64,000 nt of DNA from Platanthera guangdongensis (lineage: Eukaryota; Streptophyta; Magnoliopsida; Asparagales; Orchidaceae), in the NCBI GenBank assembly GCA_039583875.1, contig CM077147.1, positions 154,961,846 to 155,025,845 on the forward strand, given 5' to 3'. Below are positions 1 to 64,000 of this stretch, in pieces. How positions within the stretch are numbered: position 1 is the first letter of the stretch; each line of letters begins with the position of its first letter. The notes under the pieces were generated by a model. The model was not told the DNA's origin and did not search any database. It saw only the letters and a list, made by a program, of their open reading frames with translations. The position numbers and the translations under genes were made by a program.

Positions 1-535
1 AAGCTCACTCAACGCCATTCTGCAAAAAGTGCTGAGATAGTTGAGACCGCTGAGAAGAAAACACTGAGACAACCAGAAAATTTGACGAAGGCAAAAAGAG
101 CTGAAACCGGTGAGACAGCTAAGAAGCAAGCATTGAGACAGCAGAAAAGTTGACTAAGGCAAAAAGTGCTGAGACAGCTGAGACCGCTGAGAAGAAAGCG
201 TTGAGATCGCTATGACAAAGCCTGAGAAAATCGGCTTAGTTCAGAAGCATTGAGTGAGCTCAACTCACTCAACGTCATACAGCTAGAAGCATTGAGTCAA
301 GGTTATCCTGTCATAGCCTTGCTGTTAAGAATCCAGAAAATCGACTAAATCCAGAAGCATTGAGTGAAGCTTCATCACTCAACGCTATACTCAGTCTGTC
401 AACGCCATCAGGCAGAAAGCTGAAGAATATGGATAAAGGAAAAAAGCATTGAGTGAGGGATATACACTTGTCACTCTCAACGCCATCATGCAAAGCTGAA
501 GAAATTTCTAAGTCCAGAATCTTTGAGTCTACCAT
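1..535 (+). repeat. Degenerate direct repeats in U3 of LTR G (ctcaacgcc / cattgagtga)
   Basis: Short related motifs recur: 'actcaacgccat', its complement-like 'cattgagtgag', and 'gctgagaccgctgagaag'. Spacing is irregular, at tens of bases. They lie upstream of the TATA box, in the expected U3 region of the LTR. Confidence 0.6.
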
Positions 536-800
536 TCATCGAGCTGAGCTTAGCTTTCCTTGAACGGAGTTCAGAGTTTGTCGATTACAATATTTACCTA
601 TAAGAAGGACTCAGCTATCAGAATCATCGAACTGAGTTCAGATTTCGTCGACCATAGTTCAGAGAATTCATCGAACTCAGCCTTCACTTGAAGAAAGAAC
701 TGGGCTATGATAATTCGTTGATCTCAGCTTCACTATTTCATCGAGCTGAGTTCAGATTTTGTCGAGCTAAGCTTGAAGTTCGTCGAATGCAGGATTTCAG
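536..800 (+). repeat. TCGTCGA-type motif cluster in LTR G
   Basis: Variants of TTCGTCGAGCTGAGTTC recur, for example 'catcgagctgag', 'tttcgtcgacc', 'ttgtcgagctaag' and 'ttcgtcgaatg'. The same core is found in the LTRs of E and F and in gypsy LTRs A and B. Confidence 0.7.
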
Positions 801-995
801 AAAAGTTGTTGATTTTGGCTAAGTCTAGAATGAAACTGACTTAGCAAAGTCAACAAGTCAACAAAGTTCAGATTCGATGAAAATCGACATTAACATCACC
901 ATCAGTCTACAGTGGATCTCATGTTAATAGAGCTGAGGTTTTAACCACCATGAAAACTGAGACACGTGTCGATCATCTCGCCAATGTGACAGGAT

Positions 996-1003
996 TATAA
1001 ATA
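996..1003 (+). promoter_or_regulatory. TATA box of LTR G
   Basis: TATAAATA lies downstream of both repeat fields and about 1 kb before the LTR end. This is the normal place for the U3/R border of a copia LTR. Confidence 0.6.
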
Positions 1004-2022
1004 GCAGAAGAGATCTGAAGAATGATCAAGGAATTAATTGGATTAATCTCTAATTAAAAAAACGAGAAGCGGAGTTTGTCGTCTTCATCCTCCATTATTG
1101 CAGGAGCTAAGAACCTCAAGATCAAATTTGAAGGGCTTATGAGTTTGCTGGTGTAATCAACATCCACTCCAGTAGGATAAGAGTAGTCCTCTGAGAGAGA
1201 CGAATCATCCTAGGCATGCCCTAGCTGAAATTATCTTCCCAATCCAAGTCGAGCCAGAATCTGAAGATAAATTTGCTGGATCAAAGAAGAAGTTAGGGCT
1301 GAAATCTGCTCAGTCCAGATCAGGAGATATTCCTGACGAAGAAGAAGCAGATTCATCTGCTAGTTGATTCCAGAACAAGTCGGGCATAATTTCAAGATCT
1401 CCGTGTCATCTTATTATTGTGAAGAAGAAGTTAGGACCGATATCTGCTCAGTCCAAATAGACAGGCACAGAGAATTTTCTCTGATGTCTGTAATTCATCA
1501 TCATTTATATTTCTTGTAAGATTCATTCTGAATTTGAGTGGTAAGGCTAAGACCTGAGTTGTAAGCCTGTATTATAAAGGCTGAGGTAGGGCATGAGTTG
1601 CCTTAGTTATAGTTGTATGGATTCACACTGAGGTAGGGCAGGATTGCCTGAGCTGTAGGAGTGTGGAGTCACTCTGAGGTAGAGTTCTTGGGAAGAACTT
1701 GAGTTGTAGGATCTTGGTGATCTGAGTGGTATGGCTTGTTCCTGAGTTATAGGAGCCGCTTGGGCTCTAAGCTATAAGATCTGAGGATCTAAGAAAGATA
1801 TATGGAAGTTTGGCCGAATCTAGTATACTGCTAGAGAGGCGAAGGGGGAAAGTAGATGTACCCAACAATTGGGGAACCACTATAAATTTTGTGTATTGTG
1901 ATGTGATGGTATTGATTGTTGTGCTGTGTTTTTAATCGATTAGTTGCCTAAGTTTTTGAAATTGGACCTATTCACCCCCTCCCCCTCTAGGTGATTAGTT
2001 GTTCTTGAAATCAAAACTTTCA

Positions 2023-2219
2023 GGTAGTGGACATTCATGTTGTTGTTGGGTTCTAATTATAACCTTTAAATTACTTCTGCTAGTTTGCACTCTATATTAG
2101 GATGCGAAATATTGGATTATGGTTTCAATTTATTAACTCCTTGGTATGTCTGTTGTATATGACATCGGGCCCCGGCCGGACCTTTTGTTATATGCTAAGT
2201 GACGGATGAGGGTATTACA
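2023..2219 (+). mobile_element. 3' end of the 5' LTR of H
   Basis: The segment shares 'gtggacattcatg', 'cgggccccggccggacc' and the terminal 'attaca' with the last 200 bp of the B LTRs (compare 21470-21664). Confidence 0.85.
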
Positions 2220-2223
2220 AAGT

Positions 2224-2233
2224 TGGTGTCAGA
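2224..2233 (+). other. Primer-binding site of H (initiator tRNA-Met type)
   Basis: TGGTGTCAGA starts a few bases after the LTR end. It differs by one base from TGGTATCAGA, the complement of the plant initiator tRNA-Met 3' end. Confidence 0.75.
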
Positions 2234-2543
2234 CTCTGGTATTGGTCTTCTTTATTCGAATTCATGGATGAATTCTTTTACGGGGTGGTGAGCATTTGTT
2301 TGTGTGTTGCCGTTATAACATAAAAGAACTCATGAATGTCCACTTAGGAATGAAAATACACATGTTTGAGGAACCTGAGTGTTCCAATGATTGTGTTTTG
2401 GGAATCTATCTGTCGCCTAATCGAGTGTCTTTACAACTACAGGTGACTTGGAGCGGTTCGGGGCAGTGGCATCAATAGTACTCCGCGGAGAGTAGTACAC
2501 ATAATGACGCGGCTGCAACCCATCCTTCTACAAAAACAATACG

Positions 2544-3643
2544 AATGGTAGTGAAAGAAGTGTTCCCTATGATTAATGCACAATCAGGACGACAAGTGAA
2601 GCCTCATATACCTGGTATAGCGAAACCTATAATAGTGGATCAAGGAACAACAGAGCCCGCAGTGTAGAGGAGAGCGACAGATAAACAGTTAAAGCATGTG
2701 ATGAGCTTTAATCCACCATTACTTTTGGGGACTGAGACCCCAATGCAGGCTGAGGACTAGCTATCTAGAGTTAAATGAGTCATGTCCGCCATAGAGACCG
2801 AGGAGTGGTAGAAGGTTACAATAGCCACATTCCACTTAGACGGCAAAGCAAGGCTATGGTGGGATGAGTTAGAGCTTCATCATCTTGCTGGGAGGCAACT
2901 TTCTGACATATCGATGGAGGAATTCTCAAGGCTATTTCTAGCATGTTCTTCCCGACCGCGCAGAAGATAGCTATGGAGAATCAATTCTATAGACTGACTC
3001 AAGCTGAGTGTAGCATGGATGATTACCTTCATGAGTTTATGAGATTGGGTCGTTATGTTGGCTCCACTTTTACTGATGAGGAGCACAAGACCAACCGGTT
3101 CTATGAGGGAATACATGATGAACTGAGGTTGCTACTCTCAGGTTTGATAACGTAGGGCTTCCTATTCATGGTCAACACAACCCGATCTCTGGAGAAGGAT
3201 ATGAAAAGAGTTCAGGGTATGAAGGACTTGTCGGCGAAGAGCTCGGAGTTCAAAGTACCATTATCGCCGAAGTTTGGGTACCGAAAGTGGAACAAGAATG
3301 CCAAGTCTTCTGGACCGATGTCTTCATCAGTTACTACTAGTGCATCTTCTTGGCAAGGAGGCCCAATTGTTGGAGTGGCAAGTCAAAAAAGAAGGCAGGA
3401 GCTTCTTATACTGAAAGGGGGAAGGCGGTGGAGTCAACCACATCCCATCAAGCTCGAGCCCAACCTAGAGTTTATAACCATGGCCAGTAGGAGGCCATCA
3501 AGCATGGCGATGGGTGACAGATATGCGTTAGATTTTTGTCATAATATTTTGCATACCTTGCATATCAAAAGCATGCTTTTGTCGTATGACTATCGTGTTT
3601 TAGCTTTGTCGTGGTCATGTACTATCTGGCTCAAGCACTTTTG
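2544..3643 (+). pseudogene. gag of element H, broken
   Basis: Gag forms the particle of Ty3/gypsy elements. A capsid core is readable near 2690-2960, with 'FNPPLLLGTETP' and 'ARLWWDELE' (the tryptophan pair typical of retrotransposon gag). It continues in another frame from 2943 with 'DYLHEFMRLGRYVG' and 'NRFYEGI'. Several in-frame stops occur between 2660 and 2815, there is a frameshift near 2950 and another stop near 3153. The C-terminal segment (3168-3640) keeps the basic linker seen in B gag, but I see no intact CCHC zinc knuckle. Unlike gag of B, this copy keeps the WW region. Confidence 0.8.
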
Positions 3644-4208
3644 ATATAGGAGCTTCACATTCCTTCCTATCTGAGGACTTCGTTTCTTGTATCAGAGTGC
3701 CCTCTTCTGTGGCTAAGGATAGATTGGATGTGCCACTGCCTAATGGGTGTTCGATGCACGCGGACAGAGTCTGTAACATTAAAGTGCAGACTTGTCAGCC
3801 AAACTTTTGACTTGGAAGCATCACTACTACCGATAGTAGAGTTTGACGTAATATTTGGCATGTATTGTCTCTCGGAGCAACGTGCTTTCATCGACTGTAG
3901 TTTGAAGACTATTAAGTTGGGGTTGAATACGAGTCAAGAAACTACTTTGTTTGGTATGAAGGGGTCGAGCAAGATGATGATGTCTGCTCTTCAAGTAGTT
4001 AAGGTTGTTCATGAGGGTGCGAAGTTGTTCTTCACACTTTTAGAGGCAAAGAAGCCCAAGCCTGCTTTGGCCAGTATTCTAGTGGTGACGGAATTTGCCG
4101 ACGTATTTCCCGATGATCTCCTTGGAGCTCCACCTCAACGTTAAATTGATTTCACCATCAAGTTGGTGCCTGGTGCCAAACCCATGTCATGGTCGCCTTA
4201 TCGCTTAG
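3644..4208 (+). pseudogene. Protease and start of RT of element H, truncated
   Basis: The reading frame 3728-4144 contains 'EFDVIFGMYCLSEQRAFIDC', the protease flap-side segment of gypsy elements. It is followed by the pre-RT linker 'FADVFPDDLLGAPPQR'. A stop at 4142 breaks the frame, which otherwise continues into the RT N-terminus 'PYRL'. At 4209 the sequence switches to the LTR of copia element D. Relative to B the order is unchanged, so H simply ends at the insertion site. Confidence 0.8.
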
Positions 4209-4259
4209 TGAAAATGTTTTAGTTGTCTTACCTAAATCACCTAGACGGGGGTGAATAGC
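4209..4259 (-). mobile_element. Left fragment of the D 3' LTR
   Basis: The plus strand reads 'tgaaaatgttttagttg' then 'cacctagacgggggtgaata'. This is the reverse complement of a Sirevirus LTR end, like LTR G and LTR E. It stops at the TSD 'atagc' of element A and resumes at 33332. Confidence 0.8.
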
Positions 4260-5198
4260 TGTCACAACCCGCATTTTCTCAATGATAAAATCGTATCAGA
4301 GCAAGAGAAAACACGTGTCGTGATGCCACGTCATGCAGGGGATAACTGCACACGCTCAGGCAAAACTCTAGACCTTTGTTTTAAAGGAAAACGTTGATTA
4401 ATTATGGTAGAAACACAGTTGTGTTGAACGGCCGTATCCCTCGGCACGGTAGATCAGCTAGTCCACAGATAACAGTATATTTATACGCAGCAGAAAATAC
4501 TTTGGTTCAATTAAGTTGACACCCTAAACGAGCATAAGTGTCCCCGGGGGACGACCCATGGTATGCACGACTCTAAGGTGAATATAGTATACATAAAAAG
4601 GTAGTCTTTACGCTATAAGGAAAAATAGTGCTTTAGTTTTACAAATATGAAATGCATGAGTACATATAGTAACATTTTAGGGTTTAAAATAACTAGAATG
4701 CACCCTAGCATAAACCCTTCCCAGAAGAGCAAGAACCATCAGGTAAAAAGTAACAGTAGTGAGAGCAACAAGCAGTCTAACACAGAAAAGCTAAAGTCTA
4801 TGGGCGTCAACAACTGACACAAACCCATAGAAAGAAGAAAAACAGCCAAGTCTAAACAAGACAACTACCTCAAATTCAGAGGTGGAAACAAACAGCCACA
4901 GGAACCAGCAGCACCAGAAGCCCAAGTCTGTCAGCTAAACCTGCTATAGCTCTGATCCTGAGGCATTCAAAAGAAGAACACCTCAGAAGCAAGTCACAAG
5001 TAGAGCAAGAGTAAAAGCAGACTACACAAACCTCTAAGTAGAGGAGAATGAAAGAAAAGGTGACTGCAACAAAACGGTCAACAGAGTAAAAATGAGCAAC
5101 AGTAAAACTAGCCGAGCAAGAAATGCTAAACATTTTATAAACATAAAAAAGGGAACAAGCATCAACATCCGAAGTCCAATCTTTCATTAGTAATTACC

Positions 5199-5396
5199 AT
5201 GCCGAGGGAGGAACCCCAACGCGCACAGCCTATCCGAGTATAAAACACTATGCCGAGGGAGGACCCCAACGCGCATAGTTCATCTGAATATAAAACACTA
5301 TGCCGAGGGAGGACCCCATCACGCATAGTTCATCTGAATATAAAACACTATGCCGAGGGAGGACCCCAATGCGTATAGTTCATCTGAATTTACTTA
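5199..5396 (-). repeat. 50-bp tandem repeat, about 4 units, A 3' LTR
   Basis: The block 'tgccgagggaggacccc' recurs at 5200, 5251, 5301 and 5351, each followed by 'aacgcgcatagttcatc' and 'tataaaacacta'. It is downstream of the promoter region in element orientation, so it is probably transcribed (R/U5). Confidence 0.9.
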
Positions 5397-6000
5397 GCTA
5401 CATAATTATACAAGCAGTGTTCGTTTATGCTTATTCATCACCATAAACTCAAGGGATAGCCGACCAAGTGGGCTGCATAAGGGCGTTTCAAGGAACAACA
5501 AGATTTTGAGATTTAAAACTTAAGGGACATCAAGTCACAAAGTCCAGAAATAGAGGGGAAAACAAGTTAGGAGTTCAGAACAAGTATCTCTACCGTCGAC
5601 ATATGATAAACTCAACAAGTGTAGAAACAAAAAGGAAGGTGGGAATTTAGAATCAAGAATAAAAGGGAGAGCAAGAACACTACTTGCCTCGATTTACCGG
5701 AAAAACTCTGCAAATCTCCACGCGTCGCGATAGGAGCCGAAATCTGGACGAAAGATGACTGGAGAAACGGTTAGGGCCGAAAACCCTAGCAAGGAAAACT
5801 CGAGGAACGGGGAAGAAATTACCCCGACGGCGCAGCTCTCGACGAGAGCCTTCCAGATCCACGATCGGTGGGAAAAACCGAGCACCAGAGCTCCGTCGGT
5901 GATCGCCGGAAGAGGCACGGATGGCAAACTTCTCCACACACGCCGCTCTGGTACGGAAAGCAGGAGAAACCTAGGTCGGCTAAAGATAAGAAGAAGCAGG

Positions 6001-6010
6001 GTATAAATAC
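6001..6010. promoter_or_regulatory. TATA-like near-palindrome in the A 3' LTR
   Basis: GTATAAATAC reads as TATAAATA on plus and TATTTATA on minus. On the minus strand (element sense) it lies just downstream of the TGTCGACA array. The better TATA match is on plus, so antisense initiation is possible. The same site occurs in the 5' LTR near 32385. Confidence 0.4.
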
Positions 6011-6054
6011 TCAATAGCCGCAAGGACCGGGTTCAACTACACCGGCTCGGCAGT

Positions 6055-6530
6055 GCCGACACACCACAGAACAGCGGTGTCGACATGCCTATGTCAACAC
6101 CAGCTGGTAGTGTCGACACCAGCCGGCAGTGTCGACACAGCAGTGTCGACACCCGCCAGCCAGCGGTGTCGACACACCTGTGTCGACACCGGCCGGCAGT
6201 GTCGACACAGCAGTGTCGACACCCGACAGCCAGCAGTGTCGACACACTGTGTCGACACCGGCCGGCAGTGTCGACACAGCAGTGTCGACACTCGACAGCC
6301 AGCGGTGTCGACACACTGTGTCGACACCGGCCGGCAGTGTCGACACAGCAGTGTCGACACCCGACAACCAGCGGTGTCGACACACTGTGTCGACACCGGC
6401 CGGCAGTGTCGACACAGCAGTGTCGACACCCGACAGCCAGCGGTGTCGACACACTGTGTCGACACCGGCCGGCAGTGTCAACACAGCAGTGTCGACACCC
6501 GACAGCCAGCGGTGTCGACACATTGTGTCG
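6055..6530 (-). repeat. 69-bp tandem repeat with TGTCGACA palindromes, A 3' LTR
   Basis: About six units with a 69-bp period ('gacacactg' recurs at 6241, 6310 and 6379). Each unit holds about four copies of TGTCGACA plus 'ccggccgg'. Because 69 is divisible by three, the array is open in many frames. The Cys/His-rich and Val/Asp/Thr-rich ORFs it produces on both strands are artefacts. Confidence 0.95.
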
Positions 6531-6535
6531 ACACC

Positions 6536-6770
6536 AGACGGCCCCGCTCGACGACTCGTCGAGCTCAGCACGGCAATCGTGGAGCTCGACGATCGTCGAC
6601 CTCCAAACAACGCCCAGAAAAACTAACAATCGTCGAGCGGAGCTCGACGATCATCGAACCCAGACAGCGACCAGAAAGGAAAGCGATCGTCGAGCTCGAT
6701 CGTCGAACCCAGAGAATAAAATAAGATAAAATCAACATAGCAAGGTTGGTTCGACGAACTGGACGAGCAA
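6536..6770 (-). repeat. CGTCGA-type palindrome cluster, A 3' LTR
   Basis: Repeated 'gctcgacgatcgtcga', 'actcgtcgagctc' and 'ggttcgacgaac' motifs. This core is shared with the copia LTRs E, F and G. The cluster is next to the U3 end of the LTR. Confidence 0.85.
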
Positions 6771-6975
6771 GACAAAAAAATCAATCAATTAAGTTTTCCA
6801 ATTGCGAAAATTTCCGTTTCTGCCAAGGATTCAAGAATTCAGCCGACTGAATCGAAGAGACGCGAAAGCGCACTAACGGCGACGCGCCACCAACCGAACG
6901 CTAGAGTAACGCCCTTACGTCACAAAGATGCCAACCAGGGGAGACAATAATGCCGAAAAAAGCAGGGGCGTTACA

Positions 6976-6992
6976 GTCACCCCTCCAAAAAG
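6976..6992 (-). other. Polypurine tract of A
   Basis: The minus strand reads 'tttttggaggggtgac' immediately before the 3' LTR start. This is the plus-strand primer of reverse transcription. Confidence 0.8.
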
Positions 6993-7099
6993 GAAGTTTC
7001 GTCCCGAAACTTGAAACACAAACGGAATAAGAGGACAGAGAATGATACAAGACAGAAGAATTCTTGAAACTAGAATACTAACCAGAGAGATTAAGAGAA

Positions 7100-7725
7100 C
7101 AGCTGAGGATGAGATTATCTCATCGCGGATTCCAATTCCCAAGTTGCACCTCTTGCATCCTGATTTCGCCAGAGAACCTTAACCATTGGAATTGTTTTCT
7201 TTCTTAGCACACAGTCTTGCGTCTCCAGAATACGGACCGGTTCTTCAACATACGAGAGATTAGGCTGCAACCGGGGTACTGATACAAGGACATGTCGCTC
7301 ACTGCGGACACACTTTCGCAACTGGCTCACGTGAAACATGTCGTGAACACCAGGGAAAGAATCAGGCAACTCTAGTCTATAGGCAGAAACTCCAATGCGC
7401 TCCAAAATCTGAAAAGGCCCCACATACCTGGGATCTAGCTTATGGTTTCTTCCAAATCTTTTAACACCCGACATCGGGGAGACCTTCAAAAACACCATGT
7501 CCCCAACTGCAAACTCCAGGTCAACTCTGCGCTGGTTTGCATACTTCTCGTATTGCTCCTGAGTTAACCTCAGCTTTTCACGAATGTGCCTTACTGAAGT
7601 ACTCATATCCTCCAGCACTTCCGGTCCGAGCAACGGCTTCTCGCCAACTTCTGTCCAAAATAGGGGAGTTCGACAACGCCTTCCATAAAGAGCTTCAAAG
7701 GGAGCCATCTGCAAACTTTCCTGAT
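7100..7725 (-). pseudogene. A integrase C-terminal part with chromodomain (separated by C)
   Basis: Integrase inserts the cDNA into the genome, and the chromodomain of chromoviruses is thought to guide it to heterochromatin. The minus-strand frame 7714-7115 carries 'MAPFEALYGRRCRTPLFW', the GPF/Y-region 'DPRYVGPFQILERIG', 'HDMFHVSQLRKC', and a chromodomain-like end with 'PMVKVLWRN' and 'ATWELESAMR'. The stop right after AMR removes the usual last residues. The upstream half of the protein lies beyond element C at 16563-17181. The break falls between the residues 'YNNSYQ' and 'ESLQMAPF'. Confidence 0.9.
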
Positions 7726-8129
7726 TGTTAACCTAGAAATCAACGATCCTTCCCCAGATGGACAGCTGGCTAATCGCGACTCTTAAATTCTCCCTTTTGA
7801 TCGCGATGAGCCCCAACGTAGGCGGACAGTTTTCCCTATCCGCCTAGGTCTCCTAGCAACCGCGTGCCCTGCGGGACGGCGGGCTATTCCCATGGCTCAC
7901 CCTCGCGGGACATGCGGTTAGGTCCGCTAATCATGCAGTACTTTTCCTTGCAGGAGTCCGCCAACAGCACCGCCAGGAGCGGCCTCCTAGTTCGCCCAAG
8001 GGGCGGCGGTCTCCAGCCGTCGTCCGCCGAGGCCGCCCACCAGGGGCGGCCTCCCTGCTGCCCGAGGGGCGGCGGCCTCCTGCCGCCGTCCTGCCGAGGC
8101 CGCCCACTCGGGGCGGCCTCTGCCCGCCA

Positions 8130-9320
8130 GCCGTGCGGACTCCCCCTGGAGTCCGCCCAGGCCGCCCGCAAGGGGGAGGCCGGCCTGCCGGGCGGACTCC
8201 CCCTGGAGTCCGCCCAGGCCGCCCGCTAGGGGGCGGCCCCGGCATCAAGCCGGGCGGACTCCCCCTGGAGTCCGCCCAGGCCGCCCGCAAGGGGGCGGCC
8301 CGGCCTGCCGGGCGGACTCCCCCTGGAGTCCGCATAGGCCGCCCGCTAGGGGGCGGCCCCGGCATCCAGCTGGGCGGACTCCCCCTGGAGTCCGCCCCAG
8401 GCCGCCCGCAAGGGGGCGGCCCGGCCTGCCGGGCGGACTCCCCCTGGAGTCCGCCCAGGCCGCCCGCTCGGGAGGCGGCCCCGGCATCCAGCCGGGCGGA
8501 CTCCCCCTGGAGTCCGCCCAGGCCGCCCGCAAGGGGGCGGCCCGGCCTTGCCGGGCGGACTCCCCCTGGAGTCCGCCCAGGCCGCCCGCTAGGGGGCGGC
8601 CCCGGCATCCAGCCGGGCGGACTCCCCATGGAGTCCGCCCAGGCCGCCCGCAAGGGGGCGGCCCGGCCTGCCGGGCGGACTCCCCCTGGAGTCCGCCCAG
8701 GCCGCCCGCTAGGGGGCGGCCCCGGCATCCAGCCGGGCGGACTCCCCCTGGAGTCCGCCCAGGCCGCCCGCAAGGGGGCGGCCCGGCCTGCCGGGCGGAC
8801 TCCCCCTGGAGTCCGCCCAGGCCGCCCGCTAGGGGCGGCCCCGGCATCCAGCCTGGCGGACTCCCCCTGGAGTCCGCCCAGGCCGCCGCAACTGCCGGGC
8901 GGACTCCCCCTGGAGTTAGGGGGCGGCCCCGGCCCAGCCGGGCGGCTGGAGTAGCTAGGGGGCGGCCCCGGCATCCAGCCGGGCGGACTCCCCCTGGAGT
9001 CCGCCCAGGCCGCCCGCAAGGGGGCGGCCCGGCCTGCCGGGCGGACTCCCCCTGGATTCCGCCAGGCCGCCCGCTAGGGGGCGGCCCCGGCATCCGCCGG
9101 GCGGACTCCCCCTGGAGTCCGCCCAGGCCGCCCGCAAGGGGGCGGCCCGGCTTGCCGGGCGGACTCCCCCTGGAGTCTGCCCAGGCCGCCCGCTAGGGGG
9201 CGGCCCCGGCATCCTGCCGGGCGGACTCCACTCGGAGTCTGCCAAGGCCGCCCGCTAGGGGGCGGCCTCCGGCCTGCCGGGCAGACTCCTCCCGGAGTCC
9301 GCCCAGGTCGCTTGCTAGGG
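8130..9320. repeat. GC-rich ~120-bp tandem array in the C 5' LTR (about 10 units)
   Basis: Each unit has two half-units built on the dyad 'ggactccccctggagtcc' and on 'ggccgcccgctagggggcgg' or 'ggccgcccgcaagggggcgg'. Both dyads can form hairpins. The array is upstream of the LTR TATA box. Long Pro/Arg/Gly-rich ORFs on both strands here result from the three-divisible period and high GC, and are not genes. Confidence 0.95.
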
Positions 9321-9421
9321 GCGGCCTCCAGTTCTCTCCAGGGGCATCCTTCCGCTTGCTTCATTGGTCAATGTGGCGGACGCAAATTCCCAGTCCGCGG
9401 AGTCCGCGCAGGTCGTCATGC

Positions 9422-9471
9422 TGACGTCACTGGGCCCTGCTTCTAGAAGAACTTCCCTGGGCCTATAAATA
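9422..9471 (+). promoter_or_regulatory. C 5' LTR core promoter: TGACGTCA plus TATA box
   Basis: TGACGTCA (9422-9429), a palindrome of the type bound by plant bZIP (TGA/CRE-class) factors, lies 34 bp upstream of TATAAATA (9464-9471). Both are conserved in the other LTR. Binding is inferred from the motif only. Confidence 0.65.
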
Positions 9472-10296
9472 ACCCCGCCTCTCATTCGGCATGGCTGCAG
9501 AGGCCAGAAGGTGGATACAAGTCTTGCCAGCAAACCCTGCGGACTCTGTTTTCCAAGTCCGTCATCACCCTTCCAGCAAGCTCTGCGGACTCAGATTTCC
9601 TGTCCGCGCAGTCCTCCACAGCTCTTCAGCAGCTTGCCAGCAGACTCTGCAGACTCAGTTTCTCAGTCCTCCAACAGCTGGCAGACTCTTTTACTTAGTC
9701 TCTGGCAGCTTCTCTTCTCTGCTTTCTGGCATTTTCTTCTTCTTTAGCTGCCAGCTTCTCCTTGTACCCCTTTATTGATTTGTTGTAAAGGTGTACTTGC
9801 AAGCTTGTAACCTCTCGCTATTAATCAAAGGAAAGCCCGTCGCAAGAGTGGCATTTAGGCCGCGGCGGGCGAAGTGTGTTGTTGCCGCTGCTAGCGGCCC
9901 CCTTCTTCTTCTCTCTGCTCAGCAAGCCTTGCTCCTCTGCTCAGCAAGCTTCTTCTCTGCTCCGCTCAGCTCTTCTCGGCAACCAACCTGCAAGCACAAC
10001 CGTCACATTAGCCGTCTGCTCGACAGCTCCTGATCAACCTCCTTCTCCTCTCTTGATCAACCCGCTCTGTTGATCAAGCTTCTCCTATCTATCCCCGCAA
10101 CCCTCTTTGACAAGCCGTTTGCTCCACTCTCGAGCACTCAGAGGCTTCCTTCCTTCCCTCCTCTCCTCCTCTCCTAGCTTGGGAGACCGAAAACCCCCTC
10201 CGTGTTAGCTGGCTGGTGCCCCGCGACGTTTCCGCGCATCAACAGTTAACACGCGGCCTTCAGATCCGGTCAGACGGTGAACAGCGACAGTTAGCC

Positions 10297-11934
10297 ATGT
10301 CAGATCAATCAGCCGAGAACTTTGCTCCAAGTCCCAGTGAAGATCCTCTCTGGGAAGCCTTTGAGCAGTCGCGCCGTGAGAATGCTCAACAGTTTAAAGC
10401 AATCAACAAAGTTCTTGCTGCAATCACGCAGCGATTGGATGCTCATCCAGCAGCTGCTCCAGCTGCTCCAATCAATCTAACACTAACATCGGAGCATAAG
10501 CAAGCTTATTCTCAAGCTTACCCTCCGTTCTATCCGCCTTACACCCCAACCTTCCCGCAAGGTCCTGCTGCTCCTTTGCGAACTCAAGATGAAGAGTTCG
10601 CCGCTCGCCAAAACTTCTTCCGACAAGCAGCCCGGGGAAGTCCTGCAAGATTTCTTAACTTTCAAGGAAGTCATCCTTGCCCCCCAGCTCCTACCTCTGC
10701 TCCTCCCCCAGTAACCTTTCCTTTCTACCCTCCTGCTTCTTTTGCAGCTGCAGCCTATGCTCCCTTTAATCCCTATGTTGTGGGAGAGCACGAAGAGCCA
10801 TCGCCCTTTACCGAGAGCATTCGCCTCGAACCTACTCCAGCAAACTTCAGAGAGCCTCGACTGCCAATCTATACTGGAGAGACTGATCCGGTCAAGCATC
10901 TTCAAGCATTTGAATCAGCCGTTGCTCTCAAGACTCTATCAGATGTGACAAAGTGCAAGCTCCTTGTGACAACCTTTGATGGGCAAGTGAGGGACTGGTT
11001 CTATGGCCTCCGTCCTCACTCCATCACTTCCTTCGTCGATCTTCGTAGAGAGTTCCTTCTCAGATTCTCTACCTCCTCCAAGAGAAAGGGCGGTCCTGAA
11101 GCCCTCTTTGAGATCAGACAGCGCAGTGATGAAACTTGGTCTCAATTTGTTGATCGATTCCAGAGAGAGATTCTGGACATCGAAATCATTGATCAAGAAA
11201 TGTACCGAGTGGCTCTTATCCACGGTCTTCGTGAAGGGCCTCTCAAATTTGAAGCCAATGTCCGTGCTCCAAGGACATACTAAGAGCTGATTGCTCTAGC
11301 CAACTCATACATCCGAGGCGAGAAGAGCAATCCAGGCTTCGTCTCCAAGCTCGTATCAGAGAAAGATCCGTTTCGAAAGCAGCCTCCGAGGTCTCCTTAC
11401 AATCATTTCCCAACTCACTCAAGGAAGGAGAGAAGGCTTCATCGCCAGCGATACTCCTTCCCGAGCCGCGATGCTCAAGATCCATTGCTATCACTAGCTC
11501 CTTCTCAAACAGCAACTGTTCAACAGCAGCAAGATGATGACTTGCATGAGTCTGATCTCGACGACGTCGTGCAAGAAGTAAGCCAAATCATGAAAGACAG
11601 GGCCAACTACAAGAAGCCCTATCGGCCGACCGATCAGAGGTCTAGAAACTCAGAGCCTTATTGTGAATTCCACAAAGAGTCGGGCCATCGAACAGAAGAC
11701 TGCCGAGCATTCCGCCAGCTTGTGCAAAGGATGCTCCGGCAGGGAAAGATGCATGACCTGCTTCCTAAAGAAGATTGCCCTGATCCATCGACTTCAAAGG
11801 GCAAAGAAATTTCAGATGTTCCTTGCTCCTCAAGGGGAGTGAACCACATCGAAGAGCCTCCTCTCCTCATTGTTAACCCAACCGTCGAATGCTTCGATGC
11901 CGATGACGAGGGCGTGCTGGGAAGGCTATTCTAA
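10297..11934 (+). pseudogene. gag: Gag-like ORF of element C, one in-frame stop
   Basis: The frame is open from the first ATG (10297, 'MSDQSAENFAPSP') to 11934, about 545 codons, except for TAA at 11281-11283. It also opens upstream into the LTR, but only through a GTG at 10216. N-terminal 60-190 is Pro/Ala/Tyr-rich. A capsid-like core follows, with 'LPIYTGETDPVKHLQAFE', 'VRDWFYGL', 'REFLLRFS' and 'RQRSDETWSQFVDRF', typical of Tat/Ogre-type gypsy gag. A single knuckle-like 'CEFHKESGHRTEDC' (CX2-X5-HX4C type with one Cys replaced) lies near codon 460. If the stop is suppressed or recent, the protein could form particles that are filled by another element's pol. Confidence 0.8.
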
Positions 11935-13195
11935 ACTAGCAAGGACTTCACAGTCCTCCAAAGCGATGGACTTCACAGTCCTCCAGAGCTCCTTGCAACC
12001 TTCAGGGGTTATCTCAACCCTTGCTCTCTCTCCCTTTCAAACATTTTCATTACAACACTTCTCTGTGTTCTTTTCTAGCTTTTCTGCAAAGATTTTATTC
12101 AGGGATCCCGTACTGACACAGTTCCCTTTTTGTGTTGCCCCTTCCTCTTCTTCTCTCTCTCTTTGGGATCAGTACGCCAATGAGATATCGCCGAGTCTGA
12201 AACGTTCCCTCCGTAGTTTGTTCTCGCACTACCGCTTCGACCACATATGGCGGGAGTATACCCATATGTGTAGTGGGAGCAGTTCACTCTACGATTATGG
12301 GCTTCAGACTTAGGATCCTAACCGGCATCTGACACAGAGTGTGTGCTAGGGGAGCCTCATGTGTTAGCTCTGCTGTGCGTCGTATAGGATACATTACGGT
12401 TAGGATGATCTTCGCTGTACAAGCAATGGCGATCAAGCGTAGCCTTGTCTCTTTGATCATCCTTCAACTGTGGTGGCCGAGCACTCTCCGGTACCCTCGA
12501 TCCGTGCCTCCCGGGTTCTCACAACTCCACTGATCAATACACAGACAATATAGGCCTCTTGGCGCAACCTGTCTCGTTGATCAGTGATGCTTGTGCCCAA
12601 GGCAAGAGAGCAGTGTTTCTAGCGATCCTTCTCAGGACCTTCCTTGCTTCTAGTGGTCCTTCTCAGGACCTTACCTTGCTTCTAGTGGTCCTTCTCAGGA
12701 CCTTCCCTTGCTTTTCTCTTCTGTGCCCTCCTTGAGGATGCGCGACCAACCCGCTTTGAGTAGGACTATACTCGGGGTGATTTTCTCAGGCCAGTGATGC
12801 ATAAGGCCCACGGGGAACACCTGTGGCAGCATTCAACCTTCTTTAGTCATTCCGAGTATAGACCTCCCCTTTTCGTATATTGCCTTCTTTCACAGGTGAA
12901 CAGGTTATTCCGACCTACCAAAAGGATTTCCAGCAATCACTTTGCTCATGCTCATCCTATATGAATTGCTTGTTCAAAGCTCTATCGGATGATGACTCGC
13001 ACTCTACCTATATAAACTCTATTGCTCTCATCTCCTATACATTGTTTGCTCAAGCGCTATCAGCCGTGCTATTGCAATCCAGTCATATCTGTCAGCAGTT
13101 AACACTTAGTTTATTGATCTGGGCTTCATAATAGTATTAATCAGGCATTCTCCTTGCTAATTGGTCATATCGGCCTTATCTTGTCAACAGTTAAC
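11935..13195 (+). other. Non-coding interior of C after gag
   Basis: No RT, integrase or protease motif is visible in any frame. The stretch is pyrimidine-rich and contains the 40-bp tandem repeat at 12617-12720. Short ORFs here have no recognisable domain. Confidence 0.7.
12617..12720 (+). repeat. ~40-bp tandem repeat, about 3 units
   Basis: 'cttgcttctagtggtcc' followed by 'ttctcaggacctt' repeats three times with small changes. 'aggtcctgagaaggacc' on the other strand is partly self-complementary. Confidence 0.85.
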
Positions 13196-13645
13196 AGTCA
13201 ACAGTTAACACTTGCAAGCCTTCTCTTCACAGGTACTTGCAAGTTATTTTCATATCTTATTTGCTTCTAACTCATCTTCTTGCAGAGATTAGAAAACACC
13301 TGCAAGCCTCACCCAGGTGCTTGCAGTCTAAATCATTATTTTGTATCTGTCGCTCACTCTTTTCTTTCTACAGTGAATAGCAGACACCTGCAAGCCTCAT
13401 CCAGGTACTTGTAAGTTACTCGCATATATTGTGCATACTCTTAACTCTTCCTTTGCAGAAACCAGCAAAGACTTGCAAGTCCCTTCCAGGTACTTGCGAG
13501 TTATTATGCCTTTCTGTTTTCTCACTTTTGTTTTGCAGAACATTTACAGAAGACACGCCTTCTTCGTTTGCAAAAGCAAATTCAGGTACACACTCGATGT
13601 GCCACCCATACGTGCTTACCCTGACTTCCCTCTTGCAGGAAAATA
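13196..13645 (+). repeat. ~85-bp tandem array with splice-site-like borders
   Basis: Units recur with a period of 80-88 bp. Each has a 31-nt block ending 'ccag' directly before 'gtacttg' or 'gtgcttg', then 49-57 nt of T-rich sequence ending 'ttgcag' or 'ctacag'. AG|GT borders are at 13232, 13316, 13404 and 13489, and CAG borders at 13285, 13373, 13458 and 13538. The layout looks like repeated short exon/intron units, but the 'introns' are shorter than usual for plants. A plain minisatellite is the conservative reading. Confidence 0.7.
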
Positions 13646-14194
13646 GACAGGGAGCACCAAGCTTCTAAGGAGAGTCTTCAGGTTCTGCCTCTCCTTGCCC
13701 CTTCTCTTCTTCCGTTGGGGGTAGATCACGATTTTCCTAGGTCTCCAACTTTTTCGAAGTTCTTTTCGGAACTTGAAAAAGTGCGTGGATTATGTTAACC
13801 TAGAAATCGGCGATCCTTCCCAAGATGGACAGCTGGCTAATCGCGACTCTTAAATTCTCCCTTTTGATCGTGATGAGCCCCAGCGTAGGCAGACAGTTTT
13901 CCCTATCCGCCTAGGTCTCCTAGCAACCGCGTGCCCTGCGGGACGGCGGGCTATTCCCATGGCTCACCCTCGCGGGACATGCGGTTAGGTCCGCTAATCA
14001 TGCAGTACTTTTCCATGCAGGAGTCCGCCAACAGCACCGCCAGGAGCGGCCTCCTAGTTCGCCCAAGGGGCGGCGGTCTCCAGCCGCCGTCCGTCGAGGC
14101 CGCCCACCAGGGGCGGCCTCCCTGCTGCGCGAGGGGCGGCGGCCTCCTGCCGCCATCCGCCGAGGCCGCCCACTCGGGGCGGCCTCTGCCCGCC

Positions 14195-15625
14195 AACCGG
14201 GCGGACTCCCCCTGGAGTCCGCCCAGGCCGCCCGCAAGGGGGCGGCCCGACCTGCCGGGCGGACTCCCCCTGGAGTCCGCCCAGGCCGCCCGCTAGGGGG
14301 CGGCCCCGGCATCCAGCCGGGCGGACTCCCCCTGGAGTCCGCCCAGGCCGCCCGCAGGGGGGCGGCCCGGCCTGCCGGGCGGACTCCCCATGGAGTCCGC
14401 CCAGGCCGCCCGCTAGGGGGCGGCCCCGGCATCCAGTCTGGCGGACTCCCCCTGGAGTCCGCCCAGGCCGCCCGCAAGGGGGCGGCCCGGCCTGCCGGGC
14501 GTACTCCCCCTGGAGTCCGCCCAAGCCGCCCGCTAGGGCGCGGACCCGGCATCCAGCCGGGCGGACTCCCCCTGGAGTCCGCCCAGGCCGCCCGCAAGGG
14601 GGCGGCTCGGCCTGCCGGGCGGACTCCCCCTGGAGTCCGCCCAGGCCGCCCGCTAGGGGGCGGCCCCAGGCATCCAGCCGGGCGGACTCCCCCTAGAGTC
14701 CGCCCAGGCCGCCAGCAAGGGGGCAGCCCGGCCTGCCGGGCGAACTCCCCCTAGAGTCCGCCTAGGATGCCCGCTAGGGGGCGGCCCCGGCATCCAGCCG
14801 GGCAGACTCCCCCTGGAGTCCGCCCAGGCCGCCCGCAAGGGGGCGGCCCAGCCTGCCGGGCGGAATCCCCCTGGAGTCCGCCCAGGCCGCCCGCTAGGGG
14901 GCGGCCCCGGCATCCAGCCGGGAGGACTCCCCCTGGAGTCTGCCCAGGCCGCCCGCAAGGGGGCGGCCCGGCCTGCCGGGCAGACTCCCCCTGGAGTTCG
15001 CCCAGGCCGCCCGCTAGGGGGCGGCCCCGGCATCCAGCCGGGCGGACTCCCCCTGGAGTCTGCCCAGGCTGCCCGCAAGGGGGCGGCCCGGCATGCGGGC
15101 CGGACTCCCCCTGGAGTCCGCCCAGGCCGCCCGCTAGGGGGCGGCCCCGGCATCCAGCCGGGCGGACTCCCCCTGGAGTCCGCCCAGGCCGCCCGCAAGG
15201 GGGCGGCCCGGCCTGCCGGGTGGACTCCCCCTGGCGTCCGCCCAGGCCGCCCGCTAGGGGGCGGCCCCGGCATCGAGCCGGGCAGACTCCCCCTGGAGTA
15301 CGCCCAGGCCGCCCGCAAGGGGGCGGCCCGGCCTGCCGGGCGGACTCCCCCTGGAGTCCGCCCAGGCCGCCCACTAGGGGGCGGCCCCGACATCCAGCCG
15401 GGCGGACTCTCCCTGGAGTCCGCCCAGGCCGCCCGCAAGGGGGCGGCCCGGCCTGCCGGGCGGACTCCCCGTGGAGTCCGCCCAGGCCGCCCGCTAGGGG
15501 GCGGCCCCGGCATCCTGCCGGGCGGACTCCACTCGGAGTCCGCCCAGGCCGCCCGCTAGGGGGAGGCCTCTGGCCTGCCGGGCGGACTCCTCCCGGAGTC
15601 CGCCCAGGTCGCCTGCTAGGGACGG
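14195..15625. repeat. GC-rich ~120-bp tandem array in the C 3' LTR (about 12 units)
   Basis: Same half-units as in the 5' LTR, more homogeneous in the middle. The two extra units account for the LTR length difference. The long Arg/Pro/Gly-rich ORFs here are by-products. Confidence 0.95.
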
Positions 15626-15722
15626 CCTCCAGTTCTCTCCAGGGGCATCCTTCCGCTTGCTTCATTGGTCAATGTGGCAGACGCAAATTCCCAGTCCGCG
15701 GAGTCCGCGCAGGTCGTCATGC

Positions 15723-15772
15723 TGACGTCACTGGGCCCTGCTTCTAGAAGAACTTCCCTGGGCCTATAAATA
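15723..15772 (+). promoter_or_regulatory. C 3' LTR core promoter: TGACGTCA plus TATA box
   Basis: TGACGTCA at 15723-15730 and TATAAATA at 15765-15772 have the same spacing as in the 5' LTR. In this position the promoter would read rightwards into A integrase, antisense to it. Confidence 0.6.
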
Positions 15773-16562
15773 GCCCCTGGTGCCTCTCATTCGGCATGGT
15801 TGCAGAGGCTAGAAGGTGGATACAAGTCTTGCCAGCAAACCCTGCGGACTCCGTTTTCCAGTCCGCGCAGTCCGTCATCACCCTTCCAGCAAGCTCTGCG
15901 GACTCAGATTTCCTGTCCGCGTAGTCCTCCACAGCTCTTCAGCAGCTTGCCAGCAGACTCTGCAGACTCAGTTTCTCAGTCCTCCAGCAGCTGGCAGACT
16001 CTTTTACTTAGTCTCTGGCAGCTTCTCTTCTCTGCTTTCTGGCATTTTCTTCTTCTTTAGCCGCCAGCTTCTCCTTGTACCCCTTTATTGATTTGTTGTA
16101 AAGGTGTACTTGCAAGCTTGTAACCTCTCGCTATTAATCAAAGGAAAGCCCGTCGCAAGAGTGGCATTTAGGCCGCGGCGGGCGAAGTGTGTTGTTGCCG
16201 CTGCTAGCGGCCCCCTTCTTCTTCTCTCTGCTCAGCAAGCCTTGCTCCTCTGCTCAGCAAGCTTCTTCTCTGCTCCGCTCAGCTCTTCTCGGCAACCAAC
16301 CTGCAAGCACAACCGTCAGATTAGCCGTCTGCTCGACAGCTCCTGATCAACCTCCTTCTCCTCTCTTGATCAACCCGCTCTGTTGATCAAGCTTCTCCTA
16401 TCTATCCCCGCAACCCTCTTTGACAAGCCGTTTGCTCCACTCTCGAGCACTCAGAGGCTTCCTTCCTTCCCTCCTCTCCTCCTCTCCTAGCTTGGGAGAC
16501 CGAACACCCCCTCCGTGTTAGCTGGCTGGTGCCCCGCGACGTTTTCGCGCATCAACACTGAT

Positions 16563-17181
16563 AACTATTATTGTATGCAAACTCCATTAATCCGAGCCGT
16601 TTATCCCAAGCTCCGCCATGGTCCAGGATATAGCATCTAAGCATATCCTCCAAGATCTGGTTCACTCTCTCCGTCTGACCATTTGTCTGCGGATGATAGG
16701 CAGTAGAATATCTAAGGTCAGTACCTAGAGCTCCCTGTAAGCTTTGCTAGAATCGAGACATGAATCAGGAGTCTCGGTCGGACACAATACTCGTCGGTAC
16801 ACCATGAAGTCTGATAAATTCGTTCAGATAAAGCTCAGCTATCTTTTCCATGGAATAACTAATCTTGAAAGGCACAAAATGGGCACACTTAGTTAGTCTG
16901 TTCACAATGACCCACACTACATCATGCCCTCGGGGAGATCTAGGCAAACCAGTTATGAAATCCATTGATACACTCTCCCATTTCCAACTCGGTACATCTA
17001 AGGGAGTTAACTTACCACCCGGCCTTCTGTGATCAGCTTTTACACGCTGACAGGTATAACATTCAGACACAAATCTTGCGATGTCATTCTTCATGCCTGA
17101 CCACCAAACAATCTGCTTCAAATCTCTGTACATTTTCGTGGAGCCAGGATGATATGAAACACTGGAACCATGCGCTTCACT
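16563..17181 (-). pseudogene. A integrase, zinc-binding and catalytic core
   Basis: The minus-strand frame from 17133 carries 'CYTCQRVKADHRRPGG' (end of the HHCC zinc domain) and the catalytic-core segments 'SVSMDFITGLPRSPRG' (first Asp) and 'PTSIVSDRDS' (second Asp). A stop follows at 16765. The third acidic residue is readable further on in 'GQTERVNQ'. A frameshift near 17180 separates it from RNase H. The gene is cut at 16563 by element C inside the 'EFAYNNSYQ' block. Confidence 0.88.
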
Positions 17182-18795
17182 TCATATTTTTGATCGGATG
17201 TCCCCAATAGCAGGAATACAGTATCTGCCACGGTACTTTAAGGTACCCACGTTGTCAATTGCAAAGTCGGGTAATTCCCTTCTCTCAGTTCTACAGCGGA
17301 GGTGCTGCAAGTCAGGATCGTCCTTCTGATGAAGCTTAGTGAGGGTAATCCACGAAGGCTCATCCACCTCTAGGATACTCGGCAAAGCGCTATTCCCTAC
17401 GGTTATGTCCATGAGCAAGAACTCTTCGACAAGGGATTGCACCGAGAGGTTAAAGATGTGTGCGGGCTTCCGGCTCAACGCATCTGCTACTACATTAGCC
17501 TTGCCGGGATGATAAAGGATATCCACTTCGTAGTCCGCAATATACTCTAACCATCGGCGCTGGCGCAAATTCAGTTCCTTCTGAGTAAAGACATATTTCA
17601 AACTTTTGTGATCCAAATAAATTTTGCATGACACTCCATATAGAAGATGTCTCCACAATTTCAAGGCATAAATGACGGCAGCAAATTCTAGATCATGCGT
17701 AGGGTAATTCTTTTCATGCACCTTCAATTGTCTTGATCCGTACGCAATCACCTTGCCGTCCTGCATCAGCACGCAACCGAGTCCAACTCGCGAGGCATCC
17801 ACATAAACAACATACTCCACTCCTTCCACTGGCAATGCCAACATGGGAGCAGAACACGAACGCCTCTTGAGCTCTTGAAAAGCTCCCTCACAGGCATCGC
17901 TCCAAACAAAAGTTACGCTATTTTGTGTAAGCCTGGTCAACGGCGCAGAGAGGATAGAGAACCCTTTCACAAATCTTCTGTAGTAACCTGTCAACCCTAA
18001 GAAGCTCCTTATCTCCTTAGGCGATGCAGGTCTCTTCCAGTCCAAAACCCCAGCTATCTTTGCAGAATCCACTGAGATACCTTCCTTACTTACAATATGT
18101 CCTAGGAAAGACACCTAAGATATCCAGAACTCACACTTGCTAAGCTTCGCATACAGCTTGTGCTCCCTCAAAGTAGACAAAACCAAGCGCAAGTGCAAGG
18201 CGTGATCATCTGCATCTCTAGAATATAATAGGACATCGTCAATGAACACCACCACGAACTTATCCAGAAAATCTCTGAACACCCTGTTCATCATGTCCAT
18301 AAAAGCTGACGGTGCATTCGTCAATCCAAAAGACATCACCAGAAATTCAAAGTGACCATAACGAGAACGAAAAGCAGTACGCGGAATGTCTGACTCCCGG
18401 ATCCTCAACTGATGGTAACCTGAACGGAGGTCAATCTTCGAGAACACAGAGCTACCCCGCAACTGATCGAACAAATCATCGATCCTAGGCAACGGATATC
18501 TGTTCTTAATTGTTACCTTGTTTAGCTCTCGATAATCAATGCATAATCTCATCGTCCCGTCCTTTTTCTTCACGAAGAGCACTGGTGCACCCCAGGGGGA
18601 GGAACTGGGTCTAATAAAACCGCATTGCAATAACTCATCCAGTTGAGTACGCAGCTCCTCTAACTCACGCGGCGCCATGCGGTACGGTGCTTTGGCAATA
18701 GGGCGAGTGCCTGGCTCGAGGTCTATAACAAACTCCACCTCTCTCTCAGGAGGAAGTCCAGGAAGGCTATCTGGAAAACATCCGGAAACTCGCAC
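17182..18795 (-). pseudogene. A reverse transcriptase and RNase H
   Basis: RT copies the RNA genome and RNase H removes the RNA strand. One minus frame runs from 18795 to 17182, broken only by TAG at 18115-18117 in 'CEFWIS*VSFLGH', where related elements usually have Gln. Motif A ('[13 protein letters not shown]') and motif C ('FIDDVLLYS') are intact. The RNase H region shows '[16 protein letters not shown]', '[16 protein letters not shown]' and '[13 protein letters not shown]', and then 'ADALSRK'. Apart from the stop, the catalytic residues look complete. This pol is therefore better preserved than that of the younger element B. Confidence 0.9.
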
Positions 18796-19352
18796 ACCAC
18801 AGAAACGTCCTCTACCCGAGGCTCAACCGGTGCAGCTCCCAGAACAGAAACAGAGATAAGAAAAGAATCACAGCCAGACTCTAGAAATATACGAGCACGC
18901 ACTGCAGAAATGATCGGAGATTCCAGACGCGGCAACCCATACACACTCATGGGCTGGCCATTGCTACCCTTGAAATCCAAGCGCTTGAGCTTGCACTGAA
19001 TGACAGCATCATAGCTGGACAACCAGTCCATGCCCAAAATTACGTCAAAGTCTACCAGATCTAGCACCTTCAGATTCGCAATCGCCAGAAACCCGCCTAG
19101 GGAGATGGGGCATTTTTGGATACCCTGGCTTGACCTCACCAACTCTCCTGAAGGAAATTTGACATTTATGGAGGTGTCTAACTGGTCGAGAGCCCAACGA
19201 TGACGGTCCACAAAACTTCTTGCCACAAAAGAATGAGTAGCTCCCAAATCGAACAAAACGCGCGCCCACCTATTCTTCACCTTAAATTCACCTAAACACA
19301 CAGCGCACGAAACTAAAATGCAGAAACCATATATCCACTAAAAGGAATAACT
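18723..19352 (-). pseudogene. A protease region, active-site motif altered
   Basis: The frame 19301-18723 contains 'VLFDLGATHSFVARSFV', the aspartic protease active site, followed by 'DFDVILGMDWLS'. The expected D-S/T-G triplet reads D-L-G, consistent with one C-to-T change. It ends in a frame different from the RT frame, so there is a frameshift near 18760. The upstream side stops at 19352 where element B inserted; gag resumes at 28591. Confidence 0.85.
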
Positions 19353-19357
19353 AGCTG

Positions 19358-21664
19358 TGTAACGCCCCGAAACTCAAAGGAGCAAAGGGGGACGTTTTGG
19401 GCCAGTTTGGGTTCTGGCTGTAGGCACACGGCCTGGGACACGGGCGTGTCCCAGGGCGTGTCAAGCGTGTGCCGACACATAGCCGTGAAGTCGTCGAGAT
19501 TTTCTCGACGATTCGCTGAGTATGGGCACACGGCCTGCGACACGGGCGTGTCGCAGGGCGTGTCGACCCGTGTCGACACTTAGCCGCGGAGTCGTCGAGT
19601 TATACTCGACGAATCGTCGAGAATGGGCACACGGCCCGTGACACGGGCGTGTCGCCGGGCGTGTCGACCCGTGTTGACGATCGTCCCGGGGAAGTCGTCG
19701 AGATTCGCTCGACGATCGTCGAGATAAGGCACACGGCCTAGGACACGGGCGTGTCCAAGGCCGTGTCATCAAGTCGTCGAACTGCACGCGACGAAATGTC
19801 GAGACCATGTACACGGCCTGGGGCCCAGGCGTGTCAAGGTGACACGGGCAAGGATACGGGCGTGTCCTAGAACCCGTGCAGTGCTCAGGTTGAAAATGGG
19901 GAAAAATCATGGGGTACACGGCTGGCTACACGGCCGTGTCAGCTGGAACACGGGCGTGTCAGCTCGAACACGGGCGTGTTCGATACCCGTGTTAGGGTCC
20001 AGGAGATTCGATTTTGACGGCGAATGCGGCACACGGCCCGGGACACGGGCATGTGCCAAGCCGTGTTCGGTCCAGATTGGGCATTTCAGCCCCAAATCAA
20101 AGCCGTTCGTTTCCTTAGGTTGAGATCCAACGGCTGGGGGTTGTTCCTGAGAGGATATACCCATGAGTTGACTTAGAAATCCATCACTTTCTTACCTTAT
20201 CATCTCTCCAAGTCCTTGGAGAAAGAGTAGAGCCATTGGAGGAAGAAGAACTAGATCCCGCCATTGGAGGAGCTTCGGAGCTCCGAATCGCGAGCCGACT
20301 CCGGATCCACGGAGGCAACGCAAGTGCGGTGATTTCCATCCGATTACTTTTCAATGGCGCCAAAGAGGAACTCAAGGGTAACGATCCTCATCTTGAGCAC
20401 GAATAGCTCTCTTTCCTAGTATAGGAAGCCCGCTCTCACGAGTTTGCGGAGAGTTGGAGGCGTTCCTTCGGGTAGATATGTGAATTCCTCGTTGTTTAGA
20501 GTCCGTATGCGAGAACGGACATAGGCATGATGTGTGAAGCCTACCCGGACATTTTAGTCTGGATCGGTGATGTTGCATTGCATAAGGCCGGAGAAGACTC
20601 CGTGCTATTGGTTGTTTTCGGGTTTTCTACGCGGTAGATTGCAGCAGGGAGCCTTGGGGACTAACCCAAAGGTGCACCCGGAAAACTGGGCGGATACGAG
20701 ATCTTGCCAACTTTGTGGCCTGAGAGCCAACTTGAACATAACCGAGTTATGTGACTTGCGTTAGAATGGGACTCGGAGAAAGTTTGACCCGCGCAAATGG
20801 CTTAAATTGTCGTTGCGATGTGAGCACGGGTTAGATGGAACCGTACCCGCTCTATGTCGTTCGGGTTTGAGAGACCTAAGGTTATGTGGCACTCGCCGTT
20901 GGCATAGATGTGAGTCTTCGGCGGTCAATGGCTTAAACTGACGTGACCCATGCCAAGAAGACAAATTGCTCATAGGTTTGGCCGTCTAAGTGGCGGTGGT
21001 GAGTCCGGAATGTTAATGGCTTTAATTGACGTGACATCGACCGGTTCACCGAGAATGTGCCCTGAGTGCACGGGGCGTGTGGCCGTGCGAGCCAACGTCT
21101 GTGTTGAAATGGCTATGGATATATACATTGCTCGCTTATGCTAATGAAATGCAGGGAAGGAGCATCGCCGCCCCGAGTTGGGGGTGGGATCGTTATAATT
21201 TGGTCAGCATTGCTGACCGTTGCCTTGTTTTGCCACCGTGCGGTGGTTTATTGCTTACAGGTGCAGCTGGACCAAGCGGTCAATAGCGGGCTAAAGCCCT
21301 TTTTGCGAAGCTGGCCCTCGAAGGCCCAAGTAGAAGTGTTTACTGCTTTATTCATGTATGACCGGCCTGCGTGCCGTGGTTTGTAAAACATGTAATTTTC
21401 AAGTGAAACACTTTGTAAGGCCTTAAGGCCGGTTTTGGGTATTTTTGTATAACATTCCTTTTGGTATTAGTGGACATTCATGCTCCTATGTTGGGTTCTT
21501 GTTTACAACTCTTATAAACTGCTTCCGCTAGAATGCTCTGTGTAGGACGTTGAGATTGGTTGGATGGTTTCCATACGTAACCACCCGGTCTGTCTGTGGT
21601 ATATGGCGTCGGGCCCCGGCCGGACCTACTGCTATATACTATGCGACGAATAGGGGGTGTTACA
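19358..21664 (+). mobile_element. 5' LTR of B
   Basis: TG..CA ends, outer TSD on the left and primer-binding site directly after. U3 carries dense ACACGGSCGTGT and TCGTCGA motifs (19428-20075). A weak TATATA lies at 21120-21125, and the end segment 'cgggccccggccggacc' is shared with H. Confidence 0.97.
19428..20075. repeat. ACACGGSCGTGT / TCGTCGA palindrome array in the B 5' LTR
   Basis: Alternating 'cacacggcc' and 'gacacgggcgtgtc' blocks form near-perfect inverted repeats about 20 bp apart. They are interspersed with hairpins such as 'gtcgtcgag' + loop + 'ctcgacgat'. Nearly all motifs contain CpG. Confidence 0.92.
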
Positions 21665-21721
21665 ATTTGGTATCAGAGGGAGGTTTCGATCCTCGGACCT
21701 GTGTTACAATTTGGTATCAGA
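21657..21721 (+). other. Duplicated primer-binding site with captured initiator tRNA-Met sequence
   Basis: 'gtgttacaatttggtatcag' occurs twice (from 21657 and from 21701). Between them, 21668-21703 matches the complement of the 3' 36 nt of plant initiator tRNA-Met, with mismatches only at 21679-21680 and 21694 (tRNA sequence recalled, not searched). The match includes the T-arm complement 'aggtttcgatcct' and extends to about nucleotide 41. Element H has only the second form of the site, so the extra 44 bp look like an insertion caused by copying beyond the normal stop in the tRNA primer. Confidence 0.82.
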
Positions 21722-21933
21722 CTACTGGTTTTGGTCGGACTTAAGCTGAATTCGTGGACGAATTCTTTTTAAGGGGTGGTGAGCACATTGTGTGCGTCAT
21801 CGTTATAACGGTAAAAGAACCCATGAATGTCCACTTAGGAATGAAAATGCTCGTGTTTGAGGAACCTGCGTGTTCCTATAATTGCTGTTCGCAATTTTAT
21901 TTGGTCGCTTGACGGTGTTTTGTACCACTATAG

Positions 21934-22833
21934 GTGACCGGAAGCGGTGCTGGACAGCCAGAATGTCCGGTTTCTGAGGAGCATAGTGCACCCGGTGAGG
22001 TGTTTGAGCCTCCTCCTTCGTATGAAACCGTTAGAAGGATTGTAGAAGCGGTGTTCGCTGTGACGGGTGCACAGCTAGGAGGAAATGTACAACCCTGCGC
22101 CCCTGCTGTGGCTTCAACGCCGGTGGGCGCGACGCAGCAGATGACCTTTGGTAGACCTTTGGGGCAGCAGCTGAATATGCATTTAGTGCAGGGAGCGCAC
22201 ACGGTTGAGGAATATTTGCAAGCATTTCTTCTGATAAGTCGCTACCCATGCTTCGAGTTGGATAACGAGCAAACTACAATTGATAGATTTTATAATGGCC
22301 TGTGTGTCGAGTTACGAGTTCTACTACTAGGACCAAAGTTATTGGGGTTCCGAGCCTTGGTGGAATCAGCTAGATCATTGGAGGCAGAGTTGAAGAAGAC
22401 CCTCCCAATGCCAGCGACCATGGTATCGAACTATACAAACCCCATAAGGGCTGCATCCAGCAGAATGCTGGAGAAAGGGGTTATGAAATCGACTAGTAAA
22501 GCTACTTACACTTGTTATACTTGTGGAAAGAAAGGACACTTTGTCCGAGACTGTTGGAATGGTGCTCGGAAGGGTAAGAAAACTATGTCAGGAGCAGTCA
22601 AGGATGTTAGTGTAAAGGAAACGACATTCAAAGTGCCGAACACCTCAAAGTCGGCATATCGAAAATGGTATAAGAAGCATAGGACTTCGGGTCCAGCTCC
22701 TTCTGGTACTTCTGGGGCGACTACGGGTCATACCCCGGGCACATGTTTCAGCTGTGGCGAGCCGGGGCATTATGCTCGTGAGTGCCTAAAACCCTGGTGG
22801 AAGCACGTTGTCGTGACGACAGGTATGGCTTAA
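21934..22833 (+). pseudogene. gag: gag of element B, internally deleted
   Basis: The open frame has its first ATG only at 22141. It includes 'VEEYLQAFLLISRYPCFEL' and 'DRFYNGLCVELRVLLL' of the capsid C-terminal part, then two CCHC zinc knuckles, 'CYTCGKKGHFVRDC' and 'CFSCGEPGHYAREC'. The central capsid with the WW motif, present in H, is missing between about 22120 and 22145 without breaking the frame. The nucleocapsid part therefore looks functional for RNA binding while the particle-forming part is incomplete. Confidence 0.82.
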
Positions 22834-22839
22834 AGATAG

Positions 22840-24256
22840 TTTTGCTTTAAATACTTGTTATGCATATTAGCTTAGGACTACTGTGCTAAGCTTTGTTGCG
22901 ACTTTACTTTATCTGCGAGAGCACCATTCGTTTAGGGAGCTTCGCGTTCCTTTATTAGAAATTTTATTGTGCCTTGGAGTACCTCCTTCGATGGTAAGAG
23001 ATAAATTGGATGCGTTATAGTCCAATGGTGCTCTTTCGGCGAGGGTAGAATTCGTTGCTCTTAGTTTGTGGTTTGGGAATTAGGAGTACGATCTGCAAGC
23101 GTCGTTACTTCCGTTGGTGGAGTTCGACGTTATATTTGTCATGGACCGGCTCTCGGAGCAGCAAGCCTACATAGACTGCGGTAGCAAGGAAGTCAACTTG
23201 GGAGCAAGTCGTGAGACGACCCTTATGAGCTCAAAGAGGTCGAGCAAGGCGATGATGGCCGCTCTTCAGGTGGTGAAGGCGGTTTGTGCTAGTGTAGAGC
23301 TGTTATGTACACTAGTGGAGGTTGTAAAGCCGAAGCCCGCGTTGGATTGTATTTCAGTGGTATTGGAATACCCTGATCTGTTCCCCGCAGATCTTCCTGG
23401 AGCCCCGCCTCAGCGGGAGATAGATTGTACGATCGAGCTAGTGCCAGGTGCAAAGCCTGTGTCACGATCCCCGTATCGGCTAACGCCTAAAGTAATGGCG
23501 GAGCTGAAAGTTCAACTGTAAGAGTTGTTGGAGCAAGGGTATGCGCGTCCAAGTCCTTCACCTTGGAGCGCACCGACCCTCTTTATTAAGAAGAAGGATG
23601 GAAGGTTGAGGCTGCGTATTAATTATCGGGAGGTCAACAACTTGACGAAAAAGAGCAAGTACCCAAGCCCAAGGATCGATGATCTTTATGATCAGTTGGT
23701 AGGGTCAACGGCGTACTCTAAATAGATAAGGGAGAGTGATATCCCTAAGATAACGTTCAGTACAGGACACGGGCGCTACGAGTTTACGGTCATGCCGTTT
23801 GGGCTGACTAATGCGCCGTCAGTGTTCATGGATTTGATGAACAGGACGTTCAGGGAGTACTTGGACCATTTCGTGATCGTCTTCATCGACGAAATTTTGG
23901 TGTACTCACAAAGTGAGGAAGATCACTTCAAGCATCTTCATTTGGTGTTGGAGACGCTAAGGAGAAATCAGTTGTATGCCAAGTTCTCGAAGTGCGAGTT
24001 TTGGCTATCCTCAGTGGCATTCCTCGGGCATATAGTGAGTGGAGAGGGTATTGCTGTGGATCCGGCGAAGATTGTTGCGATACGGGAGTGGCCTGAGCTT
24101 GCCACGGTAGCAGAAGTCCGGAGCTTTTTGGGGCTTGCCGGTTATTATAGGCGCTTCGTAGAGAACTTCTCGCGGATAGCGCTACCTCTCACTACTTTGA
24201 CGAGGAAGGAGCATAAGTTCGTTTAGACGCCGGAGTGCGCGCGAGCTTTTGAGGAA
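22840..24256 (+). pseudogene. Protease and RT of element B, catalytically dead
   Basis: From 23114 one frame runs to 24256 with stops TAA (23519-23521), TAG (23723-23725) and TAG (24224-24226). The protease N-terminal region before 23114 is degenerate, with no D-S/T-G visible; 'EFDVIFVMDRLS' remains. RT keeps '[17 protein letters not shown]' and '[17 protein letters not shown]'. The segment that normally carries motif A (first catalytic Asp) is missing: 'TAYSK' is followed by a stop and 'IRESDIP'. Motif C reads FIDE instead of FIDD. With both sites lost this RT cannot have polymerised. Confidence 0.88.
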
Positions 24257-25190
24257 TTGAAGTGTCGGTTGACCACGGTGCCTGTGCTGAGTTCGCCATG
24301 TGGAACCGAAGGCTATGAGATATATAGCGATGCTTCGGGCAGCGGTTTAGGTTGCGTGCTACTGCAGCACGGAAGCGTGATAGCTTATGGCTCGAGACAG
24401 CTAAAAGTGCACGAGAGGAATTATCCGGTCCATGACTTGGAGTTAGCGGCCGTGATTTTTTCCTTGAAGCTGTGGAGGCACTATTTGTATGGTGTGAAGA
24501 TTGATATCTACACCGATCATAAGAGTCTGAAATATTTGATAGATCAGAAAGATCTGAATATGCGGCAGCGTAGATGGATGGAGTTCTTGGGGGACTATAC
24601 ATTCAAGATCCACTACGTGCCTGGCAAAGGGAATGCGGTTGCGGACGCGTTGAGTCGCCGAGCCCCAGCTCAAGCCAATTGGATATCGGTGCATGATGAG
24701 CGGTTGGTGTGGGAGTTGGAGGTGCTGGAGATTGTTTGTGTGGACAGACAAGCAAGTGCTGAAGCGGTTCTGAATTGGACTGAAGTCCAATATGACCTGG
24801 CTGATCGGATTCGGCAGGCTTTGGATATGGATGCTCATATGAAGCAGTTCATGATAGAGGCTCTGGATGGGTCAAATTTCCAATTCGTCGTGGAGGACGG
24901 ATTGCTTTGGAAAGACGGTCGTTTGTGCGTCCCAAGTGTGGGCAATTTACGGGTGGAGTTGTTGTACGAGGCGCACCACACCAAGTACTCGATTCACCCG
25001 GGGAGCACGAAGATGTACTGTGATGTGAAGAAACTGTTTTGGTGGCCGGGTTTGAAAAAGGATGTTGCGCTATACGTAGCGAAGTGCCAAACCTGCGCCT
25101 TGGTAAAGGCGGAGTGCCAAAAGCCGGGAGGATTTCTTAAGTCCTTGCCTATTCCGGAGTGGAAATTTGACGACATCTTTATGGGTGCAC
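24257..25190 (+). pseudogene. RNase H and integrase N-terminus of element B
   Basis: RNase H motifs are 'YEIYSDASGSGLGCVLL', 'VHDLELAAVIFSLK', 'DIYTDHKSLKYLI' and 'VADALSR'. Then comes the integrase zinc-binding domain, with 'EAHHTKYSIHPGSTKMY' and 'CQTCALVKAE'. The frame shifts at about 25170-25190, exactly where the first catalytic Asp of the integrase core ('MDF' in A) should be. B shows 'DDIFMG' there instead. Confidence 0.88.
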
Positions 25191-25808
25191 GGTTTGCCAA
25201 GGTCGCAAAAGGGGAACGATGTCATTTGGGTGGTTTTTGATCGATTAACGAAGGTGTCGCATTTTATTCCGCATAGGAAGGACGATCCGGTGGAGAAGCT
25301 GGCAAAGCTTTATGTGGATAATATAGTACGGCTTCATGGTGTGCCCCGCAGCATCGTGAGTGACCGAGATGGGCGGTTCACGTCCAATGATTGGAGGCTG
25401 GTGCAGCAAATGTTGGGAACAAAGCTGAAGTTTAGCACAGCCTTCCACCCACAAACGGATGGGCAGACCGAGAGGGTGAATAGAACCATGGAAGACATGC
25501 TTCGCATGTGTGTCTTGGATTTTGGAAAGCAATGGGAAGACCACCTTTATTTGGTGGAGTTCGCATACAACAACAGCTACCAAGCAAGTATTCAGATGGC
25601 GCCTTTCGAGGCCCTTTATGGTAGAAGATGTCGCACGTCGTTGTCTTGGATAGAAATGGGTGAGTCAAAGTTGTATAAGCGATCGAAAGTAGAGGGTGCT
25701 ACTTCTTTGGTGAGAACCATTCGGGAGAGGTTGCTTATCACTCAGGACCGACAAGCAAAGTACTATAATGCCAAGCACAGGAATGTGGAGTTCGCTGTGG
25801 GCGATTAG
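25167..25808 (+). pseudogene. Integrase core of element B
   Basis: 'GLPRSQKGNDVIWVVFDRLT', 'SIVSDRDGRF' (second Asp) and 'PQTDGQTERVNRTMEDML' (third acidic residue, Glu) are present. The first Asp is lost in the frameshifted junction upstream. The frame ends in TAG at 25806-25808, in 'FAVGD*VYLKI', where A and other chromoviruses have a large hydrophobic residue. Confidence 0.88.
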
Positions 25809-26243
25809 GTATACTTAAAGATCAAGCCGTTCAATGGTGTCTCGTGAGTGCGACGAGTGAAAAAGCTAAGCCCGAGATACCTTGGGCCCTTTGAGGTTCT
25901 AGAGAGAGTTGGCTAAGCGGCCTATAGGTTGGAGCTAAGTGGTTTACATGATGTATTCCATATTTCGGTGCTTTGGAAGGTGGTGCAAGAGCCTACGCAA
26001 GTGATCGCGGTTGATCAAGTACCGGTGGATAGTGGGCTAACGACAAAGGTCAAGCCCGTGTGGATTGAGGACTCGGAGGTCAAGCGGCTACGCAATAAAG
26101 AAATCAGGATGGTCAAGGTCCGGTGGGACAATTGCGGTCGTGAGGAGCTCTCTTGGGAGCGAGAGCAGACTATGCTTGACAAGTATCCGGAGTTGTTCCG
26201 CTCAGGTACAAATTTTGTTTTTGTATGTCTTTCCTTTATGTAA
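25809..26243 (+). pseudogene. Integrase C-terminus and chromodomain of element B
   Basis: After 'SPRYLGPFEVLERVG' (GPF/Y-type, interrupted by stops near 25845 and 25915) come 'LHDVFHISVLWKVV' and a chromodomain with 'MVKVRWDNCGREELSWEREQ' and 'KYPELF'. Chromodomains of this type are associated with targeting to methylated histone H3 in heterochromatin. The domain itself looks intact. Confidence 0.85.
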
Positions 26244-26258
26244 TTTCGTGGGCGAAAT

Positions 26259-26278
26259 TCTTTTAAGAGGGGGAGAGT
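26259..26278 (+). other. Polypurine tract of B
   Basis: 'ttttaagagggggagagt' ends exactly at the 3' LTR start. Confidence 0.9.
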
Positions 26279-28585
26279 TGTAACGCCCCGAAACTCAAAG
26301 GAGCAAAAGGGGACGTTTTGGGCCAGTTTGGGTTCTGGCTGTAGGCACACGGCCTGGGACACGGGCGTGTCCCAGGGCGTGTCAAGCGTGTGCCGACACT
26401 TAGCCGCGAAGTCGTCGAGATTTTCTCGACGATTCGCTGAGTATGGGCACACGGCCTGCGACACGGGCGTGTCGCAGGGCGTGTCGACCCGTATCGACAC
26501 TTAGCAGCGGAGTCGTCGAGTTATACTCGACGAATCGTCGAGAATGGGCACACGGCCCGCGACACGGGCGTGTCGCCGGGCGTGTCGACCCGTGTCGACG
26601 ATCGTCCCGGGGAAGTCGTCGAGATTCGCTCGACGATCGTCGAGACAAGGCACACGGCCTAGGACACGGGCGTGTCCAAGGCCGTGTCATCAAGTCGTCG
26701 AACTGCACGCGATGAAATGTCGAGACCATGTACACGGCCTGGGGCCCAGGCGTGTCAAGGTGACATGGGCAAGGACACGGGCGTGTCCTAGAACCCGTGC
26801 AGTGCTCGGGTTGAAAATGGGGAAAAATCATGGGGTACACGGCCGGCTACACGGCCGTGTCAGCTGGAACACGGGCGTGTCAGCTCGAACACGGGCGTGT
26901 TCGATACCCGTGTTAGGGTCCAGGAGATTCGATTTTGACGGCGAATGCGGCACACGGCCCTGGACACGGGCATGTGCCAAGCCGTGTTCGGTCCAGATTG
27001 GGCATTTCAGCCCCGAATCAAAGCCGTTCGTTTCCTTAGGTTGAGATCCAACGGCTGGGGGTTGTTCCTGAGAGGATATACCCGTGAGTTGACTTAGAAA
27101 TCCATCACTTTCTTACCTTATCATATCTCCAAGTCCTTGGAGAAAGAGGAGAGCCATTGGAGGAAGAAGAACTAGATCCCGCCATTGGAGGAGCTTCGGA
27201 GCTCCGAATCGCGAGCCGACTCCGGATCCACGGAGGCAACGCAAGTGCGGTGATTTCCATCCGATTACTTTTCAATGGCGCCAAAGAGGAACTCAAGGGT
27301 AACGATCCTCATCTTGAGCACGAATAGCTCTCTTTCCTAGCATAGGAAGCCCGCTCTCGCGAGTTTGCGGAGAGTTGGAGGCGTTCCTTCGGGTAGATAT
27401 GTGAAGTCCCCGTTGTTTAGAGTCCGTATGCGAGAACGGACATAGGCATGATGTGTGAAGCCTACCCGAACATTTTAGTCTGGATCGGTGATGTTGCATT
27501 GCATAAGGCCGGAGAAGACTCCGTGCTATTGGTTGTTTTCGGGTTTTCTACGCGGTAGATTGCAGCAGGGAGCCTTGGGGACTAACCCAAAGGTGCACCC
27601 GGAAAACTGGGCGGATACGAGATCTTGCCAACTTGGTGGCCTGAGAGCCAACTTGAACATAACCGAGTTATGTGACTTGAGTTAGAATGGGACTCGGCGA
27701 AAGTTTGACCCGCGCAAATGGCTTAAATTGTCGTTGCGATGTGAGCACGGGTTAGATGGAACCGTACCCGCTCTATGTCGTTCGGGTTAGAGAGACCTAA
27801 GGTTACGTGGCACTCGCCGTTGGCATAGATGTGAGTCTTCGGCGGTCAATGGCTTAAACTGACGTGACCCATGCCAAGAAGACAAATTGCTCATAGGTTT
27901 GGCCGTCTAAGTGGCGGTGGTGAGTCCGGAATGTTAATGGCTTTAATTGACGTGACATCGACCGGTTCACCGAGAATGTGCCCTGAGTGCACGGGGCGTG
28001 TGGTCGTGCGAGCCAACGTCTGTGTTGAAATGGCTATGGATATATACATTGCTCGCTTATGCTAATGAAATGCAGGGAAGGAGCATCGCCGCCCCGAGTT
28101 GGGGGCGGGATCGTTATAATTTGGTCAGCATTGCTGACCGTTGCCTTGTTTTGCCACCGTGCGGTGGTTTATTGCTTGCAGGTGCAGCTGGACCAAGCGG
28201 TCAATAGCGGGCTAAAGCCCTTTTTGCGAAGCTGGCCCTCGAAGGCCCAAGTAGAAGTGTTTACTGCTTTATTCATGTATGACCGGCCTGCGTGCCGTGG
28301 TTTGTAAAACATGTAATTTTCAAGTGAAACACTTTGTAAGGCCTTAAGGCCGGTTTTGGGTATTTTTGTATAACATTCCTTTTGGTATTAATGGACATTC
28401 ATGCTCCTATGTTGGGTTCTTGTTTACAACTCTTATAAACTGCTTCCGCTAGAATGCTCTGTGTAGGACGTTGAGATTGGTTGGATGGTTTCCATACGTA
28501 ACCACCCGGTCTGTCTGTGGTATATGGCGTCGGGCCCCGGCCGGACCTACTGCTATATACTATGCGACGGATAGGGGGTGTTACA
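26279..28585 (+). mobile_element. 3' LTR of B
   Basis: 2307 bp, same length and ends as the 5' LTR. TSD AGCTG follows at 28586. Confidence 0.97.
26349..26996. repeat. ACACGGSCGTGT / TCGTCGA palindrome array in the B 3' LTR
   Basis: Copy of the 5' LTR array. The differences are mostly single transitions, many at CpG positions. Confidence 0.92.
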
Positions 28586-28590
28586 AGCTG

Positions 28591-29835
28591 AGTAAGAGAC
28601 TAACCTGCGATCACCTGAGTCGATGATTGGGCTTCCTCCTTGGTCAGCACATTCAACTTTCCTTTTCCTTTGTCCGCGAGAGGCGGGGGCGGCGGTAAGG
28701 TCTGCAACGGGACTGCATGCAGCGCAGGCTGGCTCTGCGGGCAATTAGCCCTCATGTGTCCTCTTTGGCCACAGAGATAACAAGCTCCAGCCTTCTTGCG
28801 ACAACGGGCCACATCATGTCCACTCCTCTGACAATAAGAACAGACAGGACCCCCTTTGGGAGCATCTTGGATCGCATGCACCTGAGACAGCTTCTGCGCA
28901 TCCAATCTCTTAAAACACCTATCGAGAGAGTGCCCCGGCTTACCACAGAAGCTACACACCTCTCTTCTGTCCTTCTTCACTGCAGGGCCAGATGCCCTCA
29001 CACTTCCTCCATCGTCAGATTTCCTCTTGTCCTTCTTTGCAAGCGATCCCCGATTCTTCGCATTTTCTATCGCCTCAACCTTTAAGGCTGCTTCAACTAC
29101 TTCGGCAAAGGTCTCCGACTTGTAGGCGCTAACCAACTGCTGGATATCATACCTCAGACCACCCAAAAAATGCTTCACTTTGCCCTCTTTAGATGCTATC
29201 AGGTCTGGGGCGAAACGACTGAGCTTGCCAAACTCGACTTCGTACTCACCAACAGTGAGTTATCGCTGCTTCAGGTGTAGGAAACTATTCATGAGGCGGT
29301 CTCGCTCGACCGATGGTAGAAACTTCTTTAGTAACAAACTCCTGAATGATTCCCACGAGCACCCCTCCGAAAGGTTCTCTTTTTCTCTGATCCACCAACT
29401 CTTCGCGAGGCCCTTGAGTTTATAAGCCGCAATCATCACCTTTTGATTGGGAGAAACGCCAGAGTAGGAAAACATTTCTTCCATGGCAATAATCCAGTCA
29501 TCCAATGCCATGAAGTCTGCCCTACCGTCATAAGACGGGGGTCCTAAACGCTGGAAGTGAGAAATGAAATTCATCTCAGGCGGCAACGCAACGGGGGGAA
29601 CTAGAGCAGCAGGGGGAGTAGGAACCGCTTGGTCCACAGCAGGACCCTGTGCTCTGGTCTGCTGCCCAGAGATGACAGCCAACAACGATTACATTTGGGA
29701 CTGCATGTCCACCATCTGCTTTGCCAGGGTCTCATTAATTAGCCTCAGCGCTTCGATCACCGCTTCGCTCTGGGCACCTGAAGACTCACCCTCTGACTGG
29801 GGGGTCGACCTCGTCGCAACGCGCTTAGGCGGCAT
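28591..29835 (-). pseudogene. gag: gag of element A
   Basis: A single minus frame runs from ATG at 29835 ('MPPKRVATRSTPQSEG') to 28600, broken only by in-frame TAA codons near 29691 and at 29260-29262. The capsid core shows 'RLGPPSYDGRADFMALDDW', 'GLAKSWWIREKE', 'FRSLLLKKFLP' and 'VGEYEVEFGKLSRFAPDLI'. Three CCHC knuckles follow: 'CSFCGKPGHSLDRC', 'CSYCQRSGHDVARC' and 'CYLCGQRGHMRANC'. Three knuckles are more than the usual one or two. The downstream continuation into protease lies beyond element B (19352 and below). Confidence 0.92.
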
Positions 29836-30629
29836 TCTACAGAACAAACGGAGATCTAGTCAGACCTTGCCTAAGACACCACAAACTGGGAAAGCATTCC
29901 CTAAAACACACTATTTCGGATTCACATTGACCGATACGAACAAAAGGCTTATCAGGGACCTAGCTTAGGACACTGAAGCTAGAAAACTAGCATACCCTGA
30001 CACAGTTCAGATCCGGAACGGACAAACTCAGATCAGGTCGAAAAAGAACCGATACTTTCTCCTACTGTTACCTTACTCTGGGAAATCATAAAATGATGTT
30101 ATGCTTCTAGCTTGTGCCTATAATATGAATGCATGAATGTATAAATTTCATCCCAAGGTATGAGTGTACATATGTCATCATGCAGATCTTTAACTTGGCA
30201 CGTGTGCTTATGCAATGATATGCTATGTATGCAGTGCTATGCATACTACAATAAGGCCTTAGTGCATGCTATGAGCGGCGTATACATTCAATGTTATGCA
30301 TCCCATACTACATAATATTGTATGTAACGAAGAAAGAAAATGCGCTAATGGGCATCCATGTGATGATGGTTATGCATCCCATACTACATAACCGTCACAT
30401 GTTGCCACCTATGGTGGATCCATATACAAACGCATATTATGCATCCCATACTACATAATATGCCCCGTATACTTCTTATCTTGCTATGAGTGTAGTGTTC
30501 GTGCTTCCATCAAAATCTACTGATGACATATTGGTGTGTGTACGCAATGCAATGATACAACTAGGGTTTTGCTTAAGGGAAAGTTGTTCGACTGGCTTGG
30601 TCAACCAACCAACCCTCTTGCAAAACCTC
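29836..30629 (-). other. 5' untranslated leader of A
   Basis: Non-coding stretch between the primer-binding site and gag. It holds a thrice-repeated 'tatgcatcccatactacata' block (30293-30460) and otherwise AT-rich sequence with many 'atgcat' words. It is expected to contain the packaging and dimerisation signals; none is identified. Confidence 0.75.
30293..30460. repeat. Three interspersed copies of a ~22-bp motif in the A leader
   Basis: 'tatgcatcccatactacata' occurs near 30294, 30370 and 30439 with a spacing of about 70-75 bp. The core 'atgcat' is palindromic. Confidence 0.85.
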
Positions 30630-30641
30630 GCTTTGATACCA
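30630..30641 (-). other. Primer-binding site of A (initiator tRNA-Met type)
   Basis: The minus strand reads TGGTATCAAAGC two bases inside the 5' LTR. Only one base differs from the canonical TGGTATCAGAGC. Confidence 0.9.
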
Positions 30642-31580
30642 ACTGTCACAACCCGCATTTTCTCAATGATAAAATCGTATTATAGCAAGAGAAAACACGT
30701 GTCGTGATGCCACGTCGTGCAGGGGATAATTGCACACGCTCAGGCAAAACTCCAAACCTTTGTTTTTAAGGAAAAACGTTGATCAATTATGGTAGAAAAA
30801 CAGTTGTGTTGAACGGCCGTATCCCTCGGCACGGTAGATCAGCTAGTCCACAGATAACAGTATATTTATACGCAGCAGAAAATACTTTGGTTCAATTAAG
30901 TTGACACCCTAAACGAGCATAAGTGTCCCCGGGGGACGACCTATGGTATGCACGACTCTAAGGTGAATATAGTATACATAAAAAGGTAGTCTTTATGCTA
31001 TAAGGAAAAATAGTGCTTTAGTTTTACAAATATGAAATGCATGAGTACATATAGTAACATTTTAGGGTTTAAAATAACTAGAATGCACCCTAGCATAAAC
31101 CTTCCCAGAAGAGCAAGAACCATCAGGTAAAAAGTAACAGTAGTGAGAGCAGCAAGCAGTCTAACACAGAAAAGCTAAAGTCTATGGGTGTCAACAACTG
31201 ACACGAACCCATAGAAAGAAGAAAAACAGCCAAGTCTAAACAAGATAACTACCTCAAACTCAGAGGTGGAAACAAACAGCCACAGGAACCAGCAGCACCA
31301 GAAGCCCAAGTCTGTCAGCTAAACCTGCTACAGCTCTGATCCTGAGGCATTCAAAAGAAGAACACCTCAGAAGCAAGTCACAAGTAGAGCAAGAGTAAAA
31401 GCAGACTACACAAACCTCTAAGTAGAGGAGAATGAAAGAAAAGGTGACTGCAACAAAATGGTCAACAGAGTAAAAATGAGTAACAGTAAAACTAGCCGAG
31501 CAAGAAATGCTAAACATTTTATAAACATAAAAAAGGGAACAAGCATCAGCATCCGAAGTCCAATCTTTCATTAGTAATTA

Positions 31581-31776
31581 CCATGCCGAGGGAGGAACCC
31601 CAACGCGCACAGCCTATCCGAGTATAAAACACTATTCCGAGGGAGGACCCCAACGCGCATAGTTCATCTCAATATAAAACACTATGCCGAGGGAGGACCC
31701 CAACGCGCATAATTCATCTGAATATAAAACACTATGCCGAGGGAGGACCCCAACGCGCATAGTTCATCTGAATTAC
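31581..31776 (-). repeat. 50-bp tandem repeat, about 4 units, A 5' LTR
   Basis: Counterpart of the 5199-5396 array, with the same 'tgccgagggaggacccc' block. Confidence 0.9.
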
Positions 31777-32446
31777 CTTAGCTACATAATTATACAAGCA
31801 GTGTTCGTTTATGCTTATTCATCACCATACACTCAAGGGATAGCCGACCAAGTGGGCTGCATAAGGGCGTTTCAAGGAACAGCAAGATTTTGAGATTTAA
31901 AACTTAAGGGACATCAAGTCATAAAGTCCAGAAATAGAGGGGAAAACAAGTTAGGAGTTCAGAACAAGTATCTCTACCGTCGACATATGATAAACTCAAC
32001 AAGTGTAGAAAAAAAAAGGAAGGTGGGAATTTAGAATCAAGAACAAAAGGGAGAGCAAGAACACTACTTGCCTCGATTTACCGGAAAAACTCTCCAAATC
32101 TCCACGCGTCGCGATAGGAGCTGAAATCTGGACGAAAGATGACTGGAGAAACGGTTAGGGCCGAAAACCCTAGCAAGGAAAACTCAAGGAATGGGGAAGA
32201 AATTACCCCGAGGGCGCAGCTCTTGATGAGAGCCTTCCAGATCCACGATCGGTGGGAAAAACCGAGCACCGGAGCTCCGTCGGTGATCGCCGGAAGAGGC
32301 ACGGACGGCAAACTTCTCCACACACGCCGCTCTGGTACGGAAAGCTGGAGAAACCTAGGTCGGCTAAAGATAAGAAGAAGCAGGGTATAAATACTCAACA
32401 GCCGCAAGAACCGGGTTCAACTACACTGGCCCGGCGGTGCCGACAC

Positions 32447-32890
32447 ACCACAGAACAGCGGTGTCGACACCAGCCGGCCGTGTCGACACTAGCCGGCAGT
32501 GTCGACACAGCAGTGTAGACACCCGCCAGCCAGCGGTGTCGACACACCTGTGTCGACACCGGCCTGCAGTGTCGACACCCGACAGCCAGCGGTGTCGACA
32601 CACTGTGTCGACACCGGCCGGCAGTGTCGACACAGCAGTGTCGACACTCGACAACCAGCGGTGTCGACACACTGTGTCGACACCGGCCGGCAGTGTCGAC
32701 ACAGCAGTGTCGACACTCGACAACCAGCGGTGTCGACACACTGTGTCGACACCGGCCGGCAGTGTCGACACAGCAGTGTCGATACCCGACAGCCAGCGGT
32801 GTCGACACACTGTGTCGACACCGGCCGGCAGTGTCGACACAGCAGTGTCGACACCCGACAGCCAGTGGTGTCGACACAATGTGTCGACAC
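32447..32890 (-). repeat. 69-bp TGTCGACA tandem repeat, A 5' LTR
   Basis: About five units; the copy number and order of variants differ from the 3' LTR. The long ORFs are artefacts of the 69-bp period. Confidence 0.93.
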
Positions 32891-33120
32891 CAGACGGACC
32901 CGCTCGACGACTCGTCGAGCTCAGCACGACAATCGTGGAGCTCGACGATCGTCGACCTCCAAACAACGCCCAGAAAAACTAACAATCGTCGAGCGGATCT
33001 CGACGATCGTCGAACCCAGACAGCGACTAGAAAGGAAAGCGATCATCGAGCTCGATCGTCGAACCCAGAGAATAAAATAAGATAAAATCAACATAGCAAT
33101 GTTGGTTCGACGAACTGGAC
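32891..33120 (-). repeat. CGTCGA-type cluster, A 5' LTR
   Basis: Repeated 'ctcgacgatcgtcgacc', 'aatcgtcgagcgg' and 'ggttcgacgaac' motifs, as in the 3' LTR. Confidence 0.85.
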
Positions 33121-34012
33121 GAGCAAGACAAAAAAATCAATCAATTAAGTTTTCCAAATGCGAAAATTTCCGTTTCTGCCAAGGATTCAAGAATTCAGCT
33201 GACTGAATCGAAGAGATGCGAAAGCGCACTAACGGCGACGCGCCACCAACCGAACGCTAGAGTAACGCCCTTACGTCACAAAGATGCCAACCAGGGGAGA
33301 CAATAATGCCGAAAAAAGCAGGGGCGTTACAATAGCTGAGTTGTGCATCTTTTGCGAAATAAAAAATTTAACGATCTAAGCACAGAAAATCAAACCAAAC
33401 AATCATAGACAACAGCAAGAATTATAGTGGTTCCCCAACCTTGGGTATATCTACTTTCCACTCATCGATCTAGCAAAGCACTAGACTCGGCTACTCCACT
33501 AATCTCGGATTGAAAACAATCATACACCTCCGAACAACGTTCCTACAACTCGATCCGTAAACTGGATCTACACTCAGAAGATAAAACTTCCTACAAGAAC
33601 TCGGAGAAAACAGCTCCTACAACTCGGAGAAAGATCTCCTATAAGAATAGAATGAAATAACAAATACAAACAGTGATTTGTTCTCAGATCTGAAATGCTT
33701 TTGTCTGTTCTTCTTTCTTTGAGCTTTGCGGCTTTATCAGAATTTGTTAAAGAAGAATCGGCAATATCTCTGGATCTGCAATATCTCTGGACTCACACGA
33801 TCAAGTAGAAGATCTGTCGTTTGAAAAGAAACTCGATCTGTGAATTAACTTCTCTTAATCGATCTGGATCGAAAGCGCTTTGGCGATGAAGAAGATGATC
33901 AGCGGCTCTCGATTTGGAAAGAAAAAATCGGATTCAGAAATCTTAGAATTACTTCTTGTGACGGCTGTAATTCTTCTTAATTCTTCTTAGGATTGGAGGA
34001 AAATTACAAGAC

Positions 34013-34022
34013 CTTATATAGG
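34013..34022 (-). promoter_or_regulatory. TATA box of the D LTR
   Basis: The minus strand reads CTATATAAGG, about 120 bp downstream of the nearest CTCGAG motif. Confidence 0.65.
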
Positions 34023-34139
34023 ACTTTCCTAACGGTCATAATCATCATTAATGAAATCCACGTGTACCAATTACGCGCTAATAATGTTTGAAATACACGT
34101 CTGCCTGGACTTAGTAATTTTTCAGAAAATCAGACCGGG

Positions 34140-34790
34140 TGTTCTCGAGAAGAAGATTTTTACTCGAGAACAAATGACTTCTATTTTCGAGAAAAATAAG
34201 GAAGTTCTCGAGAGAAAGACTTAGAGAAAAATAACGTGGAGAGAGAAAACAACATTCTTGGGAATGAAGGAAAGTACTCACGAAAAATAGTTGATTGTTC
34301 TCGAGAAAAAATATTTTATACTCGAGAATAAAAGGCTGTCTCGAGAAAAATTACTTAGAAAAATATGTGGAGGTGGAAATCTGCAGTGTCGAGAAGAAAA
34401 GAAGTGCTCGAGAAAAATGATGTATTGTTCTCGAGAAGAAACATTCTGTTACTCGAGAACAAATAATCATCCCGAGAACAAAAGTCGGGCTCTCGAGAAA
34501 AATACATTGGGTCTCGAGAAATCATTTCTACATCTCGAGAACAGAAGATAGTCTTGTCGAGAATAATTTTATTCTTCTCGGGAAAAAGACTTAGAAAAAT
34601 ATTTATCTAGAAAACAAACAACTCGAGAAGAAATGTTACATATTACTTGAGAACAAAAGCCCTTCTCGAGAATAATATTAAGCTTTCTCGAGAACAACTT
34701 TTGTTACTCGAAATTAAGACAAGTCTTACTCGAGAAATATCATAAGTCCTTTTCGAGTACCAATATAGTACTCGAGAAAAAGACTTAGGA
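34140..34790. repeat. TTCTCGAGAA array in U3 of the D LTR
   Basis: More than 20 copies or variants of the palindrome TTCTCGAGAA (core CTCGAG) in 650 bp, e.g. 'gttctcgagaagaa' and 'tactcgagaacaaa'. The spacing is irregular, 20-40 bp, in an AT-rich background. The same motif array recurs inside D at 50703-51103. Confidence 0.95.
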
Positions 34791-35094
34791 CTTTTTCTGA
34801 AAAACTGAAAAATCTTAATTCTTCATAAAAATCAGCATCCTTCTTTTCTCTTGCCTTTATTGCTTGAAAACAAAGTGTGTCCCAATAGAGAGGCTACACA
34901 TGAGTCAACACCATGGATCACACAATAAGGGATTATATTGTATGGTCCTGTGTTTGGAGACTGACATTTGTCTACACTTAGTAATTAAGTCCTGTAAATA
35001 CTTAACAAAAAGAGCATCAAATACAAACTTAATTCATCTTAGTTCAAGGGTGACTTCATACAAATCTGGGCTATTGTGGATGCAATACCCAACA

Positions 35095-35110
35095 ATCCCC
35101 CCCTATTTGT
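35095..35110 (-). other. Polypurine tract of D
   Basis: The minus strand reads 'caaataggggggga' directly before the LTR start. Confidence 0.88.
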
Positions 35111-35476
35111 AAAAGTTAGAACCCTCTACACTAAGGTGAATTATATTAAGAAAAAAACACATAAGGAAACTAATAGCATGAAAATTTGGAGAATGATGTA
35201 ATATGTAAAAATCAGATCAGAATTAGAAGTTCATATAAGCAGAAAATTATCCAAGAGAATTAAATTCTACAATTTCAAAAATGAACTTCCATTATCTTTA
35301 GTTTACTGATCCTGTGAATGTAGTTTTTCATGTCTCTCTTGCTTCTCCTGTTGTCTCTTTTGATAACTAAAAGGCTTGGGAAAATACTTCGGAGGTGTAG
35401 GTGGAGCCTTAGGATTATTTCTTCCATATATTCTATCATAAATCCTAATCTTTGTAAGTGACTTCTCATATAACTC

Positions 35477-36398
35477 TCATTCATTTGAGCTGTAATGCAA
35501 GCTTCTATTTTCATTGAAGTCAACCACAAGCTTCAGAGTTTCCAAAATAAGGGATTTGGAGGTTGGACTCCAAACTTCAATATATTCTTGGGGTCTTTTC
35601 CCTTCTGCTTCTGGATGTGGAGTTGATCTACTAGCAGAGGCTCTATCATCATACTTCCTTCTCTTGGCTTTTTGAACTTTTGGAGGATGAGGAGGCATTA
35701 CTGTTTGTTCAGATTCCCATACTTGTTCATAAACATCAGGAGGGGGACCTTCATAGTAATCTGGAGGAGGTCCTTTAAAGTGTGCTGGAGGTGGTCCCTC
35801 AAAATACTCTGGAGGTGGAGAAAATGTAGGCCTGTTGACATCTAGATTTACAGGAGGAGGAGCATTGGGATCCATAGCAAGTTCAGGAAATAACTGATTG
35901 TGCATCCATATAGAAGTATCATAAGTATATAACATGGTGCTCTTGACTTCTTTAAGAACAGAGGTCTGAATCTCTTTTAGCTGATATTCCCACTGATTTT
36001 TCATTGTTACAGCTTGTTTTTCTATAAGTTTCTTCACTTTATCATCCCCCTTTCTGACTTCTAGGAAGAGGGTGCTGATGACATCTTCTTTAAATTTGCC
36101 AACCTCTTCACAAGTTTTAAAATTTCTTTCATCACCTCTCTTGTATAGGAGAATTTGATTATTAGCAAGCGTGACTGATTGCTCCGTAACAATACCAATG
36201 TTACTAATTGTATGATCAATAGCTTTGCCACCTATTTGCAGGAGCCTTTCAAATTCATCTGTATTGTTTTGGATTTCAGCAAATCCTCGACTCATTTCTT
36301 TTTCCAAGGTACATACTTTATCAGTGACAACCTTCAGAGAATCATCAAAGTACTTTTTCTGAGCAGCAAGCATAGCTTCAATTTTATAAAGAATGACA
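35477..36398 (-). pseudogene. C-terminal part of D third ORF (ORF3)
   Basis: The frame opens at the border with element E and runs to a stop at 35477. The first part is coiled-coil-like ('KKYFDDSLKVVTDKV', 'LEKEMSRGFAEIQ'). A proline-rich repeat follows ('PPPEYFEGPPPAHF') and then a basic cluster, 'KVQKAKRRKYDD', that looks like a nuclear localisation signal. I see no hydrophobic transmembrane stretch or signal peptide, so an envelope role is not supported. The N-terminal part lies at 49073-50615 beyond E. Confidence 0.75.
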
Positions 36399-37239
36399 TG
36401 AAAGTGATGTGTTAGATCTGAAATACTCTAGAGGGGGGGTGAATAGAGTATTCTTAAATACTTAAAATCATTTACAACTTTTGTTGTAATTCTGAAAGTG
36501 CATAAACAACTTAATAAAATATAAACACAGCAATCCTAAAAAGCACAAACACAGCAAGAACAAAAAGAAGGGGAAACCAGACAACACAAGAAATTTATAG
36601 TGGTTCCCCAACCTGGGTACATCCACTCTTCTACCACCCTGGTAGGAATCCACTCAGATTTTTGATCAGGTGCCTGACACCAATGAGCTTTTGATCAGGT
36701 GCTCAAAAACCAAACCTCAAGTCTTTTGGTCAGGTGACTTGCAACCAAGAATAACTTTTGTAGGGAGTTATAACCCTTTATACAGTGGGGGGGGGGGGGT
36801 GAGTGATGATATTGACTTCTCTTTCTCAATATACAACTGCGAAGACTTGTGGATATGATTTTTAGCAAATGGCTCCCCCTGTGATGTAGAATGGTTCAGG
36901 GAAATCTGGAGCTTTTCTTCAGGGTGATAGGTCTTCTTTCTTTAAGTTTAGACCAGAAAGATCTTCAGGAACTTCTTGACAGATGGAATAGTTATTGTCC
37001 TTTGAAGTGTCCTGGAGAGTTGAAGAATGAAGACTCTTGATTTTGACTGATTGTTCTTCTTCAGGTAGCAGATGTTCTTCGAGTCTGGGGATTCTTGAGT
37101 TGCTGTATCAGAGTTCTGAAAGAGAGAGCAGAGAGTTTCTTATTGCAGACTGATTGTGATTTTCTGTCTGTGTCTCTATGTTCTATTCTCCTATTCTCTG
37201 TGTATTCTGCTCTACTGTCCAGGAAGGAAGAGGAAACTT

Positions 37240-37247
37240 CTTTTATA
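37240..37247 (-). promoter_or_regulatory. TATA box of the E 3' LTR
   Basis: The minus strand reads TATAAAAG, downstream of the TCGTCGA array. It is conserved at 47981-47988 in the other LTR. Confidence 0.65.
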
Positions 37248-37489
37248 TTATCTGTCAGGAAATTATCATTCAAAATTTGAATTCCTCTACAATCAATGCT
37301 GATGGCCTTGAGAATAAACTGCATTGATTTATTTCCCCAACTATCCCATGGAAAAACAACAAGCAATAATCCTGGAGAAGACCATAATTAATGCTTTGTC
37401 TAACATCATATTCAGAGAATATTGAAGCATTAATTACTTAGAAATTATTGCATTAGAAAAGGGACAGAAGACTGGAAATGACTAAGTCT

Positions 37490-38140
37490 GGATTCGTCAA
37501 ACAGATAACAGAAATCATCGATCAGAGTCCACAGTTCATTGAGCTGAGAAGTTGTGTTCGTTGACCAGACAGCTTCTATTCGTCAAGCTGAGTTCCAAGA
37601 TCATCGAGCTGAAAACAGAACTGCACTCTCTAGAAACTTTGTCTATTCTATGTATGAAGTCCGTCGAGCTGATAACTGGTTTCGTTGACTGAAGTTCAGC
37701 AAAGTATTTCTGGACTTAGAATATTTCAGATGCTTCTAGAATGAAGTGTTGAAGTGAAGTATCCAGAAATCGTCGACCTAAGAATTTATTTAGTCGAGCT
37801 GAGAACTACTAACTGCTGCTTCATAACTTTTGCCAAAGTGGTCAAAGTTCGTCGAGCTGAGAATCTTGAATTCGTCGACTGGAGATGATTCTGGACTTAG
37901 AGAAATTGAGAAACTTCTGGAATAATAAGTTAAAGTAGAGAATCTAGAAATCGTCGACTAGAGAACTAAGTTCGTCAACCTGATTCTAGAGAACAAAGTC
38001 TGGACTTAGAATGCTGAAGGTAGAGTACAAAGATCGTCGACCAGAGAATCAAGTTCGTCGAGCTCAACTCGGAGAATTTTCTCTGAGATTGTCGAGCTGA
38101 GCACGACTATCGTCGACCTAAGTTTGACGAACGTTGAACT
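37490..38140. repeat. TTCGTCGAGCTGAG array in U3 of the E 3' LTR
   Basis: About 20 variants such as 'gttcgtcgagctgag', 'atcgtcgaccag' and 'tttcgttgactg', with irregular spacing. Located between the LTR start and the TATA box in element orientation. Confidence 0.92.
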
Positions 38141-38316
38141 CATTTTACTGAGTCTTTGGAAAATATCTAAGTCTTGAGTCTCTGGCAGTCTGATGATGGC
38201 TGGTTCATGTGATGTTGAAACTAAGGACTTAGCCTAGACTCTAGGACACAACTATGACCCTGGCTATACAAGATGGGTCACAAGAACCTAGCCCAAATCA
38301 AACTAGGGATCCAACA

Positions 38317-38331
38317 ATCTCCCCCTATTTG
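38317..38331 (-). other. Polypurine tract of E
   Basis: The minus strand reads 'caaatagggggagat' next to the LTR start. Confidence 0.88.
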
Positions 38332-38503
38332 GGTGAGGTCACTAATTACAGACTTAGACTAAACTAAAAATAAACAAAGCAGGAAAAAACATATATCTAG
38401 CAGAGAAAAATGAACACATGCAACAGATATATATATACAGATAAGCTTTGTTCAGAAATAAGAAAGCAGTTATAAACATAACAGAAATTAAATAGTTCAG
38501 AAC

Positions 38504-41338
38504 TTATTTTTTTTGCTTCTTCTCTTTTGGCTTTTCTTCTTTGCTCTTGTCTCCAGACTTGGTAAAAATAATCTCTCTATTTGGATCAGAAGCTTGCACT
38601 TTGGTCATGGTTATATCAGCAGTCCCTATAATCTTCAAAGATGTGGCTCTGGGGACTACTGCTTCTGGGTGCAATTTCATATAATCATCAACATTTAAAA
38701 ACTTGTTAGCTTTCTCAAACCATTTAAGCTCTTCTTTCCTGTATTTTGACATTGTTGTGTATTCTGATGGATCCTTTCCTTCAGCTCTGGCTTTATTGAT
38801 CATAGAAAGGCCAACAAGTTCTTGAAAACTGGCCATCCTAGCTGAAGTACCTATTTCTGGATCTTCAAAGGGTATAGGAGGAGAAGGAAGTCTGTTGGAG
38901 CTTTCAGCTTGTTGATGTTGCTGCTTTTGTTGAGGATATTGCTGCTGTTGATGAGGCTGGTGCTGCTTGCCAGAAGGATATTGTCTTTGCTGGCTGCTTT
39001 CTGTGGATGAGGACCTACCCTGATGTCTTTGATAAGTTTGAAATTGGGTAGTCCTTTGAGAAGATGTTCCTGAAGCACCAGCAGCTGAAGGAAGAAGAGG
39101 AGGGTCCCTTCTGTATTTCTGAGTTGGAGAAGGGGAGTATCTTCTGCTTCTCTTCCTCTCTTTCTGTTCATTTTTAGATAACCACATCCAAGCTGGCATC
39201 CCTTTATATGGAGTTATCTTCTGAAGAATATAGTAGGGAGTGTCATTGGTTGGATTTGGTTTAGGAGCAGGAGGACGTGCTTTCCTCTTCTTAGACACTT
39301 TCTTCTTCTTTGGATCCTCATCAGAATCCTCATCATCATCATCATTAGATCCCTGAGGATTATCATATATATCATTTAAAGCCTTCAGGGCCTCAACAGA
39401 GATAATAGGCTTTTCAGGTTTAGATGGAGCTGGAGGAAAAACTTCAACAGGAACTGGAGAACTAACTCTGACAGTGCTTTCAGCAGCTGCCTTATTCTCT
39501 TCTTCAATGTCAGCCAAGATCAAGGCATCAAGATCTGGCATTGGAGAGTCATCCATAACAAAACTGGTGGCAGAAATAATTGCTAGAGGGGATGGGATGA
39601 CTACAGGTTCTGGAATAACAAAACTGTCTCTTAGTTGCTTGGCAACTTTAGGATTGATAGGGGAAGAATATGGAACAATAGCCAAAGATGGCTTAGTATA
39701 ATCTGCTGGAGGGAAGCTCAAAAATGCAGTATCAAAAATTTTCAACAAATATTCTAAATCTACTGTGGGATTAATGATGAAATCACCAACAGTAATTATC
39801 TCTTCTGGAGCTGACTCTTCTATATCCATGTCAGTCTCAATAAAATTAATAAAATCAATAAAATATGTATTTGTTATTGTTGCTGCCACTGCATCTGTTG
39901 GAGCTGGAGCTACTGAAACTGAAACTGCTGCTATTGTTGGAGCTACTGCAGCTTCTTCATCAAGCATCTCCCCCTGTCAGGTTTCAGTAATAACTGGAGC
40001 CAGGCCCCTAAATGAAGAGGGAGAAGCAGAAATGGCATAGATCTGGGCAGAGAGAGAGGAAATGGAAGTAGCAAGAGGTGTAATGGCCTCTGCTATGAGA
40101 GCTTTGAGGAGGGGTGTGATGAGAGCAATGGCAGATGAGATGGTGGAGGGATCCAGTGGTGGAGTTGTAGTTGGTGTTTCAGATGGTAATTGGGTGGAAA
40201 CATCTGGAGGGATGGTAGATGTTGGGGAGGATGGAGGAGGAGCATCTTGCATTTGGACATCCTGTGGGGATTGATTTGGAGGAGAAGTTGGAGGGGATGA
40301 CAGTAGATTGAAGGATGGTATGGAGGACAAGTGTGGTGGAAGAGGAGATGAAGGTGGTGTTGGAGAAGGGGAGCGTTGATGATATTCCTGAGTAGGGGAT
40401 GAGGGGATGTTAGTAAGATCTAGGGGTGGAGAGGTAGCAGGAGAGGTAACAGGGATAGATGGTTGTGGTTGTGGTTATTGTTGGGGTTGTGGAGTAGAGG
40501 ATATGGTGGAGGAGGGTTGTTGTATAGTCTGATGTTGAGGTGGGAGGACTGTTGTGTGGGGTGTAGAGGGTAGTTGAGTTTGGAGTGCTGGAAGAGATGG
40601 GTATGAGGGTGGAATGATCTCTTCAGCATGGTGGGGAGTGGCTCTAACAGCCCTTGTGCTCTCAGAAGCTGTGGTGGAAGAGGTTGAAGCCTTAGAGGGC
40701 TTGGAGATTGTCCTCTCCCACCTGCCAAACAAGGCACATGTTAGCCTTTTGCTGGCATTTATGAATATGATCGTAGAGACCAGTGATTCAGCAGCCTTTT
40801 CCTTTAAGAAGATCCTTAGGATCCTTCCAAAACAAACTTCCTTTTTATTGTTCTTTTTCCTGATTAGATCAAAGATGATCTGAGCCCAAGCCACTTGCTT
40901 CTTATTAACCACTGCACACATTACCAGAAGCTTATATTCTGCAGATAAGTGCTTCTTCAACAATTTATTAGGGTTATCTCCAGCATAACTCATCATGCTT
41001 AACATCATATCATATTCCTCATTCTCAATTTCCAGTTCTTCTTCTCCATTACTCAAACTAAATATTTCAGTCAAAACGGCGGGAGATAGAGAGATGGAGT
41101 TACCCGCAATTGTTCCAATCATGGTATTCTCCTCTGTAGTTGAAGATGTGTAGACTCATTCTCTAATCTCAGTTCCAGATATTTTAATCCTTGTTGTCAT
41201 CAGATTCTTCAGTTGCAACTCTTGCAAAAGTTCCAGAATATTCAGAAATATCGGGTTTGTATGCTAAAAAGAATCAAAGTCGACATCGAAGCCGGTGTCA
41301 AACTTCATCGCAGCCAATGTTCCCGCTGGAATCGCCAT
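38504..41338 (-). pseudogene. Third ORF (ORF3) of E, 945 codons with four in-frame stops
   Basis: Sireviruses often carry an extra ORF between pol and the 3' LTR. Here one frame runs from ATG 41338 ('MAIPAGTLAAMKF') to 38504 with no frameshift. The only lesions are stops at 41264-41266, 41156-41158, 40475-40477 and 39977-39979. Residues about 75-210 form a compact domain ('SLSPAVLTEIFSLSN', 'QVAWAQIIFDLIRKKN', 'FGRILRIFLKEKA') resembling the plant-transposon-protein domain of such ORFs; D ORF3 aligns with it. The rest is Pro/Ser/Thr/Gln-rich, with an acidic stretch and a basic cluster, 'PKKKKVSKKRKARPP', like a nuclear localisation signal. No signal peptide or membrane segment is seen. Function unknown; a nuclear regulatory role is inference. 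Confidence 0.8.
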
Positions 41339-41416
41339 GAAATCACCTGCAAGAGAGAAAAATGGCGATCAAGTGCAAGGGAACAGAAAGTATGGGACAG
41401 AGGTCGAAGAAAACCT

Positions 41417-41425
41417 AGATATAAG
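41417..41425 (-). promoter_or_regulatory. TATA-like site upstream of E ORF3
   Basis: The minus strand reads 'cttatatctagg', about 80 bp before ORF3 and downstream of the motif array. It is degenerate compared with the equivalent TATAAATAG in D. Confidence 0.35.
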
Positions 41426-41484
41426 GTTTTCCAGAATATGAATCGACAAACTCCGTTCCACGAAAATTAAAACATTCTTTGATC

Positions 41485-41720
41485 TGGGTTCGACGAAATA
41501 ATTTGGAGTTAATGATTCATCGAGCTCAGTCTGAATATTTGAAGACATTTCGTCAAGCTCCATTCGAGGAAAGTTTTCTGAAGTGGATTTGTCGATCTCC
41601 GTTCGACGAAAACAACTTCACTCACAGAGAGTTCGTCGACCTCCGTTCGACGAATATCTCCCGAACTATCCCTAGTTCGTCGAGCTCCATTAGACGAACT
41701 TTGGAAAATTCGTCGAGTGC
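41485..41720. repeat. TTCGTCGAGCT array between pol and ORF3 of E
   Basis: At least eight copies, such as 'ggttcgacgaaat', 'gttcgtcgacctcc', 'gttcgtcgagctcc' and 'aattcgtcgagtg'. This is the same core as in the LTRs of E. The array occupies the gap between the pol stop (41730) and ORF3. Confidence 0.92.
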
Positions 41721-41729
41721 AGACAGAAA

Positions 41730-43190
41730 CTAAACTAAGTCTTCTCCATCGATCATTCCAAGCTGATTTATAAAGAGCAGATGGTTTCTTTCATCCAGAG
41801 GTTTGGCGAAAATGTCAGCTCTTTGTAAATCAGTGTAGATATTGACAAGTTTAATTTTGTTTTTGTCTACACAATCTCTTATGAAATGATGTCTAATATC
41901 TATATGCTTGGTCATACTATGATGGACTGGATTTTGTGCTATGACTATAGCACTTGTGTTATCACAAAGTAGAGTTGAATTATTTAAGTTGAGACCATAG
42001 TCTAGTAATTGATTTTGAATCCACGGCATCTGGGAACAACAGCTGCCAGCTACAATATATTCTGCCTCAGCAGTGGAAGTAGACACAGATGACTGTTTCT
42101 TACAAAACCAGGACACTAATCTCATACCCAGGAACTGGCAGGTTCCTGAAGTACTTTTCCTGTCCACCTTGCATCCAGCAAAATCAGCATCTGAGTATCC
42201 AGTTAAGTCAAATTCTGATTCAGTGGGATACCATAGGCCTAGACTTGGACAACTCTTTATATATCTCAAAATTCTTTTTAAGAAAACAAGATGAGAATCT
42301 TTAGGGTTCACTTGGAACCTAGTACAAAGGTATGTGGCAAACATGATTTAGGTCTCATAGCTGTAAGATATAATAGGGACCCAATAATGCCCCTATATAA
42401 TTTCTGGTCAACAGGTTTCCCATGTGGATCAGAGTTTATTACAGCATTTGTAGTCATAGGTATTTTATTTGCTGAGGCATCAGCCATCCCAAACTTTTTG
42501 ATAAGCTCTTTTGCATATTTAGCTTGGGAGATGAAGATGTCATCAGGGAGCTGCTTCATTTGGAGACCAAGGAAGTAGGAGAGCTCACCCATGCTACTCA
42601 TTTCAAATTTGGAATGCATGAGGTCAGAGAACCTCTTGCACAATTTGGAATCAGTAGACCCAAATATGATGTCATCCACATATATTTGTACTAACAATAT
42701 TTGGTCCTTATAATGTCTAGTGAAAAGTGTCTTATGTATTATGCCTCTAATGAAATTATGCTCTAACAAAAAGCTAGCTAAGGTCTCATACTAAGCTCTT
42801 GGAGCTTGCTTTAGACCATAGAGGGCTTTATGTAATTTAAAAACATAAGAGAGGTGAGTTGGAGAGATAAAACATGGAGGTTGTTCAACATAAACCTCTT
42901 CTTTTAGTACTCCATTCAGGAAAGCACTCTTCACATCCATTTGATAGACCTTGAATTTCTGTAAGGCTGCATAGGCAAGGAATATTCTGATTGCCTCTAA
43001 CCTTACCACAGGTGCAAAGGTTTGGTCATAATTTATTCCTTCCTCTGGCATATATCCTTGAGCAACAAGCCTAGCCTTGTTTCTCACAATCACTCCTTGG
43101 GCATACAGCTTGTTTCTGTAAACCCATTTGGTTCCAATTGCTGGGTAGTTTTGGGGTCTTGGAACCAAATCCCAAACTCTACATCTCTCA
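41730..43190 (-). pseudogene. RT and RNase H of E
   Basis: The RT N-terminal part (43168-42791) has '[20 protein letters not shown]', '[20 protein letters not shown]' (motif A region) and '[11 protein letters not shown]'. The palm continues at 42769-42308 with 'IYVDDIIFGSTDS' (motif C, intact). RNase H at 42344-41730 has 'DLTGYSDADFAGCKVDRKST', 'STSTAEAEYIVAG' and 'IDIRHHFIRDCV', ending near 'LGMIDGEDLV'. Frames change between these blocks through a stop near 42790 and a shift near 42340, so the protein is broken, but all catalytic residues are visible. Confidence 0.9.
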
Positions 43191-43192
43191 AA

Positions 43193-44480
43193 TTAGTTTA
43201 ATTCCTCCTGCATTGCAATGATCCAGTGGGGATCTTTCTCTGCATCATGGATGGATAAATGTTCAACCTGAGAGAGAAAACATACATGCATCAAATCTTG
43301 GTTGAGTTGATTCCTTGTCTGTACACCTACTGATATGTCTCCAATCACTTGAGATCTGGGGTGATCCCTTAGTGTGACAAGATCAGTGGGTGGAGTTGGT
43401 TCTGCAATAGCATTAGGAACTAATTCCTCTTGTGGAATTATGTTTCTTGTTGGGGGAAGATCAATTCCTTCAGTGCCTTCATCTTCACTTTCTTCAATGA
43501 CTTGTGGAGAAGGATGTGTTAGAACCTCTTGGGTAAGGTTAGGTCCATCCAAACTCTCACACAAGTGAGGTACCTACAAAGTGGTTTTGGTAGAAATATC
43601 TTTCTCCTTACAAGACATGTTAGCTTCATCAAATACAACATGAATAGATTCTTCAATTTTTAGTGATGATTTATTAAAAACCTTATAGGCTTTGCTTACT
43701 TGGGAATATTCTAGAAAGATTCTCTCTTCAGCCTTAGCCTCAAACTTTCTAATGTATCTTTTATTATTGTTGTGAACATAACATATACATCCAAATACTT
43801 TAAAATTGTTGATTTTAGGTTGCTTCCCTTTAAGTAATTCATAGGGAGTCCTGTTCTTTAGTTTATGTATCAGGATTCTGTTTAGGACATAATTTGCAGT
43901 GTTTACAGCCTCTGCCCAAAAGGTTAGTAGCATGTAAGCATCTGCAAGTAATGTACCTGCAGCTTCAATTAGTGTCCTATTTTTCCTTTCATCTACCCCA
44001 TTTTGTTGGGGAGTTCTAGGAGCTGAGAAGCAGTGTCTGATACCTTCCTTCTCACAAAACTCATGCATAAGAAGAGACTCAAACTCTGTGTCATGATCAT
44101 TTCTGATCAATGCAACATGAGTAGAGAACTCAATCTGTATGGTCCTGAGAAAATCTGTAAGAACCTTAAAGGTATCTGACTTAGATCTTAGAAAGGACAC
44201 CCCATGTGAACCTTTAGAATTCATCCACTATAACTAAGGTGTAGGATTTCCCTCCTAAGCTTTGCACAGCAATGGGTCCAAAGAGATCTATGTGTAGAAA
44301 ATATAAAATCCTAGGTGAATTACTTTTATTAACAGATTTAAAACTAGATTTAGTTTGCTTGCCTAGTTGACAAGCCCTGCAAAGGCCTTCCTTCTTATAG
44401 GGACCAGAAGGTAAGCCTCTAACAAGGTTGTCTTTTGATAGTCTAGCAATGTTTTTCAAGTTTACATGTCCTAGCCTTTT
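43193..44480 (-). pseudogene. Integrase of E
   Basis: The zinc-binding segment, with 'CRACQLGKQTKSSF', precedes 'LHIDLFGPIAVQSLGG' (first Asp). Then come 'LIRNDHDTEFES' (second Asp) and 'QQNGVDERKNRTLIEAAG' (catalytic Glu), all of copia type. 'FKVFGCICYVHNNN' and the linker toward RT (43564-43193) follow. A frame change lies near 44220 and a stop near 43573. The linker has 'EKDPHWIIAMQEELN', the usual start of copia RT. Confidence 0.88.
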
Positions 44481-44581
44481 ATGTCATAAATCATTCTGAT
44501 TACTGGTTATATTAAGTAAGCAGATATCAGAGTTGGCAGAAAGAAAATCAACTAAGTATATGTTACATTGTCTATTCCCAA

Positions 44582-45107
44582 TTAAAACAGTTTTTTTTCC
44601 TTATTAGCAATAGTGCAAGAAGATGAGTTAAAGTGTACCTGATAACCCTCATCACATAACTGACTTATGGAGATGAGGTTATGCTTGAGTCCTTTGATAT
44701 ATGTCACTTTCTTGAAAGTGACTGCTCCAATCTTCACCTCTCCAAAACCTTTAGACTGACCATATTTTGAATCACCAAAGATAACCTTTGGTCCTAGCTT
44801 GGACTTATAGTTGGTTAAAACGTCCTTGCTGCCAGTCATATGTTTGGAGCACCCACTGTCCAGGTACCATGTTTGATTATTTACTGTACAGCTCTTCACC
44901 TGCAATTAAAAAATAATTAATTGTTCTTGACCCAGGTTACCTTGGGTCCTTTGTATTTTTGATATGAAAAACTAGATATAACAGAGAATTCTGGTTGAGA
45001 TTTATATCCTAGAGGGTGAAATCTTCTAGGTGGTATTACCCAATCAGCTACAGGGTTAAATGGTTTTCTAGAATTATTAGAGTTGCAGTTATAATTAACA
45101 TTCATGT
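44582..45107 (-). pseudogene. Protease of E
   Basis: 'NNQTWYLDSGCSKHMTG' is the copia aspartic protease site (DSG intact). It is followed by 'VTYIKGLKHNLISISQLCDE', leading into the pre-integrase domain. The upstream frame 45105-44917 is a linker ending next to the motif array at 45108-45365. A frame break lies at about 44910. Confidence 0.85.
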
Positions 45108-45365
45108 TAAGTCATTCTGGGTTCGACGAATTTTTGTAAATTCGTCGACCAGAGTTCGACGGATTGGGTTGAGATCGTCGATCTCTGCCCAGAGAATGAA
45201 CATATTCATTTTCTGTGCCCTATGTTCGTCGACCTCTGCTTGACGAACCATACAGAGTTCGTCGATCGTAGTTAGATGAATAATTATAGCTATAGTTTGC
45301 GTTCAGCGTTCGTCGAGTGGGGTTCGATGAACTGACAACATTTCGTCGATCTGAGTTCGACGAAT
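45108..45365. repeat. TTCGTCGAGCT array in the gag-protease linker of E
   Basis: About ten copies of the LTR motif lie inside the gag-pol region. In one minus frame they translate to recurring 'VELRST', 'IEPHST' and 'KQRST' peptides, interrupted by stops. Confidence 0.88.
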
Positions 45366-47032
45366 TCTGCTGAACCTTGTTTTTTACTTGTGGTTTTCTG
45401 ATTTTTGTTGTTTTGACCTATTGATTTTGGAATATGTTCTTTGGTTTGTTTACAGTTTATTATTTCTTTCCCTTTTGCAGAAACAAATTTAATGGGGGTA
45501 GTCAGAATATTTTTCTTGAGGATGGGGGGCAAACTTGATGAAGCACCCAAGCCCAGCTTGCCATTAAGCCTGGCATTTACAGTGCTTGTGATGTCCATCA
45601 ACTTGAGGCTTCTCCCATTGAGAGTTTCCTCAAGTTGTTTAGCCTCACATAACTCAGTTTTTAATAATATGATTTGTTCATTAGCTAGAGTTAATTCATC
45701 CTTTAACTTATTATTTTTTGAATTAACATTTTCTAGGTTTCCTAATTTTTCCCTAAGAGTCTTGATTTCCTTTTATGAGTTAATTAAATCTATACACATG
45801 GTTTTGAATTCAGATTTAAATGAATCAGAACTGTAATCAAAAGAAGATAATACCTGGTCAGCTTCAGATTCTGAAGCTTCTTCATTGTTTGAATCTTCTT
45901 CTTCTAAATGGCTTCTGGAGGCATCAATGACCATTAGGCAGACTTTTTTAGCCCTTGCCTCTTCTTCATCTTCACTAGAGCTGGAAGATGTTGATTCATC
46001 CTCAGTCTCACTCTAGGATTCAGCCACAAAGCATTTCTCTTTCTTCTTGTATTTGCTAGAGGAAGGCCTGCTGTTGTGCTGTCTTCTGGTATCTTTCTCT
46101 CTTCTCTTTTCCTTCTTCTGATTCTCTGGACACTCAGAGATGAAGTGTTCAGGTTTCTTGCAACCAAAGCACACCACTTCTTTAGTTAGTGTTTTGTCGT
46201 ACCTTGGTTTGTCATCCTGCCTTGATGACTTTCCCCTGAAGTCTTTCCTTGCCATTTTGTAGAATCTTTTGGCAAAAAGGCTCATCAGCTCTTCATTTGT
46301 GGTTGAAGTCTCTATCTCCTTAGCAGCTTTGAATGCAATGGTTTGTTCTTTTCTTGCTGGAGGAGGTGTTCTTTGCTCAGCTGCCTCTCTGGATTTTATC
46401 AGCTGTTCATCGGACTTCAGCTTTCCTAAAAGAGATTTAGTGGAAATCTCATTTAGGCTTCTGGGCTCCTTGATAGGCCAGATCCTTGAATCTCATGAGC
46501 TTGGGAAGCACATAAGGATCTTATCATTCATCTTAGTGAGGGTGATGTCCTTGTCCAAGGTTTTTAGCTCATTGATGATTGAGCTTACCCTATTGTGCAT
46601 ATCAGCCACTGACTCAGCTTCTTCTTTCTTAAAATTCTCATACAGTGATATGAGATTAGATCTCCTATCCTTTCTTTCATCTGCTGATCTAGCCACCATT
46701 TGATTTAGGGAGTCCCAAACGGCTTTGGCTGAGGTACATTCAGCCACTTTTTGAAATATATCATCTGACATAGTTTGTGCCAGTATATTCATTGCCTTGG
46801 CATCAACAAACTTTGCCTTCTTCTGGGCTTCAGTCCACTCAGGTGGTGGGACTGCAGTTGTGCTTGAAGATGTTGCAGAAGTATATGCTTGAGGGGGACC
46901 TGTCAAAATGGAGTTGTAGATATCTTCATCAATAGAGTTCATTAACAACCTAATTCTTGCCTTCCAGATGGCAAACTTATTCAGATTACATACTGGAGGT
47001 CTGGTGCTTGCATAGCCCTTGTTCTGTGCCAT
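45366..47032 (-). pseudogene. gag: gag of E and following linker
   Basis: It starts at ATG 47032 ('MAQNKGYASTRPPVCNL'), just inside the PBS. The N-terminal UBN2-type copia gag shows 'KFAIWKARIRLLMNSIDED', 'AVWDSLNQM' and 'ISLYENFKKEEAESVADMHN'. A stop at 46493 breaks the frame. Further down are a CCHC knuckle, 'CFGCKKPEHFISEC' (usual Gly replaced by Glu), a basic region, and acidic serine-rich repeats ('ESTSSSSEDEEEARA'). The last block, 45601-45290, runs into the motif array. Gag packages the element RNA. Confidence 0.85.
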
Positions 47033-47126
47033 GCTGTGTGACTATAAATCTAATGGAAATGAAAAGACAGATCTAACTCAAGATCTTTGGTTCAAGGGTT
47101 AGCTTGTACAACTAAGGGAATCCTCC

Positions 47127-47137
47127 TCTGATACCAA
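47127..47137 (-). other. Primer-binding site of E (initiator tRNA-Met)
   Basis: The minus strand reads TGGTATCAGAG two bases after the LTR end 'ctttca'. Confidence 0.92.
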
Positions 47138-47138
47138 T

Positions 47139-49072
47139 TGAAAGTGATATGTTAGATCTGAAATACTCTAGAGGGCGGGGGAGGTGAATAGAGTATTCTT
47201 AAATCCTTAAAATCTTTTACAGCTTTTGCTTTAATTGTGAAAGTGCATAAACAACTTAATAAAATATAAACACAGCAATCCTAGAAAGCACAAACATAGC
47301 AAGAACAAAAAGAAGGGGCAACCAGACAACACAAGAAATTTATAGTGGTTCCCCAACCTGGGTACATCCACTCTTCTACCATCCTGGTAGTAATCCACTC
47401 AGATTTTTGATCAGGTGCCTGACACCAATGAGCTTTTGATCAGGTGCTCAAAAACCAAACCTCAAGTCTTTTGGTCAGGTTACTTGCAACCAAGAAAAAC
47501 TTTTGAAGGGAGTTATAACCCTTTATATAGTGGGGGGTGAGAGATGATATTGTCTTCTCTTTCTCAATATACAATTGAGAAGACTTGTGGATATGATTTT
47601 TAGCAAATGGATCCCCCTGTGATGTAGATTGGTTCAGGGAAATCTGGAGCTTTGCTTCAGGGTGATAGGTCTTCTATCTTTAAGTCCAGACCAGAAAGAT
47701 CTTCAGGAACTTCTTGACAGATGGAATAGTTATTATCCTTTGAAGTGTCCTGGAGAGTTGAAGAATGAAGACTCTTGATTTTGATTGATTGTTCTTCTTC
47801 TTCAGGTAACAGATGTTCTTCTGGTCTGGGGCTTCTTGAGTTACTGTATCAGAGTTCTGAAAGAGAGAGCAGAGAGTTTCTTATTGCAGTCTGATTGTGA
47901 TTTTTTGTCTGTGTGTCCATGTTCTATTCTCCTATTCTCTGTGTATTTTGATCTACTGTCCAGGAAGGAAGAGGAAACTTCTTTTATATTATCTGTCAGG
48001 AAATTCTTATTCGAAATTTGAATTCCTCTGCAATCAATGCTGACGACCTTGAGAATAAACTACATTGATTTATTTTCTCAACTGTCCTATGGAAAAACGG
48101 CAAGCAATAATCCTAGAGAAGACCATAATTAATGCTTTGTCTAACGGTTATATTCAGATAATATTGAAGCATTAATTACTCAGGAATTATTGCATTAGGA
48201 AAGGGACAGAAGACTGGAAATGACTAAGTCTGGATTCGTCGAATAGATAATAGAAATCGTCGAGCTGAGTCAACAGTTCATCGAGATGAGAAGTTGTGTT
48301 CATCGACCAGACAGCTTCTATTCGTTGAGCTGAGTTCCAAGATCGTCGAGCTGAAAACAGAACTGCACTCTCTAGAAACTTTGCTTATTCTGTGTATGAA
48401 GTTCGTCGAGCTGATAACTGGTTTCGTCGACTGAAGTTCAGCAAAGTATTTCTGGACTTAAAATATTTCAGATGCTTCTGGAATGAAGTGCTGAAGTGAA
48501 GTATCCAGAAATCGCCGACCTGAGAATTTGCTTAGTCGAGCTGAGAACTACTAACTGCTGCTTCATAACTTTTTCCAAAATGGTCAAGGTTCGTCGAGCT
48601 GAGAATCTTGAATTTGTGGACTGGAGATGATTCTGGACTCAGAGAAATTGTGAAACTTCTGGAATAATAAGTTGAAGTAGAGAATACCAAAATCATCGAC
48701 CAGAGAACTAAGTTCGTCAACCTAAGTCTAGAGAACAAAGTCTGGACTTAGAATGCTGAAGGTAGAGTCCAAATATCGTCGACATGAGAATCAAGTTCGT
48801 CGAGCTCAGCTCAGAGAATTTTCTCTGAGATCGTCGAGCTGAGCATGACTATCGTCGACCTGAGTTTGACGAATGTCAAACTCATTTTACTGAGTCTTTG
48901 GAAAATCTCTAAGTCTTGAGTCTCTGGCAGTCTGATGATGGCTAGTCCATGTGATGTTGAAACTAAGGACTTGGCCTAGACTCTAGGACACAACTATGAC
49001 CCTGGATATACAAGTTGGGTCACAAGATCCTAACTTAGTGAACCTAGCCCAAATCAAACTAAGGATCCAACA
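47139..49072 (-). mobile_element. 5' LTR of E
   Basis: Ends match the 3' LTR. It includes a TATA box at 47981-47988 and, upstream of it, the TCGTCGA array at about 48230-48880. Confidence 0.92.
48230..48880. repeat. TTCGTCGAGCTGAG array in U3 of the E 5' LTR
   Basis: Counterpart of 37490-38140, with about 20 motif variants. Confidence 0.92.
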
Positions 49073-50615
49073 TGGTACCTTCAGGGAATATTTCTTACTG
49101 AGTAGATGGAAGAGGCTGAGTAGGGACAGTCCATGGAAGAATTTCTTCAACCACAACTATAGACGTAGAGTCTTTCCTTCTATGTACTGTGTTGATTTCA
49201 TCTTCATTAATTGTGGGCAGTATGGTGGGAATCTGGAAATGAAGACTTGGAAGGGGTGGTACAGTAGCTTAACGTAGAATTTCATCATCTGAATCATGTA
49301 TTGAGACTACTTCATCTTACATATCTTCATATATAGGAGATTTATCAGCTGGAGGAGAGGAATCTTGATTTACTGGATACTGTGCATGTTCTGGGAATTT
49401 TTCTGGTTGAGGAGGAGGAGATTTTGCTGGAGACTTAGCTGGTTGTGCCGGAGACTTAGGAGATGGAGGAAGATCTTCAGAAGCAGGGAAGGGTGGTTCT
49501 GTGGAAGATAATTCATGTATCATTCTATTGATGTCATCTTCAGTAGACTAAAGCTGATCTTGAGTCTGGGCATTTGGCAGATTTTCAGAATCTGGTATGT
49601 CTTCAGCAGCAGGAGAATATGGAATAACTTCAGCAGCAGGAAGAACTATGTTTGTATGCAGTAGAGAAGAAGAGGCAGCAATAGCAGAGGTAGATGGAAT
49701 TTCTTTTGAAGGTAAGTTGGCAGCAGTAGCAGTAACTGAGACTGGAATTTCTGAAGCAGCAACTGGAATATCTTGAGCAGGAATTGCTGAGGCAGTAGGT
49801 ATTGGAGATGGCTGGGCTGAGACAGATGGTGCAGGCTCCACCTCAATAACTGAATCAGTTATTTGATGTGAAGGAGGAGATGTGGTCCTGTCCACATATT
49901 CTATGTCTTTGGCAGCTTTGTATGACTTCTGTAGTTTGACCTCCCATCTCTGGATGGAGGTAATGGAAACCTTTTTCATGTAGTGCAGGGTTATGCCCTT
50001 TTTCATAGGAAAAGCAGCTGGATTCATTTGATTCAGGTATAGAGAAAGTATTCTTCCTTAGTTTGGACTTTTAATGCATCCCTTAATCTTGTCAAAGAGC
50101 ATCATTCCCCACTGGAACTTCTTTCTACATATAAAAACAGTCATTAAATCAAAGAACTCTGGAGTAATGTAACTGATGGAACTGGTTTTACACAGAAGCA
50201 CTTTGCCTAGGATGTCAGCCAATAACTTACTTTCAACATTCATAAACTGTCTTCTGATTGTGTTAGAGGATTGAGGGATTCCACAGAAACTATAGGATCT
50301 CTCATAATCACTGCCTATCAGATCATCTTCCATATCTATTACTAAAAGTTACAGAAGTTGAGAAACAGACAGAGCAGACATCTTTACCTTGAGATACTAA
50401 ACTTTATACTTGATTATTTTGTCATTCCTCTTAACCTTGGCATTCTGGAAGAATTCTTCAACTTCAGAAGTTAGAATTCGGCATGGATGTTCAAGAATAA
50501 AAGACAACCCGGCTGTGTCTAGCAGAAGGAGGACATTCCTGATATCATCTGATATCTCTATAATCCCGGTAGAACAGAGTTCACTTCCGATCCCTAGCTT
50601 TGAATACGAAGCCAT
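49073..50615 (-). pseudogene. N-terminal part of D ORF3
   Basis: ATG at 50615 ('MASYSKLGIGSELCS') opens one frame that continues to 49073, where E entered, with six or more in-frame stops but no frameshift. It holds 'LSFILEHPCRILTSEVEEFF', then 'SYITPEFFDLMTVFICRKKF' and 'WGMMLFDKIKGCI', which parallels E ORF3 ('AWAQIIFDLIRKK'). Next is a Pro/Ala/Ser-rich low-complexity region. The C-terminus resumes at 36398. The start is chosen because a TATA box and the motif array lie directly upstream. Confidence 0.75.
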
Positions 50616-50702
50616 TGTTGTAGAGAAATCGATCTTGGCTGGCCGGCGAATGAGAGAATTGATTTGCGGCAGACGGTGGAGACGGAGGAAGACGAAGCCG
50701 CT

Positions 50703-51103
50703 TTTCTCGAGAAGGGTTTTGAAATCAAGAATAAAAATTTCTTGGACTTATTTCTATTTATAGTTACCTCTAATTTTGATTATTAAACATATAAATAAAC
50801 AATAAAACTACCTAGAAGGAGGCGACTAAGAGCCTGTGTGCCGATATGAAAAATTGACTTTGAAGAAAAAAATTTCCACCGCGTTTCTCGCGTGGACAGA
50901 TTATTCTCGAGAAGGATTTCAGTAGCACTCGAGTATAATAATCTTTGGTCTATAGTAGAATGAGCCTTGTTCTCGAGTAGATATATCATGTTCTCGAGTA
51001 GAATTATTGTTCTTGAGAAATAATATCTTTGTACTCGAGAAGAAATTTCTTTGTTCTCGAGAGGAAGTTTATTGTTCTCGAGTACAAGTGTTGTACTCGA
51101 GAA
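50703..51103. repeat. TTCTCGAGAA array between pol and ORF3 of D
   Basis: About ten copies, e.g. 'tattctcgagaagg', 'gttctcgagtag', 'gtactcgagaagaa' and 'gttctcgagagg'. The motif is the one in U3 of the D LTR (34140-34790), and it fills the gap between RNase H (51178) and ORF3 (50615). Confidence 0.93.
50754..50762 (-). promoter_or_regulatory. Internal TATA box upstream of D ORF3
   Basis: The minus strand reads TATAAATAG, 139 bp before the ORF3 ATG and just downstream of the main CTCGAG array. This layout copies the LTR promoter (array, then TATA) and suggests a separate ORF3 transcript with a short leader. Not demonstrated. Confidence 0.6.
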
Positions 51104-51177
51104 ATGAAGTCCAAATTCTGAAATTTTCTGATTTTTGAAGTAAAACCAGATCTTGACCTTGCGTGTTAACTTTATCT

Positions 51178-52777
51178 TCATTCTCCTCCATCCTTGTTGA
51201 GTATGCCAAGTTCTGTTTTGAAGAACGAGAACTTGGCCTCATCTTGCGGCTTCGTGAAAATATCCGCAATTTGCCTGTCAGTTGGGACATATTGCAGATC
51301 TATGTCCCCATGCTCCACATGCTCCCGGATGAAATGGTATCGTACCTCTATATGCTTTGTCTGGCTGTGAGAGACAGGATTGTTGGCTATTGCAATCACA
51401 CTGGATGAGTCGCAAAACAAAGGAATGTTTTGGACTTGCAGGTTGTAATCCTCTAGTTGGTTCTTTATCCACAGCAATTTTGCACAACAACTGTCGGCAG
51501 AAATGTATTCTGACTCGGCCGTTGAAATTACGACACAATTCTGCTCTTTACTGCTCCATAATATGAGCATCCTTCCAAGGCATTGGCAAGTCCCGGAAGT
51601 GCCCTTCCTATCATCTTTACGACCTGCAAAATCTGCATCTGAGAAACCAATTAGTTCGTTGTCAATACTTCTTGGGTACCATAAGGCAAGATTTTGTGTA
51701 CCTTTAAGGTATCGCAAACTCCGCTTTGCAGCAGCATAGTGAGATTACTTAGAGTTCACTTGAAATCTAGCACACACACATGTTGAAAACATTATACCCG
51801 GTCTACTAGCAGTAAGGTAAAACAAAGATCCAATTATGCTCCTATACTTGGTTTCATCGAAAGGTTTCCCTTTCTTATCCTTGTCCAGAGACATATTTGA
51901 ACCAATTGGAGTCCTCATAGAGGTTGTGTTCTCCATTCTGAATTTCTTAATCAACTTCTTGGTGAATTTCATCTGAGAGATGAAAATCCCATCTTCATAT
52001 TATTTCACCTGAAGTCCTAAGAAATACTTCAGCTCTGCCATACTGCTTATTTCGAACTTCCCTTGCATAAGTTTGGAAAACTTTTTTGCGGAGATTGTCA
52101 TCAGTAGAGCCAAATATAATGTCATCGACATAGATTTACACTAGCAAAATCTTGCCTTTTATTTCCCTAAGAAATAATATCTTATCTATCTTTCCTCTTG
52201 TGAACTTGTTCTCAAGAAGAAAGTTATATAGCATCTCGTACCAAGCTCGAGGAGCTTGTTTCAAACCATATAATGCTTTAAATAAAAGATAGAGATGATC
52301 AGGAAAGTAGAATCAACGAAACCAGGAGGTTGGTCCACATACAGTTCCTCCTTTATGTCACCATTAAGGAAAGCAAACTTCACGTCCATCTGATAGACGG
52401 TGAAGCCCTTAAGTGCAGCATATACTAGGAACAACCTAATTGCCTCCAGCGTTGACACTAGAGCATATGTCTGGTCGAATTTGATTCCTTCTTCTTGTCG
52501 GTATCTTTTGGTGACGAGTCTGGCCTTGTTCTTTATTATTGTTCCATCCTCGTCCATCTTCTTCCTGTAGACCCATTTTGTCCTAATGACATTTTACCTT
52601 TGGGTCTTGGAACAAGCTTCCAGACTTGGCAATGCTTGAACTAATTCAATTCTTCTTCTATTATCATTATCCATGATGCGTCTGAGTTTGCTTCCTCAAA
52701 CTTCTTCGGTTCAACCTGTGATAGAAAACTCAAATATAAATTATCATTTGTTGTACCTCTACGAGTTCTGAGACTGA
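51178..52777 (-). pseudogene. RT and RNase H of D, 5' truncated
   Basis: Right to left: 'LSFLSQVEPKKFEEANSDA' and 'IIEEELN' (pre-RT), '[20 protein letters not shown]', '[20 protein letters not shown]' and '[14 protein letters not shown]'. Motif C is 'IYVDDIIFGSTDD' near 52120. RNase H in one frame at 51717-51178 has 'LIGFSDADFAGRKDDRKGT', 'STAESEYISADSC' and 'HIEVRYHFIREHV'. Several frameshifts occur between 52260 and 51720. The gene begins abruptly at about 52778, where the sequence becomes an LTR of another family. Integrase and everything upstream are missing. Confidence 0.88.
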
Positions 52778-53674
52778 TGAAGAACAAGAAGTTTTGTGTC
52801 TCTATTTCTTATTCTTTGTATGCAGATGTTATCTTCTTTTTCCTTACTGTTAGACTTATTCTATGGTGTTGTTGTGTGTAGTAATCTTCTGAAATTTTCT
52901 TTTATATATTGATTTCTGACTTGAAATTCAAATTCCATGAATTCCTCTGCATATTTTCTGGGAAATGGAATGGTTGAATTTGTCTTCAATGCATTTTCTC
53001 AACTGTCCCAGTAAATATGTTAAGTAATAACTCTGTGAAATCCTCAATTAATGCTGCTGAGAAACGACTATATTCTTGAGAATATAAGCATTAATTATTA
53101 GAGTATTACTTTTTAAATTACTGATATTAAACTTACTTAGTCGATCTGAGAATCTGCAAAGAAGATTAGCCGAGCAGAACCTGGATGGAGTTAGTCGACC
53201 TCAGTAAAGCTTTTGTCGACCTGAGCACCAAGCTCGTCGAGCTGATAATTCTTCTTCATCGAGCTGAGCTCCAGAATTGTCGAACAGAAAATATACTTGC
53301 CAAACAGAGCTCCAAGTTCGTCGAGCTGAGATGGCACTTCGTCGAGCTGAGGTTCTGATATAAGCTCACAATTCGTCGACCGGAGCTAGACTTTCATTGA
53401 GCTCAACTCAGAGAATGAACTCTGAGTTCATCGAGCTGAGTTCGACGATCGTCGAGCTGAGTTCAGCTATCATCGAACACATTTTCTGTAATCTTCAAAA
53501 CTGCCTTGTCTCATAAGTCTTGTATTCTCTGAAGTCTTCTGAAGGTAGGTCTCAGTGACCTAACCAAATGTGATAGACCTAAATCCTGAAACTAACATAT
53601 GACCCTAGACTATATATGGTGGGTCATCAATCCTAATAGTGAACCTAGCTCAAATGACAAGTAGGGTACCAACA
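52778..53674 (-). mobile_element. Partial copia LTR 'F' (5' half) fused to D RT
   Basis: In minus orientation it starts 'tgttggtacccta' at 53674 and follows the E LTR plan ('gagctaggttcac', a TCGTCGA array, then a TATA-proximal region) until about 52778, where it breaks into D RT. The outer flank is not a polypurine tract, so it was a 5' LTR. The family is related to E but not identical. Confidence 0.78.
53140..53475. repeat. TCGTCGAGCTGAG array in LTR F
   Basis: About twelve variants, e.g. 'ttcgtcgagctgagatgg', 'ttcgtcgaccgg' and 'gatcgtcgagctgag'. Confidence 0.9.
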
Positions 53675-55101
53675 TACATAATAATGAAAAATGTTGTTGG
53701 ACAGAGTTTCATAATTTTTCTCAATTAATTTATTCTTAATTTCAGAATATGAATATTAATCCCCAAGTATCACTCTACAAAAGAAGTACCTAAATAAATT
53801 TTTCAAAGATTCTAAAAAACTTACCAGATTTAAATAATGATATAATAATTGTATATCCAGAGATTCATAATTTTCCAAGTTATATTCATTATAGATATTT
53901 CAATAATACATAATTGTGACAAATAAAATTATTGATACTATTCAATGTATATTACTTCCAAAAATTCTAACAAAATTAACCAAGGATCAACATGTCATAA
54001 TATATGTCTATCCAGAGATTTATAATTTTCTAAGTTATTTTTATCATAAATATTTCAATAATACATAATTGTGACATATGAAATTACTGATTTTATTCAA
54101 GGTAAATAATTCCAAAAAATTTTATTTAAATTACCTGAGGTGTAATACGACCTAAAAAGTCTTGTTATGGAAAATAATATTTTTCCTAAGTAATTTGGTC
54201 ACTTTTATTTCATTAATATAATTATGTGCCATAATTATATTTAATTAATTACCTAGGATTTTTAACTCCAAAAATCCTAACTTCACTGGAGGTGATACCT
54301 TTCATCATACTAAATAGATGGCCAAAATATCATAAGCATGCATCAAGCCATTTGTGATAAATTCACAAAATGCACTGTTGTGTTACGTGCGCACCAAATT
54401 ACATAATTTATATTGACATGCAAGTGGAATACCCTAACATGCAGAGGTTCAATTGACCCCAAATTTTTTCTAGTGACTAAAATTGACCTCATTTACAGTG
54501 TGCCCAAGATTTGGGTTAGTCTAACCATCTATATTTCATTTATATGAAAAATCACATTTTTGACGAAACTATAACAAAACATTGCCCAAATATTCTGATT
54601 TTTGGACAGGGGTGTGTCTAGGGTATATACATGCATGGCAAAATTTTAAGCCATGTACAATGAACCATGTGTTAGGAATAAATATTCTAAGTTCTTGGTC
54701 ACCCTTAGGACACCTCTCAGTATAATGCCCATTCAAAGGGCTGTAGGGCTCCAAATGGTGAGATTTTTTATGAAAAGTAGACCCTAAGGGATACAAATTT
54801 TGTCTCTGGCAATATTTCCTAATTTTGCCTCTAAGGGGTCTTAATTTCAGCTTGATATTTTTGTAATAAGTGTGACAGAATGATAAATTAATAACTATAC
54901 TATATTATTGTATAATCATCACATGCACACATCTTGAAGCAGATATGGACGCCATCTGTTCATCCTCAAATCCTAGCCAGTGGCTAGATTTCTTTTGACT
55001 CGGAGCAAACTCCAGGTTGATTTACCGACTACCCGGCCACCTCCACGGTCAGCCACCACCACCACCTCTGTTGAGGTGATGGCCATCGAGATGCAGCGAC
55101 T
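53675..55101 (-). mobile_element. Gypsy-type LTR fragment 'K', distantly related to J
   Basis: On the minus strand, blocks match J in the same order: a 'ggtggtggtggtggct' segment (compare 60198), 'ttctgtcaca' (60363), 'cttagaggca' (60408), 'ataaatgaaatata' (60702) and 'cttgcatgt' (60832). It is AT-rich with no coding features. Both ends are cut, on the left by LTR F and on the right by the 5S-derived repeat. Confidence 0.6.
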
Positions 55102-55686
55102 TGTTGAAACAGGGTTGACCCACTCATGTGAGTATCCCGGGCCGCCCCCAGCTGGACTGAAGTCCACCAGCCCCAACTCGCTCTCCACACACCCACGTGC
55201 AGTCAATCTCCTAAATCAGGCAGACCTCCCTTTAACTGGTCTATGACGGGTTGTTGAGGTCGACGAAGCATTGCGCTTGCTCGGCCTCGATCCCCCCGAA
55301 CTCATTTCGATGAGAAGTGATCCAGTTAAGCGCCCTACGAGGATTTCTCAGGAGGTCACCCATCCCAATACTACTCTAGCTCGAGCACGCTTAGCTATAA
55401 AGTTCTTTCACTTTTGACTCTTAGGATGGGTGACCTCCTAGAAAGTCCTCGTATGGCGCTTAACTAGATCACTTCTCATCGAAAGTAGGTCGGTGGATCG
55501 AGGCTGGGCAAGTGCAACGCCTCGCCGACCTCAACAACCCGCCACACACCAAATAAAGGGAGGTCAGCCCAGTTTGGGAGATTGACCACACGCGATTGTA
55601 TGGACAGTGGGTTGGGGTTGGTGGACTGCATACCGGCTAGGGGCGACCCGGGATACTCATATGAGTGGGTAGGTCCTCTTTCAACA
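55102..55686. repeat. 585-bp foldback with 5S rRNA-derived arms
   Basis: Two inverted arms of about 280 bp (from 55102 inward and from 55686 inward) begin TGTTGAAA and end TTTCAACA. They share many blocks, such as 'cactcatrtgagtatcccgg', 'gggttgttgaggtcg', 'gatgagaagtgat' and 'aggaggtcacccatcc'. The tips at the centre contain 5S rRNA sequence. Short-LTR elements with 5S sequence (Cassandra TRIMs) are known in plants, but their LTRs are direct repeats, not inverted. It could be two Cassandra-like LTRs head to head or a new foldback type. The left end could also be the end of LTR I. Confidence 0.75.
55335..55406 (-). other. 5S rRNA-like segment with box A, IE and box C
   Basis: The minus strand reads 'taagcgtgctcgagct', 'agagtagtattggg' and 'atgggtgacctcctgag', matching the 3' two thirds of plant 5S rRNA (recalled). 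All three internal RNA polymerase III control elements are recognisable. The opposite arm (55421-55460, plus) keeps only the box C part. The 5' part of 5S is absent, so it is not a functional rRNA gene. Confidence 0.75.
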
Positions 55687-56387
55687 AAAAATTATAAAAA
55701 ATTATGAATCGCGGAAAATGGGAAATCAGGCGTAGGAACACTCAACCTATTTGAAGCCAAATAAACTAGATGCACAAGAAGAGCAAGAAAACCTTGTACT
55801 ATCAACAATCTTTAAAAGGTGAGGTATACATGGAGAGACATGATTCGCTGATGTACCGGAAGGAAGAGAAAATAAGAGATAAAAAACTAATTGCACGGTC
55901 TCAATGACAAGCTGCCAACTTTGCCAAGCTGCCTACGGAGTCTGCTGAAACTGCCAAGTCACAAGACCGTAACTTAGTCACGCGGACAACCCGTTATTCC
56001 AATGCTTAAAAAGAACTATGTCCACCGATCAGCAAGCCGTCTGACCGCGAGGTCGCCTAGTTGCCAGACCGTCGCGAACACTATCGCAGAACTGAACAAG
56101 CCGCCAGAAGCGGACAGCTTATGAACTGGGAAAGAGTTGTAGAAGAGAAGACCGCCTGGTCGCAAGCCGTGACCTACTACTAACTGTTGGTTGCTAACCG
56201 CAGAGTCCTCACTGTCCTTGGCCGAAGTCAAAACCAAATCACTGGCTTTCCAGCGCTATTCGCACAACCAACACAGTACAAACCAGTCAACTCTCCAAAC
56301 CGCGCGAATAGAAAATCATGTCCGCAGCAACCACCCGAGCTCACTTACTGTTCATTCGGTTTTAAAGTTGATGTCACATGGGGTCCT

Positions 56388-56395
56388 ATTTATAG
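56388..56395 (-). promoter_or_regulatory. TATA box of LTR I
   Basis: The minus strand reads 'gcgcctataaatagg', downstream of the AGTCCGC array. Confidence 0.65.
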
Positions 56396-56459
56396 GCGCG
56401 GAGAGGGGTGTAATCACCGCACTAGCCGATAAGATTATTGCCATATCTCGCGGCGAGCA

Positions 56460-56940
56460 CTGAGAGTATCCGCTAAACCGCGAACACAACGCCAGTCCGC
56501 CTAGTTGCCATGACTAGCAAGTCAGCCAGTTCGCTACATCAACAGAACCTACGGAAGTACCACCAGTCTGCACACTAGCGGATACAGCACCAATCCGCAT
56601 GCACCTGCGGACACTACTACAGTCCGCACACTCCAAGCCCGCAACTAAAGCACAAGGTTGATAGCTGTCGAACTCAGCGGAAAAAGAAAGCAGTCCGCGC
56701 GACCTCCCGGACTGAGCACACCTGGACTTGGTAAAAAACGAGACCAAGTCCACACCACCATCCATCCCTGGTGCGAACACAGGACCAGCGGATACTAAGA
56801 CCAGTCCGCACAAAATCAGTGGACTGTGCGGATAACCATCCTATCCGTCTGGTTACCTTCAGAGAACAAACTGCCTCCCATTCCATTACTGACTTGTCTA
56901 GCCGCCATACCTGTCAACATAAACCGTGTGGACAGATCAC
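56460..56940. repeat. AGTCCGC / GCGGACT motif array in U3 of LTR I
   Basis: 'cagtccgc' recurs near 56491, 56621, 56691 and 56802, with further variants 'gcggata', 'atccgc' and 'tgcggac'. The same heptamer dominates the minisatellite and promoter of element C. Confidence 0.75.
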
Positions 56941-56983
56941 CCAGGTTGCCCCGGCAGTCACTTTCACTTCAAAAATTTCAACA

Positions 56984-56996
56984 CTCCCCCTTGAAG
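56984..56996 (-). other. Polypurine tract of I
   Basis: The minus strand reads 'cttcaagggggag' immediately before LTR start TGTTGAAA. Confidence 0.85.
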
Positions 56997-56999
56997 TGA

Positions 57000-58513
57000 G
57001 AAGTGAAAACCAGCCCCAGTAGTCCCTGTAACCGTGTAAATGGTCCCTTCAATAATAGCTTCGTGAAGATGTCCTCGCTCTGCACATGTCCAACCACAAG
57101 AGACCCCTCCAACACCTTCTCCCGAATGAAATGGTGGTCAATCTCAATTTGCTTGCCCTGCGCGTGATAAATTGGATTATTAACCAGTTTAAGGGAACCC
57201 TTGTTGTCACCGCGTAGCAGAGTGAGACCCTGCACTTCTTCATGGACGTCCTCTATTAGCCTCCTAAGCTAGATGGCTTCCTGAGCTGTCAAGGCTGAAT
57301 CCTTGTACTCCGCTTCCATAGTAGAGACGGGCACAGAATCCTGCTTCTTGCTGCACCACGAGATACTCGTTGATCCACATGTGAAGACATAACCAAAAGT
57401 TGACTTTTGGTCATTTGAATCTCCCTCATGATCAACATCTATGTAACCGTATAGGTTGAAGCCCATGTCTCTCCCACAAAAGAGACTCATATTAGAAGTG
57501 GACTTCACGTACTTCAGAATGCTCTTTACTGCCGCCAGATGAGGCTTTCGAGGTTCTGCCATATACAGACTTACTCGTCCTATAACATAAGAAATGTTTG
57601 GCCTCAAAATCATCAAGTAAATAAGGCTCCTAATTAGAGCCCAGAACACAAAAGGATCTATAAGTATCCTCCCCTCATCTCGTCGAAGCTTGATTCCAAC
57701 ATCGAGTGGAGTAGAGCTACTCTTCCCCTTATATATGTCGAACCGCAGAAGGATCCATTCCGCATAACCCCTTTGAGAAATGAGTATGCCGCTTTCTTTC
57801 CTCTCCACCTCGATTCCAAGGAAGTGATGGAGCTTACCCAAGTCCTTCATCTCAAACCGAATAGCAAGCTCTGCCAAGAGCCTAGCTACCTCCTCCTCGG
57901 AGTTCCCCGTGATGATTATGTCATCCACGTATAACTGCACCAAGACATGAAGCTCCCCCCTCTTCTTGATGAATAGGCTCGAATCTGAATCGAATCTGAA
58001 TCTGAGGCAAAATAACTGCAGAACTGGAGGTATTCTACGATCTTCATGTACCATACTCGCAGAGCATGTTTCATTCTATAAAGAGCCTTTTGTAGTTTGC
58101 ATATGTATAATGGATAAACTTCAGACATGTAACCCGATGGATGAACCATGAAGATGTCCTTATCAATCTCCCTATAAAGAAAAACATTTTTTACATCCAG
58201 TTGTCACATCTTCCAACCTTGACAAACGCTAAGGCCATCACCACCTAAACTAAGTCATTTTCCCCATAGGACTAAATGTCTCTTCATATTCTTCTTTGTA
58301 CTGTTAAGAGAACCCTTGAGCTATAAGGAGAGTCTTGTACCGCTCGATACCCCCATTTGCATTCTTATTCAGCTTATACACTCACTTGCATGTCACAGGA
58401 GTAACACATTCAAACTTGGGTACAAGGTCCCACGTCTCATTTTTCCTAAGGGCGGCCATCTCCTCATCCATGGAATTATCCCACTCATTGAATCCAGTGG
58501 CATATTCAAAGAT
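57000..58513 (-). pseudogene. RT and RNase H of copia element I
   Basis: RT motif C is 'LYVDDIIITGNSEEEV'; 'DLGKLHHFLGIEV' and 'RPNISYVIGRVSLYMAEPRK' follow. RNase H has 'LYGYIDVDHEGDSNDQKSTF', 'STMEAEYKDSA' and 'IEIDHHFIREKV', and ends 'EDIFTKLLL'. Most of 58054-56978 is one frame with a single stop at 57269-57271. The RT N-terminal half (58513-58060) is heavily damaged by stops. Motif style suggests a Tork-type copia, different from the Sireviruses D and E. Confidence 0.88.
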
Positions 58514-59011
58514 AGAAGGCTCTCACTTGTCCAGAGGGCCTACGAAGAAACACAAGATGAATCTCACTGTATTTCCCTCACTATAATGAGATGGTGGTTT
58601 GATGGTCCTCTTCGATCTTCGAAGATTCTGACCCTTACTGACCATCTCCACTGCTTCTTCTGAACCAGCTCCGTTCCCGAGCAAACTTGGAGCAACACTC
58701 TCCTTGCTTCTTGAACCAGAAGCCTCCGCCCCAGAGCTAGAAACACTTGGAGCTCCTGGTGACACAGGCAGCCCCGTCAGAAGATCCTCAACAGCCTCCT
58801 CCTGCTCTCCATCCAACCTACTTACTTGTATCTCCATAGAAGAGCCACCTCTATATGATGTCAATTCATCGAAGACCACATCTCTTGAGATGATGAACTT
58901 CTTCATCACTAGATCCATACACTTACATCCATTTTTCTTCTCATCATAGCCCATGAAGACAAGCTTCCTCATCTTTGCATTCAGCTTTGTCCTGAGAGCA
59001 TCCAGGACGAG
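58514..59011 (-). pseudogene. Integrase C-terminal region of copia element I
   Basis: The frame 59026-58523 has 'LRTKLNAKMRKLVFMGYDEK' and 'KCMDLVMKKFIISRDVVFDE', the standard copia post-integrase segment. A Ser/Glu-rich linker and 'RRSKRTIKPPSHY' follow, before RT. The first residues come from the solo LTR J; the true upstream part is at 63785-64000. Confidence 0.88.
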
Positions 59012-60986
59012 TATGTAACATCCCATGTTACTTCTGGACCCCTCAACTTAGATTGGGTTAGGCATGGGTGAGATATAAGGAAGACCAACTATGTTTGACC
59101 CTAGGTAGTGGGTGGTAGCCATGTGGGGCCCACTATAGGACCATAGTCAAACTAGGTCAAACTAACCTAAGTGGGGACCCTAGCCACTCCATGACCCCAC
59201 CACATTGCCCTAACCCTAAAGACAACCTAAGTGGACCCTAGGGCATATCACTAGGTCAACACTTTGACCTAAATTGACCAAAGTCAACCTTGGGCTTAAT
59301 TGGTCAAACCCACACTCATAAGCCCAATTAGCCTAAGTAGGGCACCCCCTTGACCCAACCCAAGTTGGGTGGTGCCACTAGACCCATTTCCACCAAGTAG
59401 GGTCAGCCCACCCACCATGGTTGACCAAGTCAACTACCCAAGTCAACAAGTCAACAAATTGACCTAAAGGAGTGAAATGAAGACCAAGCCATTTTCCCTT
59501 GGACCAAGCCCACCAAAATTGGCCCATGGCCAACCCAAGTGAACAGGACCAGTCCTACCCCTCTAAATCAGGAGAGAGAATACATGCAAGGGGGTAAAAT
59601 TGGAATTTTAAGGGTAGGAAGAGAGAGAAAATGAAAAGAGAGGAAATGGTGGCCACATGGCCACCCCATCAGATGGTTTTAACTGCCCAAAACCAGGTGG
59701 CCAACCTCCCCTCTTCATTTCTAGCAGAAAACCAGGGCTGTGTGCCACTTGGCAGCTGGGCGGAGCAAACAAAGCTCAAACCGAGCTCAATTAAGTGTTA
59801 TCTCCATGTACAGCCAAATTCACTCCAAATAGACCTCACCAGAAGCTTCAGGAGATAGAAGGGAGTGGAAATCGAGTGTTGGATCATGGAGAATGGTGGA
59901 GAATCGAGTTTTCGGGGTGGAGCTCGCCGGCACACCACCACCACGGCAAACTGCCGCCTGACCCGCAGCCAAGCCCCAATTCAGGTGCGTTTCACCTCAC
60001 CTCTTCCTGTACTAGACTTCTAGATCTATTTAGGGAGATATCGGGCTCAATCGAGCCAGATGCCATGAGAGGAAAATGGAGAAAACCGAGCTTTTTCTTC
60101 TTGCTCGGGTTTGCCGGAGGAGCCAACTCTGGCGGCCCCACCGCCGGGAAACGCTAGCCCCCACCTTAACGAAGGTGGTGGCGATATCCCTCGGCGGTGG
60201 TGGTGGCTCAGCTGGCCGGAAAACGCCAGCCAACATCGTCCAGGAAAATGCAATCGTGGCCGTCAATCCATCGAGGACGATGAACCGATCCCGTCGGTTT
60301 TTAGCTTTAAGATTCGTGCAGGGTATTTAAATGATTTAATTAATATATGATGAATAGTGTAGATTCTGTCACATTATTACAGCCACCTTGCATGTTAATT
60401 TTAGGCCTCTTAGAGGCATTTCCAGAACTTAGTATCGTAATGAAAATTGTATCTGATGGTCTTATCTTTAATTTGCCACCTTAAACATGTGATTTGGTGT
60501 AGTGTACAGTCCTGTAGGACATTTCTCCTAGGACTGGTCCTAGGGTAGGGCAGAAATTAAATTGGATGCCCAGGTCAAACCATTAGTCACCATGGCCCCA
60601 AATTTTGGGCACATGCATGATTAGGGCATACTTAGCCCTTGCCAAACTTTATGAATTTTTAGAGGACATTTTCCTATAGTTTTTGCCAAAATATCAAAAT
60701 ACAAATAAATGAAATATAAGGAGTTCTACACCTCCCCATGGTCCCAAATCTTGGTGGTAGGTCCATGGGGACATCCTTGGTGCATGATAAAATTTTCAGC
60801 ACCTTGGGTTCACTGCATGTTGGAGAGTCCACTTGCATGTGTTAGCTCATGTTATGCCTTGGTGTGCAATTAGCAAAAATGCAAATATAGTGTATTCAAC
60901 CCAATGGTGACATGTAAAGGTCTTGGAATTATTTACAGTGGTTCATTAGGGTAAATTTCATCCCTCAAATTAATCATGAAATTTTT

Positions 60987-61030
60987 GGAATCAAAAATTC
61001 CATTTATTGGAATCAAAAATTCCATTTATT
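60987..61030. repeat. 22-bp tandem duplication in J
   Basis: 'ggaatcaaaaattccattta' plus 'tt' occurs twice in tandem. The unit contains the dyad 'ggaat...attcc'. Confidence 0.9.
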
Positions 61031-62297
61031 GGAATTTATTTTAAATATAGCTATTTTGGAAACAAAATTGGAAAATAAGTTTTCCTCAAGTACAAATCCT
61101 AAAATTTTGCCAAGGCATAGAGAATGTCACATTTGACTTAGGAAAAATATGATCCCTCTGTTTTGAAGAACTTTTGGAGTAGATATCTTAAATTGCCCAT
61201 TTTACCCTTATCTTATTAATTCTTGAAATGATGGATATTTACTTAGAAAACTTTGGAATTTATTATACTGCTACAAAATGGTATTAGTAGTTTTGCATGA
61301 ATTTCTCAGAATTAATGGATGCATTGTTAGTTGTTAAATTAATACAATGGCATTTTTGGTAAATACGTTATAATGGAATTTTATATGCCATCACACAATA
61401 AATGTTGATGATACTCTGCCAATAGTCATAAATTAGTGTTCTAAAAGTTTTGTAATTTTCCTGGAATTTTTGATTACATAATGCCTATACTTCAATTGGA
61501 AAATGGAATTTGTGTGAATTTGATATTAAATAGGAAATGAGAATACATAATTAAAGGAAAATTATAAAACTCTGTAGGCAGCAATATTTTATCAATATAC
61601 ATCTCAGGAAAAATTTCCTAGGTCAGTGGATAGTTAATCATACTACTTCATGTGTAAAGTGACCTAGTGTTTAAATTAAAAGATTTAATTAAAGGAATAT
61701 TTGGCCAAGATAAATTATGAGAATTCATAGGGTAGTTCCCTTAGTCCATACCACCCTAGGATAAATATTTAGAGACAAGATGCCTTAAGGTTTGGAAGAT
61801 CACATTTTTAGGGTAATCATACGACATGGTCTGCATATAACACAAATAGGTCTTGCCTTAGGGGTTACCAGGGGATTGATTATCGGCTGAAAAAAAAGAG
61901 TTCAACATGAATAACCCTGGTGGGTAGAGTTGCCTTAGTGAGGGATCAAAAGTGCAAGTCTTAGTTAGCAACTGGAGTGGGGGTCGACGGAAGACCGTCG
62001 GCTTCCCGGTAACACCTTAAGTCACTAGGGTTGTACTAGAGCAATAAGGAGAGCTGGGGAGATACATGGGTAGCCATCAACTAAAATAAGTATCCTTGTG
62101 AAAGGGAACGTTGGGCGTAATCCCAACACAGTTCCTAGTGCCCCTTGAGAGCCCTTCACAGGGAATACCGGGGGCAGTCCTGGGATTAACCTTAAATCTC
62201 TAAGTATAATAACCCGTAGACAAGAGTAGTTTAATAGGTTAGGACATTGTGGTACCTTCTCGCCCGTGTAGGGTTGGAGAGATTCATGATATATGCT

Positions 62298-62422
62298 CAC
62301 CCGTTTGGGGTTTGAGGGAGTTGGTATAAAGGCACTAATGTGCGATATCACCCGTTTGGGGGTTTGAGGGAGTTGGTATAAAGGCACTAATGTGCGATCT
62401 CACCCGAGTTTGGGTTTGAGGG
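62298..62422. repeat. ~51-bp tandem repeat in J, 2.4 units
   Basis: 'tcacccgtttggggtttgag' starts units at 62298 and 62349, and a partial unit starts at 62400. Each full unit ends 'ctaatgtgcgat'. Confidence 0.9.
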
Positions 62423-63784
62423 ATTCAGTACGGGTTTGGTCCTGCGAGCGGGAGGCTCGGAATGAATTACTTGCATGTGCATAAATATCGTGGCGGGGCA
62501 TGCGGTACTGGCCGTTCGTCACACCGATGGCAGTACGGTGCACCAGGCGGTTGTGAGAGTTAGAGGGGCCAGTGGGTTGTTTTACACTGCGGTCTGGAGG
62601 ACGATCCCCGATAACACACATCTGACCCAACAAGACTGACGGGTTTGTCAGCAAAGTACGTACGCGAGACTCTATAGTGCACCGTGGACGTGTACAGAGG
62701 CGTATGAGAGGGGTCTAAGGCTTGGTAGTGTGCACACCGGTCTAGAAGTGGAGACGCCCGCTCCGCTGCTGCCGTAGCCACAGCGGTGGTACCCGAGAGT
62801 GATGCTAGCTCTCAAAAAGTGGTAACTAAAGGTCTGTGATCACAGAGTCGTTGTGTGTGAGTTGCACTTGCCTATGCATAAAATTGCATCATAACATTCA
62901 TTCATATTAGGTCATACGCTTCATAGATTCTTATCATATAAATTAGTATGGGCTCTTTTATATGATAAGTTAAATTTCCTGAAAACCCTAACTTATATAT
63001 TTGTATGGGCATTTATATAAGTTAGGGTACGTTTGTGATGATAGCATAGTGGTAGTTTAGTTTATTTACTTGTTCATATTACTGTTCTATACTTTCCTTT
63101 ACTGCACTGCTCTTACTTATTACTTGTACCGTACTTAGAACTGCTAGAGTAGAACTACATTACTTATTACAACTCTAGTTAGATACTGTCACCTGCTTCC
63201 ACTTTGCTACCCCTTTTGTTGTCCTCCGCATAGTCCTCCCGCTCGGTGCCTAGGAGCTGCGGGGCGAGGTGCGGAGGAAACGACTTAGTCTTTTTGACTA
63301 ATGGTCGGTGACCAACTATTTTTAGGAGCCCGGGGAGATGGAGCACCAGCACGTCGAGGAGGCAGGATATGAGGAGCAGATACCGCTTCAGCAGGCTACT
63401 ACCACTACTGTGCGTCCTCAGGTGGGACGAGATCTGATGTTCTAGTATAGCTTCCGCATTTATTATTTTGTGAGAGAGTGATTTTGATGTACTGGGCATA
63501 AGCCCTTTTTACTCTTTCATTTGTACACTTCTGTGGACTATTGTGATGTACTTTTCATTTCATTTATATGATTGTACTATGTGGCTTGTGGACTGATGGT
63601 TTTATATACAGTTTTACTTCTTTCTTCTCATATTGGCCTACAGGTTAAATGATCGTACTAGCCGGCAGAATCGGCGTGTTGCGGTGTCGACTAACCCGTG
63701 AGTTAGTGCCACCGTAAGACGGCGGTTCTGGGCATAAGATCCGGTAGCCCTCCTTGGTAAGGGGGAGGGGGGTCTTACAGAGTA

Positions 63785-64000
63785 TGTAGCAATTTGATCT
63801 GAAAACACAAAGGTGTCCAAATCAAGGATTCTCCATAAACATCATCTCATGAGGATACATCATGTTGATCAGACTCAGAGGCATCTAATTGATGATATAA
63901 GTTGCGCAGGCCATCCCTTCTGCCCAGAAGGACCTCGAAATTCCTTTGGCATGAAGCCAACACTTGCAGGTCTCTGTTAGGTGACGGAACTTCTACTTTG
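63785..64000 (-). pseudogene. Integrase core segment of copia element I, cut by window end
   Basis: The minus strand encodes, with frame changes, 'CWLHAKGISRSFWAEGMACA', 'TYIIN' and 'MMYPHEMMFM', matching the region after the catalytic Glu in copia integrase. It joins the segment at 59011 once J and its TSD are set aside. Confidence 0.8.

Follow-up and report, generated by a model that had tools for sequence, protein, structure and literature searches.

Family-specific palindromic motif arrays in the LTRs and before ORF3 of Sirevirus-like elements of an orchid genome, and a likely internal promoter for ORF3

Sireviruses carry "RM boxes", family-specific palindromes in many copies, proposed to be regulatory, which lie in the LTRs before the TATA box and again in the linker that precedes the ENV-like gene, where an internal promoter has been suggested and, in the portions of the paper available, not conclusively identified or proven (Bousios et al. 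2010, PMC2829016). The published RMs have a CGG-CCG core, Tnd-1 excepted (PMC2829016). The function of the ENV-like gene is called unproven in the available text of PMC2829016 and PMC3414828, and an internal promoter is listed among its routes of expression in PMC3414828. In SIRE1, which also has an additional ORF (ORF3/ENV) past pol, just a stop separates pol and ENV, and stop-codon suppression is described (cited in PMC2829016). In VANDAL elements, VANC proteins have been shown to bind clusters of short element-specific motifs, which differ among related elements and are often tandem-repeated (PMC5735166). Arrays in the LTRs and before ENV, together with the idea of an internal promoter, were already published in 2010 (PMC2829016).

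The window, that is, the whole stretch of 64,000 nucleotides analysed here, contains two Sirevirus-like copia elements, D and E, both on the minus strand, with E inserted within ORF3 of D; of the D LTRs, only that at the 3' end was seen (Table 1). Together with T, the sister family of D (RNase H 83% identical), and S, four families of this genome were compared. In all four, pol is followed by an ENV-like ORF, set in a long linker before the 3' LTR; the Sirevirus polypurine tract before the 3' LTR is exact in E (AGGGGGAG) and one base off in D (AGGGGGGG). Near the LTR 3' end, where Sireviruses have a C-rich integrase signal, a C-rich stretch was found in both E LTRs and not seen in the D stretch, where the LTR end is uncertain. 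The palindromes cluster ahead of the TATA box of the LTR and agree in this with RM boxes, for which the criterion is at least 8 copies per element, and extra copies lie upstream of ORF3 in D/T, E and S (3/3 in S). The arrays differ from the published RM boxes in having a TCGA core in all four families in place of CGG-CCG, and in a TATA box found repeatedly, and at a fixed location, in three of the families; neither the phasing at about 21 bp nor an array within gag-pol was found described in the available text of PMC2829016. Matched family-specific motifs and selection on the ORF3 N-terminus are further additions to that text. Unlike SIRE1, these elements have several hundred bp with an array between pol and ORF3, plus a TATA box in D, T and S. 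Unlike VANDAL, they are copia retrotransposons with non-repeated spacers.

Table 1. Positions in the window of the features of elements D and E
Element	Feature	Position	Strand	Remark
D	LTR TATA box CTATATAAGG	34012..34021	-	~130 bp past U3 array
D	U3 array, 17 CTCGAG	34142..34778	-	arms mostly TTC-TCGA-GAA, ~21 bp multiples
D	Polypurine tract AGGGGGGG	35097..35104	-	1 base off Sirevirus octamer
D	ORF3, C-terminal part	35477..36427	-	
E	3' LTR	36427..38309	-	edges by eye; 92.4% identity with E 5' LTR
E	U3 array, 3' LTR	37490..38140	-	
E	Polypurine tract AGGGGGAG	38319..38326	-	exact; ~10 bp from 3' LTR
E	ORF3 region	38504..41338	-	stops break window copy
E	Weak TATA-like site TATATCTAGG	41414..41423	-	
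E	Pre-ORF3 array	41485..41720	-	23-bp dyads TTCGTCGA-N7-TCGACGAA
E	Third array, gag-pol junction	~45120..45375	-	23-bp dyads as before ORF3; coding in open relative
E	5' LTR	47165..49073	-	edges by eye
E	U3 array, 5' LTR	48230..48870	-	
D	ORF3, N-terminal part	49078..50615	-	in-frame stops in window copy
D	Single motif between internal TATA box and ORF3 ATG	50704..50713	-	
D	Internal TATA box TATAAATAG	50754..50762	-	TATAAATA near same place in 27/30 copies
D	Pre-ORF3 array, 8 CTCGAG	50904..51103	-	spacing ~21 bp
D	pol, RNase H end	51181..51744	-	served as search anchor

According to the initial annotation, both elements have one motif array in U3 and another in the interval from pol to ORF3, and the counts bear this out. 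In D, 17 CTCGAG were found in U3 and 9 at 50704-51103 (8 upstream of the internal TATA box and 1 downstream), compared with means of 0.5 and 0.2 and maxima of 5 and 3 in 2000 simulations based on the dinucleotides of each region. In E, TCGACGA/TCGTCGA occurred 7 times in the U3 of the 3' LTR, 10 times in the 5' LTR and 6 times before ORF3, above the simulation maxima of 4, 3 and 4, respectively. A chance origin of the D and E arrays was rejected on these simulations. Allowing one mismatch at most, TTCTCGAGAA had 31 matches in the window vs 3.2 expected, a number reached in 0 of 100 shuffles; CTCGAG-N15-CTCGAG was uninformative as a count (74178 vs 78847 in the control). Relatives found via pol retained the internal array at 30/30 D/T loci (including the window copy) and in 10/10 fetched E copies, both samples representing the closest relatives only. 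An LTR of the right family was present at the expected distance in 6/9 D, 6/8 T/D-like and 2/6 E fetches; misses (L087 and L089 among the T/D-like) were excluded from the LTR counts, but the S-type LTR of L089 was used for S. The LTRs examined contained 17-20 motif copies in D, 15-25 in T, 28-29 in S and 7-17 in E.

The motif differs among families at a constant position, as had been proposed, and changes together in the LTR and before ORF3. On the shared TCGA core, the forms CTCGAG, GTCGAC and TCGTCGA dyads were distinguished, and the D and E motifs were unmixed, with 0 TCGWCGA in D arrays and 0 CTCGAG in E arrays. When half-site profiles were compared, the LTR and pre-ORF3 profiles were closest within the family in 4/4 families, with a divergence of 0.10-0.26 bit within vs 0.67-2.57 between families, and the diagonal sum of divergence was attained by the true pairing alone (1/24). 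The arm was TC by majority in D (7/7 LTRs and 30/30 pre-ORF3 regions), AC in T (7/7 and 29/29) and TG in S (2/2 and 3/3), while the arm profile of E was weak (best column 0.63 in the LTR and 0.54 before ORF3). A candidate counterexample, L056/L089, with CTCGAG before ORF3 but GTCGAC in the next LTR, was dropped because an N run and non-D sequence lie between the two, which are thus not established as one element.

Motifs are spaced at about 21 bp in the D, T and S arrays and in the E LTRs, amid unrelated spacers; this period did not fit the E internal arrays. Spacer pair identity in 10 arrays was 0.36-0.46 vs 0.25-0.28 by composition, and since array units share motifs but not spacers, recent tandem duplication of units was rejected. 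Motif columns were more conserved than spacers in D (0.964 vs 0.904; 0/490 shifts; 30 loci picked by similarity to this very region), in T (0.89 vs 0.75; 0/290 shifts) and in E (0.928 vs 0.884; 2/251 shifts). DNA-level selection on the motifs is strongly indicated. In the one open copy analysed, the third E array, within gag-pol and absent from the initial annotation, is written with Ser TCG and Arg CGA codons, neither of which occurred in the 6 other segments counted; that the array is spelled out in codons without other use there speaks for selection on the motif itself. The gag-pol array is not upstream of any gene start, so a promoter role cannot cover every array. Locus L113 also has E-like dyads, in sequence matching neither the E gag-pol junction nor the E pre-ORF3 region.

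A canonical TATA box, TATAAATAG, had been reported before ORF3 of D, and it is present with 139 bp from its last base to the ATG at 50615. A TATA box recurs in 27/30 D copies, chosen by similarity to this region, in 27/28 T copies, as a TATATATA run, and in 3/3 S copies, starting 106-151 bp upstream of the ORF3 ATG. The conservation rank of the TATA window is modest (21/271 in D and 20/260 in T), and the distance from array to TATA box is alike in the LTR and before ORF3 for D (~130 bp), not for S and E. The weaker TATA-like site claimed for E is present in the window, but was not found in 3/10 other E copies. Judging from this architecture, an internal promoter for ORF3 is likely. In the fuller explanation, which we hold to be the probable one, each family would possess a private palindromic DNA-binding site with a TCGA core and family-specific arms, the sites being phased in arrays about two helical turns apart. 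The sequences show the arrays at both places, one in U3 ahead of the TATA box of the LTR and one between pol and ORF3; the latter, together with a TATA box of its own farther downstream, would form an internal Pol II promoter producing an ORF3 mRNA. A private motif repeated in the LTRs and before ORF3, both changing together, points to a second promoter and a family-tuned factor, and the four families, in which motifs match, arrays are phased and TATA boxes recur, provide exact sites for promoter and binding studies.

Dimeric factors typically recognise a palindromic core flanked by arms, and the array motif is of this type. The arrays might accordingly be sites of host transcription factors, one per arm type, recruited separately by each family with ORF3 uninvolved; this reading, compatible with the internal promoter, is a serious though less probable possibility. 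In the available text of PMC2829016, RMs matched mainly stress factors, and elements that lack ENV have RM arrays in their LTRs too. On the other side, D and T must have switched factor together at two arrays, and E carries its own motif at three places. As the motif shifts jointly at separate places and sister families differ, it is attractive to suppose a factor that changes along with the element, encoded by ORF3 or elsewhere in the element, but the case for it is weak and a host factor is the likelier binder.

The ORF3 N-termini of D, T and S are homologous, and ORF3 is also present in E. In open relatives the N-terminus resembles PF20167 Transposase_32 below the curated cut-off, a resemblance that says nothing on DNA binding. 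Its dN/dS was 0.13-0.16 in the 4/9 D-T pairs with estimable dS and 0.04-0.09 in 3 S pairs, ratios that are rough because dS is near saturation in D-T (2.4-2.8; not estimable in 5/9 pairs) and high within S (1.0-2.2); these values indicate that purifying selection acts on the N-terminus. No recognisable DNA-binding domain was found in ORF3 pieces by Pfam scans or in the structure search of one D piece, for which there was no PDB relative; nor did the Pfam scans find a VANC domain, giving only the sub-cut-off Transposase_32 and a chance-level match (E 0.04). An AlphaFold prediction for the E piece, made from its single sequence, was uninformative (mean pLDDT 38.5). Of the basic NLS-like cluster attributed to both ORF3s, that in E is clear and that in D pieces falls under the threshold; the stated lack of a membrane segment agrees with a hydropathy maximum of 1.51 over 19-residue windows in open pieces in the correct frame.

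It is possible, from these sequences, that the ORF3 protein binds the motif. That it would be a self-specific activator or anti-silencing factor on the LTR and its own promoter (positive feedback), with protein-motif co-evolution preventing cross-activation between sister families and the E site written into gag-pol codons, seems rather unlikely, and the interpretation in the initial annotation is overall partly supported. Also unlikely, but compatible with the internal promoter, is that ORF3 or another element protein would bind the arrays as a self-specific anti-silencing factor, as VANC does in VANDAL elements, the arrays serving mainly for its recruitment along the element and not as a core promoter. 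CpG-bearing element-specific clusters at 2-3 places, including E gag-pol where a promoter is unexpected, the co-variation in sister families and the conserved ORF3 N-terminus would suit it, and VANC targets too cluster in non-coding DNA and vary among related elements (PMC5735166, available text). It is opposed by the lack of a recognisable DNA-binding domain in the ORF3 pieces, by the frequent tandem repetition of VANC targets (PMC5735166), the spacers here being unrepeated, and by the listing of RM-bearing elements that have no ENV (Opie-2, Prem-2, Osr8 and Tnd-1; PMC2829016, Table 3), in which ORF3 cannot be the binder.

That the arrays are byproducts without a promoter role, either palindromes homogenised by LTR/internal copying in reverse transcription or host small-RNA targets, is improbable: exchange would keep related arrays similar, and the palindromes in the LTRs of maize Sireviruses are hotspots to which small RNAs map (PMC5311732, available text), but LTR/internal matches in D are at most 144 bp, mostly motifs in register and on either strand (a simple LTR copy before ORF3 was rejected on this ground), spacers within arrays are close to the composition level, the TCG and CGA codons of the E gag-pol array do not occur in the remaining segments counted for E, and the phasing and higher motif conservation are left unaccounted for. 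Since the arrays lie within the transcribed RNA, they may act at the RNA level.

The LTR motif arrays of the two Sirevirus-like copia elements in the window, D and E, recur between pol and ORF3, as the initial annotation had stated. CTCGAG was found 17 times in U3 of D and 9 times before ORF3, and TCGACGA/TCGTCGA was found 7 and 10 times in the two U3 regions of E and 6 times before ORF3; none of 2000 simulations based on the dinucleotides of each region itself gave as many. The two motifs are mutually exclusive in these arrays. D is represented by a 3' LTR, ORF3 and part of pol, and no second D LTR was seen within the window, while the two LTRs of E share 92.4% identity. A third E array of 8 motifs, absent from the initial annotation, was located at the gag-pol junction.

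Features located in the window (C1:154961846-155025845 of the 4.25 Gb genome G000)
Feature	Position	Strand	Remarks
Elements D and E		-	E sits inside ORF3 of D
Pre-ORF3 array of D	50704-51103		CTCGAG
Fragment F	52770-53690		LTR piece bearing an E-like TCGWCGA array
5S rRNA-like sequence	55324-55464	-	within inverted repeat 55101-55687
Direct-repeat pair	19300-20300 / 26200-27200		TCGTCGA/TCGACGA clusters, 9 and 10 matches
69-bp tandem repeats	6072-6650 / 32428-33000		GTCGA-rich, duplicated ~26.4 kb apart

Whether other copies lack the internal array had been raised as a question, and among the closest relatives none did. Relatives of D were retrieved by a protein search with the RNase H end, in which the array sequence was not used (211,779 first-look candidates, 150 scored, 30 loci returned including the window copy), and all 30 of these closest loci carried 8-18 CTCGAG in the 1.56 kb that follows the RNase H match. 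RNase H DNA divided them into 28 loci of a sister family, T, and 2 of D. The corresponding search for E (214,950 candidates, 150 scored) led to 10 fetched copies, again the closest relatives, each with at least 5 pre-ORF3 dyads at up to 4/16 mismatches. When the D pre-ORF3 region was the query of a DNA search (1212 candidates, 40 scored, 84-100% identity), the result was useless as a test of array presence, because the array itself had selected the set.

A third motif was found in a further family, S, whose RNase H shares 65-67% identity with that of D along the matched part, and 59-60% with that of E. All three S copies have 13-15 TGTCGACA between pol and ORF3, the majority right after pol and a few beyond a TATAAATAGG box, and the 3' LTR adjoining one copy has 28 TGTCGACA plus TATAAATAGG. 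The ORF3 downstream of the array is homologous to that of D (28-34% identity over 76-130 residues). Across the whole genome, each strand has 347,047 occurrences of the pair TGTCGACA-N13-TGTCGACA, spaced exactly 21 bp apart, versus one of the reversed control; family S probably accounts for a large share of the genome. The D pair TTCTCGAGAA-N11-TTCTCGAGAA occurs 5574 times versus 0 in its control. Counts of a looser CTCGAG pair were uninformative because the control was equally common.

The co-variation of LTR and pre-ORF3 motifs, a check proposed in the initial annotation, was evaluated on the five bases adjoining TCGA. Divergence between the two arrays was 0.15 in D, 0.26 in T, 0.10 in S and 0.25 in E (0.28 for the E LTR and gag-pol arrays), versus 0.67-2.57 between families, and the true pairing alone attained its diagonal sum (1/24, the smallest result possible with four families). 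By locus, the bases flanking the core were of type TC in D (LTR 7/7, pre-ORF3 30/30), AC in T (7/7 and 29/29) and TG in S (2/2 and 3/3). The 18 LTR/pre-ORF3 pairs in which both arrays are presumed, from their distance, to lie in a single element (7 D, 7 T, 1 S and 3 E) were all concordant. Pre-ORF3 arms of D are less uniform (411 TC versus 199 AC half-arms), and the E arm profile is weak. This co-variation evidence is new and fairly strong.

A peak in motif spacing at 21-21.5 bp was shared by the pre-ORF3 array of D and the tested LTRs of both D and E; the E pre-ORF3 array did not fit this spacing, the E gag-pol array fitted best at 17 with 10.5 also above random, and fragment F fitted best at 10.5. 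Gaps of 20-23 bp made up 299 of 326 in T, and the first gaps after pol in S were 19-23. In D, T and E, conservation is higher in motif columns than in spacers despite the CpG in the motifs, and spacers of different units are nearly unrelated to one another. The six T LTRs have 15-25 motifs in U3, and their two best reported matches to the D LTR were short, or fell close to the TATA box or further on in the LTR.

An internal promoter for ORF3 appears likely. A TATA box recurs at a roughly constant position: TATAAATA in 27/30 D copies, TATATATA or TATAAATA in 27/28 T copies and TATAAATAGG in 3/3 S copies. From the first base of the TATA to the ATG, the distance is 147 bp in D of the window, 151 in a T copy (L102), 106 in an S copy (L099) and 85 bp in E, where the site is weak. 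Conservation of the TATA windows is within the top 8%, not the highest. The N-terminus of ORF3 resembles PF20167 Transposase_32 in D and T (E 3.1e-7 and 9.2e-8, below the curated cut-off) and in S (E 0.028), and no match to it was found for the E ORF3 piece. dN/dS was 0.13-0.16 in D-T pairs (4 of 9 with estimable dS), 0.14-0.20 in three T pairs, 0.19-0.39 in three D pairs and 0.04-0.09 in three S pairs; therefore the ORF3 N-terminus is kept as a protein. The ORF3 product is a possible self-specific factor.

The E gag-pol array was found again in 6 of the 10 fetched copies; the other four gave no match to the junction, and among them L113 has E-like dyads and L107 holds gag. The array of L110, an open copy, codes for SSN-DRRT-like repeats, and the remaining five show the same peptide pattern, altered or with stops. 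Within the L110 array, the one open copy counted, TCG accounts for 11/19 Ser codons and CGA for 11/14 Arg codons, and outside it (the rest of the L110 stretch, the L107 gag stretch and four window pieces) for 0/131 and 0/74, respectively. Since this codon use is confined to the array among the segments counted, the nucleotide motif, and not the peptide alone, appears to be kept. The third array may be a trait of E alone, since a single S element and a single T element each had no motif pair with the spacing searched for in the stretch from 5' LTR to pre-ORF3.

The arrays are a feature of an already known kind, here in a new form with a TCGA core, phasing and a coding-embedded array. According to the parts of PMC2829016 considered here, nine elements with ENV have the palindromic RM boxes of Sireviruses both in the LTRs and ahead of ENV, four elements without ENV have none in the linker, and no internal promoter is conclusively identified. 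Stop-codon suppression and an internal promoter are given as expression routes of the ENV-like gene, corresponding to ORF3, in the portion of PMC3414828 considered, which regards its function as unproven. The VANC protein of VANDAL elements is described in part of PMC5735166, and maize Sirevirus LTR palindromes are small-RNA hotspots according to part of PMC5311732.

Several minor observations were also made. Fragment F shares about 70% identity with the E LTR over the best 294 bp and, judged by eye, lies near the apparent break-off of D pol. T LTR clusters recur every ~10 kb at C1:6279293-6300052, as if tandem elements shared LTRs. The 5S rRNA-like sequence scored 36.7 bits against Rfam RF00001 (gathering 38), and this is possibly a Cassandra-type element. 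The direct-repeat pair may be a further pair of LTRs whose motif is related.
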